DNA of 64,000 bases from Streptomyces venezuelae (lineage in GTDB: Bacteria; Actinomycetota; Actinomycetes; Streptomycetales; Streptomycetaceae): positions 4,774,001 to 4,838,000 of the forward strand of contig NZ_CP029192.1 of assembly GCF_008642315.1 (NCBI RefSeq), in the 5' to 3' direction. Shown piece after piece: positions 1 through 64,000 of this stretch (position 1 is its first letter; each line of letters opens with the position of its first letter). Both the position numbers and the translations under genes were made by a program. The notes beneath the pieces were generated by a model that was not told where the DNA came from, made no database searches, and saw only the letters and a program-made list of their open reading frames with translations.

Positions 1-999
1 CGCGGCACCCGCTCCGACGGTGCCGCCGCCGACGAGCGCGGCCACCTTCGCGTACCCGGCGGCACCGAACCAGCCGATGACGGCGATCGGCACGACCGCG
101 GGAATCCCGCTCGCGACGTCCTTGATCTGCCCGGCGGCGAGCCGGCACTTCGCGCACTCCTCCAGGTGCTTGCGCAGGCCACGCTCGGCGCGGGTGCGCA
201 GACCGCCGCGCGCGTAGGCCCCGAGCCGGTCGGCGTAGCGCGCGCACTCCTCGCTCTCGGTGAGCGTGGCGCTGACGTGCGCCTGGAGGTAGGCCTGTTT
301 GAGTCCCTCGCGGGCGCGGCTCGCGAGCACACGCGTGCCGTTCGCGTCGAGGCCGAAGAGCGTGGCGACGTCGCTGGGCGACTCGTCCTCGACCTCCGTG
401 TGCCACAGCACGGCCTGCCAGCGCTCCGGCAGGCTCCGGAAGGCCTGCATGGCCATCGACTGCTCGGCCTCGTGCATCGCGCGGACGTCCGCGCCCAGAT
501 CCAGGGTGGCGTCGTCGGAGACCTCGGTGCCCCGCGCGGCCTGCGCGGCGAACACCGCGAAGTCGTCGACCAGATGCTCGCGCTTCGCCGACTTCGTCCA
601 GCCGGCGGCGACCCGGCGCACGGTGGTGAGCAGATAGGCGCGCACGGCGTGCTCGGGCCCGCTGCCGCCGCGCACCGCCTGCAGCATGCGGGCGAACACC
701 TCGGCGGTGAGGTCGTCGGCGGTGTGGGCGTCACGGCAGCAGGTGCGGGCGTAGCGCCGCACGGCCTCGGCGTGGCGGCGGTACAGCTCCTCGTACGCCG
801 AGTCGTCGCCCGAGCGCATCCGCGCGATCAGGTCGGCGTCGGGAACCGGTGTCTCGGCGCCTCCCGGAACCGAGGCACCCGCGCCGCCCTCGCGCTGCGG
901 AGGCACGCTCGGGCCACCCGCGTCGGCGGCGCTGACGGGACCTCCCGCACCGCTGTCGGGACCGTCCTGGGACGCCTCGTCCCGACCGTCAACACTCAT
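1..999 (-). CDS. ECF-type RNA polymerase sigma factor with C-terminal zinc-binding-like and membrane segments (3' end off window)
   Basis: The reverse-strand reading frame starts at ATG 997-999 and runs off the left edge, so 333 codons are visible and the C terminus is missing. After a 50-residue Gly/Pro-rich leader comes a sigma-70 region 2 (AYEELYRRHAEAVRRYA, then the DDLTAEVFARML block) and a region 4 with helix-turn-helix character (LPERWQAVLWHTEVEDESPSDVA). Next is an ECARY...HLEECAKCR segment that looks like the Cys/His zinc motif of anti-sigma factors, then a hydrophobic Ala/Gly/Val stretch. Sigma factors with their own zinc-finger-like, membrane-associated tail are known in actinobacteria; self-restraint by this tail is inference. 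The gene is not overlapped by its neighbours. A 12-bp inverted repeat lies about 140-185 bp upstream. Confidence 0.85.
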   Translation of the reverse strand, partial: MSVDGRDEASQDGPDSGAGGPVSAADAGGPSVPPQREGGAGASVPGGAETPVPDADLIARMRSGDDSAYEELYRRHAEAVRRYARTCCRDAHTADDLTAEVFARMLQAVRGGSGPEHAVRAYLLTTVRRVAAGWTKSAKREHLVDDFAVFAAQAARGTEVSDDATLDLGADVRAMHEAEQSMAMQAFRSLPERWQAVLWHTEVEDESPSDVATLFGLDANGTRVLASRAREGLKQAYLQAHVSATLTESEECARYADRLGAYARGGLRTRAERGLRKHLEECAKCRLAAGQIKDVASGIPAVVPIAVIGWFGAAGYAKVAALVGGGTVGAGAA

Positions 1000-1141
1000 C
1001 GCGGAACGCCCCCGGTTGCACACTCAGACCCGACCACCGGGAAAGCGTGCCACACGGTCGTGCCACGGCCGAGAGGGAAGACGTTCAACCACCCGTCCGG
1101 GGCGACTTCCCGCAATCGAGCACTACCGTTCACCCATTCGG

Positions 1142-1184
1142 GGAAGGTTCAACGTCCTTCGCGCACCGTGGAGTTGAACCTTCC
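1142..1184. promoter_or_regulatory. Perfect 12-bp inverted repeat upstream of the sigma factor gene
   Basis: GGAAGGTTCAAC at 1142-1153 and its exact reverse complement at 1173-1184 are separated by 19 bases, giving half-site centres 31 bp apart (about three helical turns). A further GTTCAAC-containing stretch lies at about 1084-1090. The position, between the sigma factor start (999) and the AtrA stop (1241), suggests an operator for the sigma factor promoter. The regulator is unknown. Confidence 0.5.
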
Positions 1185-1240
1185 GCCGCCTGGGCGCCGT
1201 GCACAACCGCCCCGGAGCCGAGCGGCGACGATCCGAACGG

Positions 1241-2008
1241 TTACGCGGGCCGCGACCGCAGACCCTCCAGCAGGATGTCGAGAAGCCGCGACGAGGCCGC
1301 CGCCTGCTGTGCCGCGTCCGGCAGCGAGGGCGCCGCCGTGGCGATCACCAGCAGGACGTCGGACACCGTCACGTCCGCCCGCAGCTCGCCCGCCTCACGG
1401 GCCCGCTCCACGAGACGGCCGACGACGTCGAGGAGCGTCGCCGCTCCCGTGTCGTCACCCAGGGAGGCCGACTCCTCGATGGGCGCCTGGCGCTGTTCGA
1501 CGAGACGCAGGTCGGGGGAGTCCGTGGCCGGCTGCCGCTGCTGCGGCACCCGCACCTCGTCCTCCTCGGCGCCGTCCTCGACGCTCACCCGCAGCACCTG
1601 CGGCGGCAGCAGCCGGCCCGCACCCGATGCCACGGACGTCCGCAGGAAGCGCGACAGCGCCGACCACGGCTCGTCCTCCTGCCCGAGCGCCGCACGCGCC
1701 TGGTCGGTCAGCCGGGAGGTCTCCTCCTCGGCTATCCGCCTGACCAGCACGTCCTTGCTCGGGAAGCGGCGGTAGACCGTGCCGACCCCGACCCGCGCGC
1801 GGCGCGCCACGTCTTCCATCGGCGCGCCGTAACCCAGCTCGCCGAAGACTTCGCGCGCCGCCCTCAGTACATGTTCGAGATTGCGCTGTGCGTCGACACG
1901 CAGCGGTGTCGTGCGCGCTCCTTCCCCCATGTCGCGTCCGTTCCCGACCGGGCCGACGGCTGATGCCGACACGGCAGCGGAAGTCCAGTGAGTCTCCTGA
2001 ATGTGCAT
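1241..2008 (-). CDS. atrA: TetR-family transcriptional regulator AtrA
   Basis: The 255-residue protein has a TetR N-terminal helix-turn-helix at about residues 42-90 (EHVLRAAREVFGELGY, then VGVGTVYRRFPSKDVLVRR) and a variable C-terminal ligand domain. The chosen ATG at 2006-2008 is preceded by a GGGGGAAC ribosome-binding site; a longer frame starting at 2047 lacks one. The place between an ECF sigma factor and a type II NADH dehydrogenase, and the MHIQETHW N terminus, fit S. coelicolor AtrA (SCO4118 by recall). AtrA is a pleiotropic regulator that activates actII-ORF4 and also acts on development and N-acetylglucosamine uptake. The name therefore rests on synteny and family, not on an alignment. 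It is divergent from the NADH dehydrogenase gene and may influence it. Confidence 0.75.
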   Translation of the reverse strand: MHIQETHWTSAAVSASAVGPVGNGRDMGEGARTTPLRVDAQRNLEHVLRAAREVFGELGYGAPMEDVARRARVGVGTVYRRFPSKDVLVRRIAEEETSRLTDQARAALGQEDEPWSALSRFLRTSVASGAGRLLPPQVLRVSVEDGAEEDEVRVPQQRQPATDSPDLRLVEQRQAPIEESASLGDDTGAATLLDVVGRLVERAREAGELRADVTVSDVLLVIATAAPSLPDAAQQAAASSRLLDILLEGLRSRPA

Positions 2009-2380
2009 ACGCGTTCCCCCGGTAATGACGTCTCCCCCCGGAGACACTCCCCGCCATTGACTACCGAAGTGTGAGGAGCGAGCCCTTCCACGAGCCGGAA
2101 AACCGGCCCGACGAGCGCATCCCCCGACACCCCGACGTCACACGAACATAGTTGAGCGGGGGTCAATTCAGAAGAGGCGGGTTCCGCACGGCGTGCCCCC
2201 CGATCGGAGTATGCGCCCTTTCCGGCCTTCCCCCACCCCTCTTCTCCGCTCTCTTCGCCCCCGCTGACCTGCACACCTGGCACACCCGACAGGAGAAATC
2301 CGGGGTACTCCCGCGCACCGCTCCCGGTCACACAAATTGCCGGGCCTGTGGACAAACGCCGAAGCCGGGTGCGTCATGGG
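2009..2380. other. Divergent promoter region between atrA and ndh
   Basis: This 372-bp gap separates two divergent genes and holds no gene that I can support. It contains a short CCGG-AAAA-CCGG stem near 2091-2102 and a near-direct repeat CACACCTGG/CACACCCG around 2270-2290. I found no convincing -35/-10 pair or known operator. Confidence 0.4.
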
Positions 2381-3775
2381 ATGGTGAAGGCTGCGATCTC
2401 CCGGGGGACGACCCCCGTGCCCCCGGACTGTGTACGCATTCTCGTCGTCGGCGGTGGCTACGTCGGCATGTACACCGCGCTGAGACTCCAGCGAAAGCTG
2501 AAACGCGAGCTCAAGCGGGGTGAGGTCGAGATCGTCGTGATCGCCCCCGATCCTTATATGACGTATCAACCGTTCCTGCCCGAAGCCGCCGCGGGATCCA
2601 TTTCGCCGCGCCACGTCGTCGTGCCGCTCCGCCGCACCCTCGACCAATGCCGCATCGTCATCGGCGAGGTCGAATCGGTCGATCACGCCAAGCGCACCGC
2701 GACCTTCACCACCCTCGCCACCGAGGAAGAGGGCACCGGATCCGTCCAGATCGCGTACGACGAACTCGTCATGGCCCCCGGATCCATCGCCCGCACCCTC
2801 CCGGTGCCCGGACTCGCCGAGTACGCCATCGGCTTCAAGACCGTCGAAGAGGCCATCGGCCTGCGCAACCACGTCATCGAACAGATGGACATCGCCTCCT
2901 CCACGCGCGACCCCGCGATCCGCGACGCCGCCCTGACCTTCGTCTTCGTGGGCGGCGGTTACGCGGGTGTCGAGGCGCTCGGCGAACTGGAGGACATGGC
3001 GCGCTACGCGTCCCGGTACTACCACAACATCAAGGCCGAGGACATGAAGTGGATCCTCGTCGAGGCGACGGGCCGCATCCTGCCCGAAGTCGGCGAGGAA
3101 ATGGGCAAGTACACGGTGCGCGAGCTGCGAAGGCGCAATATCGACGTACGCCTGGAGACCCGTCTCGAATCGTGCGAGGACCGCGTGGCCGTCCTCAGCG
3201 ACGGCGCGCGCCACCCCACCCGCACCGTCGTATGGACCGCGGGCGTCAAGGCGCACCCCGTGCTCGCCGCCACCGACCTGCCGTTGAACGAACGCGGCCG
3301 CCTCAAGTGCACCGCACAGCTGTCCGTCGACGGCGCCCCGCACGCGTGGGGCGCGGGCGACGCGGCCGCCGTCCCCGACGTCACCGCGGACGAGCCGGGC
3401 ACGGAGTGCGCACCCAACGCCCAGCACGCGGTGCGCCAGGCCAAGGTCCTCGCCGACAACATCGTCGCCACCCTGCGCGAGCGCCCTCTCCAGGAGTACG
3501 AGCACAAATACGTCGGCTCCGTGGCCTCCCTGGGACTGCACAAAGGTGTCGCGCACGTCTACGGACGCAAGCTGAAGGGCTACCCTGCCTGGTTCATGCA
3601 CCGCGTCTACCACCTGAGCAGAGTGCCGACCATCAACCGCAAGTCCCGAGTGCTCTCCGAATGGACCCTGTCCGGCCTGTTCAAACGCGAGATCGTCTCC
3701 CTGGGATCGCTCGAACACCCCCGCGCGGAGTTCGAACTCGCGGCCGGTGGGGAGCGCCCGAAGGAGTCCTCCTGA
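2381..3775 (+). CDS. ndh: Type II NADH dehydrogenase (NADH:quinone oxidoreductase)
   Basis: The 464-residue FAD-dependent pyridine nucleotide-disulfide oxidoreductase transfers electrons from NADH to menaquinone at the inner face of the membrane without pumping protons. An N-terminal FAD-binding Rossmann motif (GGGYVG, residues 24-29) and a second dinucleotide motif (GGGYAG, about residue 191) are visible, as is a late FAD contact of the AWGAGDAA type. The C-terminal part carries amphipathic, aromatic and basic segments (WFMHRVYHLSRVPTINRKSR) typical of peripheral membrane attachment. The start is uncertain: ATG 2381 is preferred, but an in-frame GTG at 2348 also exists and neither has a strong ribosome-binding site. 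It is divergent from atrA. Confidence 0.88.
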   Translation: MVKAAISRGTTPVPPDCVRILVVGGGYVGMYTALRLQRKLKRELKRGEVEIVVIAPDPYMTYQPFLPEAAAGSISPRHVVVPLRRTLDQCRIVIGEVESVDHAKRTATFTTLATEEEGTGSVQIAYDELVMAPGSIARTLPVPGLAEYAIGFKTVEEAIGLRNHVIEQMDIASSTRDPAIRDAALTFVFVGGGYAGVEALGELEDMARYASRYYHNIKAEDMKWILVEATGRILPEVGEEMGKYTVRELRRRNIDVRLETRLESCEDRVAVLSDGARHPTRTVVWTAGVKAHPVLAATDLPLNERGRLKCTAQLSVDGAPHAWGAGDAAAVPDVTADEPGTECAPNAQHAVRQAKVLADNIVATLRERPLQEYEHKYVGSVASLGLHKGVAHVYGRKLKGYPAWFMHRVYHLSRVPTINRKSRVLSEWTLSGLFKREIVSLGSLEHPRAEFELAAGGERPKESS

Positions 3776-3940
3776 CCGGAGTCAGGAACTCCCCGCACAG
3801 GGACGGCGTCTGACGGATGTCAGTCCGTTCGGTCAGACTGTTCGTGTGACCATGGGCAGGCCGTCAGGCCGACACCAGGGACGTCCGCTCTCGACATGCT
3901 GTGTTCCCGATCCAGAAGCGACACCACGAGGCCTACCGCA

Positions 3941-5638
3941 GTGAACTTCACGCGCTGGAGCGCCCGGCTCCCCGGAACGCAGCGCCGCGCAGCAGCGCGG
4001 ACCGAACAAGCGGTCTCCACGGCACCGCGCGGGGACGGCTCCGTCCCCGCGGCCCGCGCCGAGCGGCCCACCGGGGTGGGCGAACCCCTCCCACCGGGCG
4101 GCGCCGTCGGCCTCACAGGACCCGACGGCATCGAGGAACTGCCCGTCCGCGAGGTGCTCGACCGCATCCCGGCCCTCGTCGCCCTGGTGCACGGCACCGA
4201 CCACCGCATCGCGTACGTCAACGACGCGTACGCCGCCGCCTTCGGCCCCCGGCCCGTCGGCGAACCCGCGCGCGTGGCCCTGCCCGAACTGACCGAGCTG
4301 GGCCTGCTCTCGCTGCTCGACCAGGTCCTGCGCAGCTCGAAGCCGCGCACCGTCAAGTCCCGCAAGGCGGCCTCCGGCCGGTCGTACACGTTCACGTGCA
4401 CCCCCGTCACGCTGCCGCTCGGCGGCTCCGCGGCGGGACCCGAAGAGGGCAGCGGCGTCCTGGTGTTCGCCGCGGACGTCACCGACCACGCCGAGGCCGC
4501 CGAACGCCTGCGCACCAGCGAACGCGCCCAGCGCGAGACCGCCGTCACCCTCCAGAAGTCCCTGCTGCCCCAGGAGTTGGAGCAGCCGGACGACCTGCGC
4601 ATCGCCGCCACCTACCAACCGGGCGGCACCGAGGCGGCGGTCGGCGGCGACTGGTACGACGTGATCACCCTCGGCGGCGGCCGCACCGCCCTCGTCATCG
4701 GCGACGTGATGGGCCGCGGGGTGCGCGCGGCCGCCGTCATGGGCCAGCTCCGCACAGCCGTCCGGGCCTACGCCCGCCTGGACCTCCCCCCGCACGAGGT
4801 CCTGCAGCTCCTGGACGGCCTCGCCACCGAGATCGACCCCAGCCAGATCGCCACGTGTGTCTACGCGGTGCACGACCCGAACGAAGGAAGCCTCGTCTAC
4901 GCATCGGCGGGACACCTCCCCATCCTCGTGCGCGACGAGAACGGCACGATCCACCGCGCGGAGGAGCCCACCGGGCCCCCGCTCGGCACCGGAGGCTGGC
5001 TGCACACCTCGGGCTCCGTCCCCCTCGGCCCCGGCTCCACCGCCGTCCTCTACACGGACGGCCTCGTCGAACGCCGCAGCGAGGACATCGACGAAGGCGT
5101 CGCCGCACTGGAACGCGCCCTCGCCGGCGCCACCGGCACACCCCAGGTGGTGTGCGACCGCCTGATCCGCGCCCTGGGAGTGACGGCCGACCACGACGAC
5201 GACGTGGCCGTCCTGGTCCTCCAGCACCCGGCCCGTGCCGGAGGCGACGCCGAGCTGTTCAGGAACGCCGCCCTGGAACTCCTCGGCGGCGTGGAAGCCG
5301 CTCCACGCGCGCGTGCCTTCGCCACGGGAGTCCTCGCCAGCTGGCGCTTCTCCCCGGAACTCCACGACCTGGGAGTCCTCGCGGCCAGCGAACTGGTCGC
5401 GAACTCCCTCCAGCACGGCACCCCGCCGATGCGTCTGCGTCTGCGTCGCACCGACCGCAGGCTGATCATCGAGGTCACCGACGGCGACGACCACCTGCCG
5501 CGCCGCCGCCGCGCCGAACCGGCGGATGAGGCGGGACGCGGCATCGCCATCGTCGCGACGATCGCGTCGAACTGGGGCTCGCGCCGCACACCGGGCGGCG
5601 GCAAGGCCGTCTGGTGCGAGTTCGCGCTCCCCAAGTAG
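3941..5638 (+). CDS. PAS domain/SpoIIE-type PP2C phosphatase with HATPase (RsbU-RsbW-like fusion)
   Basis: The 565-residue regulator begins at GTG 3941, 9 bases after GAGG. It has a PAS domain at about residues 63-185 (IPALVALVHGTDHRIAYVND), then a SpoIIE/PP2C phosphatase domain at about 220-423. Metal-binding aspartates lie in VGGDWYDV, GDVMGRG and LYTDGLVE. An ATP-binding anti-sigma kinase-like domain ends the protein at about 470-565 (ASELVANSLQHG, DEAGRGIAIV). Proteins of this layout are abundant in Streptomyces and control anti-anti-sigma/anti-sigma partner switching. The combination lets one protein both phosphorylate and dephosphorylate an STAS antagonist, which is inference here. No STAS gene is adjacent, so the target must be elsewhere. 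Confidence 0.88.
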   Translation: MNFTRWSARLPGTQRRAAARTEQAVSTAPRGDGSVPAARAERPTGVGEPLPPGGAVGLTGPDGIEELPVREVLDRIPALVALVHGTDHRIAYVNDAYAAAFGPRPVGEPARVALPELTELGLLSLLDQVLRSSKPRTVKSRKAASGRSYTFTCTPVTLPLGGSAAGPEEGSGVLVFAADVTDHAEAAERLRTSERAQRETAVTLQKSLLPQELEQPDDLRIAATYQPGGTEAAVGGDWYDVITLGGGRTALVIGDVMGRGVRAAAVMGQLRTAVRAYARLDLPPHEVLQLLDGLATEIDPSQIATCVYAVHDPNEGSLVYASAGHLPILVRDENGTIHRAEEPTGPPLGTGGWLHTSGSVPLGPGSTAVLYTDGLVERRSEDIDEGVAALERALAGATGTPQVVCDRLIRALGVTADHDDDVAVLVLQHPARAGGDAELFRNAALELLGGVEAAPRARAFATGVLASWRFSPELHDLGVLAASELVANSLQHGTPPMRLRLRRTDRRLIIEVTDGDDHLPRRRRAEPADEAGRGIAIVATIASNWGSRRTPGGGKAVWCEFALPK

Positions 5639-5661
5639 ACGTATGGACGTCGAGCAGACGT

Positions 5662-6966
5662 TCAGGCGTGCGCGGTCTCCGGCTCGGCCGGGGCCGGGCC
5701 GCCCTGCGCCACCACTGGGCTTTTGGCCAGCGAAGGCTGGTTCTGCAGCGGCGTGAGCCGACGCCCCAGCCGCACCGCGAGCACCGTGATGCCCAGCGAG
5801 AACAGAACGAACGTCACGATGTACGGGACGTGCAGCGCGGCACCCATCGGCCCGCCCACGGCCGGACCGACCGCGAGGGCCAGCTGCTTCACCAGGGCGA
5901 AGGCCGAGTTGTACTGACCGACCATGCCGCCCGGCGCCAGGTCGGCGACCAGCGGCGCCACGGTCGGCGACAGCATCGCCTCACCGAGCCCGAAGAGGGC
6001 GTACGTCGAGATGAACGCGGCGGTCGCCATCGCCTGGCTGCCGTGCCCGACGCCCGCGTACCCGGCGAGCAGCCACGCGAAGGCCCAGATCAGACCGACG
6101 GCCGCGATCACACGGGACCGCTTGCGCCGCTCGACGAACTTCAGGACGGCGAACTGCGCGATCACGATCATGGCCGTGTTGGCGGCCAGCGCGATGCCGA
6201 GCGTCGACGCCGAGATGCCCGCGGCCTCCACGCCGTACGCGGAAAGCCCCGACTCGAACTGCCCGTAGCAGGCGAAGAAGATCACGAAGCCGAGCACGCA
6301 CAGCTGCACCATGGCCTTGTGCTTCAGGAGCGCCCGCATGCCGCCCCGCGGAGCGGAGGCGTCCTTCGGCATCGCGTCCTGGATGGACGGCGCGTGCGGC
6401 AGCCGCACGGTCAGCGCGATGCCCGCGAGCACCAGGAACATCACGGACTCGATGGAGAACAGCAGCGTGAAGCTGCTCGGACGGCTCTCGTCGACGATCT
6501 GCCCGCCGATGAGACCACCGATGCCGAGGCCCAGGTTCTGCAGGAAGAACTGCATCGCGAAGGACCGCGTACGGGTGGCCGGCGTCGAGGACCAGACGAT
6601 CATCGTGGCCAGCGCCGGCTGCATGACCGCCGTACCGGCACCGAGCAGCGCCGCCGAGAGGATCGCCGTCGGCTCGCTGTTCGCGAAGCCGAGCGCGATC
6701 GCGCCCACAGAGGCGACACCCGCCGCTCCCACGAGCACGGGCAGGGGGCCGCGACGGTCGATGACACGGCCGGTGATGGGCAGGACGATCAGCGCGGCCA
6801 TGGCGAACGCGGCGAGCACGATGCCCGCCGCACTGGATCCAAGATCTCGCACCTGCGCCACATAGACGTAGAGGAACGGAACCGTGAACCCGATGCCGAA
6901 CGCGCTCAGCGCGCTGCCTGCCTGAATACGACGCATCGCTGCGCCCATCGCCCTGGTCACTTTCAC
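5662..6966 (-). CDS. MFS multidrug efflux transporter
   Basis: The 434-residue major facilitator superfamily protein has about 12 hydrophobic helices and the loop motif region DRRGPLPVLVG after helix 2. It is divergent from a MarR regulator across a 118-bp gap, the usual layout for a drug exporter repressed by its neighbour. By position it matches S. coelicolor SCO4121, which I recall as a drug efflux pump controlled by SCO4122; this is not verified here. GTG 6966 is taken as the start, with an ATG six codons later (6948) as an alternative. The gene ends 24 bp from the convergent phosphatase gene. Confidence 0.85.
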   Translation of the reverse strand: MKVTRAMGAAMRRIQAGSALSAFGIGFTVPFLYVYVAQVRDLGSSAAGIVLAAFAMAALIVLPITGRVIDRRGPLPVLVGAAGVASVGAIALGFANSEPTAILSAALLGAGTAVMQPALATMIVWSSTPATRTRSFAMQFFLQNLGLGIGGLIGGQIVDESRPSSFTLLFSIESVMFLVLAGIALTVRLPHAPSIQDAMPKDASAPRGGMRALLKHKAMVQLCVLGFVIFFACYGQFESGLSAYGVEAAGISASTLGIALAANTAMIVIAQFAVLKFVERRKRSRVIAAVGLIWAFAWLLAGYAGVGHGSQAMATAAFISTYALFGLGEAMLSPTVAPLVADLAPGGMVGQYNSAFALVKQLALAVGPAVGGPMGAALHVPYIVTFVLFSLGITVLAVRLGRRLTPLQNQPSLAKSPVVAQGGPAPAEPETAHA

Positions 6967-7006
6967 CTGCCTTGAGAGAGTCGTGTGATGGCTTAGAAGT
7001 GAAGAC

Positions 7007-7031
7007 TTCGAAGCTAAAGTTCGAGACTAAA
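7007..7031. promoter_or_regulatory. 13-bp-period direct repeat in the MFS/MarR intergenic region
   Basis: TTCGAAGCTAAA (7007-7018) and TTCGAGACTAAA (7020-7031) match at 10 of 12 positions and are offset by 13 bp. They lie 41 bp before the transporter start codon and 53 bp before the MarR start. This is a candidate MarR operator controlling both genes. Confidence 0.45.
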
Positions 7032-7084
7032 CTGTACACACCGAAGGACTTCAATGCCAAGCGGGGCCGTGCCATACTCGGCCC

Positions 7085-7633
7085 ATGGGTGACACCCCCG
7101 GCCCAAGTGAGCCGACACTTGAAGAGCAGATCGCCGCGTATCAGCGGGAGTTCCAGGACCTCGACCCCCAGGTCGAGGAGATCGTCTCGGCCCTCGGCCG
7201 CCTGAACCGCCGCATGAACGTCGCCTACGGCCGCCAGACGGCGACCCTCGGCATCAGCAACGCCGAGTGGGAGGTCCTCAAGGCGCTCGTCCTCTCCGGA
7301 GCCCCGTACCAAATGGGCCCCGGCGACCTGGCCAAGCGGCTCGGCCTCACGCCGGCCGCGATGACCCACCGGATCGACCGCATGGTGGCGGAGGGGCTGG
7401 TCACGCGGGACCGCGACGAGAACAACCGCGTCCGCGTCATCGTGGAGCTGACCGCGGAAGGCCGCGAGAAGTGGCTGGAGGCGATGCGGCTCGCCACGGT
7501 CTTCGAGGAGGACCTCCTCCAGGACCTGTCCCAGGAGGAGCGGGGCGCGCTGGGCGAGGTGCTGACCCGTCTTCTACGTCGGGTGGAGCACGCCCAGCCG
7601 GACGCGGGCGGACGCCTGACGGACCTGGACTGA
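7085..7633 (+). CDS. MarR-family transcriptional regulator
   Basis: The 182-residue winged-helix regulator has a MarR core at about residues 60-145: NAEWEVLKALVLSG, then GDLAKRLGLTPAAMTHRIDRMVAEGLVTRD (recognition helix and wing) and NRVRVIVELTAEG. The N- and C-terminal helices are dimerization segments. It probably represses the divergent MFS exporter and itself, and is released by a drug or metabolite. ATG 7085 has no visible Shine-Dalgarno sequence. A CATACT hexamer ending 6 bases before it suggests a leaderless transcript. Positional match to S. coelicolor SCO4122 (recall). Confidence 0.88.
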   Translation: MGDTPGPSEPTLEEQIAAYQREFQDLDPQVEEIVSALGRLNRRMNVAYGRQTATLGISNAEWEVLKALVLSGAPYQMGPGDLAKRLGLTPAAMTHRIDRMVAEGLVTRDRDENNRVRVIVELTAEGREKWLEAMRLATVFEEDLLQDLSQEERGALGEVLTRLLRRVEHAQPDAGGRLTDLD

Positions 7634-7685
7634 AGCGGCCGGTCCCGCAGGACTGAGGGGCTGCTCGGCGGGGTACTGAGTGGGG

Positions 7686-7714
7686 TTGACAGCCACCTGC
7701 CCGATCCGTAGAGT
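7686..7714 (+). promoter_or_regulatory. rRNA operon promoter P1
   Basis: A consensus-perfect -35 box TTGACA (7686-7691) is followed, after 17 bp, by the -10 box TAGAGT (7709-7714). This is a strong HrdB-type promoter about 590 bp upstream of 16S rRNA and is the farthest of the tandem promoters seen in the leader. Confidence 0.8.
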
Positions 7715-7868
7715 TCTTCGGGTTGCCACGGAGCCGTAACGGTTCTGCGACAGCACCTCCCGCCGCGAGAAGCGGCAAACCAAACTCTGCACAACCTCCC
7801 AACGGAACCGATTCGGCATGCCCGAATTCAATTCCAGGACTCGATTATGAGTCGCCGGGAAAACACGC

Positions 7869-7874
7869 TAGAGT
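7869..7874 (+). promoter_or_regulatory. rRNA operon promoter P2 (-10 box)
   Basis: TAGAGT at 7869-7874 repeats the -10 hexamer of P1. The -35 region around 7845-7851 (TTATGA) is poor, as is common for some of the tandem rrn promoters of Streptomyces. Confidence 0.55.
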
Positions 7875-7936
7875 TTGAGACGTCGGAACGGCCCAACAGC
7901 CGCAAAGACAACCCACTCTGACTGGGAGTCAGGCCC

Positions 7937-7954
7937 GAAAGGATCTGATAGAGT
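7937..7954 (+). promoter_or_regulatory. rRNA operon promoter P3 (-10 box in repeated element)
   Basis: TAGAGT at 7949-7954 lies in a GAAAG..TCTGATAGAGTCGGAA element that recurs almost identically 95 bp later. No consensus -35 box is visible. Confidence 0.55.
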
Positions 7955-8031
7955 CGGAACCGCCGGAAAGGAAAACGCAAAAGCCGAAAGGCCGGAGCGG
8001 GAACCGGAAAGGCACCGAGGAAATCGGACAC

Positions 8032-8049
8032 GAAAGAGTCTGATAGAGT
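8032..8049 (+). promoter_or_regulatory. rRNA operon promoter P4 (-10 box in repeated element)
   Basis: This is the second copy of the element seen at 7937, with TAGAGT at 8044-8049, about 260 bp before the 16S 5' end. It is the promoter nearest to the mature rRNA. Confidence 0.55.
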
Positions 8050-8134
8050 CGGAAACGCAAGAACAAAAGAAACACCGAAGGGGAGCGCCCGGAGGAAAGC
8101 CCGCAAGGGTGAGTACAAAGGAAGCGTCCGTTCC

Positions 8135-8149
8135 TTGAGAACTCAACAG
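8135..8149 (+). promoter_or_regulatory. boxA-like antitermination element in rRNA leader
   Basis: TTGAGAACTCAACAG matches the actinobacterial rrn boxA core. A related copy (TTGAGAACTGCACAG) sits in the 16S-23S spacer at 10114. These elements normally recruit NusB/S10 to keep RNA polymerase processive through the long untranslated operon. Confidence 0.65.
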
Positions 8150-8150
8150 C

Positions 8151-13286
<5,136 letters not shown>

Positions 13287-13352
13287 GTTGGTTCTGAAAC
13301 CACGAACAACCCCATGCAAGGTCACGCATGGTGCGGTTGACAGTTTCATAGT

Positions 13353-13471
13353 GTTTCGGTGGTCATAGCGTGAGGGAAACGCCCGGTTACATTCCGAACC
13401 CGGAAGCTAAGCCTCACAGCGCCGATGGTACTGCAGGGGGGACCCTGTGGGAGAGTAGGACGCCGCCGAAC
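13353..13471 (+). rRNA. rrf: 5S ribosomal RNA
   Basis: The 119-nt gene runs from GTTTCGGTGGTCATAGCG to the complementary CGCCGCCGAAC. It contains the conserved CCGAACCCGGAAGCTAAG loop and GGGAGAGTAGG. It lies 87 bp after 23S rRNA and just before a strong terminator. Confidence 0.97.
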
Positions 13472-13480
13472 TTTTTTTGG

Positions 13481-13514
13481 GAAAACCCCCGCACCGTACG
13501 GTGCGGGGGTTTTC
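13481..13514. terminator. rRNA operon terminator (perfect palindrome, bidirectional)
   Basis: A 34-bp perfect palindrome of two 17-base arms (GAAAACCCCCGCACCGT and its complement) follows the 5S gene and is bounded by a T run (13472-13478) and AAAA/TTTT arm ends. It can terminate the rRNA operon and the convergent response-regulator operon that ends at 13553. Confidence 0.9.
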
Positions 13515-13552
13515 TGCGTTATGGGCCAGTTTTCGGCGTCATGACCTTGCCG

Positions 13553-14227
13553 TCATGACGGTGTCACCAATTTCGTGTCGTACGCCAGGATTACCGCCTG
13601 CACCCTGTCCCTCGTTCCCGTCTTCGCGAGAATGCGGCCCACGTGGGTTTTCACGGTCGATTCCGCGAGATGCAGGCGCGAGGCGATCTCCGCGTTCGTC
13701 CAGCCCTGGCCTATGACCGTCAGGATCTCGCGTTCCCTGTGGGTGAGTGACGACAGGCGCGGGTCGTCCGCCGGGGTGGCGGGGGCCGGGCCGGACGACG
13801 ACGGGAGATGGTCCGCGTACGCGTCGAGGAGCCGGCGGGTCAGGCTCGGGGCGACCACCGCGTCGCCCGAGGCGACCGCGCGGATTCCGGAGAGGAGTTC
13901 CTCGGGCAGCGCGTCCTTGATGAGGAAGCCGGACGCTCCGGCGCGCAGTCCCGCGTACGCGTACTCGTCGAGGTCGAACGTGGTGAGGATGAGGACGCGG
14001 GTGCGCTCGCCCGACGCGATGATGCGGCGGGTGGCCTCGATGCCGTCGACTCCCGGCATGCGGATGTCCATCAGGACGACGTCGGGGTGGAGTTCGGCCG
14101 TCAGGCGGACCGCCTCGCTGCCGTTGCCCGCCTCGCCCGCCACCGCCATGTCGTCCTGGCTCTCCAGGAGCATGCGGAAACCGAAGCGCTGCATGGGCTG
14201 GTCGTCGACGATGAGCACGGTCGTCAC
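13553..14227 (-). CDS. LuxR/NarL-family two-component response regulator
   Basis: The 224-residue protein has an N-terminal receiver domain (VDDQPMQR acidic pocket, phospho-accepting Asp in VVLMDIRMPG, conserved Lys in FLIKDALPEE). A C-terminal LuxR helix-turn-helix follows (LTHREREILTVIGQGWTNAEIASRLHLAESTVKTHVGRI, from about residue 160). The GTG start overlaps the stop of the sensor kinase gene by 4 bp (GTGA), so the two are translationally coupled. With the downstream-acting ABC exporter genes upstream in the same orientation, this looks like a stress- or antibiotic-responsive unit. The signal is unknown. Confidence 0.92.
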   Translation of the reverse strand: MTTVLIVDDQPMQRFGFRMLLESQDDMAVAGEAGNGSEAVRLTAELHPDVVLMDIRMPGVDGIEATRRIIASGERTRVLILTTFDLDEYAYAGLRAGASGFLIKDALPEELLSGIRAVASGDAVVAPSLTRRLLDAYADHLPSSSGPAPATPADDPRLSSLTHREREILTVIGQGWTNAEIASRLHLAESTVKTHVGRILAKTGTRDRVQAVILAYDTKLVTPS

Positions 14228-15477
14228 GTTGCTGTCTCACGGTCCTTCGGTAGATGGAGGTGGACCCGCCATCCGCCGGTGGGGCGAGGCAGCGGGCCGG
14301 CCTCAAGTGTGCCCTCGTACAAGGCTGTTCGCTCGCGCATTCCCGTCAGTCCCCGGCCCTGGCCCCAACCCTCGCCCGAGGGCCGGGGGCCGCCCGCGCC
14401 CGTGTCCGTCACCTCCACCGTCACCCCCTCCTCCGCGTACGTGACGTCGACCGTCGCCGTGGCTCCCGGACCGCCGTGCTTGAGGGTGTTCGTGAGGGCC
14501 TCCTGCACGACGCGGTAGACCGTGAGCTGGCGGCCCGCGGGGACGGTGTCGGGGCTGCCCTGGACGGTGGTCCGGACGGGGAGGCCCGCCGCCCGGACGC
14601 CGTCGATGAGCTGGTCCAGGTCGGTCAGGGCCGGCTGCGGGGCGAGTTCGGCCGGGGCGGGGGCGTCGTCGCGCAGGACGTCCAGGAGGCGGCGGAGCTC
14701 GCCGAGGGCCTGCCTGCCGGTGCTGCCGATCGCCTCCAGGGCCTGGGCCGCGCGCTCGGGGGACTTGGCGGCCGCGTACGAGCCGCCGTCCGCGAGGCCC
14801 GTGATGACGGAGAGGTTGTGACCGATGATGTCGTGCATCTCCCGGGCTATCCGGGTGCGTTCGGCGGCCGCGGCGAGCTGCGCCTGCTGGTCCCGCTCGA
14901 CCTCCAGCTGCCGGGCGCGCTCCACGAGGGCCTCGGTGTAGTCCTGGCGGGAGCGGACCGCGATGCCGAGCAGGGCGACCACGGCGTACGCCCACACGTT
15001 CGGGATGATCTGCTGGTCCCAACTGTTCTCGGGATACCGGACCGCGCCCACGACGAGCGGCACCGTCATCATCAGGCCCGCCCACCCGAGTGTCCTGAGG
15101 GGCAGCCGCATCGCGATGCTGAAGAGCACGAGCATCTGGATCAGGGCGGCTTGCAGCATGGCGCCGCTCCAGCTGTTGACCAGCCCCGTCGCCACCATCA
15201 CGGTGAGGACCGCCATCGGGTGCCTGCGGCGCCACAGCACGGGCAGCGAGAGCCCCACCGACATCAGGAAGACCAGCCAGTCCGGGACGTCCGTGTCGGG
15301 CGCGACGTTGCGCCAGCCGCCGCTCGCGTCGACGAGGGCGGCGCCCACGAAGAACGTGGTCACCAGGAGGTCCCAGACGAGCGGGCGGCGCCTGTCGAAG
15401 GCGCGCACCCGCTGGGTCAGTCGCTGGAGGAGCTGGGTGAGGGGGTGCGGCTCGGTCACGGCTCTCGGCTCGGTCAC
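14224..15477 (-). CDS. DesK-type (HisKA_3) sensor histidine kinase
   Basis: The 417-residue membrane kinase has about five to six transmembrane helices in the first 165 residues, then a coiled segment and the HisKA_3 dimerization box RTRIAREMHDIIGHNLSVI, with the phospho-accepting His. A HATPase_c domain follows (VVQEALTNTLKHGGPGAT, DTGAGG, GRGLTGMRERTALY). It has almost no extracytoplasmic loop, so it probably senses the membrane or membrane-active compounds. GTG 15477 is used; an in-frame GTG at 15459 is possible. It pairs with the overlapping response regulator, and the ABC exporter genes lie immediately upstream. Confidence 0.9.
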   Translation of the reverse strand: MTEPRAVTEPHPLTQLLQRLTQRVRAFDRRRPLVWDLLVTTFFVGAALVDASGGWRNVAPDTDVPDWLVFLMSVGLSLPVLWRRRHPMAVLTVMVATGLVNSWSGAMLQAALIQMLVLFSIAMRLPLRTLGWAGLMMTVPLVVGAVRYPENSWDQQIIPNVWAYAVVALLGIAVRSRQDYTEALVERARQLEVERDQQAQLAAAAERTRIAREMHDIIGHNLSVITGLADGGSYAAAKSPERAAQALEAIGSTGRQALGELRRLLDVLRDDAPAPAELAPQPALTDLDQLIDGVRAAGLPVRTTVQGSPDTVPAGRQLTVYRVVQEALTNTLKHGGPGATATVDVTYAEEGVTVEVTDTGAGGPRPSGEGWGQGRGLTGMRERTALYEGTLEAGPLPRPTGGWRVHLHLPKDRETAT

Positions 15478-15530
15478 GGCCTCATCCTCGTACAGGAGTG
15501 ATCAGTTGGGAGCTCATCCGCCGTGAGGCC

Positions 15531-16334
15531 TCACACGTCGCGTCGCTTGAGCAGCGTGGTCGCCGCCGCCATGATGGCCGCCGCCCACAGGGCGAGCGTG
15601 AACACGGCCGTGCCGGGCGCGACGGCGTCCTCCACGCGCGCCACCGAGCCGAGGGAGCTCGCGGCCTGGGCGGGGAAGTACTTCATGGCGGTGTCCACGG
15701 CGCCGAACGGCAGCATCGACAGGACCTCGGGCAGGATCAGGACGGTCGCGACGAACGCGCCGATGGCACCGGGCACCGAGCGGAACAGGGCGCCGAGACC
15801 GAGCGCGATGAGGCTGAGCAGGGTGAGGGAGACGGCGCTGGTCGTGAGGGCGCCGAACACGCCGGGGTCGGTGAGCGCGAGCTCCTTGTCGGTGTCCGCG
15901 AGCCAGATCTGGGCGACGAGGAACGTCACGATGTTCGTCGCGAGGGACACGGTGAAGGCGACCGCGGTGAAGACACCGGCCTTGGACCACAGGACGGGGG
16001 CCCGGCGCGGTACCGCGGCGAGGGAGGAACGGATCATGCCCGTCGAGTACTCGCCCGCGGTCACGAGGATGCCGAGGACGGCGAGGCAGATCTGGGAGAG
16101 CTGGGTGCCGAAGAGGGTGAAGACGACGGTGTCGATCTCGGAGTCGTCGCCGTCGTACGTGGAGCCCATGGTGATGCCGACCGCGAGGACCAGGGCACTC
16201 GCGGTGATCAGAGTGATCCACGTCGAGCGGAGCGTCCACAGCTTGTGCCATTCGGAGCGGATGACGCCCTTGGTGCTGAGGCGGTAGGCAGGGGCGGTGC
16301 GGACGGCGGGGGTGTTGAGGGTGGTGCTGCTCAT
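15531..16334 (-). CDS. ABC-2 type exporter permease
   Basis: The 267-residue membrane protein has six predicted helices and the VIRSEWHKLWTLRSTWITL N terminus typical of Streptomyces ABC-2 permeases of the NatB/BcrB kind. The ATG start overlaps the stop of the ATPase gene by 4 bp (ATGA). A longer upstream frame exists only as a shadow of the ATPase gene. It forms an exporter with the ATPase and is followed 53 bp later by the sensor kinase gene. Confidence 0.88.
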   Translation of the reverse strand: MSSTTLNTPAVRTAPAYRLSTKGVIRSEWHKLWTLRSTWITLITASALVLAVGITMGSTYDGDDSEIDTVVFTLFGTQLSQICLAVLGILVTAGEYSTGMIRSSLAAVPRRAPVLWSKAGVFTAVAFTVSLATNIVTFLVAQIWLADTDKELALTDPGVFGALTTSAVSLTLLSLIALGLGALFRSVPGAIGAFVATVLILPEVLSMLPFGAVDTAMKYFPAQAASSLGSVARVEDAVAPGTAVFTLALWAAAIMAAATTLLKRRDV

Positions 16335-17293
16335 GCCGCAGCTCCTTCCGAACGACGGGTGGCAGAGGTGGCAGGGGGGCGGGTGGCGGCCACGTACTCG
16401 ACCGAGTCCCGCGTCAGGTCCATGAACGCCTGCTCCAACGACGCCGTCTGAGGGGTGAGTTCGAAGAGCGGGATGCCGTGCGCGGCTGCGGTGCGCCCGA
16501 TGTGCTCGGCGTCGGTGCCGCGTACGTCGAGGACGCCCGGGGCGTCGCCGGAGATCCGCACGCCCGGCCCCGCGAGCAGTTCGGTCAGGTGGCCCGCCTC
16601 GGGGGACACGACCCTGACAGCGCCGGAGCCCGACTCGCGTACGAAGCGCTCGACGGTGGTGTCGGCCAGGAGCTTGCCCCGGCCGATGATGATCAGGTGC
16701 TCGGCCGTCAGCGCCATCTCGCTCATGAGGTGCGACGAGACGAGGACCGTACGGCCCTCGGCGGCGAGGGACTTGAGGAGGTTGCGGATCCACAGGACGC
16801 CCTCGGGGTCGAGGCCGTTGACCGGCTCGTCGAGGATCACCGTGGCCGGGTCGCCGAGCAGGGCGGCCGCGATGCCGAGGCGCTGTCCCATGCCGAGGGA
16901 GAAGCCCTTGACGCGCCTGCGGGCGACCTCGTGGATGCCGGCCAGGTCCAGGACCGCGTCGACGCGGCTCTTCGGGATGGAGTGGGTGTGGGCGAGCGCC
17001 ATGAGGTGGTGGTACGCGGAGCGGCCCGGGTGGACCGAGCGTGCCTCCAGGAGCGCGCCGACCTCGTGGAGGGGCGCGGGGTGGGCCGCGTAGGCGCGGT
17101 CGCCGATGGTGGCGCGGCCGCGGGTGGGGGAGTCGAGGCCGATGAGCATCCGCATGGTGGTGGACTTGCCCGCCCCGTTGGGGCCGAGGAAGCCGGTGAC
17201 GGTGCCGGGGAGGACCTCGAAGCTGAGGTCGTCGACGGCCTTCTTGGCGGACTTGCCGCCGTAGTGCTTGGTCAGTCCGTATGCCCGAATCAT
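16331..17293 (-). CDS. ABC transporter ATP-binding protein
   Basis: The 320-residue ATPase has Walker A GPNGAGKST (about residue 38), a signature motif close to FSLGMGQRLGIAAALL (variant of LSGGQ), Walker B VILDEPVNGLDPEG and the switch histidine in VLVSSHLMSEM. The roughly 90-residue C-terminal extension is of the DUF4162 type common in drug and bacteriocin exporters (BcrA-like). It starts the four-gene operon ATPase-permease-kinase-regulator, whose tight overlaps suggest a self-regulated defence exporter. The substrate is unknown. Confidence 0.92.
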   Translation of the reverse strand: MIRAYGLTKHYGGKSAKKAVDDLSFEVLPGTVTGFLGPNGAGKSTTMRMLIGLDSPTRGRATIGDRAYAAHPAPLHEVGALLEARSVHPGRSAYHHLMALAHTHSIPKSRVDAVLDLAGIHEVARRRVKGFSLGMGQRLGIAAALLGDPATVILDEPVNGLDPEGVLWIRNLLKSLAAEGRTVLVSSHLMSEMALTAEHLIIIGRGKLLADTTVERFVRESGSGAVRVVSPEAGHLTELLAGPGVRISGDAPGVLDVRGTDAEHIGRTAAAHGIPLFELTPQTASLEQAFMDLTRDSVEYVAATRPPATSATRRSEGAAA

Positions 17294-17422
17294 GTTCTCG
17301 ATGGTGGCGTTCGCGGGCGCGCGGATCGTCGGACCGGGGGCGGGGAGTGGGCGTGGGGACTAGTACCGGGGTACGACGGTGACCCTGAGACGCCCCTTGA
17401 CGGGGGAACTTAAGATCACGGC

Positions 17423-17974
17423 ATGGAACACGAGTACGTCGTACGAACCGTCCGCGCCGACGAGTGGCCGCAGGTCAGGGAGTTGCGGCTGGCCGCGCTG
17501 CGGGATCCGGCGGCGCCGGTCGCCTTCCTGGAGACCTACGAGGAGGCCGCGGCGAAGCCGGACTCGTTCTGGCGGGAGCGTGCCGAGGGCGCGGCTAAGG
17601 GCCTTCCGGTACGGCAGTTCGTGGCGGAGGACGCGGACGGCGTGTGGGTCGGCTCGGTGACCGTGCTGGTCGAGGAGGCGGGGGCGGACGACGTCTTCGG
17701 CGGGGTGACCGAGCAGCGGCAGGCGCACGTCGTGGGGGTCTACGTGCGGCCCGAGCACCGGGGCGCCGGCGCGACGGACGCGCTGTTCGAGGCGGCCGTG
17801 GGCTGGTCGTGGTCCCTGGACGGGCTGGAGCGGGTGCGGCTGTACGTCCACGAGGGCAACCCGCGGGCGCAGGCGTTCTACCGGCGCTTCGGGTTCGTAC
17901 GCAGCGGTGGGGTCGTACCCGTGCCGGGGGACCCGTCCTCGCGGGAGTTCGAGCTGGTGCTGAAGCGGCCCTGA
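17423..17974 (+). CDS. GNAT-family N-acetyltransferase
   Basis: The 183-residue protein has the GNAT acetyl-CoA motif at about residues 107-125 (VVGVYVRPEHRGAGATDALFEAA) and the C-terminal LYVHEGNPRAQAFYRRFGFV motif of small-molecule or protein acetyltransferases. The substrate cannot be told from sequence. It is a single gene between the divergent ABC operon (130 bp away) and a convergent LuxR regulator (44 bp). Confidence 0.88.
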   Translation: MEHEYVVRTVRADEWPQVRELRLAALRDPAAPVAFLETYEEAAAKPDSFWRERAEGAAKGLPVRQFVAEDADGVWVGSVTVLVEEAGADDVFGGVTEQRQAHVVGVYVRPEHRGAGATDALFEAAVGWSWSLDGLERVRLYVHEGNPRAQAFYRRFGFVRSGGVVPVPGDPSSREFELVLKRP

Positions 17975-18018
17975 CCGGCCAGGCCACGGGGCTTTCATGG
18001 CGAGAGGCGACACAGGCC

Positions 18019-18954
18019 CTAGGGCAGCTCCGGTTCCGTCCGCGCGATGAGGTAGCCGAGCTGCGCCCGTGACTGCGAGCCCAACTCGGCGGAGATCGCG
18101 GCCACATGGCCCGCCACCGTGCGCCGCGACACCCCGAGGCGGCGCGCGATGGCGTCGTCCGTGAGGCCGGAGACGAGGAGCTTCATCACCGTGCGGCGGA
18201 CCTCGTCGACGATCAGTGGTTCGCGGCCGCGCGCGGCGGTCGGTTCGGCCACGGGCCGCGCCCGCTCCCAGGCGTCCTCGAAGACGGCCGCGAGGTGGGC
18301 CACGACGGTGGGCTGCCGGATCTCCACGGTGGCGCGGCCGACGAGGTAGGCGACGCTGCCGTCGCACACGAGCAGGCGCCCGGTCAGCTGGTGCAGGGTG
18401 CGGACGCGGCCGCCCGACCGCTCGATGTCCTGGAGGTGCCGCCACCGCGCGGCATGGGTGCGGGCCGCGTGCGGGAAGAGGGCACGGTGGGCGGCGCCGG
18501 CCGGGAACAGGGCCTCACCTGTCGGCTGGACGGTCAGGAGTTCCGTACGGCAGCCGCGTACGGCCTGCTCCAGGAGCGCGGGCCCGGCGTCCGTGCCGTC
18601 GACGACGGTCAGCCAGTCCTGGGACTCGCGCCGCGCGGCCCGGTAGATGGCGTGGACCGGCGAGAACCCGGCGCTCATCGACTTCAGCAACTCCTGCTGG
18701 GCGTCGAGCGACTCCCGTACGGGCTGGAGGAGTTCGGACTCCGCGACGTTGGGCGAGACCGGTACGAGGACGTCCGGGTCGTCCGGCGGCGGCGTCAGCA
18801 GGCCGAGGTGTACGAGGCAGCGGGGCGCCGTCGCGCGCGGCAGGCAGCCCTTGACGACCGCGGCCCGGTATCGGCTCAGGCCCGCGGCGCAGGGGGATTC
18901 CGCGGTGGCGGCGCAGCGGCAGCCGGTGCCGGGGCCTTGTGCGTCATCGTGCAT
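18019..18954 (-). CDS. LuxR-type helix-turn-helix regulator with TrmB-like sensor region
   Basis: The 311-residue protein has a short Cys-containing N terminus (CRCAATAESPC), a central region of about 200 residues resembling the TrmB/PLD-like middle part of this Streptomyces regulator family, and a C-terminal LuxR helix-turn-helix (TVMKLLVSGLTDDAIARRLGVSRRTVAGHV). It has no receiver domain, so it is not a classical response regulator. The start ATG 18954 is chosen because the longer frame upstream is antisense to the SDR gene. It is divergent from the SDR gene, 100 bp away, which it may regulate. Confidence 0.8.
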   Translation of the reverse strand: MHDDAQGPGTGCRCAATAESPCAAGLSRYRAAVVKGCLPRATAPRCLVHLGLLTPPPDDPDVLVPVSPNVAESELLQPVRESLDAQQELLKSMSAGFSPVHAIYRAARRESQDWLTVVDGTDAGPALLEQAVRGCRTELLTVQPTGEALFPAGAAHRALFPHAARTHAARWRHLQDIERSGGRVRTLHQLTGRLLVCDGSVAYLVGRATVEIRQPTVVAHLAAVFEDAWERARPVAEPTAARGREPLIVDEVRRTVMKLLVSGLTDDAIARRLGVSRRTVAGHVAAISAELGSQSRAQLGYLIARTEPELP

Positions 18955-18969
18955 CGCATGATTATGCAC
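18949..18969. promoter_or_regulatory. Small inverted repeat over the LuxR-type regulator start codon
   Basis: GTGCAT (18949-18954) and ATGCAC (18964-18969) are separated by 9 bp, and the left half overlaps the ATG of the regulator. This is a possible autoregulatory site. The half-sites are short, so chance occurrence is not excluded. Confidence 0.3.
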
Positions 18970-19054
18970 CGGCTTTTCCAAGGCGTTCGCGGCTCGTGAC
19001 GGCGAAACTCGAACCCGTAAAGAGCACCTGCTTTGGATTCGAAGGACGGAAAAC

Positions 19055-19792
19055 GTGGTCCACGTGAAGGAAGCCCTCTCCCGCAGCACCGTCGTCATCA
19101 CCGGCGCGGGCAGCGGCATCGGACTCGCCACCGCCGAACTCGTCGCGCGGCGCGGAGCCCGCGTCGTCCTCACCGACCGCAGCGCGGAGGTGGTGCGCCC
19201 GCACGCCGAGCGGATCGCGGAACTCACCGGCTCGGAGGCCGAGTACCGGGCGCTGGACGTCACCGACGGCGCCGCCGTCGAGGAGGTCATGGGCTCGGTC
19301 GGCACCATCGACCACCTCTTCACCTGCGCGTCCGGCAGCGTCGTCGCGCCGTTCGAGGAGCTCACGGAGGCCGAGGTGCGCCGGTTCTTCGAGGTCAAGT
19401 GGTGGGGGCAGTACCGGTGCCTGCGGGCCGCGCTGCCGCACCTGCGCAGGGAGACGGGGTCGGTCACGCTCGTCTCCGGCTACCTCTACCGCAAGACCGA
19501 CCCGGGCTACTTCGCGTTCGGCGCCGTCAACGGAGCGGTCGAGGCCGCGGTGAAGTCCCTTGCCGTCGAGCTGGCGCCGCTCCGCGTCAACGCGATCGCC
19601 CCCGGTCCGACCGACACGCACGCCCACCTGATGAGCCCCGAGCAGCACCGGGCCTACCGGGCGGAGATCGCCGAGCGGCTGCCCGTGGGGCGGCCCGGCA
19701 CGGCCGAGGAGGTCGCCCACGCGGCGGCGTACCTGATGGAGAACGCGTTCACGACCGGTACGACGCTGGACGTCGACGGCGGCAAGCGCTGA
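19055..19792 (+). CDS. Short-chain dehydrogenase/reductase with atypical active site
   Basis: The 245-residue Rossmann protein has the NAD(P)-binding TGAGSGIG motif at residues 16-23 and the SDR C-terminal DVDGGKR end. The usual YxxxK catalytic pair is replaced: the aligned segment reads FGAVNGAVEAAVKSLA, so Tyr is Phe and Lys is Asn. A minority of SDR-like proteins share this change, and classical dehydrogenase chemistry is then doubtful. GTG 19055 follows AAGGACGG. It is divergent from the LuxR-type regulator and ends 27 bp from the convergent stop of the coupling-protein-like gene. Confidence 0.8.
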   Translation: MVHVKEALSRSTVVITGAGSGIGLATAELVARRGARVVLTDRSAEVVRPHAERIAELTGSEAEYRALDVTDGAAVEEVMGSVGTIDHLFTCASGSVVAPFEELTEAEVRRFFEVKWWGQYRCLRAALPHLRRETGSVTLVSGYLYRKTDPGYFAFGAVNGAVEAAVKSLAVELAPLRVNAIAPGPTDTHAHLMSPEQHRAYRAEIAERLPVGRPGTAEEVAHAAAYLMENAFTTGTTLDVDGGKR

Positions 19793-19819
19793 CGTACGGC
19801 CCCATCGGGGTCCGTGCGG

Positions 19820-21526
19820 TCACGTCACCGGCAGTTCGCTGTCCGGCCAGCGTGACCTGCCCTGTTCCCGGGACCGGAGCAGAGCCAGGGTCGGCAGGCC
19901 CCGGCCCGCCCCGGTGGAGAGCAGCTCCGGCAGCTGAGGCAGCGGAGCCACCGCGGCGACGTCGTCCAGGACGAGCGTCATTGGTGGGTCGAGCCGACCG
20001 GAGGATGACCGTGCGGCCATGCGCCGGCCGTGCTCGACCACGCTGGAGGCGAGTGCCGTCAACAGGGGCATGGCACCCGGGCCTTGGCGGGCCTTGGGAT
20101 CCTCGATCGCCTCACCCACCACAAAAAGCGTGCCCCCTTCATCGACAAAGGAATCCAGAGAGAGCGCATCAGTTCGGTTCGGTGCGCAGGATTCGCGTAC
20201 GTGGACGGTGAAGAGCGCGGCCAGGGCGCGGGCGGTCAACTCCTGCGCGATGTCCCGCCTTTCGGGGTGCGCGGTGAGCGTGGCCTCCAGCTCGCCCGCG
20301 GCGCCGGGCGCGGCCTTCGGATGCGTACGGAGGATGCGTACCGCCTCCTGCACCTGGTTGCCCTGCGACCAGCGGTGCACGTTCTTCATGGGCTTGTCCG
20401 CCACCGCGGCGGCGTGCAGGAAGCTGCGCATCAGGATCTGGGCCGTGTCGGCCACGGCGACGTCCAGCTTCGACGCCGGTCTTATCGGGGCGAGGAGCGC
20501 GGCGGCACGTGCCTCCGCCGTCGCCTTGTCCGCGCAGCCGGTGGTGGGGGACCAGTGGAGGCGGGCCGGGGTGTCGCACAGGTGGGAGGGGTCGTAGAGC
20601 AGGACGGGCCCGAGCTTGGCCCGCGCGTCCTTCGTCTCGGCCCACAGGGTGGGATCGGAGGTCAGGACGAGCGCGGCACCCTCGGCATCCTGGACGGCCT
20701 GCACGGCGAGGGGGCGGCGGGTGGCCGGGTCGCCGAGGACCAGGGGGGCGCGGGGGGTGGGGACGGTGAGGGGTGCGCTGGTGCCGGGGGCGGCGCCGAC
20801 GGGGGCGGCGTACTCGACCGGCGTGGCGGTGGAGAGGGGGGCGAGGGCCGGGGCGGGTGCGCCTGGTTCCGCCGGTGCGGGTCCTGGGGCCGGTACGGGG
20901 GGCTGACCGGGGGCCGGGGCCGGGGCTGGAACCGCGGTGGGTTCCGGTGCGGGGGTCTGGGGCGGTGTCGGGGCGGGGGCCGGTCCCGCTGCGTGGGCTG
21001 GGGTCGGTGCTGGTGCTGGTGCTGGTCCCGGTTCCGGTGTCTGAACCGCTGCCGGACCAGGGGCAGAGCTCGGCGCCTCCGCCCCCTCCCGCCGAGCCCT
21101 CCGCACAGCCCGCCACCGCGTGACCGTCCCCATCACGAAGACGGTCATGACGATGAGCACCAGCAGTTGGCCGATGAACAGGCCCCAGAACAGGCCGTAG
21201 CCCGACAGCTGGTCCGCCGGGGTCTCCGGCCAGGCGCCCGCCACGTCCTTCGGGTTGCCGATCAAGTGGCGTACCGCGGGCGGCGTATGGCCGAACGAGA
21301 CCTTCTCCGGCCACGCGCCCCGCGCGAACCGCCCCGCGAGGTTCGTGGCCGACCAGACGAGCACCGTGGCCCCGATCAGGAGGCCCAGGAAACCCACCAG
21401 GAGGCCGTCGGGAACCCCGCCGGAGCCGGACCCGGACGGCCGTGCCCGTCCGCCCCCGCGGGGGCCGCCGGGATCCGCCGGACCCCGCCCGTGCGGGGAC
21501 CGCCCCCGCTCCCACTCATCCCGCAT
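19820..21526 (-). CDS. VirD4/TraG-like coupling protein with degenerate P-loop and short C terminus
   Basis: The 568-residue protein has two transmembrane helices (about residues 35-60 and 110-135) and a long Pro/Ala linker. Its cytoplasmic part resembles actinobacterial type IV coupling proteins: a YDPSHLCDTPARLHWSP segment where these read FDP...RWSP, Walker-B-like MTLVLDDVAAVAPLPQLPELLS, and the following TLALLRSREQGRSRW. Where a P-loop should stand it reads VLGDPATRRPLAVQ, so the GKT/S is lost. The protein ends soon after the Walker B region, about 100 residues short of typical relatives. ATG 21526 follows GGAGC and overlaps the VirB4-like gene by 11 bp. It is last in the type IV secretion-like operon (SCO4126 position by recall). 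Confidence 0.75.
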   Translation of the reverse strand: MRDEWERGRSPHGRGPADPGGPRGGGRARPSGSGSGGVPDGLLVGFLGLLIGATVLVWSATNLAGRFARGAWPEKVSFGHTPPAVRHLIGNPKDVAGAWPETPADQLSGYGLFWGLFIGQLLVLIVMTVFVMGTVTRWRAVRRARREGAEAPSSAPGPAAVQTPEPGPAPAPAPTPAHAAGPAPAPTPPQTPAPEPTAVPAPAPAPGQPPVPAPGPAPAEPGAPAPALAPLSTATPVEYAAPVGAAPGTSAPLTVPTPRAPLVLGDPATRRPLAVQAVQDAEGAALVLTSDPTLWAETKDARAKLGPVLLYDPSHLCDTPARLHWSPTTGCADKATAEARAAALLAPIRPASKLDVAVADTAQILMRSFLHAAAVADKPMKNVHRWSQGNQVQEAVRILRTHPKAAPGAAGELEATLTAHPERRDIAQELTARALAALFTVHVRESCAPNRTDALSLDSFVDEGGTLFVVGEAIEDPKARQGPGAMPLLTALASSVVEHGRRMAARSSSGRLDPPMTLVLDDVAAVAPLPQLPELLSTGAGRGLPTLALLRSREQGRSRWPDSELPVT

Positions 21527-22916
21527 GCTGCTCCATGTACGCCGCCCGCTCCTCAGCCTCCAGCTCCGCCGCCCGCATCGCGTCGTCGGACGGGGCTTCG
21601 TGGGGGAGGTCGGCCGACGACTCGGTCATGGCGCGGTCGGTGAAGACCAGCGGCCGTTCCGTCTCGGTGATCAGGTGCTTCACCACCTGTACGTTGCCGT
21701 TCACGTCCCAGACGGCGATACCGGGCGTGAGCGTCGGGATGATCTCCACGGCCCACCTGGGCAGCCCGAGGACCCGTCCCGTGGCCCGTGCCTCGTCCGC
21801 CTTCTGGGCGTAGATCGTCCGGGTGGAGGCCATCTTCAGGATCGCGGCCGCCTCCTTGGCCGCCGCCCCGTCCACGACGTCGCTGAGGTGGTGGACCACC
21901 GCGACGAACGACAGACCGAGGCGTCGGCCGAACTTCAGGAGGCGCTGGAACAGCTGGGCCACGAAGGGGGAGTTGATGATGTGCCACGCCTCTTCGACCA
22001 GGAAGATGCGCTTCTTGCGGTCCGGGCGGATCCAGGTGTGTTCGAGCCAGACGCCGACGATCGCCATCAGAATCGGCATCGCGATCGAGTTGCGGTCGAT
22101 GTGGGAGAGGTCGAAGACGATGAGGGGGGCGTCGAGGTCGATGCCGACGGTCGTCGGACCGTCGAACATGCCGCGCAGGTCGCCGTCGACGAGACGGTCG
22201 AGGACGAGCGCCACGTCCAGACCCCACGCCCGCACGTCGTCTATGGCCACGTTCATGGCCTCGGCCGACTCCGGCTCGGGGTGGCGCAGCTGCTCGACGA
22301 TGTCGGTCAGGACCGGCTGCCGCTCGACGATGGTCTCGTTCACGTACGCGTGCGCGACCTTCAGCGCGAAGCCCGACCGCTCGTCGAGGCCGTGCCCCAT
22401 GGCGACCTCGATGATGGTGCGGAGCAGCGCGAGCTGCCCGGTCGTCGTGATCGCCGGGTCCAGCGGGTTGAGCCGGATGCCCATGTCCAGGGCGGCCGTC
22501 GGGTCGAGCCGGATGGGAGTTATCCCCAGCTCCTGGGCGATGAGGTTCCACTCGCCGACGCCGTCCTCGCCCTGCGCGTCCAGGACGACGACCTGCCGGT
22601 CCTTGAACCGCAGCTGCCGCAGTACGTACGTCTTCTCCAGCGCCGACTTGCCGTTCCCGGACTCGCCGAGCACCAGCCAGTGCGGAGCGGGCAGCTGCTG
22701 CCCGTACAGCTGGAAGGGGTCGTAGATGTACCCCTTGCCGGAGTACACCTCACGCCCGATGATCACGCCCGAGTCGCCGAGTCCTGGCGCGGCCGTCGGG
22801 AGGTAGACCGCCTGGGCCTGCCCCGTGGACGTACGCACCGGAAGCCTGGTCGTCTCGACCTTCCCGAAGAGGAAGGAGGTGAAGGCGTCCGTGAGGACGG
22901 TCAGCGGATCCCGCAT
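21516..22916 (-). CDS. VirB4/TraE-like secretion ATPase (C-terminal ATPase half)
   Basis: The 466-residue P-loop ATPase has Walker A GESGNGKSAL at about residue 83 and Walker B KRIFLVEEAWHIIN at about 310, followed by a VVHHLSDVV segment typical of VirB4-type enzymes. It lacks the N-terminal VirB4 domain, which appears to be supplied by the gene just upstream (22963-24522). VirB4 proteins energize assembly and substrate transfer in type IV secretion and are the most conserved component. Its start is 46 bp after the upstream gene, and its end overlaps the coupling-protein-like gene by 11 bp. Confidence 0.85.
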   Translation of the reverse strand: MRDPLTVLTDAFTSFLFGKVETTRLPVRTSTGQAQAVYLPTAAPGLGDSGVIIGREVYSGKGYIYDPFQLYGQQLPAPHWLVLGESGNGKSALEKTYVLRQLRFKDRQVVVLDAQGEDGVGEWNLIAQELGITPIRLDPTAALDMGIRLNPLDPAITTTGQLALLRTIIEVAMGHGLDERSGFALKVAHAYVNETIVERQPVLTDIVEQLRHPEPESAEAMNVAIDDVRAWGLDVALVLDRLVDGDLRGMFDGPTTVGIDLDAPLIVFDLSHIDRNSIAMPILMAIVGVWLEHTWIRPDRKKRIFLVEEAWHIINSPFVAQLFQRLLKFGRRLGLSFVAVVHHLSDVVDGAAAKEAAAILKMASTRTIYAQKADEARATGRVLGLPRWAVEIIPTLTPGIAVWDVNGNVQVVKHLITETERPLVFTDRAMTESSADLPHEAPSDDAMRAAELEAEERAAYMEQHAG

Positions 22917-22962
22917 CGCAACAGCCTGCCTCTACGTCGATACCGTCTAGCGCTCGCGCGCT

Positions 22963-24522
22963 CTAGCGTCGGATGCCGGTCGCGAACGGCAGCGTGTTGA
23001 CGAAGGCCCTGTGGTGCTCGCGGTCGCACCACTCCAGCTTCAGATACGACTTGCCGGCGGAGGCGCGGATGGTGCGCTTGTCGCGCGCGAGCGCCTCCGG
23101 GGAACGGGAAGAGACCGTGATGTAGCCGACGAGGTTGACACCCGCCGCGCCGCTCGCCAGGTCCTCGCCGCGCTGGTCGAGGCGGGAGTGCGAGGCGATG
23201 TCGCGGGGGTCGACCGTGCGGTTCATCTTGGCCTGGCGGCTCGCCTCCGCCTCGTCGTTCGTCTTCTCGGTGAGCATCCGCTCGATGGCGACCTCGGTGG
23301 GTTCGAGGTCCATCGTCACGGCCACCGTCCTGATGACGTCCGGGGTGTGGACGAGCAGCGGGGCGAGGAAGTTGACGCCGACGGGCGTCATCGGCCACTC
23401 CTTCACCCAGGCCGTCGCGTGGCACCACGGGGCGCGGGTGGAGGACTCGCGGGTCTTCGCCTGGAGGTAGGTGGGCTCCATGGCGTCGAGCTCGGCGGGC
23501 CAGGCGTTGCGCTTCGTCATCGCCTGGATGTGGTCGATGGGGTGGTCCGGGTCGTACATGGAGTGCACCAGAGAGGAGAGCCGCCCTTGTCCGAGCGGCT
23601 GCCTGACCCGGATGTCGGCCTCCTGGAGGCGCGAGCAGATGTCGGTGAGCTCGCGCGCCATGACGACGGCGAGACCGGCGTCCTTGTCGAGCTTCCTGCC
23701 GCCGGCCGGGCGGGCCGCGCGGGCCATCGCCTGCGCCTCCGCGGCGAGGTCACGGGAGTAGTGCATGCAGGCCACGAGGTACGCGCGGTGCTGCTCGCTG
23801 CTGGTGGACACCATGGACTGCAACTGGTCGTACGACTGCTGGAGCCAGGGCAGCGCCCGGTCGTCGCCGCGCACGCTGACGTCCTTGGCGTGGGCGTCCG
23901 GGTCGGCGGGCAGGGTACGGGCGAGCATCTGGAGGCGGGTGACGAACCCGTCCCCGTTGGCGACGTGCTTGAGGAGCGTGCCGAACCGGTCGACGAGGGC
24001 CTCCTGGTCCTCGCTGTCGCGCAGCCCGACGCCGGGACCTTCGATCTCGATGGCGGCGGTGACGGTCCGTCGGTCGGCGTGCAGCAGCACGGCGATCTCG
24101 TCCGGGCCGAAGGGCGCGGCCAGCCAGCTGATGCGGCCGATGCCGGGCGGCGGACCGATCTCGACCTCCCTGCCGTCCAGCCGGACGCCCGCCTCGGGCG
24201 AGGCGGAGCGGTAGGCGGTCCCGCGCTTCAACGACCGCTTGAAACTCCGGTTGATCTCGAACCACTTGTAGAACGTCCGGCCCTTGTACGGGACGTACAC
24301 CGCCGCGATGGCGAGCATCGGGAGACCGGTGAGCAGCATGATGCGCAGGGAGAGGACGGGGACGAGGAGCCCGCACATCATGCCGAGGAAGGCGCCCACG
24401 ATGATCAGGGCGATCTCCCCGGTCTCGCGGTTCTTGCCGACGATCGCGTTCGGCCGGGCGCGGCCGATCAGATATGTGCGGCGGGGCGCGACCGGCTGGG
24501 ACAGGTGGGACTGGGTCGTCAA
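22963..24522 (-). CDS. SCO6880-family membrane protein (PrgI/VirB4 N-terminal-like)
   Basis: The 519-residue protein starts TYLIGRARPNAIVGKNRETGE, followed by two adjacent transmembrane helices (about residues 36-80) and a large cytoplasmic part. This layout is that of the actinobacterial SCO6880 family, found next to VirB4-like ATPases in conjugation loci. It corresponds to a PrgI/VirB3-like membrane anchor plus the N-terminal VirB4 domain. No P-loop is present. The start is TTG 24520-24522 after GGAGGTGAAGG and overlaps the previous stop (TTGA), indicating translational coupling. Confidence 0.78.
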   Translation of the reverse strand: MTTQSHLSQPVAPRRTYLIGRARPNAIVGKNRETGEIALIIVGAFLGMMCGLLVPVLSLRIMLLTGLPMLAIAAVYVPYKGRTFYKWFEINRSFKRSLKRGTAYRSASPEAGVRLDGREVEIGPPPGIGRISWLAAPFGPDEIAVLLHADRRTVTAAIEIEGPGVGLRDSEDQEALVDRFGTLLKHVANGDGFVTRLQMLARTLPADPDAHAKDVSVRGDDRALPWLQQSYDQLQSMVSTSSEQHRAYLVACMHYSRDLAAEAQAMARAARPAGGRKLDKDAGLAVVMARELTDICSRLQEADIRVRQPLGQGRLSSLVHSMYDPDHPIDHIQAMTKRNAWPAELDAMEPTYLQAKTRESSTRAPWCHATAWVKEWPMTPVGVNFLAPLLVHTPDVIRTVAVTMDLEPTEVAIERMLTEKTNDEAEASRQAKMNRTVDPRDIASHSRLDQRGEDLASGAAGVNLVGYITVSSRSPEALARDKRTIRASAGKSYLKLEWCDREHHRAFVNTLPFATGIRR

Positions 24523-25874
24523 CGCCCTTCACCTCCCGTGCGGTTGGTACTGCTGTTGCGTGAACCGCCGCGGTGGCCCGCGTGCGGGGTGTCCGTCGCG
24601 CTGCTGCGCGGCGGGGGTGCGGCGGAGGGGACAGATCCGCCGCCGTTGGAGGAGCCGCCGCCGGAACCGCGGCTGCTGTGGGCGGCGACGCCGCCGCTGG
24701 CGGGGTTGGCGGGGCGGGCCTGGCTGTTCCCGCCGCCTCCGCCACTTCCGCCGCTGTTCCCGTTCCCGCGGGCACTGTGGGTCTTGATGCCCTGCGAGAC
24801 GAGGGAGGCGGGGGAGCTGATCACGGCGGCGGCCTTGTTCTCGGCGCCGCGCATGATGCGGTTGTTCCGCGAGTTGGCGATCTCGTCCCCGAAGCCGGGG
24901 ACGAAACGATAGATCATGGCGCTCGCGAAGATGGCGAGCAGGATGATCGAGAGCCCGGAGACGACCGCGGAGAACGAGTCCGGCCCGTCGTCGGCGGAGA
25001 GCGCGCCGGCGAGACCCAGCACGATGACGATGATCGGTTTCACGAGGATGACGGCGATCATGATGCCCGCCCAGCGGCGGACGTGCGTCCACAGGTTCTT
25101 GTCGACGAGGCCCGCGTAGACGACGGTGCCGAGGAGCGCTCCTACGTACAGGAGCGCCGCCCTGATCACGAGCTCGAGCCAGAGCACGCCGGCGGCGAGG
25201 ATCGACACGAGCGAGACGACGATCAGCATGATCGGGCCGCCCCCGATGTCCTCGCCCTTCTTCAGCGCGCCGGAGAACGTCCCGAAGAACGTGTCCGTCT
25301 GACCGCCCGTCGCCTTCGCGATGACGTCCGTGACGCCGTCCGTCGCGGACACGACGGTGTAGAGGATCAGGGGGGTGAAGGCGGAGGCGAGGACCGTGAG
25401 CCAGAGGAAGCCGATGGCTTCGGACAGGGCGGTGGTGAGCGGCACGCCGCGTACTGCCCTCTTCGCCACGGCGAGGAGCCACAGCAGGAGCGTCAGCACG
25501 GTGCTCGCCGCGAAGACGACGGCGTACTGCTGCAGGAACTCCGGGTTCGTGAAGTCGACGTTCGCCGTCTCCTTCACGGCGTCCGAGAGCTTGTCGACGG
25601 TCCAGGAGGCGGCGTCGGCGCAGCCCTTGGCCAAAGAGCTAAGGGGGTCGAGGGTCGAGTCGAGGGGGCTCTCGGTGGGGTAGTCGCCTCCGCCGCTTCC
25701 GCCGCCTTCTTGGCCTTTTTCGCAGTACTTCTTGGCGGGGCCGTGGATGAGGTCGCAGGCGTCCTCGTCCTTGGGGTCCGGGGCGGCGACAGCACGCGTC
25801 GCAAGCAGGATTGCGGCGGTCTGGACAGTGGCGACAGTGGCGCCAAGTCGGAGCACACGGCGGCTACCGGGCAT
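24519..25874 (-). CDS. VirB6/TrbL-like polytopic membrane protein
   Basis: The 451-residue protein has a signal sequence (residues 1-28, ending AVAAP), an extracellular segment with a Cys pair (DACDLIHGPAKKYC) and six to eight transmembrane helices between about residues 95 and 330. A Gly/Ser/Asn/Arg-rich tail of about 110 residues follows. The topology is that of VirB6/TrbL channel proteins. The start ATG 25874 follows GGAGGG and overlaps the upstream gene stop by 11 bp; a longer frame to 26000 has no support. The tail is low-complexity and its DNA is compositionally repetitive. Confidence 0.75.
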   Translation of the reverse strand: MPGSRRVLRLGATVATVQTAAILLATRAVAAPDPKDEDACDLIHGPAKKYCEKGQEGGGSGGGDYPTESPLDSTLDPLSSLAKGCADAASWTVDKLSDAVKETANVDFTNPEFLQQYAVVFAASTVLTLLLWLLAVAKRAVRGVPLTTALSEAIGFLWLTVLASAFTPLILYTVVSATDGVTDVIAKATGGQTDTFFGTFSGALKKGEDIGGGPIMLIVVSLVSILAAGVLWLELVIRAALLYVGALLGTVVYAGLVDKNLWTHVRRWAGIMIAVILVKPIIVIVLGLAGALSADDGPDSFSAVVSGLSIILLAIFASAMIYRFVPGFGDEIANSRNNRIMRGAENKAAAVISSPASLVSQGIKTHSARGNGNSGGSGGGGGNSQARPANPASGGVAAHSSRGSGGGSSNGGGSVPSAAPPPRSSATDTPHAGHRGGSRNSSTNRTGGEGR

Positions 25875-26712
25875 AGGTGAACCCTCCGTATCCTTCGACG
25901 GCCTTGGCGATCTCGTCGGAGTTGGACGCACGCTCGTCACCCGGGACCGGGGCAGGTCCGTCCTTCTGGGAGTGCGTGACCGCCTTCCAGTCACCGTCAA
26001 TCCACGCCAGCTCCATGGTCAGCGTGAACCAACTGTTGGTGACCGGTTTGGTGGACTTCTCTCCGGCAAGGCCCAGCAGACCACTGCACCAGACCTCGAC
26101 GGTCGCCTTGCCCTCCGAGAAGGCGGTGGCCTTGGTTCCGATCGGAGTCGTACGAGAGATGAACTGGTAGCCGCTAGGCGTCGAGCCGTCCTCGTTCAGG
26201 CCCACGTTCTTGAAGAACGGGGCTGTGTAGGCCTTGTCCAACTCGGTCTGGAACTTGGCGACGCTGGACGGAGCCATGACGGTGTTGAGGATGGCGTTCC
26301 GCTTGTTCTTGTCGAACATCTCCGCTGAGCCGAGGGGCACGGCGAAGTTCGCCGCCGCGCTCTCGGCACCCTGCTTGGTCTTGGCGAAGCCGGAGGCGAT
26401 CCCACCGGCCTTGCCGCCTACCGGCTTCGTCCCCGAAGCAGCCGTCGGAGACGAAGCGGCCTTGTCCCCGTCATCCCCTCCGGAGGAGGAATCATCGCCC
26501 CCCCGATTGGCGAAGGCGATCGCGGCGATCAGCAGGACCACGACGCCCACGACAGTGACCAGACTGCGCGAGGACGTGCGTCCGCCGCGGGCGGATCTGC
26601 GCAGGCCGCCGCCGTAGACGTCGTCGCCCCCGCCCTCCCCCTCGGGAAGCCGCGTCCGGGTCTCTCCCGAGCCGCCGAAGAGGCCGTCGTTCCGGTCGTC
26701 GTCGGGACTCAT
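25864..26712 (-). CDS. Bitopic membrane protein, probable VirB8/TcpC-like component
   Basis: The 282-residue protein has a charged Gly-rich cytoplasmic N terminus, one transmembrane helix at about residues 45-66 (SLVTVVGVVVLLIAAIAFA), a Gly/Ser/Asp linker and a roughly 190-residue extracytoplasmic domain. The ending WFTLTMELAWIDGDWKAVTH is reminiscent of the NTF2-like fold of VirB8/TcpC proteins. That assignment is inferred from topology and operon position. ATG 26712 is preferred over ATG 26721 because the GAGGGGG ribosome-binding site is better spaced. The stop overlaps the VirB6-like start by 11 bp. Confidence 0.65.
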   Translation of the reverse strand: MSPDDDRNDGLFGGSGETRTRLPEGEGGGDDVYGGGLRRSARGGRTSSRSLVTVVGVVVLLIAAIAFANRGGDDSSSGGDDGDKAASSPTAASGTKPVGGKAGGIASGFAKTKQGAESAAANFAVPLGSAEMFDKNKRNAILNTVMAPSSVAKFQTELDKAYTAPFFKNVGLNEDGSTPSGYQFISRTTPIGTKATAFSEGKATVEVWCSGLLGLAGEKSTKPVTNSWFTLTMELAWIDGDWKAVTHSQKDGPAPVPGDERASNSDEIAKAVEGYGGFTYAR

Positions 26713-26844
26713 GCCGCGCATGCCCCCTCAACCTCTCGCTGGACCGTCTCGTAGGACACGTATGACGGTAGCCCTGCTGGTTCCCGCGCGGGCGCGGTGT
26801 GGTGACTCGACATCAGGGAGTTGCAACCTCAGCCGGTGGGCACG

Positions 26845-26945
26845 ACGGACGGGTGGGGGAGAGGGCGGACAGGGAGAGGGGGGAAGGGGACAGGGTGGGG
26901 GGACGTGGGACATGGGGACCGGGGACCTGGGAGAGGGAAGGCGGC
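26845..26945. other. Purine/G-rich tract between the first two genes of the secretion operon
   Basis: On the plus strand this 100-bp stretch is a near-continuous run of G tracts (GGGTGGGGGAGAGGG, GGGGGGAAGGGG, GGGTGGGGGG) capable of G-quadruplex formation. The operon transcript reads the opposite, C-rich strand. It occupies the 250-bp gap between the 102-residue membrane protein gene and the VirB8-like gene and may limit transcription. Confidence 0.5.
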
Positions 26946-26962
26946 GGGTGCGCGGGGGACCG

Positions 26963-27271
26963 CTAGACCGCCATGCCGTAGACGATCGTGAACAGTGTGC
27001 CCAGCGACCCGATGATGAAGACGCCGGTCAGCCCCGCGATGATCAGACCCTTGCCCTGCTCCGCGCTGAACGTGTCACGAAGCGCCGTCGCGCCGATGCG
27101 CTGCTTCGCCGCACCCCAGATCGCGATGCCGAGACAGAGGAGGATGGCGATCGCCATCACGACCTCGATCATCACGCGTGCCTCGTTGCCCAGGCTCCCG
27201 AAGGGACCCCAGTCGGGGGCGATCCCGCCGATGATGGTGGTGATGTCGCCCTTTTCGGCTGCCATAAGCAT
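26963..27271 (-). CDS. Small two-helix membrane protein, VirB2-like candidate
   Basis: The 102-residue protein has two transmembrane helices (MIEVVMAIAILLCLGIAIW and GLIIAGLTGVFIIGSLGTL) joined by a short basic loop (GAAKQRIGATALRD). Size and topology match VirB2/TrbC-like pilin or channel subunits and the small membrane protein found at the head of actinobacterial conjugation operons. ATG 27271 follows GGCGGTGAG; a GTG start 12 codons earlier is less likely. It is first in the operon, 250 bp ahead of the next gene. Function is inferred from context only. Confidence 0.6.
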   Translation of the reverse strand: MLMAAEKGDITTIIGGIAPDWGPFGSLGNEARVMIEVVMAIAILLCLGIAIWGAAKQRIGATALRDTFSAEQGKGLIIAGLTGVFIIGSLGTLFTIVYGMAV

Positions 27272-27486
27272 GTGTAACTCACCGCCCCTAGTGGGTTGTT
27301 CTGTCACCTCTGCCCACTCGGTGCAGAGGACAGCTCATTGTCGCCGACAATCGGGCCCGCGCATGTCGCCTTGGCGCCATTCGTTGGCTGAGTTCGTACG
27401 TTTCCTCGTACGCGAGGTCCGGTGACTCTGTGTATCACGCGGTACGACGCCGGGCAATGACGGCCCGGCGTGCCCCTGACCAGGTG

Positions 27487-27705
27487 TTAAGTAAGCCCGA
27501 GCCCGGCGGTGCCGCGGGTCACGAAGGAGCAGTCGGTGTAGCGGTCCGCGGGGTCGAGCTTCGCGCCGTCGGCTCGATTGCGTACGCCCGCTCGCTTGTG
27601 GAGGAAGTGGTGCGCTCCGGCGGGCGGCGTCGGCGGTGCAGGAGCGGTGGTCCGGCGGTCGCGAACGCCGAGAACCCCTGTGGCCAGGTCGTTTCGCCTG
27701 GCCAC
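27487..27705 (-). pseudogene. Possible gene remnant or small ORF, no recognised family
   Basis: A 72-codon frame ends TDCSFVTRGTAGLGLT. The last 45 codons have almost only G/C at third positions, like real Streptomyces genes, but the only in-frame start (GTG 27705) lies inside a transcription terminator-like hairpin and there is no ribosome-binding site. It may be the 3' remnant of a lost gene. I cannot assign a family. Confidence 0.2.
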
Positions 27706-27711
27706 AGGGGT
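27674..27711. terminator. Perfect 15-bp hairpin downstream of the DUF4232 lipoprotein gene
   Basis: ACCCCTGTGGCCAGG (27674-27688) pairs exactly with 27697-27711 around an 8-base loop. On the minus strand it follows the lipoprotein stop by 55 bp. It is likely a terminator, though no long U run follows. Confidence 0.7.
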
Positions 27712-27713
27712 CG

Positions 27714-27739
27714 CATACGTACGTCGGGGCGTACGTATG
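27714..27739. terminator. Perfect 10-bp hairpin adjacent to the previous one
   Basis: CATACGTACG (27714-27723) and CGTACGTATG (27730-27739) are exact complements around a 6-base loop, 26 bp after the lipoprotein stop. With the neighbouring 15-bp stem it makes a tandem hairpin. The arms are themselves palindromic around TACGTA, so a protein-binding site is an alternative. Confidence 0.5.
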
Positions 27740-27765
27740 GTCCTCCGGGCGCCCGGGGCCGTGTC

Positions 27766-28500
27766 TCAGCCTGCGGGGGAGTCGCTGACCGTGCCGACCG
27801 GGCTGATCGACAGCTTCGGGCCGCCGGAGGGGGCATCGGGGTTGGCCGCGGGGAGGGAGCCCGCGGGCCAGGCGATGGTGACGGTCTTCGTCTCGTTCGG
27901 CGGCGTCACGAGGATCTTGGAGACGCGCACGCCGGAGCCACCGCTGTTGTTGATGGGGAACGTGATGTTGAAGGCGGCGGACTCGCCGTCCTTCAGGACG
28001 CCGGGCGTGGCCTTCTCGCCGTTGCGGTCCACGGACAGGGTGTCGCCCGTGGCGGTCTTGAGGTCGACGCCCGCGTAGCCGTTGATGGCGCAGTCGCGGC
28101 CGCCGCCGTTCTCGAACTGGACGGTGACGACGCCTTCCGTCTTGTCGGTGCTGTTGTCGACGGCGGTGACTTCCAGTTCGTCGCTGCGGCAGATGCCGAT
28201 CTTGCCGTTCGAGTGGGAACCGGTGCCGGCACCGGTTCCCTTGCCGCTGTCGTTGCCGCCGCTCTTGCCCTCGGTGCCGGCTCCGCTGTCACTGCCGCCG
28301 CTGCCGGAGGTGCCGCCTCCGGTCCCCTGGTCCGACCCGCTGCCCGAGCCGCCGCTACCGCCCGCGGTGGAGCTCGCGGCGGAGTCGGCGGACCCCGCAC
28401 CCGTGCCGCCGGTGTCGTCTCCGTTGCAGGCGGTCAGGCCGAGCGTGCTGATCAGCGCGAGACCGGCGAGGAGGGTCTTGGTGGCATGCGTGTGCTTCAT
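27766..28500 (-). CDS. DUF4232-type secreted lipoprotein
   Basis: The 244-residue precursor has a lipoprotein signal with lipobox LTAC (Cys at about residue 25), a Gly/Ser/Asp-rich linker of about 70 residues and a C-terminal beta domain with two Cys (GICRSDELEVTAV, GGGRDCAINGYAGVDL). This is the DUF4232 pattern found in many Streptomyces extracellular lipoproteins of unknown role. ATG 28500 follows GGGGAC; the longer frame has no signal peptide. The gene stands alone with tandem hairpins after its stop. Confidence 0.85.
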   Translation of the reverse strand: MKHTHATKTLLAGLALISTLGLTACNGDDTGGTGAGSADSAASSTAGGSGGSGSGSDQGTGGGTSGSGGSDSGAGTEGKSGGNDSGKGTGAGTGSHSNGKIGICRSDELEVTAVDNSTDKTEGVVTVQFENGGGRDCAINGYAGVDLKTATGDTLSVDRNGEKATPGVLKDGESAAFNITFPINNSGGSGVRVSKILVTPPNETKTVTIAWPAGSLPAANPDAPSGGPKLSISPVGTVSDSPAG

Positions 28501-28695
28501 GTGGGGTCCCCGTGAGGTGGTGTGGGCTGGGCTGTACGAGGCCGGTTGTTCGGCCTGCTCCACAGCGAAGCGGGTGCCTCCGGGGCGGGGCAAGGAGTGC
28601 CGGACGATCAGGAACGCTGGAATGCCGGCGTGGGCTCTGACCTGCTTAAACAGCCACTCCCTGGAACGGCTCGGTGGGATGGGGTGGGCCCGGGG

Positions 28696-29391
28696 TCAGC
28701 GTTCGCCCGCGGGAACGCCGTACCAGCGCCACTCGGTTCGGCGGGGTCGGCCGGGCAGGGTGCCGCGGCCGGTGGCCCACAGGAGGAGGCCCCACGGATC
28801 GTCCGCCACCACCTCGGACCCGGCGTCCGCCACCACGTCCGGGAAGAGGCGGTGGAGGACGCGGGCGCAGAGCTCGGCGGGCGGGGCCCAGAGGTGGCCG
28901 ATGCCGAGCCCGCCCGCGATGTCGTACGTGTGGACCAGCGTCTCCACGATCCCCATCGCGGCGAAGCCCTCGGGGTCGGAGACGCCCCAGCCGTGGTGGG
29001 CGCGGACCGTCGCGGGCGTGGTCGCGACCATGCCGGTCAGCAGGGCACCGCACGACTCCAGGACCTGCAACAGCCCCGCGACGCCGGCCTCGCGGTCGGC
29101 GAAGGTGACGTTGGACGGCCCGCCGTGCCGCCGCCGGTACCAGAGGAAGGGCACCTCGGTGCCCAGAGGCGGCTGCTCGGGGCCGAGCTGCGCGGCGTAC
29201 GCGAAGAGGTCGTCGGCGAGGTGCTCGACGGTCTCCCAGCAGTCCCAGTCCAGCCCACCGGCCTTGCCGCTCCAGTCGGCGTCGTCGGGGGCCTTGCGGA
29301 GGACGGCCACGGCCAGACGTACGGCGGTGGTGACGTCCTCGGCGGTGACGGGGGCGGGCTCACGGGCGGCGGCGTCTCGGGTCTCTGGCAT
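28696..29391 (-). CDS. Mycothiol-dependent maleylpyruvate isomerase-like (DinB/MDMPI N-terminal domain) protein
   Basis: The 231-residue protein matches the MDMPI_N/DinB-like four-helix fold: LDWDCWETVEHLADDL provides the first metal His, and IVETLVHTYDIAG the later Glu/His ligands. Family members use mycothiol or bind metal in detoxification or isomerization; the substrate here is unknown. Mycothiol is made by this organism, since mshD is present in this window. It stands between a lipoprotein and an ABC exporter with no overlap, so it is probably transcribed alone. Confidence 0.8.
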   Translation of the reverse strand: MPETRDAAAREPAPVTAEDVTTAVRLAVAVLRKAPDDADWSGKAGGLDWDCWETVEHLADDLFAYAAQLGPEQPPLGTEVPFLWYRRRHGGPSNVTFADREAGVAGLLQVLESCGALLTGMVATTPATVRAHHGWGVSDPEGFAAMGIVETLVHTYDIAGGLGIGHLWAPPAELCARVLHRLFPDVVADAGSEVVADDPWGLLLWATGRGTLPGRPRRTEWRWYGVPAGER

Positions 29392-29463
29392 GGCGGGAAG
29401 ATAGCAGCGGGGGTGTGGGGGCTGACCAGTGGTTTTCGACGGAGGGGCCGGCCCCCGGCTCTC

Positions 29464-30186
29464 CTAGTTCTGCTCAGCCCGTTCCGACTGGCGCGGCCCA
29501 GCCGTCGCGGAGGCGCAGGCACCGGCCGCCCAGAGCAGGACGGCGGTGATCATCGCGGGGGTGTGGGTCGACGGGTGGAGGGACCAGGCCCAGGGCTCGG
29601 GGGTGTTGTCGCTGCCCACTCCCAGGAGCAGCGTGGGTCCGAACATGCCCAACGGGAGCAGCCAGGCGAGGCCGCTGCCGAAGAGGCGGGCGCTGAGCAT
29701 GCCGAGGCCCAGATAGCCGATGACGTTGCGGGCCGCCGAGACGAAGACCTCGCTCGTGGCTCCGGCGAGGAGCGGCAGGGCGGTCAGGCCCAGGGCCAGG
29801 GCGAGGAGGGTGATCAGGTACAGGGCTCGGTGGCGGGACATCGGCTGGGCCGACGTCTGCTCCAGGTCGGCCATGGGGGAGAAGAGCGTCGTGGCCAGGA
29901 TCACCGCGTGGGCCAGCGGGACGATCTCGGCCACGGGGACGCTGAAGTCGACCAGGTACCGGAACTCCGGTACCGCGACGCGTTGGCCCGCGAACGCGGT
30001 CGCCGCCAGGGCCACGAGCAGGGCGACGGCCGCCGCGCGGGGCAGGCCCCGGCAGCGTACGAAAGCCAGGACAGGGGCGAGTCGTGGGTCTTGGAGCAGG
30101 CCTGAGCGGGCCGGTTCCTCGGAGCGGCTGGTCGGGCTCGGAGTGGTCGGGCTCGGAGTGGTCGGTTCGGGATTCGCTGGGGGCAT
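29464..30186 (-). CDS. Integral membrane protein, ABC exporter-associated
   Basis: The 240-residue protein has a Pro/Thr/Ser-rich N terminus with a repeated TTPSP element and about six transmembrane helices. No catalytic motif is visible. It follows the large permease gene by 47 bp and the ATPase gene before that, so it is probably a second membrane subunit of the same exporter. ATG 30186 is used. Confidence 0.7.
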   Translation of the reverse strand: MPPANPEPTTPSPTTPSPTSRSEEPARSGLLQDPRLAPVLAFVRCRGLPRAAAVALLVALAATAFAGQRVAVPEFRYLVDFSVPVAEIVPLAHAVILATTLFSPMADLEQTSAQPMSRHRALYLITLLALALGLTALPLLAGATSEVFVSAARNVIGYLGLGMLSARLFGSGLAWLLPLGMFGPTLLLGVGSDNTPEPWAWSLHPSTHTPAMITAVLLWAAGACASATAGPRQSERAEQN

Positions 30187-30233
30187 CGCGGCGCTGTCGA
30201 TTCACTCGGGGGCAGCTGGGGGAGCTGCGGCAG

Positions 30234-31535
30234 CTACGGGAGTTCGGGGACCGGCTCGCACGCGCGGATGTCGCCGGCCGCCGCCTCGATCCACCGGTCC
30301 TGCTTCGCGCGCGGAGCGCCGGTGATGCGCTCGAGGGCGCGGCCGAACTCCTCCCCGTAGTACTCGCCGGGGGCCCCGATGCGGGCGCGTACGGCCGCTT
30401 CGAACAGGAACGTGTCGGGGTAGCCGCCGGCCGACTTGAGGAGGTGCGGCGCGCACTTCGATGACCTGGGCTGCGGGAGGGCCGCCGAGAACATCGCGTC
30501 GGTCAGGTCGTCCTTGGTCGCCGCCGGTGACATGAGGGGCAGTTCGGCGCTGCCTGCGCCGGACGGGAGGTCGAGGCCGTCGGCGTAGAAGGAGCGGTTG
30601 AGTCCGGAGAGGGAGCCGAGCCCGGAGTCGACGGTCCGTACGGCGGCTCGGGCCTGGGGCAGCAGATGACGGTCGTCCGGCCACAGGCACGCCTTCGTGC
30701 GGCCGCTGGTGGTGCAGAGCGGCTGCGCGGGCTGTTCCTTGCGCACGGCCCAGTACGAGTCGGGCACCGGTGTGCGGAAGGCCACGAGGGTGCCGCCCGC
30801 GACGAGCGCGGCCACCGTGAGCGCGCCGAGCGCGACCGGGCGGGGCGCGAGGGCGGCGCCGCGCCAGAGCGCGGGCAGCGCGATGAGGGCGAGGCCGAAC
30901 GCCAGGCACCAGGCGACGGCGACCAGCATGCGCGTCGTGTTGGGCTCGAACTCCGAGCTCCAGAACTCGTCTATCGCGGGGAACAGCTTGTCGAGCGGGG
31001 TGTCGGGGACGAACGCGACGACGACGAAGAGGCTGTACCAGAAGACGCCCGCGAAGGGGGCGACCACGCGGGAGGGCAGCGCGGAGCCGACGGCGACCCC
31101 GACGGCGATCTCCAGGCCCATCATGCCCGCGCCGAGCAGCAGCGGCGTCCACGCGGGTTCGCTGACGTCGCTGACTCCGGCGGTGCGGGAGAAGGCGACG
31201 GCGATCAGTACGGCGTACGCGAGGAGGGCCCAGAGCCAGGCCGCGAGCCAGAGCAGCAGCGACTGGGACCAGCTGCCGCGGGCGGCGGTGTCGGCCCAGA
31301 GCCGGGTGCGGTGGCGGAAGGCGCGGCCCGCGCTCCAGGCGGCCGCCGCGCTCATCACGGAGCCCATCACGATGACGGAGAAGAGCTGGACCTGGAGGCT
31401 GGTCTGGGTCCACCAGCCGATCCAGTCGCTCTCGTCGGGGCTCTCCGCGGTGAAGTAGTAGACGCCGATGGCACCCATGAGGGCGGCGGCCCATTTGGCC
31501 TCGCCGCGGCGCATTTCGGTGAGGAGCACGCGCAT
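30234..31535 (-). CDS. ABC exporter permease with large extracytoplasmic C-terminal domain
   Basis: The 433-residue membrane protein has about six helices in residues 15-260, followed by a soluble region of about 170 residues. That region contains four Cys (CTTSGRTKACLW, SSKCAPHL, DIRACEPVPEL) and probably faces outside. The start ATG 31535 shares one base with the stop of the ATPase gene (TGATG), indicating coupling. Permeases with a Cys-rich periplasmic-side domain are seen in Streptomyces lantibiotic or peptide exporters; the substrate is unknown. Confidence 0.75.
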   Translation of the reverse strand: MRVLLTEMRRGEAKWAAALMGAIGVYYFTAESPDESDWIGWWTQTSLQVQLFSVIVMGSVMSAAAAWSAGRAFRHRTRLWADTAARGSWSQSLLLWLAAWLWALLAYAVLIAVAFSRTAGVSDVSEPAWTPLLLGAGMMGLEIAVGVAVGSALPSRVVAPFAGVFWYSLFVVVAFVPDTPLDKLFPAIDEFWSSEFEPNTTRMLVAVAWCLAFGLALIALPALWRGAALAPRPVALGALTVAALVAGGTLVAFRTPVPDSYWAVRKEQPAQPLCTTSGRTKACLWPDDRHLLPQARAAVRTVDSGLGSLSGLNRSFYADGLDLPSGAGSAELPLMSPAATKDDLTDAMFSAALPQPRSSKCAPHLLKSAGGYPDTFLFEAAVRARIGAPGEYYGEEFGRALERITGAPRAKQDRWIEAAAGDIRACEPVPELP

Positions 31536-32338
31536 CAGCCGGCCACCGCTTCCGTGCCGGCGAGGTGCAGATATCCGGCTTCCACGGCACTCCCGTCGAT
31601 GTCGCCGCCCGCGTCACCCGTGTCCCCGTCGGGCAGCGCGCACAGCTCGGCGACCGTGCCAGTGAACCGGACCGTGCCTTCGAGGAGGACGGCGACGCGG
31701 TCGCACACGTGGGCCACGTCCTCGGCGAGGTGGGTGCTCATCACCACCGCGCAGCGGTCGCCCAACTCCTTGATGAGCTTGCGGAATCCGACGCGCTGGG
31801 CCGGGTCGAGGCCCACCGTCGGTTCGTCGAGGAGGACGAGGGAGGGCTCGTTGACCATGGCCTGGGCGATGCCGACGCGGCGCAGCATGCCGCCGGAGAG
31901 GGCGCCCATCCGCGTACCCGCGTGCTTCTCCATCTGCACCAGGCGCAGCGCCTCGCGGGCGCGTTCGCGGCGCTGGGAGGCGGGCACCTTGCGCAGCCAG
32001 GCGGCGTATTCGGTGAACTCCAGGACGGTGAAGCGGGGGTAGTACCCGAAGGACTGCGGCAGCACCCCGATCTGCTTGCGCAGCCGCTGCACGCGGGTGC
32101 GTCCCGGGGTCTCGCCCAGGAGGGTGACGTCGCCGGACTTCGGCCTGCGGGCCGTGCTCAGCAGCGACAACAGGGTGCTTTTTCCCGCTCCGTTGGGCCC
32201 CAGGAGACCGGTGACTCCGGCGGGGAAGGTGAGGGAGACGTCGTCGAGGGCGGTCGTCGAGCCGTACTGGACGGTGACGCCCGCGACCGCCGCGACCGGC
32301 TGGGAGCCGGTCGCGGCGGCGCTGTGGGGAGTGCTCAC
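31535..32338 (-). CDS. ABC transporter ATP-binding protein
   Basis: The 267-residue ATPase has Walker A LLGPNGAGKSTLL (about residue 45), Q-loop LPQSFGYYPRFTV, signature LSGGMLRRVGIAQAM, Walker B LVLLDEPTVGLDP and the His switch VMSTHLAED. It starts at GTG 32338 after an AGGA site. It is the first gene of the three-gene exporter operon 32338-29464. No dedicated regulator is adjacent. Confidence 0.9.
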   Translation of the reverse strand: MSTPHSAAATGSQPVAAVAGVTVQYGSTTALDDVSLTFPAGVTGLLGPNGAGKSTLLSLLSTARRPKSGDVTLLGETPGRTRVQRLRKQIGVLPQSFGYYPRFTVLEFTEYAAWLRKVPASQRRERAREALRLVQMEKHAGTRMGALSGGMLRRVGIAQAMVNEPSLVLLDEPTVGLDPAQRVGFRKLIKELGDRCAVVMSTHLAEDVAHVCDRVAVLLEGTVRFTGTVAELCALPDGDTGDAGGDIDGSAVEAGYLHLAGTEAVAG

Positions 32339-32370
32339 GTGATTCCTGAGTCCTGAATCCTGAGTTCGAA

Positions 32371-32793
32371 TCAGTTCTGGGCGTTCACGTAACCGTAGGC
32401 CCGGCTGCCGGGTATGCCGGCCCAGGTGGCCTTGGTGTAGTACTTGCCGCCGGTGCTGGTGCCCTTGTACGCGCCACAGCCGTAGCCCTGCTTGTAGCTG
32501 CGGGACGTGCTGGCGATCTTCGGGTCGGGGCGGAAGCTCTTGTCCTGGTAGATGTACGCGCTGAACGTCCGCGTGTCGTTCACCGGCACGTCGCCGCAGG
32601 CCTTGGCGTGCCCGCTGCTCTTGCCCTTCCAGCGGTCACCGTCTTCCTTGCTCCCCGCTGTGGAGAGGGCGAACGGCAGCCGGCTTCCGCTGATCTCCGC
32701 GGCCACCGCACCCACGGCGGGCACGCTGATGGCGACCGCCGTCAGCACACCCACGACCGCGAGCTTGCGCTTCCCCGTAAAACGCTTGCGCAT
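32371..32793 (-). CDS. Small secreted protein of unknown function
   Basis: The 140-residue precursor has a Sec signal peptide (MRKRFTGKRKLAVVGVLTAVAIS, cleavage near AVAA) and a mature part of about 105 residues. Two Cys (KACGDVP, GYGCGAY) probably form a disulfide, and the C-terminal half is Tyr/Gly-rich (KYYTKATWAGIPGSRAYGYV). ATG 32793 follows AGGAGAG; an ATG six codons earlier has no site. I recognise no family. It is divergent from a cell-wall hydrolase gene, and the ABC exporter operon begins 33 bp after its stop. Confidence 0.75.
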   Translation of the reverse strand: MRKRFTGKRKLAVVGVLTAVAISVPAVGAVAAEISGSRLPFALSTAGSKEDGDRWKGKSSGHAKACGDVPVNDTRTFSAYIYQDKSFRPDPKIASTSRSYKQGYGCGAYKGTSTGGKYYTKATWAGIPGSRAYGYVNAQN

Positions 32794-33090
32794 GAACTCT
32801 CCTAAAATCACGACGAATTGGTCGTAACTGCTTGGTCGCCGATCACATTAGGGGAGGACGCTGACGCTCCGTAGGTCATTAGTTCGAGTGTGTACATGAT
32901 CACTTATGAGTCATGGGGCGTGGCGGTGCTTGATCGCCGGAAGTTGGCCTGATATCGGCGCTGCGACGCTCTTCCACTCGCCATCAGTACGACGACGTGG
33001 CGCCCCACTTTGTGAGGCGCCCTGGCGCGGTCACGTGTGACCTCTACACTGAGCGCCGGTGGACTACCGGCCGGTGAAGGGTGGTTGACG

Positions 33091-34101
33091 GTGCGTAAGG
33101 CGTGGCTGGTCGCGTCCGTCGGGATCGGCGGGGCCCTCAGCTTCATCGCGCTGCTCGTCGTCGGGACGTACATGGCCGCGGGAAGCATGGCCAACGGGGT
33201 CGGCGGCGGGTCCGTCGGGCTCGCCAAGGGGGCCGTGCCCGCCACCTATCAGCCCCTCGTGCAGAAGTGGGGCAATCTCTGCAAAGCCATCAACCCCGCG
33301 CTGCTCGCCGCTCAGCTGTACCAGGAGAGCGGGTTCAATCCGCGGGCCACGAGTCCGGCCAAGGCGCAGGGGATAGCGCAGTTCATCCCGGGGACGTGGG
33401 CCTCGCACGGCTTGGACGGTGACGGCGACGGGGACCGGGACGTGTGGGATCCGAAGGATGCCATTCCGTCCGCCGCGTCGTACGACTGCAAGCTCGCCGG
33501 GTACGTGAAGGACGCGCCCGGCAACCCCACGAAGAACATGCTCGCCGCGTACAACGCGGGCGCGTACGCCGTCATCAAGTACGGCGGCGTCCCGCCCTAC
33601 AGCGAGACGCAGAACTACGTGAAGACCATCACCGACCTCTCGAAGAGCTTCGCCAGGCCCGTCGGCCGCGTGGAGCCCTCCAGGCAGGCGGCCGGCGCCA
33701 TCTACTACGCCCAGAAGAAGCTGGGCACCCTCTACCTGTGGGGCGGCAACGGCACCCCGGAACAGGGCGGCCGCTTCGACTGCTCCGGGCTCACCCTCGC
33801 CGCGTACCGCTCCGTCGGCGTGACGCTGCCGCGCGTCGCCAACGACCAGTACAACGCGGGGCCGCACCCCAAGAGGGAGGAGCTCCTCCCCGGCGACCTC
33901 GTCTTCTTCTCGGACGACCTGACCAATTCCCGCGCCATCCGGCACGTCGGCATCTACGTCGGCGGGGGCTACATGATCAACGCTCCGCGGACCGGCGCCG
34001 TCATCCGCTTCGACCGCATCGACACACCTGATTATTTCGGCGCGACCCGAGTCACCGAGGACGGTGCCAAGGCCGTGCCGGCCAAGCCGACGGAGGTCTG
34101 A
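33091..34101 (+). CDS. Lytic transglycosylase-NlpC/P60 bifunctional cell-wall hydrolase
   Basis: The 336-residue protein has an N-terminal signal anchor (residues 5-30) and an SLT-like lysozyme-fold domain at about 50-185. The catalytic Glu is in LLAAQLYQESGFNPRATSPA, followed by AQGIAQFIPGTWA and MLAAYNAGAYAV. An NlpC/P60 endopeptidase domain follows at about 205-320, with catalytic Cys in RFDCSGLTL and His in RHVGIYVG. It should cut both glycan strands and stem peptides. GTG 33091 follows AAGGGTGG. It is the likely SCO4132 counterpart, a lytic transglycosylase next to the type IV-like cluster in S. coelicolor (recall). No ydaO riboswitch motif was seen upstream. Confidence 0.9.
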   Translation: MRKAWLVASVGIGGALSFIALLVVGTYMAAGSMANGVGGGSVGLAKGAVPATYQPLVQKWGNLCKAINPALLAAQLYQESGFNPRATSPAKAQGIAQFIPGTWASHGLDGDGDGDRDVWDPKDAIPSAASYDCKLAGYVKDAPGNPTKNMLAAYNAGAYAVIKYGGVPPYSETQNYVKTITDLSKSFARPVGRVEPSRQAAGAIYYAQKKLGTLYLWGGNGTPEQGGRFDCSGLTLAAYRSVGVTLPRVANDQYNAGPHPKREELLPGDLVFFSDDLTNSRAIRHVGIYVGGGYMINAPRTGAVIRFDRIDTPDYFGATRVTEDGAKAVPAKPTEV

Positions 34102-34297
34102 GAGAGGCCTCGTTACGAATGGGGCCCACGGGGTATTCGAGGTGTGATGTGGCTGGAACCCTCCGTAAGAACACTTCTCTGAGCTGCGGCGATGTATCTC
34201 TCTTCGATAACGTCTGAGTGATCTTTCGGTGGAGAGTGGAACGTAGGACGGGGGACAAGGCGTTCCCTTGACTGGACCGACCACGGGGGTATGAACA

Positions 34298-34319
34298 GGG
34301 CGCACGGAAACGTGCGCCC
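34298..34319 (+). promoter_or_regulatory. 9-bp hairpin with GAAA tetraloop before the PAP2 gene
   Basis: GGGCGCACG (34298-34306) and CGTGCGCCC (34311-34319) pair around GAAA, 30 bp upstream of the PAP2 start. No U run follows, so a 5' leader structure or transcript-stabilising stem fits better than a terminator. Confidence 0.45.
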
Positions 34320-34349
34320 ACGGGCTAGGAGACAAGGGGCCGCAGCGCC

Positions 34350-35075
34350 ATGGCTGGACTCGATGAATCCGGGTCGAACCCCGACGTCGGCCTGCTCTAC
34401 GACATCAATGGCCTGGCCAAGGACACCCCGTCCTGGTTCGACAGCGCCGCCGCGTTCGTGGGGGAGTACGGGCTGTTGCTCGCCCTCGTCCTCCTGGTCG
34501 TGTGGTGCTGGTGGGGGCAGCGCAAGCGCGGCACCCTCGACGACGCCGCGTCCTCGGTCGCCGCCGTCGTCTGGGCACCGCTCGCCGCGGGCATCGCCGT
34601 CCTCGTCAACGTCCCCATCCGCGGCTTCGTGGAACGGCCGCGTCCGTTCCGCCTCCACCGCGGCGTCGAACTCCTCGTCGACGGCAAGAACGACTACTCC
34701 TTCGTCAGCGACCACGCCACGCTCGCCATGGCCATCGGCGCCGGACTCTTCGTCGCCAACCGGAAGTTCGGCATCGTCGGCCTCTGCCTCGCCGCCGTCG
34801 AGGGCTTCCTCCGCGTCTTCATGGGCGTGCACTATCCGACGGACGTCGTCGGCGGCTTCGCGCTCGGTACCGCCGTCGCCCTGCTCCTCTCGCCGCTCGC
34901 CATGGCGCTGCTCACGCCGCTCACCAAGATGATCGGCCGCTCCGGGCGGATGGGGTGGCTGGTGTGGGACCGGAAAGTCGCTCCTGTCGCGGCGCCGCTG
35001 AGCGGGACGGCGACGACGACGCAGGCGGCGGGTGCGGCATCGGTGGATCCGGACGAGAGGGACCTCGCGGCGTAG
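34350..35075 (+). CDS. PAP2-family membrane phosphatase
   Basis: The 241-residue protein has about five transmembrane helices and the three PAP2 signature motifs: RGFVERPRPF, FVSDHATLAMAIG (residues about 118-130), and GFLRVFMGVHYPTDVVGG. Such enzymes dephosphorylate undecaprenyl pyrophosphate or phosphatidic acid outside the membrane. The position after a peptidoglycan hydrolase would suit lipid-carrier recycling, but this is inference. ATG 34350 follows GGAGACAAGG. Its 3' end overlaps the convergent sortase reading frame by 155 bp. Confidence 0.87.
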   Translation: MAGLDESGSNPDVGLLYDINGLAKDTPSWFDSAAAFVGEYGLLLALVLLVVWCWWGQRKRGTLDDAASSVAAVVWAPLAAGIAVLVNVPIRGFVERPRPFRLHRGVELLVDGKNDYSFVSDHATLAMAIGAGLFVANRKFGIVGLCLAAVEGFLRVFMGVHYPTDVVGGFALGTAVALLLSPLAMALLTPLTKMIGRSGRMGWLVWDRKVAPVAAPLSGTATTTQAAGAASVDPDERDLAA

Positions 35076-35718
35076 CCGTAGCCGTAGGGGTCGGCGTTGA
35101 GGTCCACGTTCTCGAAACGGTGCTCGTTGGCGTCCTTCCGGGCGTCGCCACGCGCGCCGCGCTCACCACCACGTTCGAGTCCCAGTGGCCGTCCCTGCCG
35201 ATGCGCCCGCCGCAGGTGAGCAGGCGCAGTTGGGAGCCGACCACGGGCGCGTAGACCGTGGCGGTGGGGAAGTCCGCCGTGCGGTACGTGGCGACCGCCG
35301 TGACATTGAACGTCGTACGTCGCCCCGCCGATGTCGTCGTCTCGATCCGATCGCCGGGGCGCAGGCGGTCGAGGCGGGCGAAGACGGCGTCCCGGTAGCC
35401 CCGGACGTCCCGCCCTCCCCGTTCCGCGGGCGCGTCGCGGTGCCCCACGAGGACCGCCGGGCCCAGGGCTCCCGGGCGGGGGCCCAACTCGTACCAGCCC
35501 ACCTTCAGGGCGTCCCGGAACGACGGCACCTCCAGCGCGCCCCGCCGGTCGAGGCCGACCGGCAGGACGTCCGCGTCCACGCCGATCGCGGGGATCCGGA
35601 TGCGGCCCTCCAGGGCTCGGACGGGAAACGGCCCGTCGCCCAGCGGTGACGCGGTGGCGAGGAGGGCGGTCGCCGCGAGCAACAGGGGGACCGCCGCACG
35701 GCCCGGCAGGCGCTTCAC
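34921..35718 (-). CDS. Class E/F-type sortase with probable frameshift near its C terminus
   Basis: The protein starts at GTG 35718 with a signal anchor (AAVPLLLAATALLATASP), then the sortase core: RIRIPAIGVDADVLPVG, catalytic His in AVLVGHRDAP and catalytic Cys in LRLLTCGGRIG, followed by WDSNVVVSA. After codon about 187 the frame continues as low-complexity Thr/Pro/Ser sequence into the antisense of the PAP2 gene. The -1 frame there reads DANEHRFENVDLNADPYGYGY with excellent codon bias. A one-base insertion near 35145-35165, real or a sequencing error, is likely. It lies 26 bp downstream of a secreted protein gene. Confidence 0.72.
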   Translation of the reverse strand: MKRLPGRAAVPLLLAATALLATASPLGDGPFPVRALEGRIRIPAIGVDADVLPVGLDRRGALEVPSFRDALKVGWYELGPRPGALGPAVLVGHRDAPAERGGRDVRGYRDAVFARLDRLRPGDRIETTTSAGRRTTFNVTAVATYRTADFPTATVYAPVVGSQLRLLTCGGRIGRDGHWDSNVVVSAARVATPGRTPTSTVSRTWTSTPTPTATATPRGPSRPDPPMPHPPPASSSPSRSAAPRQERLSGPTPATPSARSGRSSW

Positions 35719-35744
35719 GGGGCGGCGGCAGGGACGGCGGCCGT

Positions 35745-36749
35745 TCAGTGGTGGTCCGGGCCGGAGCCGGGGCCCGCACCGCGGCCGGGGCCCGGAACGG
35801 CGTCCGTGCCCGGGGCCGCCGCGTGCGCCTTGCGGCGGCGCAGCAGCCAGACGCCCACGCCTGCCGCCGCGCCGGTCACCGCCGCGGAGGCGAACGTCAG
35901 GGGCCCGGCGGCGGGGTGCTCGGCCTCGGCCGCGGCGTGCGTCGCGCCGCCTCGGGCCGCGCCGGAGGGGGTGGCATCGAGGGCGCCGACGCGCGTGTCC
36001 GGGGACTTGGTCGCGGACGCGTCCGGGTTCGGCGTCGGGGTCGTGTACGGGTTCGCGGGCGGTTGCGAGGCCGCTTCTGTCGAGGTGTCCGAGGAGGCGT
36101 CCGTAGAGGCGTCCGTCGAGGCGTCCGTGGAAGGGGCCGGGCTTGAGGAGGCCATCGGGGGCGCGGACTTCTCCGCGGAGGTCGACGAGGTCTCGGGAGA
36201 CGCCGACTTGTCGGTCGCATCGGAGTCCGAGTCGGAGTCCGTATCGGGGTCGGAGTCGCCGTCCGTTCCCGCGCCCGCGCCCAGCTCCTTGCCGTCCGCG
36301 CCGAGCAGGCTCCAGCCCTTCACGTCCTGGCCCTTGGGGTCCTGCCCCTTCTCGTCGCCCTTGTAGTAGTAGAGGGGGCGGGTCTCGTAGATGACCTGCG
36401 GCTTGTCGGCGTCCGGCGCGTCGTCGCCGGTCTGGGCGGTCTGGCCCGAGACGTCGTCGGCCTTGGTGGGGTAGCCGATCGCGGCCGGCCACTCGGTGGC
36501 GCACTCCCCGGTGCAGTCGGGGGTGTCGGCGTCGTCGGCGTCGCGCGTGTAGAGCGGATTGCCGTCCTTGTCGGCGAGCGCCTTGCCCTCAGGGGTGTCG
36601 ATCAGGGTCAGCTGCCCGGGCTCGGTGGGCTTGTCCAGGGCGACGGCCGGGCCTGCCAGGGCGAGGACGGCCGCCGCGGCCGCCGTCGCCGTGACGGCGG
36701 CTATTCGCGGGGCGCCGGAGGGTATGCGCGTGCTACGGGGTGGGGTCAT
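35745..36749 (-). CDS. Secreted, membrane-anchored COG4315-type repeat protein
   Basis: The 334-residue precursor has a signal peptide (cleavage near GPAVALD) and a COG4315-type region (GNPLYTRDADDAD, PDCTGECATEWPA with two Cys, ETRPLYYYKGDEKGQD). A 100-residue Asp/Ser/Thr/Ala linker follows, partly made of 12-bp DNA repeats encoding STDA, and then a C-terminal helix with RRRK stop-transfer. The tail after the helix is about 32 residues and no LPxTG or LAxTG is visible before it, so it is probably membrane-anchored rather than sorted, even though a sortase gene follows 26 bp later. ATG 36749 is preferred over an upstream GTG. Confidence 0.75.
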   Translation of the reverse strand: MTPPRSTRIPSGAPRIAAVTATAAAAAVLALAGPAVALDKPTEPGQLTLIDTPEGKALADKDGNPLYTRDADDADTPDCTGECATEWPAAIGYPTKADDVSGQTAQTGDDAPDADKPQVIYETRPLYYYKGDEKGQDPKGQDVKGWSLLGADGKELGAGAGTDGDSDPDTDSDSDSDATDKSASPETSSTSAEKSAPPMASSSPAPSTDASTDASTDASSDTSTEAASQPPANPYTTPTPNPDASATKSPDTRVGALDATPSGAARGGATHAAAEAEHPAAGPLTFASAAVTGAAAGVGVWLLRRRKAHAAAPGTDAVPGPGRGAGPGSGPDHH

Positions 36750-36881
36750 GCCCCCAGGCCACCCGTGTCCAGCGGGGTGGGCCACCTGGGGGCGTGTCGG
36801 GCGGGGCCGAACGGGTTGCGGTACCCGCCGGGCGGGTGACGGGGGCGAGGGCCGACCGCCCGGCGCGGTACGTCGGCCGGA

Positions 36882-36985
36882 GAGCCTGCGGGCAGTCGAA
36901 GATCAGAGAGCCTGCGGGAAGTCGAAGATCACAGAGCCTGCGGGAAGTCGAAGATCACAGAGCCTGCGGGAAGTCGAAGAATCGC
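36882..36985. repeat. 26-bp tandem repeat, four copies, at the 3' end of the FAD oxidase gene
   Basis: Copies begin at 36882, 36908, 36934 and 36960 with the unit GAGCCTGCGGGAAGTCGAAG plus ATCACA. The last copy contains the final codons (DFPQAL) and stop of the FAD oxidase. The three others are exact or near-exact duplicates of that coding end, out of frame with one another because 26 is not a multiple of 3. Confidence 0.95.
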
Positions 36986-38550
36986 GTCGGGTCGTACTGC
37001 TTCTTCAGCTTCTTCAGACGCGGCGCCGCCGCCCCGTAGTACGCCTCGCGCCAGTTCGTCAGCGTCGAGTCGGTGTAGTTCTGGTACGCGGCACCGGACG
37101 CGTAACGCCCCATGGCCCCGTGCGCCTTGTTCAGCCACGCGCGGGCACCCGAGCCCGACGTGCCCGCGCGCCACGACGCGATGTACTGCGCCAGCATCCG
37201 CGAGCGCCGGTGCACGAACGCCGTCGCCGTCGGGTCGACGCGGTTGATCGCGCCGCCGAGCGCGGTCAGCGCGATGCTGCCGCCGCTCGCGCCCGTCACG
37301 TTCTCGATCTGCGACAGCAGCGTGCGGATGCCCGCCGCCGACAGCGAACGATCGAAGAAGTCCGAACTCGCCGCGTACGTCTCGCGCTTGAGGGCGCCCT
37401 GCGGGGATCGGCCCGGCGTCGCGCCGGGGAGGTGGCACTGGGCGTCGGCGGAGAAGGACGAGCAGCCCGCGTACACCTCCATCGACTCCTCGTACGTACG
37501 CCGCTTCAAGGAGACGCTGCGCGCCGGTGCGCCGATCTTGTCGGCGAGGCGGTCCACGGCGTTCTGCAGTTCGCCGTACGTCCCGAGGGAGAAGCACGCG
37601 ACGGACACGGTCGGGGTGCCGCCCGGCGTGTTCGCCAGGTGCGCGGACGACCAGATCTCGTCCGGCTGGTCGGGGCCCCACTCCTGCCAGGCCTTGATGA
37701 CCGCGGCCGCCTTCGACCAGGGCCACGTCATGTAGGCGGAGACGCCCTGGGGCGCGGCGTGCGTGCGGTACGTGAGTTCGGTGACGATCCCGAACTGGCC
37801 GTTGCCCGCGCCGCGCAGCGCCCAGAACAGGTCCTTGTTCTCCGACTTGGAGGCGGTGAGCTGCTTGCCGTCCGCCGTGACGAGCGTGGCGGAGGTGAGG
37901 CTGTCGCAGGTCAGGCCGTACGCGCGGGACACCACGCCGTGGCCGCCACCGAGCGTCAGCCCGGATATGCCGACGGTCGGGCACGAACCCGCGGGGATGG
38001 TGACGCCCTTCGCCGCGAGCGAGCGGTAGACGTCGATGAGCTTGGCTCCGCCGCCGACGGTGGCGGAGCTGCCGCTCGCGCGTATCTTGCTCAGCTTCGA
38101 GACGTCGATGATCAGCCGGCCGTTGCCGGACGACCAACCCGCGTAGGAGTGACCGCCGTTGCGGATCGCGACCTTGGTGCGGTGGGCGCGGGCGTACGCG
38201 AGGGCGGTGCGGATGTCGTCCGGGTGCGCGACATAGGCCACGGCGGTGGGCTTCAGGTCGTCGTACCGCGTGTTGTACAGCTGCCGGGCCGCCGCCCACT
38301 TGGCCTGGCCGGGCTGGACGAGGGTGCCGTCCAGGTCACGGGCGAGGGCCTTGAGGGTGGCCGGGGAGGAGGAGGCGGCGCTGGAGGTTCTGATCGGGGT
38401 GCCGCCGGCGCTGCGGGTGCCGCCGCCGGACGCGGTGGCCCCGGCGCCCGTCCTCGTGCCGGGCCCGTCCGGAGTGCCGCCGGAGCAGCCCGCGACGGTG
38501 GCGGCGGCCAGTGTGGCCGCCGTTGTGCCGATGAATGTACGTCGTTCCAT
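36955..38550 (-). CDS. Secreted FAD-binding oxidase of the berberine-bridge/BBE family
   Basis: The 531-residue precursor has a twin-arginine signal (ERRTFIGTTAATLAAATVAGC) that also carries a lipobox-like VAGC. A Gly/Thr/Ser linker is followed by an FAD_binding_4 domain with RNGGHSYAG, the 8-alpha-His flavin link, and AGSCPTVGISGLTLGGGHG, the second (Cys) link of bicovalent flavoproteins. A C-terminal BBE domain ends NWREAYYGAAAPRLKKLKKQYDPTRFF. Members oxidise sugars, alcohols or alkaloids with O2. The substrate is unknown. The 3' end carries a four-copy tandem repeat. Confidence 0.9.
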   Translation of the reverse strand: MERRTFIGTTAATLAAATVAGCSGGTPDGPGTRTGAGATASGGGTRSAGGTPIRTSSAASSSPATLKALARDLDGTLVQPGQAKWAAARQLYNTRYDDLKPTAVAYVAHPDDIRTALAYARAHRTKVAIRNGGHSYAGWSSGNGRLIIDVSKLSKIRASGSSATVGGGAKLIDVYRSLAAKGVTIPAGSCPTVGISGLTLGGGHGVVSRAYGLTCDSLTSATLVTADGKQLTASKSENKDLFWALRGAGNGQFGIVTELTYRTHAAPQGVSAYMTWPWSKAAAVIKAWQEWGPDQPDEIWSSAHLANTPGGTPTVSVACFSLGTYGELQNAVDRLADKIGAPARSVSLKRRTYEESMEVYAGCSSFSADAQCHLPGATPGRSPQGALKRETYAASSDFFDRSLSAAGIRTLLSQIENVTGASGGSIALTALGGAINRVDPTATAFVHRRSRMLAQYIASWRAGTSGSGARAWLNKAHGAMGRYASGAAYQNYTDSTLTNWREAYYGAAAPRLKKLKKQYDPTRFFDFPQAL

Positions 38551-38635
38551 GACGCCTCCCGTTGCTTCCCGAGGACGAGACGGTGTGGGGGGCGCGGGGG
38601 TTCCTTCTCCGGGGGAGGGAGGGGCGGGTGCGGAT

Positions 38636-38660
38636 GGGGGTGGGGGTGGGGGTCAGGGGG
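38636..38660 (+). other. G-quadruplex-prone tract upstream of the FAD oxidase gene
   Basis: Four runs of five G separated by T, T and TCA (38636-40, 42-46, 48-52, 56-60) lie on the strand opposite to both flanking minus-strand genes, between their stop and start. This is a textbook intramolecular quadruplex motif. A biological role is not established. Confidence 0.6.
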
Positions 38661-38823
38661 AGGCTTCGTGCTCTGTCGCGTCCGTACGCGCCTTGCTGCG
38701 GGCCCGCCGGGCGGGGCCGCGCCAGCCGCAGGTGCAGTGGGCCGCGGTGAAGCGGCCGTTCTCGACCGTCGTCGTGCGGTGGGCTGTCGTGGGGTGGGCT
38801 GAGGGGGCTTGCTGATCGGCCAC
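38653..38823 (-). CDS. Small Cys/His-containing protein of unknown function
   Basis: The 56-residue protein has the compact motif AAHCTCGWRGPARRARSKA, one His and two Cys suggestive of a metal-binding or nucleic acid-binding turn, and an acidic end (TDATEHEASP). Codon third positions are almost all G/C. The start GTG 38823 is divergent from a lipoprotein gene 118 bp away. Small proteins with a CxCGW-R core are widespread in Streptomyces, and I know of no function. Confidence 0.65.
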   Translation of the reverse strand: MADQQAPSAHPTTAHRTTTVENGRFTAAHCTCGWRGPARRARSKARTDATEHEASP

Positions 38824-38941
38824 ACGGCCACCGTACCGACCCCGGGTGAACGGCCGCCCGCGTGACGGGTCAACGCACCGGTCGTTAGGGGAACGACGGG
38901 GGATATCGCAGGCGCGGAGAACGCTTGGGGGTAGACAGGCG

Positions 38942-39769
38942 ATGGGGCACCGGCACAGGCACATGGGTGGTGCGGGCGGCGTGGTGGTCGGCGCCGTCGC
39001 GTTCGGTCTGATGGCCGCAGCCTCCGGCTGTTCGCCGTCCGGCGCCGCCGCCGACGGCAGCGGTCCCGGCGACCCGGCCGACGTCGTGCGCAGGTCCGCC
39101 GACTCCCTCGTCCGCGCGGGGAGTTCCAAGGCGTCGACCTCCATGGAGATGGCCAGCGGCGGTACGCGCGTCACCATCCGCGGCAAGGGCGTCTACGACT
39201 TCGAGCGGCAGGTCGGACAGTTCGAGGTGGTGCTCCCGCAGGATCCCGCGGGCAAGGACGAGCACCGGCCCATCACCGAGCTGATGGCCTCGGGAGCGCT
39301 GTACATGAAGAACCGGGGGGCCGGGGTGCCCTCCGACAAGTGGGTGCGGATCGAGACACGTTCACTGTCCGACGGCAATCTCGTCACCGGCGGCGCCACG
39401 GATCCCCTCGCGGCGGCGGAACTCCTGCGCGGGGCGCGCAAGGTGGGGTTCGTGGGGGAGGAGCGGGTCGGTGGGGTGGATGTACGGCACTACCGCGGCG
39501 TCGTCGACCTGCGTGCCGCCGCACGGGCCGCTTCCGCAGGTCAGCGCGGTGCGCTCGGGGTCGCGGCGGCGAAAGGGTTCAGCAGGGGCAGCGTGCCCTT
39601 CGACGTCTACCTCGACGACGAGGGGCGCGTGCGGAAGCTGCGGCAGCGGTTCGCGGTGGCCGACGCGAACGTGGCGTCCACCACGCTGTTCTACGGCTTC
39701 GGGGTGCCGGCGAAGGTGCGACTTCCGGCCGAGAAGGACATCTTCGCCGGGAAGATTGCGGGTCCGTAG
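38942..39769 (+). CDS. Lipoprotein, LppX/LprAFG-like
   Basis: The 275-residue lipoprotein has a His-rich N terminus (GHRHRH), a hydrophobic signal and lipobox ASGC at about residue 23. The mature domain has a repeating beta pattern (TRVTIRGKGVYDFERQVGQFEVVLP, GALYMKNRGAGVPSDKWVRIE, VDVRHYRGVVDL), as in actinobacterial LppX/LprG-like or LolA-like lipoproteins that carry lipids. Such proteins may move lipids across the envelope; that role is inferred. ATG 38942 is used, with ATG 38963 as an alternative. Confidence 0.75.
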   Translation: MGHRHRHMGGAGGVVVGAVAFGLMAAASGCSPSGAAADGSGPGDPADVVRRSADSLVRAGSSKASTSMEMASGGTRVTIRGKGVYDFERQVGQFEVVLPQDPAGKDEHRPITELMASGALYMKNRGAGVPSDKWVRIETRSLSDGNLVTGGATDPLAAAELLRGARKVGFVGEERVGGVDVRHYRGVVDLRAAARAASAGQRGALGVAAAKGFSRGSVPFDVYLDDEGRVRKLRQRFAVADANVASTTLFYGFGVPAKVRLPAEKDIFAGKIAGP

Positions 39770-39863
39770 TCGCGTACGGCTGGTGGAAATGGTCCGTCCG
39801 TGCCATGCGCGGTGCGTAGACCTCTCCCTACCCTAGGAAGTCGGTCGGCATCAGGAAGAGGTG

Positions 39864-40070
39864 ATGAACGTGGCTCCGATGCGTGGCGGTACGGCGGTTC
39901 AGGACCACGTCGCCCTCGCCGAGATCGAACTGTGCGGGGAACTCATCATTGCGGCGAGTGCGGCGGCCGAGCGGTTGAGCTTCGACCGGATCGACGAGGT
40001 GCTGCAGGTTGCGGACTGGCGCGAGCGGGGGGTACCCGGCGAGGCCGGGGGTCGCTCTCCTCGTGACTGA
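39864..40070 (+). CDS. Conserved small protein of unknown function
   Basis: The 68-residue protein has a highly ordered core HVALAEIELCGELIIAASAA followed by ERLSFDRIDEVLQV, an amphipathic pair of helices. The last 20 residues are less constrained. AGGAAGAG precedes ATG 39864. I recognise the pattern as a common small Streptomyces protein without a known function. It lies directly before the repeat-rich region. Confidence 0.7.
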   Translation: MNVAPMRGGTAVQDHVALAEIELCGELIIAASAAAERLSFDRIDEVLQVADWRERGVPGEAGGRSPRD

Positions 40071-40140
40071 GGGCCTCGCTCCGGCGCCGTAGCCCCGCCC
40101 GCGGTTCCACCCCACACCGAAAGCGGTGAGCAGCCCCCTG

Positions 40141-40830
40141 CCCGCCGCTGCGCGGCGATACGCCCCTCCCACCCGCCCGTGCGCCCCGCACCGATGGGCG
40201 CGGGCAGGTCCCTGTCCGCCGCTGCGCGGCGATGCGGCCCTCCCACCCGCCCGTGCGCCCCGCACCGATGGGTGGGCGGGTGGGGGAGAGCCCGCGTAGC
40301 GGGCACGCGGTGCCGGGTGGGTGCAGGGGGTTTGTGGGGCGACCCGCCGCCCGCCCCACCCGCTTGCACCGGGGGGCGGGGAAGCGCTCGCGCAGCGGGC
40401 GCGCGTCGCGGACGGGGTGCAGGGCGTGTGCGGTGTGACCCTCCCGCCTGCCGTGCGCCCGGCACCGATGGGTGGGCGGGTGGGGGAGAGCCCGCGTAGC
40501 GGGCACGCGGTGCGGGGCGGGTGCTGGGGGTGTGTGGGGCGGCCCGCGGTCCCATACACCCGCTTGCACCGGAGGTGGGGAGGCGCTCGCGGTGTGGGTG
40601 GGGTGCAGGGCGTGTGTGGTGTGGCCCTCCTGCCTGTCGTTGCGTCGCGCACCGATGGGCGGGTGGGTGGGGGAGAGCCCGCGTAGCGGGCACGCGGTGC
40701 GGGGCGGGTGCTGGGGGTGTGTGGGGCGGCCCGCGGCCCCACACACCCGCTTGCACCGGAGGTGGGGAGGCGCTCGCGGTGTGGGGGCGGCCTGCCGTCC
40801 CCCACTCACTTGCAGCGAAGGTGGGTGGGT
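40141..40830. repeat. Intergenic repeat block: two 74-bp units and three 187-200-bp units
   Basis: Short units begin near 40141 and 40215, sharing CCGCCGCTGCGCGGCGAT. Long units begin at 40263, 40463 and 40650 with CACCGATGGG. The first 51 bases of the first two long units are identical, and the second and third share most of their length. Each long unit has a CCCGC-GTA-GCGGG stem and a CCCGCTTGCACCGG core, and the plus strand is strongly G-rich. No ribosome-binding site or codon bias supports coding. It fills the gap between a small gene and csoR. Confidence 0.85.
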
Positions 40831-40920
40831 GGGGGGCAGCGGGTGTGTGGGGCCGGCGGTTCGGCCGGGTGGCGGTCGAGGGTGGTCGACGGGGGAGTCG
40901 GCGTACCCCTCGCGGGAGCG

Positions 40921-41280
40921 TTACGTCCGCATCATGCGCGCGATCGCCTTCGTCGCCTCCTCGACCTTCGCGTCGATCTCCGTGCCGCCCTTGACCGCCG
41001 CGTCGGCCACGCAGTGGCGCAGGTGCTCCTCCAGGAGCTGGAGGGCGAAGGACTGGAGCGCCTTCGTGCCGGCCGAGACCTGCGTGAGTATGTCGATGCA
41101 GTAGACGTCCTCCTCGACCATGCGCTGCAGGCCGCGGATCTGGCCCTCGATGCGGCGCAGGCGCTTGAGGTGTTCGTCCTTCTGCTTGTGGTAGCCGTGC
41201 ACCTGGTCGGAGGGCGCTTCGGGCGCCCCCGGGGTCGGTACGGCCGCGTCGGCCGTGTCGGCCGCCTCAGTGGTCGTCAT
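40921..41280 (-). CDS. csoR: Copper-sensing transcriptional repressor CsoR
   Basis: The 119-residue four-helix protein of the CsoR/RcnR family has the Cys-His-Cys Cu(I) site (EEDVYCIDIL, then LLEEHLRHC) and the conserved KRLRRIEGQIRGLQRM DNA-binding helix. Apo-protein represses copper export genes, and Cu(I) binding releases DNA. ATG 41280 follows GGAGGAC; a longer frame upstream is spurious. A 17-bp operator of the expected type is centred 194 bp upstream. Positional match to SCO4136, the studied S. lividans CsoR (recall). No copper ATPase gene is adjacent, so the regulon is spread elsewhere. Confidence 0.92.
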   Translation of the reverse strand: MTTTEAADTADAAVPTPGAPEAPSDQVHGYHKQKDEHLKRLRRIEGQIRGLQRMVEEDVYCIDILTQVSAGTKALQSFALQLLEEHLRHCVADAAVKGGTEIDAKVEEATKAIARMMRT

Positions 41281-41465
41281 GGCGTCCTCCTTCTGGACTT
41301 CGGGGTCTTGAGCCAAGGGTCCGGGGTTGGTCCGGGGTTGGGGTGGGGGGTGTGATGCTGGGCGGGGGCTGAGAGTTCGTACCGGGTTCTGAGACTTCGC
41401 GCACTTTTGCGGGGCATCCACCCCGTCTCCCTCGTCCCCATCCTCCGGAAACAGCACACATTTAC

Positions 41466-41482
41466 ATACCCCCCACGGGTAT
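41466..41482. promoter_or_regulatory. CsoR-type operator
   Basis: ATACCC, a 5-base spacer and GGGTAT form an exact 6-bp inverted repeat with the C/G-tract form of known Streptomyces CsoR operators. It lies in the 337-bp gap between csoR and the divergent PhoU-like gene and probably mediates csoR autoregulation. Confidence 0.7.
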
Positions 41483-41574
41483 ATCGTAGCCGATTCTACG
41501 GGGGGTGTGCTGATCACTGTGCCTGATGGGCGACACTGGGGGGCGGCCGGTTAGCCGTGGCCGGATGATGCGCC

Positions 41575-41580
41575 TAGCAT
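41575..41580 (+). promoter_or_regulatory. Possible -10 box for the PhoU-like/pit operon
   Basis: TAGCAT fits the TANNNT -10 pattern 37 bp upstream of the GTG start. The -35 candidate (TTAGCC, 18 bp spacing) is weak. No PHO box was found in front of this operon, unlike pstS. Confidence 0.3.
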
Positions 41581-41617
41581 CAGCCTGACCGCATCCAAAG
41601 CACCCCGAGGACCCCAC

Positions 41618-42238
41618 GTGCGCTTTCGTCTGACCCCCAGGGAGACGAGCTTCTACGACATGTTCGCCGCATCCGCGGACAACATCGTCACGGGCTCGAA
41701 GCTCCTGATGGAACTGCTCGGAGCGGACTCTTCCGCACGGGCCGAGATCGCAGAGCGTATGCGGGCCGCGGAACACGCGGGAGACGACGCGACGCATGCG
41801 ATCTTCCACCAGCTGAACTCCTCGTTCATCACGCCGTTCGACCGCGAGGACATCTACAACCTCGCGTCGTCCCTCGACGACATCATGGACTTCATGGAGG
41901 AGGCCGTCGACCTGGTCGTCCTCTACCAGGTCGAGGAACTCCCCAAGGGCGTCGAGCAGCAGATCGAGGTGCTCGCCCGGGCCGCCGAGCTCACGGCGGA
42001 GGCCATGCCCAATCTGCGGACGATGGCCAACCTCACCGAGTACTGGATCGAGGTCAACCGTCTGGAGAACCAGGCCGACCAGATCCACCGCAAGCTCCTC
42101 GCCCAGCTCTTCAACGGCAAGTACGACGCCATCGAGGTGCTGAAGCTCAAGCAGATCGTGGATGTGCTGGAAGAGGCCGCCGACGCCTTCGAGCACGTGG
42201 CGAACACTGTGGAGACCATCGCGGTCAAGGAGTCCTGA
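41618..42238 (+). CDS. PhoU-like (DUF47) phosphate transport regulator
   Basis: The 206-residue all-helical protein of the DUF47/PhoU-like family has two metal-coordinating helix motifs (FDREDIYNLASSLDDIMDFMEEA and the later VDVLEEAADAFEHVANTVE). Its partner is a Pit-type transporter encoded immediately downstream, the usual pairing. It probably controls Pit activity. GTG 41618 follows GAGGACCCC; the next gene starts 9 bp after its stop, within the same transcript. Confidence 0.92.
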   Translation: MRFRLTPRETSFYDMFAASADNIVTGSKLLMELLGADSSARAEIAERMRAAEHAGDDATHAIFHQLNSSFITPFDREDIYNLASSLDDIMDFMEEAVDLVVLYQVEELPKGVEQQIEVLARAAELTAEAMPNLRTMANLTEYWIEVNRLENQADQIHRKLLAQLFNGKYDAIEVLKLKQIVDVLEEAADAFEHVANTVETIAVKES

Positions 42239-42247
42239 GGCCTCGCC

Positions 42248-43246
42248 ATGGACACCTTTGCTTTGATCGTGACGATCGGCGTCGCGCTCGGATTCACGTA
42301 CACGAACGGCTTCCACGACTCCGCGAACGCCATCGCCACCTCCGTCTCCACCCGTGCGCTGACGCCCCGCGCGGCGCTCGCCATGGCCGCGGTGATGAAC
42401 CTCGCCGGTGCCTTCCTGGGCAGCGGGGTCGCCAAGACCGTCAGTGAGGGGATCATCGAGACCCCGCACGGCGACAAGGGGATGTGGATCCTCTTCGCGG
42501 CGCTCATCGGCGCCATCGTGTGGAACCTGATCACCTGGTACTTCGGTCTGCCCTCGTCCTCGTCGCACGCGCTGTTCGGCGGCATGGTCGGCGCGGCGCT
42601 CGCCGGCGGCATCGGGGTCATCTGGTCCGGGGTCGTCGACAAGATCGTCATCCCGATGTTCCTGTCCCCGGTGGTCGGCCTCGTCGCCGGTTACCTGGTG
42701 ATGTGCGCGATCATGTGGATGTTCCGCAAGTCCAACCCGCACAAGGCCAAGCGCGGCTTCCGTATCGCGCAGACGGTGTCCGCGGCCGGCATGGCCCTCG
42801 GTCACGGTCTCCAGGACGCGCAGAAGACGATGGGCATCGTGGTGATGGCCCTCGTCATCTCCGATGTGCAGAGCGCCGACGCCCCCATTCCGATCTGGGT
42901 CAAGATCGCTTGTGCGCTGATGCTCTCCGCCGGTACGTACGCGGGTGGCTGGCGCATCATGCGGACCCTCGGCCGCAAGATCATCGAGCTGGACCCGCCG
43001 CAGGGCTTCGCCGCCGAGACGACCGGCGCGGGCATCATGTTCACCACGGCGTTCATGTTCCACGCGCCGATCTCGACGACGCACGTCATCACCTCCGCGA
43101 TCATGGGTGTGGGCGCGACGAAGCGGGTGAACGCGGTGCGGTGGGGTGTCGCCAAGAACATCATCCTGGGCTGGTTCATCACCATGCCGGCCGCCGCGAT
43201 CGTCGCCGCGTTGAGTTTCTGGGTCGTGGATCTCGCGTTCCTGTAG
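42248..43246 (+). CDS. pit: Low-affinity inorganic phosphate transporter, Pit family
   Basis: The 332-residue membrane protein has about ten helices and the two inverted PHO4-type motifs: GFHDSANAIATSVSTRALTP near the N terminus and the matching GLQDAQKTMGIVVMAL / ISTTHVITSAIMGVGATKR region. It imports metal-phosphate with protons, the phosphate-replete route, and complements the high-affinity Pst system on the opposite strand. The TGAGG at the stop of the PhoU-like gene serves as its ribosome-binding site. S. coelicolor pitH1 is at this place (recall). Confidence 0.92.
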   Translation: MDTFALIVTIGVALGFTYTNGFHDSANAIATSVSTRALTPRAALAMAAVMNLAGAFLGSGVAKTVSEGIIETPHGDKGMWILFAALIGAIVWNLITWYFGLPSSSSHALFGGMVGAALAGGIGVIWSGVVDKIVIPMFLSPVVGLVAGYLVMCAIMWMFRKSNPHKAKRGFRIAQTVSAAGMALGHGLQDAQKTMGIVVMALVISDVQSADAPIPIWVKIACALMLSAGTYAGGWRIMRTLGRKIIELDPPQGFAAETTGAGIMFTTAFMFHAPISTTHVITSAIMGVGATKRVNAVRWGVAKNIILGWFITMPAAAIVAALSFWVVDLAFL

Positions 43247-43273
43247 CGCGCGCGACGTACCCACAGCACATGG

Positions 43274-43308
43274 AAGGGCCCGCCCCCGGGAGCCAGGGGC
43301 GGGCCCTT
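43274..43308. terminator. Bidirectional terminator between pit and pstB
   Basis: AAGGGCCCGCCCC (43274-43286) pairs exactly with 43296-43308 around a 9-base loop, 27 bp after the pit stop and 54 bp after the pstB stop. The A/T arm ends give short U runs on either strand. Confidence 0.88.
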
Positions 43309-43362
43309 CTTGGTGTCCCTGCGGTGGCACCGCCATGCAGCACCGCGGGGAGTCGGGGTGGC

Positions 43363-44139
43363 TCAGCCGAAGCGGCCCGAGATGTAGTCCTCGGTGGCCT
43401 GGACCGACGGGTTGGAGAAGATCCGCTCCGTGTCGTCGATCTCGATGAGCTTGCCGGGCTGGCCGACGGCCGCCAGGTTGAAGAACGCGGTGCGGTCCGA
43501 GACGCGGGCCGCCTGCTGCATGTTGTGCGTCACGATGACGATCGTGAAGCGCTCCTTCAGCTCGCCGATCAGATCCTCGATCGCGAGGGTCGAGATCGGG
43601 TCGAGGGCCGAGCAGGGCTCGTCCATGAGCAGGACGTCGGGCTCGACCGCGATCGCCCGCGCGATGCACAGACGCTGCTGCTGGCCGCCGGAGAGGCCGG
43701 AGCCGGGCTTGTTCAGGCGGTCCTTGACCTCGTTCCAGAGGTTCGCGCCCTTGAGGGACTTCTCGACGATGTCGTTCAGCTCGGACTTCTTGTACGAGCC
43801 GTTGAGCTTCAGGCCCGCCGCGACGTTGTCGAAGATGGACATCGTGGGGAACGGGTTCGGGCGCTGGAAGACCATGCCGATCGTGCGGCGCACGGCCACC
43901 GGGTCCACGCCGCTGCCGTAGAGGTCCTCGTCGTCCAGGAGCACCTTGCCCTCGACGCGGCCGCCGGGCGTGACCTCGTGCATGCGGTTGAGCGTGCGCA
44001 GGAACGTGGACTTGCCGCAGCCGGAGGGGCCGATGAAGGCCGTCACGGAGCGGGGCTCCACGGTCATGGAGATGTCGTCGATCGCCTTGTGGGAGCCGTA
44101 GAAGGCGGTCAGGCCCGATACGTCGATTCGCTTGGCCAT
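43363..44139 (-). CDS. pstB: Phosphate ABC transporter ATP-binding protein
   Basis: The 258-residue ATPase has Walker [12 protein letters not shown], signature [14 protein letters not shown], Walker [14 protein letters not shown] and His switch IVIVTHNM. The sequence [22 protein letters not shown] near the end is diagnostic of PstB. It powers high-affinity phosphate uptake with PstSCA and contributes to phosphate signalling through PhoU/PhoR. It lies 55 bp after pstA. Confidence 0.97.
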
Positions 44140-44194
44140 GGGATCACTGCTTTCGAAAAAATGGGGCGTGCTGAGGGTCGCTGATGTGGCCGCC

Positions 44195-45268
44195 TCAGCG
44201 GCCCGTCTTGGGGGCCTTCCAGCGCGCTACGGCGCGAGCCGCCATGTTGAGGATCATGATGAAGCCGATGAGGGCGAGCGCCGCGGCCCAGGCCCGGTCG
44301 TACGACGCCTCCGTGCCGGCCGCGTACTGCTGGTAGATGTACAGCGGCAGTGAGCCCTGCGCCCCGCTGAAGGGGTTCGTGTTGATCAGGGGGTTCACCC
44401 AGACCAGGAGCAGGACCGGCGCGGTCTCACCGGCGATGCGGGCCACCGCGAGCATGACGCCCGTGGTGATGCCGCCGATCGCGGTGGGCAGGACGACCTT
44501 GAGGATGGTCCGCCACTTCGGTACGCCGAGGGCGAGGGACGCCTCGCGCAGCTCGTTCGGGACGAGCTTGAGCATCTCCTCGGTGGAGCGCACGATCACC
44601 GGCATCATCAGGATGGCGAGCGCCATGGCGCCGGCCCAGCCCGAGTAGTCGAACTTGAGGATGAGGATCCAGAAGCTGAGGACGAACAGGCCCGCGACGA
44701 TCGAGGGGATGCCGGTCATGACGTCCACGAAGAACGTGACGGTCTTGGCGAGCTTCCCGCGTCCGTACTCGACGAGGTAGACCGCGGTGAGCAGGCCGAT
44801 CGGCACGGCGATCACGGAGGCCAGGAGCACCTGCTCCAGGGTGCCGATGATCGCGTGGTAGATGCCGCCGCCGGTCTCCTCGTCGGCCACCACACCCATG
44901 GAGTGGGTGAGGAAGTAGCCGTCGAAGACCTTGATGCCGCGCTGCACGGTCTCGTAGATCAGCGAGGCGAGCGGGACGACGGCGAGCAGGAACATGACCC
45001 ACACCAGCGAGGTGGCGAGGCGGTCCTTGGCCTGGCGGGAGCCTTCGACGCCCATCGCGAGGACGTACGAGCCGACGATGAACAGGACGGCGGCGATCAG
45101 GCCCCACTGGATGCGGCTGTCCAGGCCGGCCGCGGCGCCGATGGCGACCGCGACGGCGGCCGACCCCGCGGCCATGACCAGCGGCGTCCAGCGGGGCAGC
45201 GTCGCGGCCTTGAGGGTCGAGGGCCGCTTGACGAGCGGGCCGGTCGGGGTGGGTGTCGTGGTGCTCAT
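44195..45268 (-). CDS. pstA: Phosphate ABC transporter permease PstA
   Basis: The 357-residue membrane protein has an extended N terminus with three early helices before the BPD permease domain, which carries the EAA loop [23 protein letters not shown]. The ATG start overlaps pstC by 4 bp (ATGA), so it is translationally coupled. It forms the membrane channel with PstC. Confidence 0.95.
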
Positions 45269-46287
45269 GCGTTGGCCCCCGAGTACTCCTTGCGGCGCGC
45301 GATGATCAGGCGGGCCGCGCCGTTGACCAGCAGCGTGATGATGAAGAGCACCAGGCCGGAGGCGATGAGCGCGTCCTGGCCGTACTCACTGGCCTCGTTG
45401 AACTTGCTGGCGATGTTCTGCGCGAAGGTGCCGCCGCCGTAGTCGAGCACCGAGGTGTTGATGAGGAAGTTCGGCGAGAGGACGGTGGCGACGGCGATCG
45501 TCTCGCCGAGCGCGCGGCCGAGGCCCAGCATCGAGGCGGAGATGATGCCGGAGCGGCCGAAGGGGAGCACCGACATGCGGATGACCTCCCAGCGCGTGGC
45601 GCCGAGGGCCAGCGCGGCCTCCTCGTGCATCTTCGGGGCCTGGAGGAAGACTTCGCGGCTCACGTTCGTGATGATCGGCAGGATCATGATCGCGAGGAGG
45701 ATGCCGACGGTCATCAGGGAGCGCGGGGCCTCGCCGTTGTAGGCGAAGATGCCGGTCCAGCCGAAGTAGTCGTCCAGCCAGCTGTAGAGGCCGGTGAGGT
45801 TGGGGGCGACCACGAGGGCGCCCCACAGGCCGTACACGATCGAGGGCACGGCGGCCAGCAGGTCGATCACGTAGGCGATGGGGGCGGCCAGCTTGCGCGG
45901 CGCGTAGTGCGAGATGAAGAGCGCGATGCCGATGGCGACGGGGACGGCGATCGCGAGGGCGATGATCGAGCTGACCACGGTGCCGAAGACCAGGACCGCG
46001 ATGCCGAAGTACGGCTTGCCGTCCGTGTTGATGCCGGCCGGGTCCCACTCGAAGGTGGTGAGGAAGTTGCCCGTGTTGTCGGAGAGGGCGACGGTCGTGC
46101 GGTACGTCAGGAACGCGGCGATGGCCGCCATGATCACGAGGAGCACGATTCCGGAGCCGCGGGAGAGGCCCAGGAAGATCTTGTCGCCGGGGCGGGTGGC
46201 GCCGCGCGCGGCGGCCTTGCTCACCGGGGCGGTCGGCTCGACGTCTTCGACGGGGGGAGGAGCGGTCGTATTGCTTGGTATGTCCAT
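45265..46287 (-). CDS. pstC: Phosphate ABC transporter permease PstC
   Basis: The 340-residue permease has six core helices and the EAA loop HEEAALALGATRWEVIRMSVLP. The start ATG 46287 (MDIPSNTTAPPP) follows GGAG; the longer frame upstream reads the intergenic space after pstS. It is 114 bp downstream of pstS, a gap that often permits differential expression of the abundant binding protein. Confidence 0.95.
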   Translation of the reverse strand: MDIPSNTTAPPPVEDVEPTAPVSKAAARGATRPGDKIFLGLSRGSGIVLLVIMAAIAAFLTYRTTVALSDNTGNFLTTFEWDPAGINTDGKPYFGIAVLVFGTVVSSIIALAIAVPVAIGIALFISHYAPRKLAAPIAYVIDLLAAVPSIVYGLWGALVVAPNLTGLYSWLDDYFGWTGIFAYNGEAPRSLMTVGILLAIMILPIITNVSREVFLQAPKMHEEAALALGATRWEVIRMSVLPFGRSGIISASMLGLGRALGETIAVATVLSPNFLINTSVLDYGGGTFAQNIASKFNEASEYGQDALIASGLVLFIITLLVNGAARLIIARRKEYSGANA

Positions 46288-46401
46288 GGGGTTCTCCGGT
46301 CTGCGGAGGCGCCGTGCGGGTGTCGCAGGCGCTCCGTGGCGGCGGTGCACCGGACGGTGCGGCCGGCCCTGGTACCGCGGGGCCGGCCGCACTCGGTTCA
46401 G

Positions 46402-47526
46402 CTAGCTCAGGCCCGCGACGGTGGAGCGGACCTTGGTGATGATCTCGGCCGGGATCGGCGCGTAGTCGTTGTCCTTGAGGACGTTCTGGCCGTCCTCGCT
46501 GGCGATGTAGGTCAGGAAGGACTTGGTGGCGGCGAGCGTGTCGGCCTTGTTGCCCTTCTCGCAGACGACCTCGTACGTCACGAGGGTGATCGGGTACGCG
46601 CCTTCGGCGGTCGGCTTGTAGTTCAGCTCCAGGGCGAGGTCCTTGCCCTTGCCGACGACCTTGGCCTCGGAGATGGCCTTGGAGGCGTTGTCGACGGTGG
46701 CCTTCACCGGCTCCTTGGCCTCGGTCTTCAGGTCGACGGTCTTGACGCCCTCACCGGCGTAGGAGAGCTCGAAGTACGAGATGGCGCCCGCGGTCTGCTT
46801 GACCTGGCCCGCGACACCGGCGGAGCCGTTCGCGGACTGGCCGCCCTTGGGCTCCCACGACTTGCCCGGCTCGTACGGCCAGGCGCTGGGCGCGGCACCC
46901 TTCAGGTACTTGGTGAAGTTGTCCGTGGTGCCGGACTCGTCGGAGCGGTGGAAGGGCTGGATCTTGGTGCTGGGGAGCTTGGCGTCGGGGTTGAGCTTCT
47001 CGATCGCCTTGTCGTCCCAGGTCTTGATCTTGTTGTTGAAGATGTCGCCGAGGGTCTTGGCGTCCAGGGTCAGGCTGTCGACGCCGGGGACGTTGTAGCC
47101 GATGGCGATCGGGCCGCCCACCATGGGCAGGTCGATGGCCTGGCTGCCCTTGCAGATCTTCTTCGACTTCTCGACCTCGTCGGGCTTGAGCGCCGAGTCC
47201 GAACCGGCGAACGCGGTCTGGCCCTGGAGGAACGCGGTGATGCCGGCGCCCGAACCCGTCGGGTTGTAGTTCAGCTGCACGTCCTTGCAGTTGGTCGTGT
47301 AGACCTTCCGCCAGGCGTCGATCGCGTTCTTCTGCGCGGACGAACCGGAGGCCGCGAGCTGGCCCTTGGCGTCGTCGCACTTGATGTTGGCGTTGGCGTT
47401 GGTCTCCTTGCCGCCGTCGCCCGAGCTGGTGTCGTCGGAGCCGCACGCCGTGAGGGCCAGGGCGCCGGAGACGGCGATGGCGCCGAGGGAGAGGGCGCGG
47501 AGCCGGTTCTTGCGCTGAAGCTTCAC
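46402..47526 (-). CDS. pstS: Phosphate-binding lipoprotein PstS
   Basis: The 374-residue precursor has lipobox LTAC and phosphate-binding segments typical of PstS: LAASGSSAQKNAI, NPTGSGAGI, FAGSDSAL and HRSDESGTTDNF. It captures phosphate outside the membrane and hands it to PstCA. GTG 47526 follows GGAAGGAAG. Four contiguous 11-bp PHO box repeats lie 105-148 bp upstream, so PhoP control is expected. In Streptomyces PstS is also released into the medium at high levels (known from the genus). Confidence 0.97.
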   Translation of the reverse strand: MKLQRKNRLRALSLGAIAVSGALALTACGSDDTSSGDGGKETNANANIKCDDAKGQLAASGSSAQKNAIDAWRKVYTTNCKDVQLNYNPTGSGAGITAFLQGQTAFAGSDSALKPDEVEKSKKICKGSQAIDLPMVGGPIAIGYNVPGVDSLTLDAKTLGDIFNNKIKTWDDKAIEKLNPDAKLPSTKIQPFHRSDESGTTDNFTKYLKGAAPSAWPYEPGKSWEPKGGQSANGSAGVAGQVKQTAGAISYFELSYAGEGVKTVDLKTEAKEPVKATVDNASKAISEAKVVGKGKDLALELNYKPTAEGAYPITLVTYEVVCEKGNKADTLAATKSFLTYIASEDGQNVLKDNDYAPIPAEIITKVRSTVAGLS

Positions 47527-47630
47527 TTCGGGTCTTCCTTCCGGGAGCCGCCGGCCCTTTGCTGGCGGCGTGCGATGACTTGCGTCGTACTGCGCGACTT
47601 GCGTCGTGTTGTAAGGCTGAAATTAGGCAG

Positions 47631-47674
47631 GGCAGGTGAAGCGGCCGATGGGCACGAGTGAACGGAGGGTGAAC
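47631..47674 (-). promoter_or_regulatory. PHO box (PhoP operator) of pstS, four 11-bp direct repeats
   Basis: Reading the minus strand: GTTCACCCTCC, GTTCACTCGTG, CCCATCGGCCG, CTTCACCTGCC. The first two and the fourth match the PhoP repeat consensus GTTCACC, and the units abut without gaps. This is a textbook phosphate-starvation promoter element. Confidence 0.9.
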
Positions 47675-47765
47675 CTCGGCGGTCGGCCTGGTTAGGCTTT
47701 CCACTACAAAAAGTAGCGGTACGGCTACGCAGGGTCAGGCACGCTGGTCGTGCCGCGGCGCCGGA

Positions 47766-47771
47766 TACGAT
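47766..47771 (+). promoter_or_regulatory. -10 box implying a leaderless transcript for the 38-residue protein
   Basis: TACGAT ends 6 bases before ATG 47778, the spacing expected when transcription starts at the A of the start codon. There is no ribosome-binding site before this ATG. A clear -35 hexamer is not visible. Confidence 0.5.
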
Positions 47772-47777
47772 CGGCAC

Positions 47778-47894
47778 ATGATCTACCCGTTCCTCGTGGG
47801 CGTCACCGTCTGGCTCGCCGTCGCCGCCACCGCCCTCTGGGTCGGCCGGGCGTACTGCAAGGAGTGCCGCGCGCGGCGGCGTACTGCCGCTTAG
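47778..47894 (+). CDS. 38-residue single-span membrane protein
   Basis: The short frame encodes MIYPFLVGVTVWLAVAATAL followed by WVGRAYCKECRARRR and TAA: one transmembrane helix, a CKEC metal- or thiol-type motif and a basic cytoplasmic tail. Third codon positions are nearly all G/C, the same as in real genes here. It is divergent from pstS and its stop overlaps the convergent nudix stop by 4 bp. No function is known to me. The CxxC may bind metal or form a disulfide. Confidence 0.6.
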   Translation: MIYPFLVGVTVWLAVAATALWVGRAYCKECRARRRTAA

Positions 47895-48367
47895 GCCCTG
47901 CCCCGCGGTGCGGCCAGGGCCGCCAGCAGATCGTTGACGAGTTCGGCGTCCCGCTCGCGCGTCAGGAGGCGGCGGGCCTCTTCGGGCGCGAGCCACCGCA
48001 GGTGCGACACCTCGGAGTTGGGCGCGAACGTGCCGGAGAGCGCCTCGGCGGCCCAGTAGCGGACCTCCTTGGGGCGGTCCTGGGCGTCCCGGTAGCGGGC
48101 GGTGGGGAGTTCGGCGCCGAGTTCGCACGCCATGCCGGTCTCCTCGAGGACCTCGCGCAGCGCCGCGTCCCGCGCCGTCTCCCCGCGCTTGAGCTTGCCC
48201 TTCGGGTGGGACCAGTCCGACCACTTGGGGCGGTGCACCAGGGCGAGTTCGATGCCGTCCCGCCCGGCGCGGTCCGGGCGCCACAGGACGCAGCCGGCCG
48301 CCAGGACCGTGGTCTCCTCGCCGGGCAGCCCTTCCTTTCCGTACGTCCCTTCCTTCCCGTACGTCAC
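47891..48367 (-). CDS. Nudix hydrolase (MutT-like)
   Basis: The 158-residue protein has a complete Nudix box (GKLKRGETARDAALREVLEETGM; Gx5Ex7REUxEExGU) at about residues 57-79 and an N-terminal doubled TYGKEG element that reflects a short DNA duplication. It hydrolyses nucleoside diphosphates linked to another group, possibly diadenosine or inositol polyphosphates. The GTG start overlaps the CHAD gene stop by 4 bp, so it is the last gene of a ppk-CHAD-nudix operon. Confidence 0.9.
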   Translation of the reverse strand: MTYGKEGTYGKEGLPGEETTVLAAGCVLWRPDRAGRDGIELALVHRPKWSDWSHPKGKLKRGETARDAALREVLEETGMACELGAELPTARYRDAQDRPKEVRYWAAEALSGTFAPNSEVSHLRWLAPEEARRLLTRERDAELVNDLLAALAAPRGRA

Positions 48368-49485
48368 CGGGTCCTCGCCTCCTCGCGCAGCCACGCCCGC
48401 TGGAACACGAACCGGGCCGCCTCGACCTCGTGGCGCTGGTCGGCGTGGAGCACCCCCAGCGCGTACGCCGTGGCGGGCGCGATCCGCGGGGTCCGCGCCG
48501 CGTGGGCCGCGGCCGCCGCCGCTGCCGCCGCCTCGCGGTGGACGTTCAGCGCGTGGCTCGCGTCCGCGATGCGCGGGTCGGTCCTGTCGTGGCCGACGAG
48601 GACCTCCTGCGCGTACCGGTACAGGCGCAGCAGTGAGCGGACCTTCAGCCAGGGGGCGTCCTGGGCGTCCGGGGCGGTGTCCGTGGGCGCGAGGCCGTGG
48701 GAGAGCGCGCCGGCGTTGTAGGGGTGCCCGGCCTGGCCGAGGGGGAGGACGGCGACGGCCTCGGCGAGCGCCGCCTCCGCCTGGTCGGCGAGGGGCACCA
48801 ACCCCTCCGTGGTCCCGCTCAGGGGAACCTCGCTGGCCAGGACGGCCACGTGGTCCGCCACGGCGTGGAAGCGGGAGGAGCCGAAGGCCTGGAGGGCGGT
48901 GGAGTGGGCGCGGGTCCTGGCGAGCGTGAGCTGCCGCTCGAGGAGGGCGGCGGCCTTGGCGGCGCCGACCGCGAGGCCGCGCGGGGTGCCGCTGTCGGCG
49001 GCGCTCGGCACGGAGGGCTGCGCCCAGCCGTTCTGCCGTGCCGTGCGGCCTCCGGCGCCCGAGGCCGCGAGGGCGGCCGACGCGGGCTGCGGGTCCCCGG
49101 CCGGGGCGGGCACCGGTGACGGGCCCGACAGCCGGTGCAGGGCCTCCAGGAGGCGGTCCAGACGGCCGGCGTACGCGTGCTCCTGACCCAGCGTGCCGGA
49201 GAGCCAGGCCAGTTCGGGGCGGAGCGACGACGCCCACTCCGCGTCCAGGAGCGGACGGAACGTGTGCAGGGTGCCGCCGATGCGGCGGGCCGCACGGCGC
49301 AGCGAACGGGCGGCCTCCAGGGACTCCTCCGCGCCCTGTGAGGCCGTGCTGGACTCGCGGTGCAGCCGCAGCGAGCGGAGGAACTCGGTTGCCTGGTCCT
49401 GCAGGTAGCCCGTGAGGGCCTCACCCGCGGTACCCGGACCCGCTCCCGTACCCGTATCCGTCATCTCATGGTGTTGCTGTGCCAC
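48364..49485 (-). CDS. CHAD-domain protein (polyphosphate-binding)
   Basis: The 373-residue helical protein has the conserved histidines and Lys/Arg of CHAD domains in two repeats: [21 protein letters not shown] and, later, [39 protein letters not shown] domains bind polyphosphate. GTG 49485 is chosen because of GGAGG 7 bases before it. It overlaps the ppk end by 20 bp. A position between polyphosphate kinase and a nudix hydrolase supports a role in polyphosphate storage or granule association. Confidence 0.85.
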
Positions 49486-51838
49486 GCCGGCGCCTCCGGG
49501 CGTCTATGAGCATCTCCTGCACGTTGCGCAGGGGCTGGCCGTCCGGGTCCGCCGAGTGGCGGGTCCAGTTGCCGTCCGCGCCCAGGTGCCAGGAGGCCGT
49601 GGTGTCCGACATGCCGGTCTCCAGGAGCCGGCTCAGGGCCGCCCGGTGCGCCGGGTCCTGGACCCTGACCAGCGCCTCGATGCGGCGGTCGAGATTGCGG
49701 TGCATCATGTCGGCGCTGCCGATCCACACCTCCGGTTCGCCGCCGTTGCCGAAGGCGAAGACACGGGAGTGTTCGAGGAAGCGGCCGAGGACGGAACGTA
49801 CCCGGATGTTCTCCGAGAGCCCCTCCACGCCGGGCCGGACCGCGCAGATGCCGCGCACCCACACGTCCACCTCGACGCCCGCCTGCGACGCACGGTACAG
49901 CGCGTCGACGACCGCCTCGTCGACCATCGAGTTGACCTTGATGCGGACGTAGGCGGGGCGGCCCGCCCTGTGGTGCTGTATTTCCTTGTTGATGCGGGAA
50001 ATCAGGCCGTCGCGCAGGGACTTGGGGGCGACGAGCAGGCGGCGGTAGGTCTCCCTGCGGGAGTAGCCGGAGAGCCGGTTGAAGAGGTCGGAGAGGTCCG
50101 CGCCGACCTCCGCGTTGGAGGTGAGCAGCCCCAGGTCCTCGTAGAGGCGGGCGGTCTTGGGGTGGTAGTTGCCGGTGCCCACGTGCGAGTAGCGGACGAG
50201 GGACTCGCCCTCCTGGCGCACGACGAGGGACAGCTTGCAGTGCGTCTTCAGACCGACGAGGCCGTAGACGACGTGGCAGCCGGCCTCCTCCAGCTTCCGC
50301 GCCCACTTGATGTTGGCCTGCTCGTCGAAGCGGGCCTTGATCTCGACGAGGACGAGGACCTGCTTGCCGGACTCGGCGGCGTCGATCAGCGCGTCGACTA
50401 TGGGGGAGTCGCCCGACGTCCGGTACAGCGTCTGCTTGATGGCGAGGACGTCCGGGTCGGACGCGGCCTGCTCCAGGAACGCCTGCACGGACGTGGAGAA
50501 CGAGTCGTACGGGTGGTGGAGGAGCACGTCGCGTTCGCGAAGGGCGGCGAAGATGTCGGGGGCGGACGCCGACTCCACCTCGGCCAGGTCGCGGTGGGTG
50601 CCCGCCACGAACTTCGGGTACTTCAGCTCGGGCCGGTCCAGCTTGGCGATGCTGAAGAGGCCGGTGAGGTCGAGCGGGCCCGGCAGCGGGTAGACCTCCG
50701 CCTCGCTGATCTTCAGCTCGCGCACCAGCAGGCTGAGGATGTTCGGCGCGATGGACTCCTCGACCTCCAGGCGCACGGGCGGGCCGAAGCGGCGCCGCAT
50801 GAGCTCCTTCTCCAGCGCCTGGAGCAGGTTCTCGGCGTCGTCCTCCTCGACCTCCAGGTCCTCGTTCCTGGTGAGCCGGAACATGTGGTGCTCCTGGATC
50901 TCCATGCCCGGGAAGAGCTCCTGGAGGTGCGCGGGCGCGGCGATGACGTCCTCGATGGGGACGTACCGCTGCGGGGAGGCCTCCAGGAACCGCGAGAGCA
51001 GCGGAGGCACCTTCACCCGTGCGAAGTGCTGATGCCCGGAGACCGGGTTGCGGACGACCACGGCGAGGTTGAGCGAGAGCCCCGAGATGTACGGGAAGGG
51101 GTGCGCGGGGTCCACGGCCAGCGGGGTCAGGACGGGGAAGATCTGCTGCCGGAAGAGCGTGAAGAGCCGGGACTGCTCCTTCTCGGTCAGCTCGTGCCAG
51201 CGCACCAGGTGGATGCCCTCGTCGGCGAGGCCGGGCGCGACGTCGTCCTGGTAGCAGGCGGCGTGCCGGGCCATGAGCTCGCGGGAGCGGTTCCAGATGA
51301 GGTCGAGCACCTCGCGGGGCTGGAGACCCGAGGCCGAACGGGTGGCGACACCGGTCGCGATACGTCGCTTCAGGCCCGCCACCCGGACCATGAAGAACTC
51401 GTCCAGGTTCGAGGCGAAGATCGCCAGGAAATTCGCCCGTTCGAGGAGGGGGGTGTGCGGGTCCTCGGCGAGTTCGAGGACCCGCTCGTTGAACGCGAGC
51501 CAGCTGCGCTCCCGGTCCAGGAACCGCCCCTGGGGCAGCTCGGCGCCGTCGTGGCCGACCGCGGCGTCCTCGTCGTACGCGTCGAGGTCCGCGTCGATGT
51601 CGGGGTCGAGGTCGGAGACGGTGGCGGCGATGGTGGCGGGCCGGTGCGCGGCGATGGAACCCACGGAAGGCTGGGCGTGCTGCACGTGTCCTTGCGTGTT
51701 CTGCTGGCTCATGGACCCATTGTTCCGCGCGGGCACGACGATGGGCGCGTCGGAGAGCGCGGGAGCGAGGTGGAGCTTCCCGTTTGCCGGGGAAGCGCTC
51801 CCGTGGTCCGGGGACGGGTCGGGCGCGGCGGGCTGCAT
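49466..51838 (-). CDS. ppk: Polyphosphate kinase (PPK1)
   Basis: The 790-residue enzyme polymerises the gamma-phosphate of ATP into polyphosphate. The core begins at [21 protein letters not shown]. Catalytic and substrate motifs visible include [51 protein letters not shown] and the autophosphorylated His region [21 protein letters not shown]. The N-terminal extension of about 90 residues is poorly conserved. ATG 51838 is used, with ATG 51712 as an alternative; both lack a strong ribosome-binding site. Its neighbours are CHAD and nudix genes, and pst genes lie nearby. Ppk is known to influence antibiotic production in Streptomyces. Confidence 0.95.
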
Positions 51839-51952
51839 TGAGCGAGCGTCGCAAGGCTGTCTGAATGAGTGGTTACGGCGACATGACGTGCGGGACATCG
51901 GCCGAAGACTCCGGGGCGTCTACAGCGTGGCGCCTCCGGCCGATCGTACGGT

Positions 51953-52969
51953 TCAGGCCACGCGTCGGCGCAAGAGGCGGAACGCCGCGTAGGTGACGGC
52001 GGCGGCCAGCACGAGCAGGATGCCGGTTTCCACGAGCTGGAGCGGCCAGAAGTGGGAAGAGGGGTGGAAGTCGCTGTACCAGCCGGTGACTTGGTGCTTG
52101 GTGTAGCACGCCTTGGGGTCAGACACCCAGCACAGCTCTTCCGGCAGCCGGGTTCCGTCGGCGGTGAGCATGCCGTGCTCCACCGGGAGGCCGAAGTCGG
52201 GCGTGGCGGGCCCGGAGTACGTGCGGGCCCACGTCTGCGTCTCGGTGGCCCACAGGTGGGAGCGGGCCAGCGGCAGCAGGACGACCGCGCTCAGGGTGGC
52301 GGTCGCGGCGGCCGCCATCGCGAGCAGCGTGCGGCGCACCAGGAGCCCGGCGAGGGCCCCGACGGCGAGGCCGAGCAGCGCGTACCCGATGCCGACCGTG
52401 CCCAGGGAGCCGTACATGGCCCGCTCGTACCAGGCCGCCCGGCCGTACTCGAGCTCGGGACCCGTGGTCCACGCCCACCGCTGGACGGCGGTGAACAGCA
52501 CCACTCCGCTCACCACGAGCGCGGCGACCACGGAGAGCCGGGCGGCGAGCCAGCGGGCCGGGGTGACCGACTGCGTCCAGGCCCATTTGTACGCGCCCGA
52601 CTCCAGGTCCCTCGCGACGATCGGGCCCGCGACGAACGCCCCGACCAGGACGGGCAGCCCGAGCATGGCCATGCCCGCGTAGTCGAGGTTCCTGTCGAAC
52701 TGGAGCTCGGCGTCGAGGTAGCCGCGGACCGTGCCGCCGCAGTCCGGCGTGGTCTTCGCGATGACGCAGTCCGTCGCCGCGAAGACATCGGCGGCGTGGC
52801 TCACCCACAGGCGGTCGGCGGCCAGCGCGGCGGCGCCGAGCGCGAACAGGCCGAACAGGATCCACAGGGCCGTGCGGTGCTGGCGCAGCACCGCGCGGTA
52901 CGGGCCCGGGAGGGCGAGGGCGGCGCGGCGGACCTGCCGCTCGGCGGGCGCGGTGGTCGTGGCGGTCAC
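51953..52969 (-). CDS. ABC-2-like permease of the GntR-regulated transporter
   Basis: The 338-residue membrane protein has six helices and a large loop with Cys residues between helices 1 and 2 (FAATDCVIAKTTPDCGGTVRGYL) and again before the last helix (ELCWVSDPKACY). GTG 52969 overlaps the ATPase stop by 4 bp. This operon type (YtrA-GntR, ATPase, permease) responds to cell-envelope antibiotics in other Gram-positives; the substrate here is unknown. Confidence 0.85.
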   Translation of the reverse strand: MTATTTAPAERQVRRAALALPGPYRAVLRQHRTALWILFGLFALGAAALAADRLWVSHAADVFAATDCVIAKTTPDCGGTVRGYLDAELQFDRNLDYAGMAMLGLPVLVGAFVAGPIVARDLESGAYKWAWTQSVTPARWLAARLSVVAALVVSGVVLFTAVQRWAWTTGPELEYGRAAWYERAMYGSLGTVGIGYALLGLAVGALAGLLVRRTLLAMAAAATATLSAVVLLPLARSHLWATETQTWARTYSGPATPDFGLPVEHGMLTADGTRLPEELCWVSDPKACYTKHQVTGWYSDFHPSSHFWPLQLVETGILLVLAAAVTYAAFRLLRRRVA

Positions 52970-53880
52970 GCGGACACCTCCAGGTCCTGCGCACCGCGCT
53001 CCCGGGGCGTGCTGCCGGGGGAGAGGAGCGGTGGCGCTTCCGGCGCGCGCAGGTGGGCCAGCAACAGTTCCTCCAGGGAAGGTTCTTCGACGTCCCAGCC
53101 GTCGCCGATCGGGCCCTCGGTGCGGATCAGGGCCGTCAGACCGCGCCCCGCGGCGCGGGACTCGACGACGGTGTGCGGGTGGAGCCGGTCGGCCGGGCCG
53201 CGGCCCGTGACCAGGCGGTGCGCGCCGGTCAGGTCGTCGATGCCGCCCGCGAGCCGGATGCCGCCGCCGGAGACGAGCAGCAAGTAGTCGCAGGCTTCCG
53301 CGAGTTCGCTCACGATGTGCGAGGACATGACCACGGTCGTGCCGTGCTCGGCGGCCTCCGCCATCAGCGTGCCCATCAGCTGGTGCCTGGCGAGCGGGTC
53401 GAGGTCGGCCATCGGTTCGTCGAGGAGGAGGAGTTCGGCGCGCTTGCCGAGGGCGAGCGCGAGTGCGACGCGGGTGCGCTGGCCGCCGGAGAGCGTACGG
53501 ACGCGGGCGGTGCGGTCGAGGCCGCCGTCGCCGATGACGCGTTCGGCGGCCTCCATGTCCCAGCTGCCCGCGTTGAGTTCGGCGCCGAGCCGCAGGGTGC
53601 CCGCGATGGTCAGCTGCGGGTGGAGCGGCTTGTCCTGGGCGACGTACGCGATGCGCTCCCGTGCCCGCGCGGGGCCCGTGCCCAGGGCGCTGATCGTGCC
53701 CGACGTGGGCCGGTCGAGGCCCGCCGCGAGGGCGAGCAGCGTCGACTTGCCCGCGCCGTTCGGGCCGACGACCGCGCAGACGCGGCCGACGGGCAGGCGG
53801 AACGTGCAGTCCCGCAGGGCGTATCGGCCCCGCCCGAAGCGTTTGGTCAGTGCGGTCGCCTCTAGGGCGGTGTCGGTCAT
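52966..53880 (-). CDS. ABC transporter ATP-binding protein
   Basis: The 304-residue ATPase has Walker A VVGPNGAGKSTLL, signature TLSGGQRTRVALA, Walker B LLLLDEPMADLDP and the switch TVVMSSHIVSELAE. A C-terminal extension of about 90 residues follows. ATG 53880 overlaps the GntR gene by 4 bp (ATGA). It is the second gene of the GntR-ATPase-permease operon. Confidence 0.92.
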   Translation of the reverse strand: MTDTALEATALTKRFGRGRYALRDCTFRLPVGRVCAVVGPNGAGKSTLLALAAGLDRPTSGTISALGTGPARARERIAYVAQDKPLHPQLTIAGTLRLGAELNAGSWDMEAAERVIGDGGLDRTARVRTLSGGQRTRVALALALGKRAELLLLDEPMADLDPLARHQLMGTLMAEAAEHGTTVVMSSHIVSELAEACDYLLLVSGGGIRLAGGIDDLTGAHRLVTGRGPADRLHPHTVVESRAAGRGLTALIRTEGPIGDGWDVEEPSLEELLLAHLRAPEAPPLLSPGSTPRERGAQDLEVSA

Positions 53881-54302
53881 GCGGGGTCCCCCTGGGTCTC
53901 CGGCTCGCGTTCCTGTACGTCGGTGTGCGCGGTGAACTGCTCTTCCAGTACGGCCGTGAACAGCGCCGCCACGTCGTCCCTCTCCAGCCCCGCCTGCCGG
54001 GCCCGCGCGGCCCACTCGGCGAGCTCCCCCCGGAGCGGTGAGTCGGCCGGTGCGCCGCCGAGCGTCCTGCGGACGAACGTGCCGAGGCCGCGCCGGGCCT
54101 CGACCAGGCCTTCGCGCTCCAGCTCGCGGTAGGCCTTCAGCACGGTGTTCGGGTTGATGGCCGTGGCCTCGACGACCTCGCGGGCCGTCGGAAGCTTGTC
54201 GCCGGGCTCCAGCAGGCCGAGGCGGAGGGCCTGCCGGGTCTGCTGGACGATCTGGAGGTAGGTGGCGACGCCGCTGCGCCGGTCGATGCGGTACTCGACC
54301 AC
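53877..54302 (-). CDS. GntR-family (YtrA subfamily) transcriptional regulator
   Basis: The 141-residue protein has the winged helix typical of GntR (YLQIVQQTRQALRLGLLEPGDKLPTAREVVEATAINPNTVLKAYRELEREGLVE, residues about 14-68) and the short helical C terminus of the YtrA subfamily. It should repress its own operon, which encodes an ABC transporter, until an envelope stress signal appears. GTG 54302 lies just beyond AAGG. The upstream perfect 18-bp inverted repeat is an excellent operator candidate and overlaps the start region. Confidence 0.9.
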   Translation of the reverse strand: MVEYRIDRRSGVATYLQIVQQTRQALRLGLLEPGDKLPTAREVVEATAINPNTVLKAYRELEREGLVEARRGLGTFVRRTLGGAPADSPLRGELAEWAARARQAGLERDDVAALFTAVLEEQFTAHTDVQEREPETQGDPA

Positions 54303-54307
54303 TGCCT

Positions 54308-54349
54308 TGCACCACCCTTTCACTAATTGAGTAGTGAAAGGGTGGTGCA
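54308..54349. promoter_or_regulatory. Perfect 18-bp inverted-repeat operator of the GntR operon
   Basis: TGCACCACCCTTTCACTA (54308-54325) and TAGTGAAAGGGTGGTGCA (54332-54349) are exact complements around ATTGAG, 42 bp in total. It lies 6 bp upstream of the GntR start and includes the AAGGGTGG ribosome-binding region, so binding would block transcription or initiation. The centre ACTAATTGAGTAGT is of the YtrA-type operator kind. Confidence 0.85.
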
Positions 54350-54465
54350 CAGGTGCCCCGATGGTCAAGGCCTTGACTGGGGGAGGTGCCGTGGATCTTG
54401 TAGTGTCTGCCGCTCAGCACTGCTCAGCGTTGACGTGCACATGTCTGAATTACGGGGGTTCCACC

Positions 54466-54798
54466 ATGTCCCAGCAGCGTCTCTCGCCCCTCATGAAGGT
54501 CGCGGTACTCGCCATCGCGGCCGTGATCGCGGGCGTCTGGATGTACACGAGCCGCGGCAACACCACCGGCCCCGACAGCGAGAGCGCGAAGGCGCCCGCG
54601 GTCGCGGAGGTCGGTGACTGCGTACAGAACAAGGGGACCGACGACGAGCCCGACATGGAGGTCATCGGCTGCTCGGACGCCAAGGCGGAGTACAAGGTCG
54701 CGAGCAAGTTCGAGAACGAGTGCGAGCCGGGGCAGAGCCGGTTCGAGCAGACCCGGAACGGGCGGGTGCAGTTCGCGATGTGCCTCACGAAGGTGTAG
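54466..54798 (+). CDS. Small secreted or membrane-anchored protein, LppU-like
   Basis: The 110-residue protein has an N-terminal helix (VAVLAIAAVIAGVWMYTS) and an extracellular part with four Cys (VGDCVQNKG, VIGCSDAKAEYKVASKF, ENECEPGQS, AMCLTKV), the spacing of LppU-type proteins. The function is unknown. ATG 54466 follows a GGGGG stretch. It is convergent with mshD, separated by a bidirectional terminator. Confidence 0.75.
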   Translation: MSQQRLSPLMKVAVLAIAAVIAGVWMYTSRGNTTGPDSESAKAPAVAEVGDCVQNKGTDDEPDMEVIGCSDAKAEYKVASKFENECEPGQSRFEQTRNGRVQFAMCLTKV

Positions 54799-54820
54799 CG
54801 GGGCATCCGTACCCGCCGAC

Positions 54821-54862
54821 GCGAAGGGCGCGGCCCCCTGTCCGGGGTGCCGCGCCCTTCGC
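54821..54862. terminator. Bidirectional terminator between the LppU-like gene and mshD
   Basis: GCGAAGGGCGCGGC (54821-54834) pairs exactly with 54849-54862 around a 14-base loop that itself can form a CCCC/GGGG extension. It lies between the two convergent stops. Confidence 0.85.
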
Positions 54863-54875
54863 CTGGTCTGGCCGG

Positions 54876-55811
54876 TCAGGACTCCGTGCGGTACATCAGG
54901 TCCGTCTCGTGCGTGACGAAGCCCAGGCGCTCGTAGACGCTCACGGCCGCCTTGTTGTCCGCGTCCACGTACAGCATCGCCGTCGGCAGGCCCGCGTCCG
55001 CGAGGTGGCGCAGGCCCGTCGTGGTCAGCGCCTTGCCGAGGCCGCCGCCCTGGGCTCCCGGCCGTACGCCCACGACGTACACCTCTCCGAGGCGCTCCTC
55101 GGCGTGCACCTTCGTCCAGTGGAAGCCGACCAGCTCGCCGTCGCTCTCGCGCACGGCGAGGAAGAAGCCCGCCGGGTCGAACCACGGCTCCGCCTTGCGG
55201 TCGTCCAGGTCCCGCTGCGTGAGTGCGCCCTGCTCCGGGTGGTGGGCGAAGGCCTCCGCGTTCACCGCGAGCCAGGCCGCGTCGTCCTCTCCGGGTACGA
55301 AGGTACGTACCGAAACGCCCTCGGGTAGCGTCGGATCGGGCAGGTCCAGGTCCGCCAGGGGGCGGCGCATCTGGCGCAGTTCGCGGAAGAGCGCGAGGCC
55401 GAGCACCTGGGCCAGGTGGCGGGCCGCGGAGTGTCCGCCGTGCGCCCACACGCGCAGGCGGCGGCCCGACTCGGCGAGCAGCGCGGTGCCGAGCGCCCTG
55501 CCGTGCCCGTGCCCGCGGCGCGAGGGGTGCACGACGAGCTCGGCGGCGGGGGCCTCGACGGGGTCGGTGTCCTCCAGCTGCGCGTATCCGACGAGCTGGG
55601 CGTCGACGGTGAGGAGCAGGTGCCGGACGCCGTCGCGGGCGCCGCCGCGCAGCTGGAGCCGGCCCTGCTCGGACACCGCCTGCTGCCCGTCCGTACGGGC
55701 GGCCTCGGCGAGCAGCGCGAGGACGGCGTCCGCCTGGGCGGGGGTGAGCTCGGCGAGGGTCTCGATCTGGCGGAGGGGGGTGGGGGCGTCGGCGGGGCGG
55801 TCGTCAGTCAT
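54876..55811 (-). CDS. mshD: Mycothiol synthase MshD
   Basis: The 311-residue protein contains two GNAT domains in tandem. The N-terminal one has AELVVHPSRRGHGHGRALGTALLAE, and the C-terminal catalytic one VYVVGVRPGAQGGGLGKALTTTGLRHLAD with the ending AVSVYERLGFVTHETDLMYR, a signature of MshD. It acetylates Cys-GlcN-Ins with acetyl-CoA to complete mycothiol, the main low-molecular-mass thiol of actinobacteria. ATG 55811 is used. Downstream are tandem repeats and the nucleotidase gene. Confidence 0.93.
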   Translation of the reverse strand: MTDDRPADAPTPLRQIETLAELTPAQADAVLALLAEAARTDGQQAVSEQGRLQLRGGARDGVRHLLLTVDAQLVGYAQLEDTDPVEAPAAELVVHPSRRGHGHGRALGTALLAESGRRLRVWAHGGHSAARHLAQVLGLALFRELRQMRRPLADLDLPDPTLPEGVSVRTFVPGEDDAAWLAVNAEAFAHHPEQGALTQRDLDDRKAEPWFDPAGFFLAVRESDGELVGFHWTKVHAEERLGEVYVVGVRPGAQGGGLGKALTTTGLRHLADAGLPTAMLYVDADNKAAVSVYERLGFVTHETDLMYRTES

Positions 55812-55897
55812 GCGCCTATTCTGGCGGGGCGCCTTGGGGGGTGGGGTGCTCCGGGGGGTGCTGTTTGTCGGTCGGCTTCCCCGCCGGGGGTGGTTCA

Positions 55898-56054
55898 TCG
55901 CGCTGCGCGCTCGTCCTCAAACGCCGGACGGGCTGTCGCGCTGCGTGCTCGTCCTCAAACGCCGGACGGGCTGGAGACCCTGCCCCCGCCGGGTGGGCTG
56001 GAAACCCTGTCTCCGCCGGACGGGCTGGGGACCCCGCCCCCGCCCGACGGGCTG
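55898..56054. repeat. Tandem intergenic repeats, 2 x 38 bp and 3 x 27 bp
   Basis: Two 38-bp units (55898-55935, 55936-55973) contain CTCGTCCTCAAACGCCGGAC and differ by a single base. They are followed by three 27-bp units (55974-56000, 56001-56027, 56028-56054) ending GGACGGGCTG or a close variant. The AACGCCGGACGGGCTG core is a dispersed intergenic element in many Streptomyces (recall). The block lies between mshD and the divergent nucleotidase gene. Confidence 0.88.
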
Positions 56055-56200
56055 GAATCGTCCTCGGCCAGGGTGAATACCTCGTGGACGCTCAAGGGCA
56101 ATCAGGCTGTAACCGGCAACCCTCTGTTGCGCTACGCGCGTTGACTCTAGGCTGCCGACGGTCTCCGTCTTCTCGTACTCCTAACCCCCGGGGGGAACAC

Positions 56201-58036
56201 GTGTCCGCCATACCCAAGCATCGACGGCCCAGGCGTCGAGCGACCCGTGTGCTCGCCGTCGCGGCGGGGCTCGCCACCGTGGGGGCGCTGGCAGCGTCCC
56301 TGCCCGCCAGTGCGGGGCAGGATCAGTCGGACGGCGCGAGCAAGGGGAAGCACTCGCGCACCGTCGACGTGCAGCTGCTGTCGTTCAACGACTTCCACGG
56401 GAACCTGCAGCCGCCCGCGGGATCCTCGGGTCAGGTGACGGAGCGGCAGGCCGACGGGAGCGAGAAGAAGATCGACGCCGGTGGGGTCGAGTACCTCGCC
56501 ACGTCGCTGCGGACCGCCAGGAAGGGCAACCCGTACAGCGTCACCGCCGCCGCCGGCGACCTCATCGGGGCCAGCCCGCTGCTCTCGGGGCTCTTCCACG
56601 ACGAGCCCACCGTCGAGGCGATGAACAAGCTCGACCTGGACGTCACCAGCGTCGGCAACCACGAGTTCGACGAGGGGGCCAAGGAGCTGGCCCGCATGCA
56701 GAACGGCGGCTGCCACCCCAAGGACGGCTGCTTCGAGAAGGACAGGAAGGGCAAGGGGAAGAAGTTCAAGGGGGCCGACTACCCCTATCTCGCCGCCAAC
56801 GTCACCGACGAGAAGACCGGCAAGCCCATCCTGAAGCCCTACTGGGTGTGGAAGCACAAGGGCGTCAAGGTCGGATTCATCGGTGTGACGCTCGAAGGCA
56901 CCCCTGACATCGTCTCCGCCGACAGAGTCAAGGGGCTGAAGTTCCACGACGAGATCGAGACCGTCAACAAGTACGCGAAGATCCTCGACAAGCAGGGCGT
57001 GAAGTCGATCGTCACGCTCATCCACGAGGGCGGCGTGCCGAAGACCCAGACGTACAACTACGACTGTGACTCGCCCGGCGCCGGCGACGGGATCTCCGGC
57101 CCCATCACCACCATCGCCAAGGGCATCACGCCCAAGGTCGACGCCCTCGTCACCGGGCACACCCACAACGCGTACGTCTGCACCATCCCCGACCCCGCGG
57201 GCAAGCCGCGCATGGTGACCTCGGCCTCCTCGTTCGGGAAGCTCTACACCGACACCACGCTCACGTACGACCGCAGGACCAAGGACATCGTCCGGACCAG
57301 TGTGAAGTCCGCGAACCACGTCGTCAGTCGTGAGCAGGCCAAGGCTCCCGACATGACCTCGCTGATCTCGCGCTGGGACAAGCTCGCCGCGCCCGTCGCC
57401 AACAAGGCCGTGGGCTACATCTCCGGGGACATCCCGGGTCGTGGCGCAGGCGTTCCCGAGTCCCCGCTCGGCGACCTCATCTCCGACGCGCAGCTCGCGC
57501 ACGCCAAGTCCCTCGACCCCGAGGCCGATCTGGCGCTGATGAACCCGGGCGGCATCCGCTCCGACATCGTGTTCAAGGCGAGCGGCAGTGAGGGCGACGG
57601 CGTCGTCACGTACGGCGAGGCGTTCACCGTGCAGCCGTTCAGCAACACCGTCAACCTGGTCGACCTGACCGGCGCGCAGCTCGTCACCGGGCTGAAGCAG
57701 CAGGTCAGCGGGTCGAACGAGGCCTCGCCGAAGATTCTGCAGGTGTCGGAGGGGCTGACGTACACGCTGGACATGACCAAGAGCGGGGCGGACCGCGTCG
57801 TCGCCGACTCGATCAAGCTGAACGGCAAGGCGATCGACCCGGCGGCCACCTACCGCGTCGCGATGAACTCGTTCCTCGCGGGCGGCGGCGACGGCTTCGC
57901 GGAGCTCGGCAAGGGGACGAAGCCGGTCGTCGGCAGCGACGACCTGAAGGCGTTCAGCGACTACCTGACCGCCAACTCCTCGGCGGACAAGCCGATCGCA
58001 CCGCCGAAGGCGGACCGCATCACGATCGTGAAGTAG
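56201..58036 (+). CDS. Secreted 5'-nucleotidase/2',3'-cyclic phosphodiesterase
   Basis: The 611-residue precursor has a signal peptide (cleavage near LPASA) and a metallophosphatase domain with LLSFNDFHGNLQPP, AAGDLIGASPL, TSVGNHEFDEGA and TGHTHNAYV. A 5_nucleotid_C domain follows with NPGGIRSDI, YGEAFTVQPFSN and GGGDGF. It releases phosphate and nucleosides from extracellular nucleotides, so it fits the phosphate theme. GTG 56201 follows GGGGGAAC. No sorting signal is seen, so it is probably released. Confidence 0.93.
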   Translation: MSAIPKHRRPRRRATRVLAVAAGLATVGALAASLPASAGQDQSDGASKGKHSRTVDVQLLSFNDFHGNLQPPAGSSGQVTERQADGSEKKIDAGGVEYLATSLRTARKGNPYSVTAAAGDLIGASPLLSGLFHDEPTVEAMNKLDLDVTSVGNHEFDEGAKELARMQNGGCHPKDGCFEKDRKGKGKKFKGADYPYLAANVTDEKTGKPILKPYWVWKHKGVKVGFIGVTLEGTPDIVSADRVKGLKFHDEIETVNKYAKILDKQGVKSIVTLIHEGGVPKTQTYNYDCDSPGAGDGISGPITTIAKGITPKVDALVTGHTHNAYVCTIPDPAGKPRMVTSASSFGKLYTDTTLTYDRRTKDIVRTSVKSANHVVSREQAKAPDMTSLISRWDKLAAPVANKAVGYISGDIPGRGAGVPESPLGDLISDAQLAHAKSLDPEADLALMNPGGIRSDIVFKASGSEGDGVVTYGEAFTVQPFSNTVNLVDLTGAQLVTGLKQQVSGSNEASPKILQVSEGLTYTLDMTKSGADRVVADSIKLNGKAIDPAATYRVAMNSFLAGGGDGFAELGKGTKPVVGSDDLKAFSDYLTANSSADKPIAPPKADRITIVK

Positions 58037-58162
58037 GGAGTGTACGTCCGGTGGACCGCGGGTGGCGTGTGATGAAAACAGCGCGTTAAAGAAGCCGCCG
58101 AAACCGGGCGTTACCGGATGTAAGGCTTGGGGTGGGGTGTGAACGTATGGTGAGATCCTTTG

Positions 58163-59437
58163 ATGCGTTCCCCCCACCGCATAGCCACGCGACCGACGGA
58201 CGACGCCCCACTGAACCAGCACGACGACCACCGCGACGACACCGCTGAGCTGCCCGCATCCTCGTACACCAACCCGTACGACGAGCTCGCCGCACTCGCG
58301 CCGAACCCGCTGGAGGAGTTCCTCCACGAGGACAGGAGCGAGAGCGGCACGGCCGAGGCCGAGAAGCCGTGGACGCCGCCGAACCACCGGCGCGGCAGCC
58401 GCCGCCGCAACCGCTTCGCGGGCCTCCCGCTCGCCGCGAAGGCCCTGGTCGCCGTCCTCGTCGCCGCCGCGTTCCTCGCGCTCGGCGACCGTTGGGCGCT
58501 GCTCTACGCCGAGCACGAGGCCGCGGACAAGCTCAAGGACCAGATGAACCTGAGCGCGGCGCCCGAGGTCGACATCGAAGGGTTCCCCTTCCTCACGCAG
58601 GTCTTCGACAAGCGCGTCGACAAGGTGAAGGTCACCGTCCCCGACGTCGCGGCCGACCGGGTCTCGCTCGCGAAGGTCTCCGCGACCGCCACGAACGTCA
58701 CGATCAACGGCGACGGGCCCACCTCCATCAAGGGCGCCAGCATCGGCGAGATGAACGGGGAGGTCCTGCTCTCCTTCGACGACCTCAACCGCGAACTGGG
58801 GGCGTCCCAGGTCACGTTCACCGGCCACGGCGACGACCAGGTTCTCGCCCGCGGCACACTGCCCGTCGCCGGGCACGACCTCAAGGTCCGCGCCGACGCA
58901 CGCATCCAGCGCAACGGCGACCGCGGCATCTCCACCGACATCGGCGGCATGAGCCTGCAACTCGGCGACCTGGCGACGTACCGTCCGGGTACGCGCGAGA
59001 AGGAAGGCCTGCACCTTTCGCAGAAGTCCGCCGACCGCGTCGCCGAGGAGACCTCCAAGGCGAAGGCGCTGCTGTCCGTCCCGGCGATCGTCGAGCGGCT
59101 CGGCGTCCCGCGGAACGTGGTCCGTGAGGCCCTGAAGAGCGACGCCAAGCTCAACGAGCTCACCGGCTCGCCGCGCTTCGTGAACGACGTCATGGGCCTG
59201 AACCTCATCGACGTGGCGATGGGCCACCCCGAGCTCCTGAAGAAGCTCGGCCTCGACCCCGCCCTCCTGAACGGCCTCTCCCGACTCACCCGCCCCGTCC
59301 TCGCCGACCGCCTCACCCTCGCCTTCCAGCTGCCGAAGCTGCCGGGCGCCGGGACGGTGTCCCTGCGGGACGTGACGGTGGAGAAGGAGGGCATCCGGGT
59401 GCGGATCGCGGGGTCGGGGATCGGGATCGGGCAGTAG
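58163..59437 (+). CDS. DUF2993 (LmeA-like) membrane-anchored secreted protein
   Basis: The 424-residue protein has a 90-residue charged cytoplasmic leader, one transmembrane helix (LVAVLVAAAFLALG) and a DUF2993 domain with the family pattern EGFPFLTQVFDKRVDKVKVTV and GTLPVAGHDLKVRA. DUF2993 proteins such as mycobacterial LmeA act on envelope lipids or lipoglycans. The precise role in Streptomyces is unknown. ATG 58163 follows GGTGAG. The stop is 2 bp from the convergent cssS stop. Confidence 0.82.
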   Translation: MRSPHRIATRPTDDAPLNQHDDHRDDTAELPASSYTNPYDELAALAPNPLEEFLHEDRSESGTAEAEKPWTPPNHRRGSRRRNRFAGLPLAAKALVAVLVAAAFLALGDRWALLYAEHEAADKLKDQMNLSAAPEVDIEGFPFLTQVFDKRVDKVKVTVPDVAADRVSLAKVSATATNVTINGDGPTSIKGASIGEMNGEVLLSFDDLNRELGASQVTFTGHGDDQVLARGTLPVAGHDLKVRADARIQRNGDRGISTDIGGMSLQLGDLATYRPGTREKEGLHLSQKSADRVAEETSKAKALLSVPAIVERLGVPRNVVREALKSDAKLNELTGSPRFVNDVMGLNLIDVAMGHPELLKKLGLDPALLNGLSRLTRPVLADRLTLAFQLPKLPGAGTVSLRDVTVEKEGIRVRIAGSGIGIGQ

Positions 59438-59439
59438 CG

Positions 59440-60900
59440 CTACAGAGACGGCGACTCCGGTGGCGGTGTCGCCGCCCCCGGCAGGCGTACTGTCGCCACC
59501 GTTCCGCCGTCCTCCGCAGCCTCCAGCGTCACCTCGCCGCCCGACTGGCGGACCGTGCGGGCCACGATCGACAGGCCGAGGCCCGAGCCGGGGAGCGAGC
59601 GGGCCGACGGGGAGCGCCAGAAGCGGTCGAAGACGTGGGGGAGTTCGTCCGCGGGGATGCCGGGGCCGTGGTCCCGGACCGTGAGGCGGCCGCGGTCCAG
59701 GGTGACCTCCACCGTGCCGCCGGGCGGGCTGAACTTCACCGCGTTGTCCAGGACGTTGACGATGGCGCGCTCCAGGGCGGGGGGCTCCGCGCGCACGTAC
59801 CAGGGGGCCAGTTCCGCGGTGATCGTCAGCTCGGGGCCGCGCAGCCTGGCGCGGGCGATGGCGGTCCTGGTGAGGTCGTGGAAGGCGAGGACGTGGATCT
59901 TGCCGCCGCCGTCCCCGTCTCCTTCCCCGGTGCCTGTGTCGGGGCGGGAGAGTTCCTGAAGATCGCCGATGAGCGCGGCCAGTTCCGTCATCTGCGCGGT
60001 GACCGACGCGAGCAGCGCCTTGCGGTCGTCGGGCGGGATGGCGCGGCCCGTCTCCTCGCTGCGGGCCAGCAGCTCGATGTTCGTGCGCAGGGAGGTGAGC
60101 GGGGTGCGGAGCTCGTGGCCGGCGTCGGCGATCAGCTGCTGCTGGAGGTCGCGGGAGGACGCCAGTGAGGCGGTCATGGAGTTGAAGGACTCCGAGAGAC
60201 GGGCGATCTCGTCGTCGCCCTCGACGGGGATGCGGAGAGAGAGGTCTTCGGTGCGGGCCACGTGTTCCACGGCCGCGGTCAGCTGGTTCACCGGGCGGAG
60301 TCCCGTGCGGGCCACCCAGAGTCCCGCGGCGCCCGCGCCCAGGACGCCGACGCCGGCGACGACGAGGAGGATCAGGGCGAGGGTGTCGAGCGTGTCGTCG
60401 ATCTCGCTGTAGGGGCGGGCCACGGAGACGGCGAGCTGCAGCTGGGGGACGTCCTCCAGCGGGTAGGTGTAGACCCGGTACTTCTCGCCGTTCGACGCGG
60501 TGGTGTCGTGGTACGTCGCCGTCCGCTCGCGCGAGGCCACCGCGGTGTCCGGGGCGTCGACCTTGATCGAATGGCGGCCGAGCACGATGCAGTTCGAGCC
60601 GTTCTTGGCGACGACCTGGATGATCTGCTTGTAGAGGTCCGGCTGGTCGCGGCTCGGGATCTCGCGCAGACAGCGCGCGCCGCCCGCCGCCGCGTCGATG
60701 TCGATCTGCTGGATCACCTCGCCCGGCTTCGGGCGGTTGCTGCTCAGCGCGTCGTCCAACGAGTCCAGCAACGCGTTGCGCACCACGAACCAGCACGTCA
60801 CCGCCGCCGCCGCGACCGCCAGAGCCACCGCCGTGGCCACCAGCAAAGCCAGCCGCGACCGCAGCGGCAGCCCCCGGAACCGTCGCAGCACCCTGCTCAC
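59440..60900 (-). CDS. cssS: Sensor histidine kinase of the CssS type
   Basis: The 486-residue kinase has two transmembrane helices (residues 15-40 and about 172-198) flanking an extracellular sensor domain with two Cys, a HAMP domain, a HisKA domain with [17 protein letters not shown], and HATPase_c ([33 protein letters not shown]). The GTG start overlaps the response regulator stop by 4 bp (GTGA). With the htrA-like gene next door it matches the Streptomyces CssRS secretion-stress pair, which senses misfolded secreted protein (recall). Confidence 0.88.
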
Positions 60901-61634
60901 TCGCCGCCCCGCAGCACGTACCCGACGCCCCGCACCGTGTGCACGAGGCGCGGTTCGCCGCCCGCCTCCGTCTTGCGGCGCAGGTACATGACGTACACGT
61001 CGAGGGAGTTGGACGACGGCTCGAAGTCGAAGCCCCAGACCGCCTTCAGGATCTGCTCGCGGGTCAGGACCTGGCGTGGGTGGGCGAGGAACATCTCCAG
61101 GAGGGTGAACTCCGTGCGGGTCAGCTCCACCGTCCGCGTGCCCCGCGTGACCTCGCGCGTCGCGAGGTCCATCCGCAGGTCGGCGAAGGCGAGCGTGTCG
61201 CCCTCCGCGTCCTGCCCCGCCCCGGGAGCGTACGAGCTGCGGCGCAGCAGCGCGCGGATGCGGGCGAAGAGCTCGTCCAGTTCGAACGGCTTGACCAGGT
61301 AGTCGTCGGCGCCCGCGTCGAGTCCCGTGACGCGGTCGCCGACGGTGTCGCGCGCGGTCAGCATCAGGATCGGGGTGGTCGATCCGGTGGACCGGAGCCT
61401 GCGCGCGGCGGTCAGGCCGTCCATGCGGGGCATCTGGATGTCGAGGACGACGAGGTCGGGGCGGTAGGCCGCGGCCTTCTCCAGCGCGTCGGCGCCGTCG
61501 ACCGCGACCTCCGTGCCGTATCCCTCGAAGGCGAGGCTGCGCCGGAGCGCCTCCCGCACGGCGGGCTCGTCGTCCACGATCAGGATGCGCAGCTGCTCGC
61601 GGTCACCGGTGCGGTCGCCTTCGGCGGGGCTCAT
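60897..61634 (-). CDS. cssR: OmpR-family response regulator of the CssR type
   Basis: The 245-residue regulator has a receiver domain ([14 protein letters not shown], phospho-accepting Asp in [14 protein letters not shown], conserved Lys in [14 protein letters not shown]) and a C-terminal winged helix ([29 protein letters not shown]). It is probably cotranscribed with cssS and lies 97 bp after the protease gene. Three 11-bp-spaced repeats ahead of the protease gene are a plausible binding site. Confidence 0.92.
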
Positions 61635-61730
61635 GGGATGTGGACTTCCTCGGGTCGGCGGACGGAACGGGGCCGGTATCAGCCTCGCACGCGAGGGCGG
61701 GCCGAGCGCCCCGGGCCAGGTCTTCGGGCG

Positions 61731-62768
61731 TCAGGTCTTCGAGCCCGAGCGGAGCTTGCCGAGGTCGTCCTTGACGGTGTCGATCGGTATGGCGAAGCCG
61801 AGGCCGATGCTGCCGGAGGACGCGGACTCCGAGCCGCCCTGCGAGGAACTGGGCGAGTACATCGCCGAGTTGATGCCGATGATGTTGCCGTTCATGTCGA
61901 TGAGGGCGCCGCCGGAGTTGCCGGGGTTGAGCGAGGCGTCGGTCTGCAGCGCCTTGTACGTGGTCTTCGACGCGCCCGTGTCGCCGTTGAACTGCCGCCC
62001 GTCGAACTCGAACGGCCAGCCGTCCTGCGGGTTCTGCGGCTGCTCCTGGCCCTCGCCCGTGGGGACCGTGACGTCGCGGTCGAGCGCGGAGACGATGCCG
62101 CTGGTGACCGTGCCGGTGAGGCCCTCGGGGGAGCCGATGGCGACGACCTCGTCGCCGACCTTGACGTTGTCGGAGTTGCCGAGGGTGGCGGGCTTGAGCC
62201 CGGACGCGCCCTTCAGCTGGATGAGGGCGAGATCCTTCTTGCTGTCGGTGCCGACGACCTCGGCGTCGTACGTCTTGCCGTCGTTCGTCCGCACCTTGAT
62301 CGACGTGGCGCCGGCGATGACGTGGTTGTTCGTCACGATCTCGCCGTCGCTCTTCGTGATGACCCCGGAGCCCGTCGACTTGCCCTCGGCCGTCGCGGCG
62401 CTGACCTCGACGATGCTGGGGCTGACCGCCTCGGCGACCCCGGAGACGGTGCCCTTCCTGCTCGTCGGCACGACGTCGGTGCTGGTCGCGGAGGAGCCGC
62501 CGCCCCGGTCGGTCAGTGACTGCACGGCGTACGCGGTGCCGCCGCCCACCGCGGCCGCGGCTATCGCGACGGCGGCGAGGAGGGCGACCGGGCCCTTCGC
62601 ACGGCGGCGTCGGGCCGGGGCGTGGCCCTGCGGCGGCGGGGGGCCCTGAGGTGCTTCCGGCGCGTAGTAGGGCGGGGGCGGGTAGGCGCCCTGCGTACCG
62701 CCGGGCGGCACAGGCGCTGACGACTGCTGCTGGGGGTACTCGCCGCTGTGGCGGAAGGTCTCGGTCAT
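61731..62768 (-). CDS. HtrA/DegP-like membrane-anchored serine protease lacking a PDZ domain
   Basis: The 345-residue protease has a Pro/Gln/Tyr-rich cytoplasmic leader of about 60 residues, one transmembrane helix (VALLAAVAIAAAAVGGGTAY) and a trypsin-like domain with the full triad: His in IVTNNHVIAGA, Asp in KKDLALIQLKG, Ser in LNPGNSGGALI. It stops about 20 residues after GLGFAIPIDTV, so it has no PDZ domain, unlike classic HtrA. It degrades misfolded secreted proteins outside the membrane. It is adjacent to cssRS and likely controlled by it. Confidence 0.9.
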   Translation of the reverse strand: MTETFRHSGEYPQQQSSAPVPPGGTQGAYPPPPYYAPEAPQGPPPPQGHAPARRRRAKGPVALLAAVAIAAAAVGGGTAYAVQSLTDRGGGSSATSTDVVPTSRKGTVSGVAEAVSPSIVEVSAATAEGKSTGSGVITKSDGEIVTNNHVIAGATSIKVRTNDGKTYDAEVVGTDSKKDLALIQLKGASGLKPATLGNSDNVKVGDEVVAIGSPEGLTGTVTSGIVSALDRDVTVPTGEGQEQPQNPQDGWPFEFDGRQFNGDTGASKTTYKALQTDASLNPGNSGGALIDMNGNIIGINSAMYSPSSSQGGSESASSGSIGLGFAIPIDTVKDDLGKLRSGSKT

Positions 62769-62785
62769 GACTACGAGACTGTCCG

Positions 62786-62818
62786 GCGTACATGAGAGCT
62801 GCCTGAGTACGTCCTGAG
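62786..62818 (-). promoter_or_regulatory. Three 11-bp direct repeats upstream of the htrA-like gene, candidate CssR site
   Basis: On the minus strand CTCAGGACGTA, CTCAGGCAGCT and CTCATGTACGC follow one another with an 11-bp period, 18-50 bp upstream of the ATG. This is the arrangement bound by OmpR-family regulators. The response regulator gene is next to this protease gene. Confidence 0.55.
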
Positions 62819-62873
62819 AAGCCCGGCAGAAGTGCGTATGCCCGATATAAAGGCGCCCGTGATGCCTACGTTT

Positions 62874-63896
62874 CTACTGGCAGCCGCAGGACTGCCGCAC
62901 CACCAGCCGGGACGGGAACAGCTTCAGGCGTTCACGGCGCGACCCGGCCACCCGCAGCCCGTCGTCCAGGACCAGGTCGACCGCCGCCCGCGCCATCGCG
63001 GGCCGGTCCGACGCGACCGTCGTCAGCGGCGGGTCCGTGAGCCCCGCCTCCTTCACGTCGTCGAAGCCGGCCACCGCGAGCTCCCCCGGCACGTCGATGC
63101 GCAGCTCGCGCGCCGCCCGCAGGATGCCGATCGCCTGGTCGTCCGTGGAGCAGAAGATCGCGGTCGGCCTGTCCGGGCGGGCGAGGAGCTCCAGGCCCAC
63201 CTGGTACGCGTCGTAGCGGTTGTACGGCGCTTCGAAGAGCCGTCCCTCCACCGAGTGCCCGGCCTCCCGCATCGCGCGCCGCCAGCCCTCGACGTGGTCG
63301 GAGACGGGGTCGCCGACGGTCGGGGTCTCGGCCGTGCCGCCGACACAGGCGACGTACTCGTGGCCGTGCTCCAGGAGGTGGCGGGTGGCGAGCTGGGCGC
63401 CGCCCACGTCGTCCGTGACGACCGCGACGTCGTCGATGGCCTCGGGCCGCTCGTGGAGCAGCACCACGCGCGCGTCCCAGGCGTCGATCTCGGCGGCGGC
63501 CTGGTCGGTCAGACCGTGGCTGACGAGGATGAGGCCGGAGACCCGCATGCCGAGGAAGGCGCGGAGGTAGTGCGTCTCGCGCTCCTCCACGTAGTCGGTG
63601 TTCCCGACCAGGACCATTTTTCCGCGCTCGGACGCCGCCTGTTCGACGGCGTGCGTCATCTCCGCGAAGAACGGCTGGCGCGCGTCCGGCACGATCATGC
63701 CTATGAGGTCCGTGCGCCGCGAGGCCATGGCCTGGGCAACACGGTCGGGCCGGTAGCCCAGCTCCTTGATCGCGGCGAGTACCCGCTCGCGCGTGGCCGG
63801 GGCGACCGGCCTCGGTCCGTTGTTGATGACGTAACTGACGACCGCGGTCGAAGTACCCGCAAGTCTTGCCACGTCATCCCGAGTCACCTTGGCCAC
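62874..63896 (-). CDS. LacI-family transcriptional regulator
   Basis: The 340-residue regulator has an N-terminal LacI helix-turn-helix and hinge ([36 protein letters not shown]) and a periplasmic-binding-protein-like sensor domain ([59 protein letters not shown]). It ends with an unusual Cys pair (QSCGCQ). No sugar gene is adjacent, so the regulon is unknown. GTG 63896 is used. The final 104 bp of the window hold nothing recognisable. Confidence 0.93.
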
Positions 63897-64000
63897 GCGC
63901 GGAGTCTACGCGGATGGAACTACCGCTGGGCAGGGCGTACGGCAGCTTCCTTCGGAGCGGCCACCGGGCCCGCGCCGTTCCGGTCCGCGCCCCGCCCGTT

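Follow-up and report, generated by a model that had tools for sequence, protein, structure and literature searches.

Why do genes resembling a conjugation apparatus lie on the Streptomyces chromosome and affect sporulation? We addressed this question in a 64-kb stretch of the Streptomyces venezuelae chromosome (here called the window; NZ_CP029192.1, positions 4,774,001 to 4,838,000), where six same-strand open reading frames had been predicted from sequence to encode a fixed type IV secretion system (T4SS)-like machine without a relaxase. The gene set is real and lies at the predicted coordinates, 19820-27271, on the minus strand. It matches in content and order the developmental operon cmdABCDEF (SCO4126-4131) of S. 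coelicolor and its companion tgdA (SCO4132). The 2009 study of cmd described effects on sporulation, segregation, and actinorhodin, reported phenotypes for mutants of S. coelicolor, S. lividans, and S. avermitilis, and placed the main effect early in the formation of aerial hyphae (PMC2782261). Anucleate spores reached 8% upon deletion of cmdB and 6% upon deletion of cmdA-F, versus 0.1%, with uneven nucleoids; deletion of cmdA alone left sporulation of S. coelicolor apparently unaffected (PMC2782261). Transposon mutants in cmdB-F, tgdA, and SCO5677 have raised levels of both actinorhodin and prodiginine (PMC6585502). The original prediction had mentioned reported effects of this locus on both sporulation and chromosome transfer. 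The former is borne out, but the latter is absent from the consulted portion of the 2009 paper, which states that deletion did not significantly alter the transfer of a plasmid derived from SLP2 (data not shown in that paper).

The cmd locus is widely conserved. Genes overlap at the E/D, D/C, and B/A junctions and are separated at F-E and C-B. Gene order is kept across 80 Streptomyces loci, as the prediction had invited us to check: cmdA, cmdB, and cmdC were each found in 80/80, cmdD in 79/80, cmdE in 76/80, and cmdF in 73/80, and the loci missing a gene stop at a contig end. CmdB of the window is 95 to 98% identical to that of named Streptomyces loci. Among genomes sampled from the family and the order that hold Streptomyces, cmd was present in 200/200 and 119/119. 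Upstream of cmdF, the region 27272-27460 (minus strand) contains blocks that are conserved in more than 90% of 74 aligned sequences (the window plus 73 loci). A tree of CmdC split cmd rows from plasmid-type rows, with f45, g124, and g131 grouped together; its bootstrap had yet to converge, the branching of cmd rows is unresolved at many forks, and its longest rows are unreliable. Among these, L132, the second set in the genome of the window, was placed within the cmd rows on a branch of length 10, and L114 is likewise a long row. Together, the genome survey and the tree support vertical inheritance of a fixed machine.

An rRNA operon lies at 8308-13471 (plus strand), ∼6.3 kb from the cmd operon, in agreement with the predicted setting, and the 64-kb window contains no tRNA. 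At E 0.001, none of 43 window proteins encoded outside cmd matched a relaxase, integrase, or FtsK-type family of Pfam; these comprised all 42 such open reading frames from a composition-based gene list, crude enough to have missed cmdA and cmdE themselves, plus the frame at 19055-19792. No relaxase or integrase matched among the operon proteins either. A mobile element at this site was rejected given the presence of cmd in every sampled genome of the family and order, as well as the lack of a tRNA in the window and of an integrase among the scanned proteins.

The VirB4 ATPase, predicted as the product of a single gene, is instead split over two. CmdB (21516-22916, minus strand) comprises the VirB4 C-terminal ATPase domain alone, with Walker A and B intact. 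Its assignment as VirB4-like is backed by matches to AAA_10 (Pfam), to VirB4-type ATPase models (in their C-terminal half), and to the VirB4 structures PDB 4ag5/4ag6. The motifs GESGNGKS and FLVEEAW were present in 81/81 rows (the window and 80 Streptomyces loci), and both Walker motifs were also intact in all 27 fetched cmd loci. The dN/dS of CmdB between Streptomyces loci and the window was 0.04. This and the other dN/dS values are simple Nei-Gojobori counts in a high-GC genome, every pair consisting of one locus and the window; after removal of rows with fewer than 60 aligned codons, 71/80 were kept for CmdA (residues 262-568 only) and 43 for TgdA. By our residue count, K90, one of two CmdB lysines (with K404) whose mutants fail to complement (PMC2782261), would be the Walker A lysine.

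CmdC (22963-24522, minus strand) carries two N-terminal hydrophobic helices followed by the fold of the VirB4 N-terminal domain. It matches SCO6880_fam at 1.8e-51, confirming the predicted family but not its status as a separate kind of component: CmdC is a membrane-anchored VirB4 N-terminal domain. The idea that the SCO6880 family is an unrelated kind of membrane protein was rejected on the fold comparison. The helices, at residues 34 to 76, have a VirB3 layout, but the part of the CmdC model aligned to TrwK begins only at residue 100 to 125. A PDB search with the CmdC sequence profile returned V-ATPase subunits only, at E 0.34 or worse. CmdB and CmdC together thus constitute a split VirB4. 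The CmdC model also appears to share a fold with the type VII protein EccE, membrane helices included; judging from the description in the consulted part of PMC6986878, the matched chain is probably EccE3. For 57 proteins of the CmdC type, the Pfam families listed contained no sequence-level match to EccE even with the threshold relaxed to E 10, so the likeness is one of fold.

Of the remaining membrane proteins, CmdE (25864-26721, minus strand) is bitopic with one NTF2-like domain and folds as VirB8. Fold comparison with known T4SS parts, proposed in the original prediction, supported its VirB4 and VirB8 assignments alike. CmdD (24519 to ∼25877, minus strand; start codon uncertain, frame open to 26000) has seven hydrophobic segments, the first signal-like, but matches no Pfam or NCBIfam family; it is 34 to 35% identical to the same-position gene on two plasmids. 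CmdF (26963-27271, minus strand) is a 102-residue protein with an ATG start and two hydrophobic segments, and it too has no Pfam or NCBIfam family match. Across 73 Streptomyces loci, its median identity was 94% and its dN/dS 0.058. Size, hydrophobic segments, and operon position make CmdD a candidate VirB6-like polytopic protein and CmdF a candidate VirB2-like pilin.

The predicted set of six genes was incomplete, as a VirB1-like wall hydrolase also belongs to it. TgdA (33037-34101, plus strand) combines a membrane segment with SLT transglycosylase (Pfam SLT, 1.3e-16) and NlpC/P60 (NLPC_P60, 6.9e-23) domains, and on position and domain content we take it to be the ortholog of SCO4132, named tgdA in PMC6585502. 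Its gene is linked to cmdF. The two were divergent in 47/47 loci where TgdA was found; it was not found in 26 of the 73 cmdF-holding loci, where flanks span only 1.9 to 5.8 kb. The divergent arrangement recurred in 24/27 fetched loci. In four genomes chosen by eye because TgdA lies elsewhere, cmdF adjoins it in 4/4, and the cmd set is split between two places in G406, G213, G518, and G262. A TgdA search matched in 200/200 genomes (weakly in G408, G422, and G491); other SLT/NlpC proteins also match this search, so a match alone does not make an ortholog.

In contrast to these parts, the coupling protein has decayed. CmdA (19820-21526, minus strand) is VirD4/TraG-like, with two N-terminal membrane segments by hydropathy, but lacks a Walker A motif and is cut short in TraG-D_C, with only positions 1 to 48 of 126 matched. 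The pattern G....GK[ST] occurred in 0 of the best 120 of 3709 homologs, the window protein included. Of the loci fetched from further genomes of the family, 15 had a CmdA, and canonical Walker A was absent in 15/15; the f44 copy reads GPARSGKA. The Walker B glutamate of three plasmid VirD4s was missing from every chromosomal CmdA whose Walker B region aligned with theirs. A profile search did not find CmdA in 10 of 26 checkable fetched loci that keep the rest of the cmd set, a count made with a Streptomyces-trained profile on stretches that extend 4 kb or more past cmdB and excluding L130/L153 (G007), which ends at a contig end. The predicted likeness to VirD4 stands, in degenerate form, and motif loss in the homologs and in the alignment with plasmid VirD4s rules out an intact VirD4 in the operon. 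A second chromosomal VirD4 in place of CmdA was also rejected, as a plasmid VirD4 query matched only CmdA in the genome of the window (E 0.001). Where present, CmdA is under purifying selection (median dN/dS 0.26; 71 pairs, residues 262-568), so it still does something.

In Gram-positive minimal T4SSs, a single gene encodes the entire VirB4, and VirD4 is functional. The cmd set differs in its split, anchored VirB4, its degenerate VirD4, and the lack of a relaxase among the operon and scanned window proteins. VirB1-, VirB4-, VirB6-, and VirB8-type parts are common to such systems (pIP501, pCF10, pCW3, and ICE types; PMC12857230). Closer relatives are six-gene sets on Streptomyces/Kitasatospora plasmids (NZ_CP108308 and NZ_CP109408), with the same F-E-D-C-B-A order at 28 to 49% identity per gene. 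Unlike CmdA, their VirD4s carry APPREGKT and the Walker B glutamate, and that of NZ_CP108308 has a full TraG-D_C domain. Plasmid loci L113 and L115 hold no tgdA-like gene by profile, and L115 has an annotated M23 peptidase. MOB-suite typed NZ_CP108308 as non-mobilizable and NZ_CP109408 as mobilizable, so DNA transfer by these sets is itself only putative; a MobF relaxase accompanies a related set on a Rhodococcus plasmid. TraB/FtsK-type conjugation, found in the same host group as cmd, uses a single FtsK-like double-stranded DNA motor with Spd proteins (PMC12857230), whereas no FtsK-type protein matched among those scanned in the window. Mycobacterial ESX, to which EccE belongs, is a different machine. 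In 2009, CmdB had already been likened to VirB4 and a type-IV-like channel suggested as a possibility; the consulted portion of that paper (PMC2782261) contains nothing on the split VirB4, the decay of VirD4, a VirB1 role for TgdA, its unit with CmdF, or conservation across the order. The main text of a 2025 T4SS review (PMC12857230) does not contain "coelicolor," "sporulation," or "SCO41."

Tentatively, and with slightly more doubt than belief, we favor the hypothesis that cmd is a captured conjugative-type T4SS kept as a developmental machine. Capture by the chromosome would date back to an ancestor of the Streptomyces-containing order. CmdE, CmdD, and CmdC would form the membrane platform of one complex, CmdB its motor, and TgdA would open the wall; CmdF, the likely polymerizing or exported subunit, and perhaps another envelope protein would be moved across the wall of aerial hyphae. 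The product may be a surface structure or a conduit that orderly aerial growth and septation require, with segregation and actinorhodin effects secondary. The coupling protein, which would deliver relaxase-DNA to the channel, is degenerate or absent, and neither the operon nor the scanned window proteins gave a relaxase match, so the machine most likely runs on VirB4 alone. Gram-negative pilus elaboration likewise needs VirB4, with VirB11 and without VirD4, but VirB11 is not found in Gram-positive systems (PMC12857230), so the parallel is incomplete. Against our preferred reading, CmdF is a putative pilin from topology, TgdA was not found in some cmdF-holding loci, the set is divided between two places in four genomes, and CmdA is under purifying selection. 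A more specific form, possible but held with greater reserve, is a housekeeping, vertically inherited Gram-positive T4SS that discarded its coupling protein and is driven solely by the split VirB4. TgdA and CmdF would then act as VirB1 and VirB2 in one unit that, during development, threads a conduit or pilin-like filament through the wall of aerial hyphae, and CmdC would have a fold in common with EccE, membrane helices included.

The segregation defect fits a role in DNA handling no less well, and interaction of VirB4 with DNA has been reported (PMC12857230). Close to the 2009 authors' suggestion, Cmd might pump or anchor the cell's chromosome at the septa formed in sporulation, and CmdB would then resemble FtsK/SpoIIIE in its action; anucleate spores and uneven nucleoids (PMC2782261) fit, as does CmdB's membership in the VirB4/HerA/FtsK kind of ATPase. 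We consider this unlikely because CmdB and CmdC are VirB4, which has no demonstrated direct role in substrate recruitment despite its reported DNA contacts (PMC12857230), because the decayed part is the DNA-recruiting VirD4, because the wall hydrolase and VirB8 platform indicate the envelope, and because the main effect comes early in aerial hyphae formation (PMC2782261). Just as unlikely is a protein-effector T4SS in which ATPase-less CmdA is a receptor handing secreted protein(s) to the channel. Its retained VirD4 layout, of two membrane segments and a degenerate NTPase domain, and the selection on it agree with such a role, for which a Streptococcus suis T4SS reported to secrete a protease offers a precedent (PMC12857230); however, CmdA was not found in 10 of 26 checkable loci that keep the other parts, and its deletion had no apparent effect on sporulation (PMC2782261).

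That Cmd still transfers chromosomal or plasmid DNA between hyphae, with plasmid relaxases in trans, is improbable, although its relatives include plasmid sets with intact-looking VirD4 and, in Rhodococcus, a relaxase: SLP2-derived plasmid transfer was unchanged by deletion (PMC2782261), CmdA is either degenerate or was not found, and, unlike transfer modules, cmd is present in every sampled genome of the family and order. A functionless, decaying remnant of an old integrated element would account for degenerating CmdA and for the relaxase not found, but it is the least credible reading, being already contradicted for all parts but CmdA by the universal presence of cmd in the sampled genomes, by dN/dS of 0.04 (CmdB) and 0.06 (CmdF), and by the mutant phenotypes in three species (PMC2782261).

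Known functions of Gram-positive T4SSs are nearly all DNA translocation only (PMC12857230). If Cmd is a T4SS-derived machine common to an entire order, required for normal development, and devoid of a functional coupling protein, it would clearly be an exception and would separate VirB4's own work from that of VirD4. If true, the common fold of CmdC and EccE would tie type IV and type VII secretion together. In a safe laboratory species, the puzzle of 2009, conjugation-like genes that affect sporulation, becomes directly testable.

Six minus-strand open reading frames lie where the original prediction placed its operon: cmdA (window positions 19820-21526), cmdB (21516-22916), cmdC (22963-24522), cmdD (24519 to about 25877), cmdE (25864-26721), and cmdF (26963-27271). 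By gene set, order, and families, they match Streptomyces cmdABCDEF, SCO4126-4131 in S. coelicolor. Xie et al. 2009 described that operon, reporting co-transcription of the genes, membrane localization of CmdB, and mutants with delayed aerial mycelium, branching, poor septation, and actinorhodin overproduction (PMC2782261). Anucleate spores reached 8% in the cmdB deletion and 6% in the cmdA-F deletion (PMC2782261). Deletion of cmdA alone had no apparent effect on sporulation, and the cmd effect on SLP2-derived plasmid transfer was called not significant, with data not shown in that paper (PMC2782261). Complementation failed with CmdB mutated at either lysine 90 or lysine 404 (PMC2782261); counted on the window sequence, K90 is the Walker A lysine. 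The likeness to VirB4 was already reported there, and a type IV-like channel was posed as a question for future work (PMC2782261).

As predicted, no relaxase, integrase, or FtsK-type gene was found nearby: 0 of the 43 non-operon window proteins matched these families. At 3896-5638, a gene upstream of the rRNA operon encodes a SpoIIE-domain phosphatase that also carries PAS and HATPase domains.

CmdB and CmdC proved to be broadly conserved. CmdB was matched in all 200 genomes and 16/16 genera of the window's family, taken as Streptomycetaceae (199 at E < 1e-240; G412 at 7.6e-146). CmdC was matched in 119/119 genomes of the order, 14 of them from two other families at 70 to 74% identity; in one same-genus genome it was matched in two pieces (G548:C2:3069723-3071265), possibly through sequencing error or a real break. 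In the class sample, CmdB was matched in 170 of 393 genomes (E 0.001), and among the matches listed only same-genus genomes plus G007 (78%; a fragmented assembly, 6% contaminated) exceeded 50% identity. CmdB Walker motifs were kept in 81/81 Streptomyces rows and in all 27 cmd loci fetched from other genomes. Median dN/dS was 0.042 for CmdB and 0.058 for CmdF.

Judged by its sequence, CmdA is a degenerate coupling protein. The predicted VirD4 likeness stood insofar as TraG-D_C was matched, but only over positions 1-48 of 126, and the protein is not an intact coupling protein, the canonical Walker A being absent. The plasmid relative P0313 matched TraG-D_C over 1-125 plus the T4SS-DNA_transf model. 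No canonical Walker A was present in the best 120 of 3709 CmdA homologues found, the window protein included. Three aligned plasmid VirD4s carry APPREGKT or GPTGAGKT plus the Walker B glutamate; the chromosomal copies in that alignment lack both, except one from another family (L145), which keeps GPARSGKA. CmdA was not found in 10 of 26 checkable nonredundant fetched loci (L125, L128, L133, and L146-L152), the 27th (G007) being left out because its contig ends there. Where present, CmdA is constrained (median dN/dS, 0.26; 71 pairs), and it was the only match when its own genome was searched with a plasmid VirD4.

CmdB relatives occur in 208 plasmid records, all below 60% identity. Two examined Streptomyces and Kitasatospora plasmids carry all six genes in the same order (28 to 49% identity), one being typed non-mobilizable. 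On a Rhodococcus plasmid, about 5.7 kb separate a MobF relaxase from the CmdB relative. The CmdC tree set cmd rows apart from plasmid-type rows and followed taxonomy in part, with bootstrap values that had not stabilized; the very long L132 row was placed unreliably among cmd rows. L132 is a second set in the window's own genome (G000:C1:2603000-2622500), with distant CmdB, CmdC, and CmdD relatives. Its neighbors (an integrase, Prim-Pol, an SLT plus NlpC/P60 gene, and a weakly FtsK/AAA_10-like ATPase) point to a setting resembling an integrative element.

The cmd set includes a VirB1-like gene. An SLT family search of the genome gave one match inside the window, TgdA (33037-34101, plus strand), with a membrane segment, an SLT domain, and an NlpC/P60 domain. 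S. coelicolor tgdA, SCO4132 (numbered directly after SCO4131), codes for a putative secreted lytic transglycosylase (PMC6585502); raised actinorhodin and prodiginine are common to cmdB-F, tgdA, and SCO5677 mutants (PMC6585502). CmdF occurs in 73 of 80 Streptomyces loci. TgdA accompanies it in 47 of these, always divergent and 0.28 to 5.3 kb away (at most 0.5 kb in 15/47), and was not found in the other 26 within searched flanks of 1.9 to 5.8 kb. The window gap is 5.77 kb and is occupied at 27766-32811 by genes for a DUF4232 protein, membrane proteins, and an ABC ATPase, and by an MDMPI-like gene. Among the loci fetched from other genomes, at ranks from genus through family and order to class, 24/27 have TgdA divergent to cmdF; L126 and L134 hold neither gene, and L127 meets a contig end. 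In four genomes chosen because TgdA lies elsewhere (G406, G213, G518, and G262), the remote copy directly adjoins a cmdF in 4/4, and the main operon stretch holds none. Since G518 and G262 are apparently close kin, independent splits may number three or fewer. Upstream of cmdF, 27272-27460 contains blocks conserved in >90% of 74 aligned sequences, including the consensus run CGTGATACACAGAGTGAC, and is likely a developmental control region.

No description of the split VirB4 (CmdC plus CmdB), CmdA decay, or the TgdA-CmdF unit was found in the titles and abstracts of a literature collection that covers few subscription journals. The most economical mechanism, we infer, is that VirB4 would drive assembly or export of CmdF, a putative substrate, possibly along with further proteins of the envelope, and that TgdA would open the wall. 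A role of the cmd machine in moving the chromosome is less likely. Taken together, CmdA decay, CmdB constraint, TgdA linkage, and the distribution fit capture of a conjugative-type type IV secretion system that then lost its DNA-recruiting part and kept its VirB4-driven part under strong constraint.
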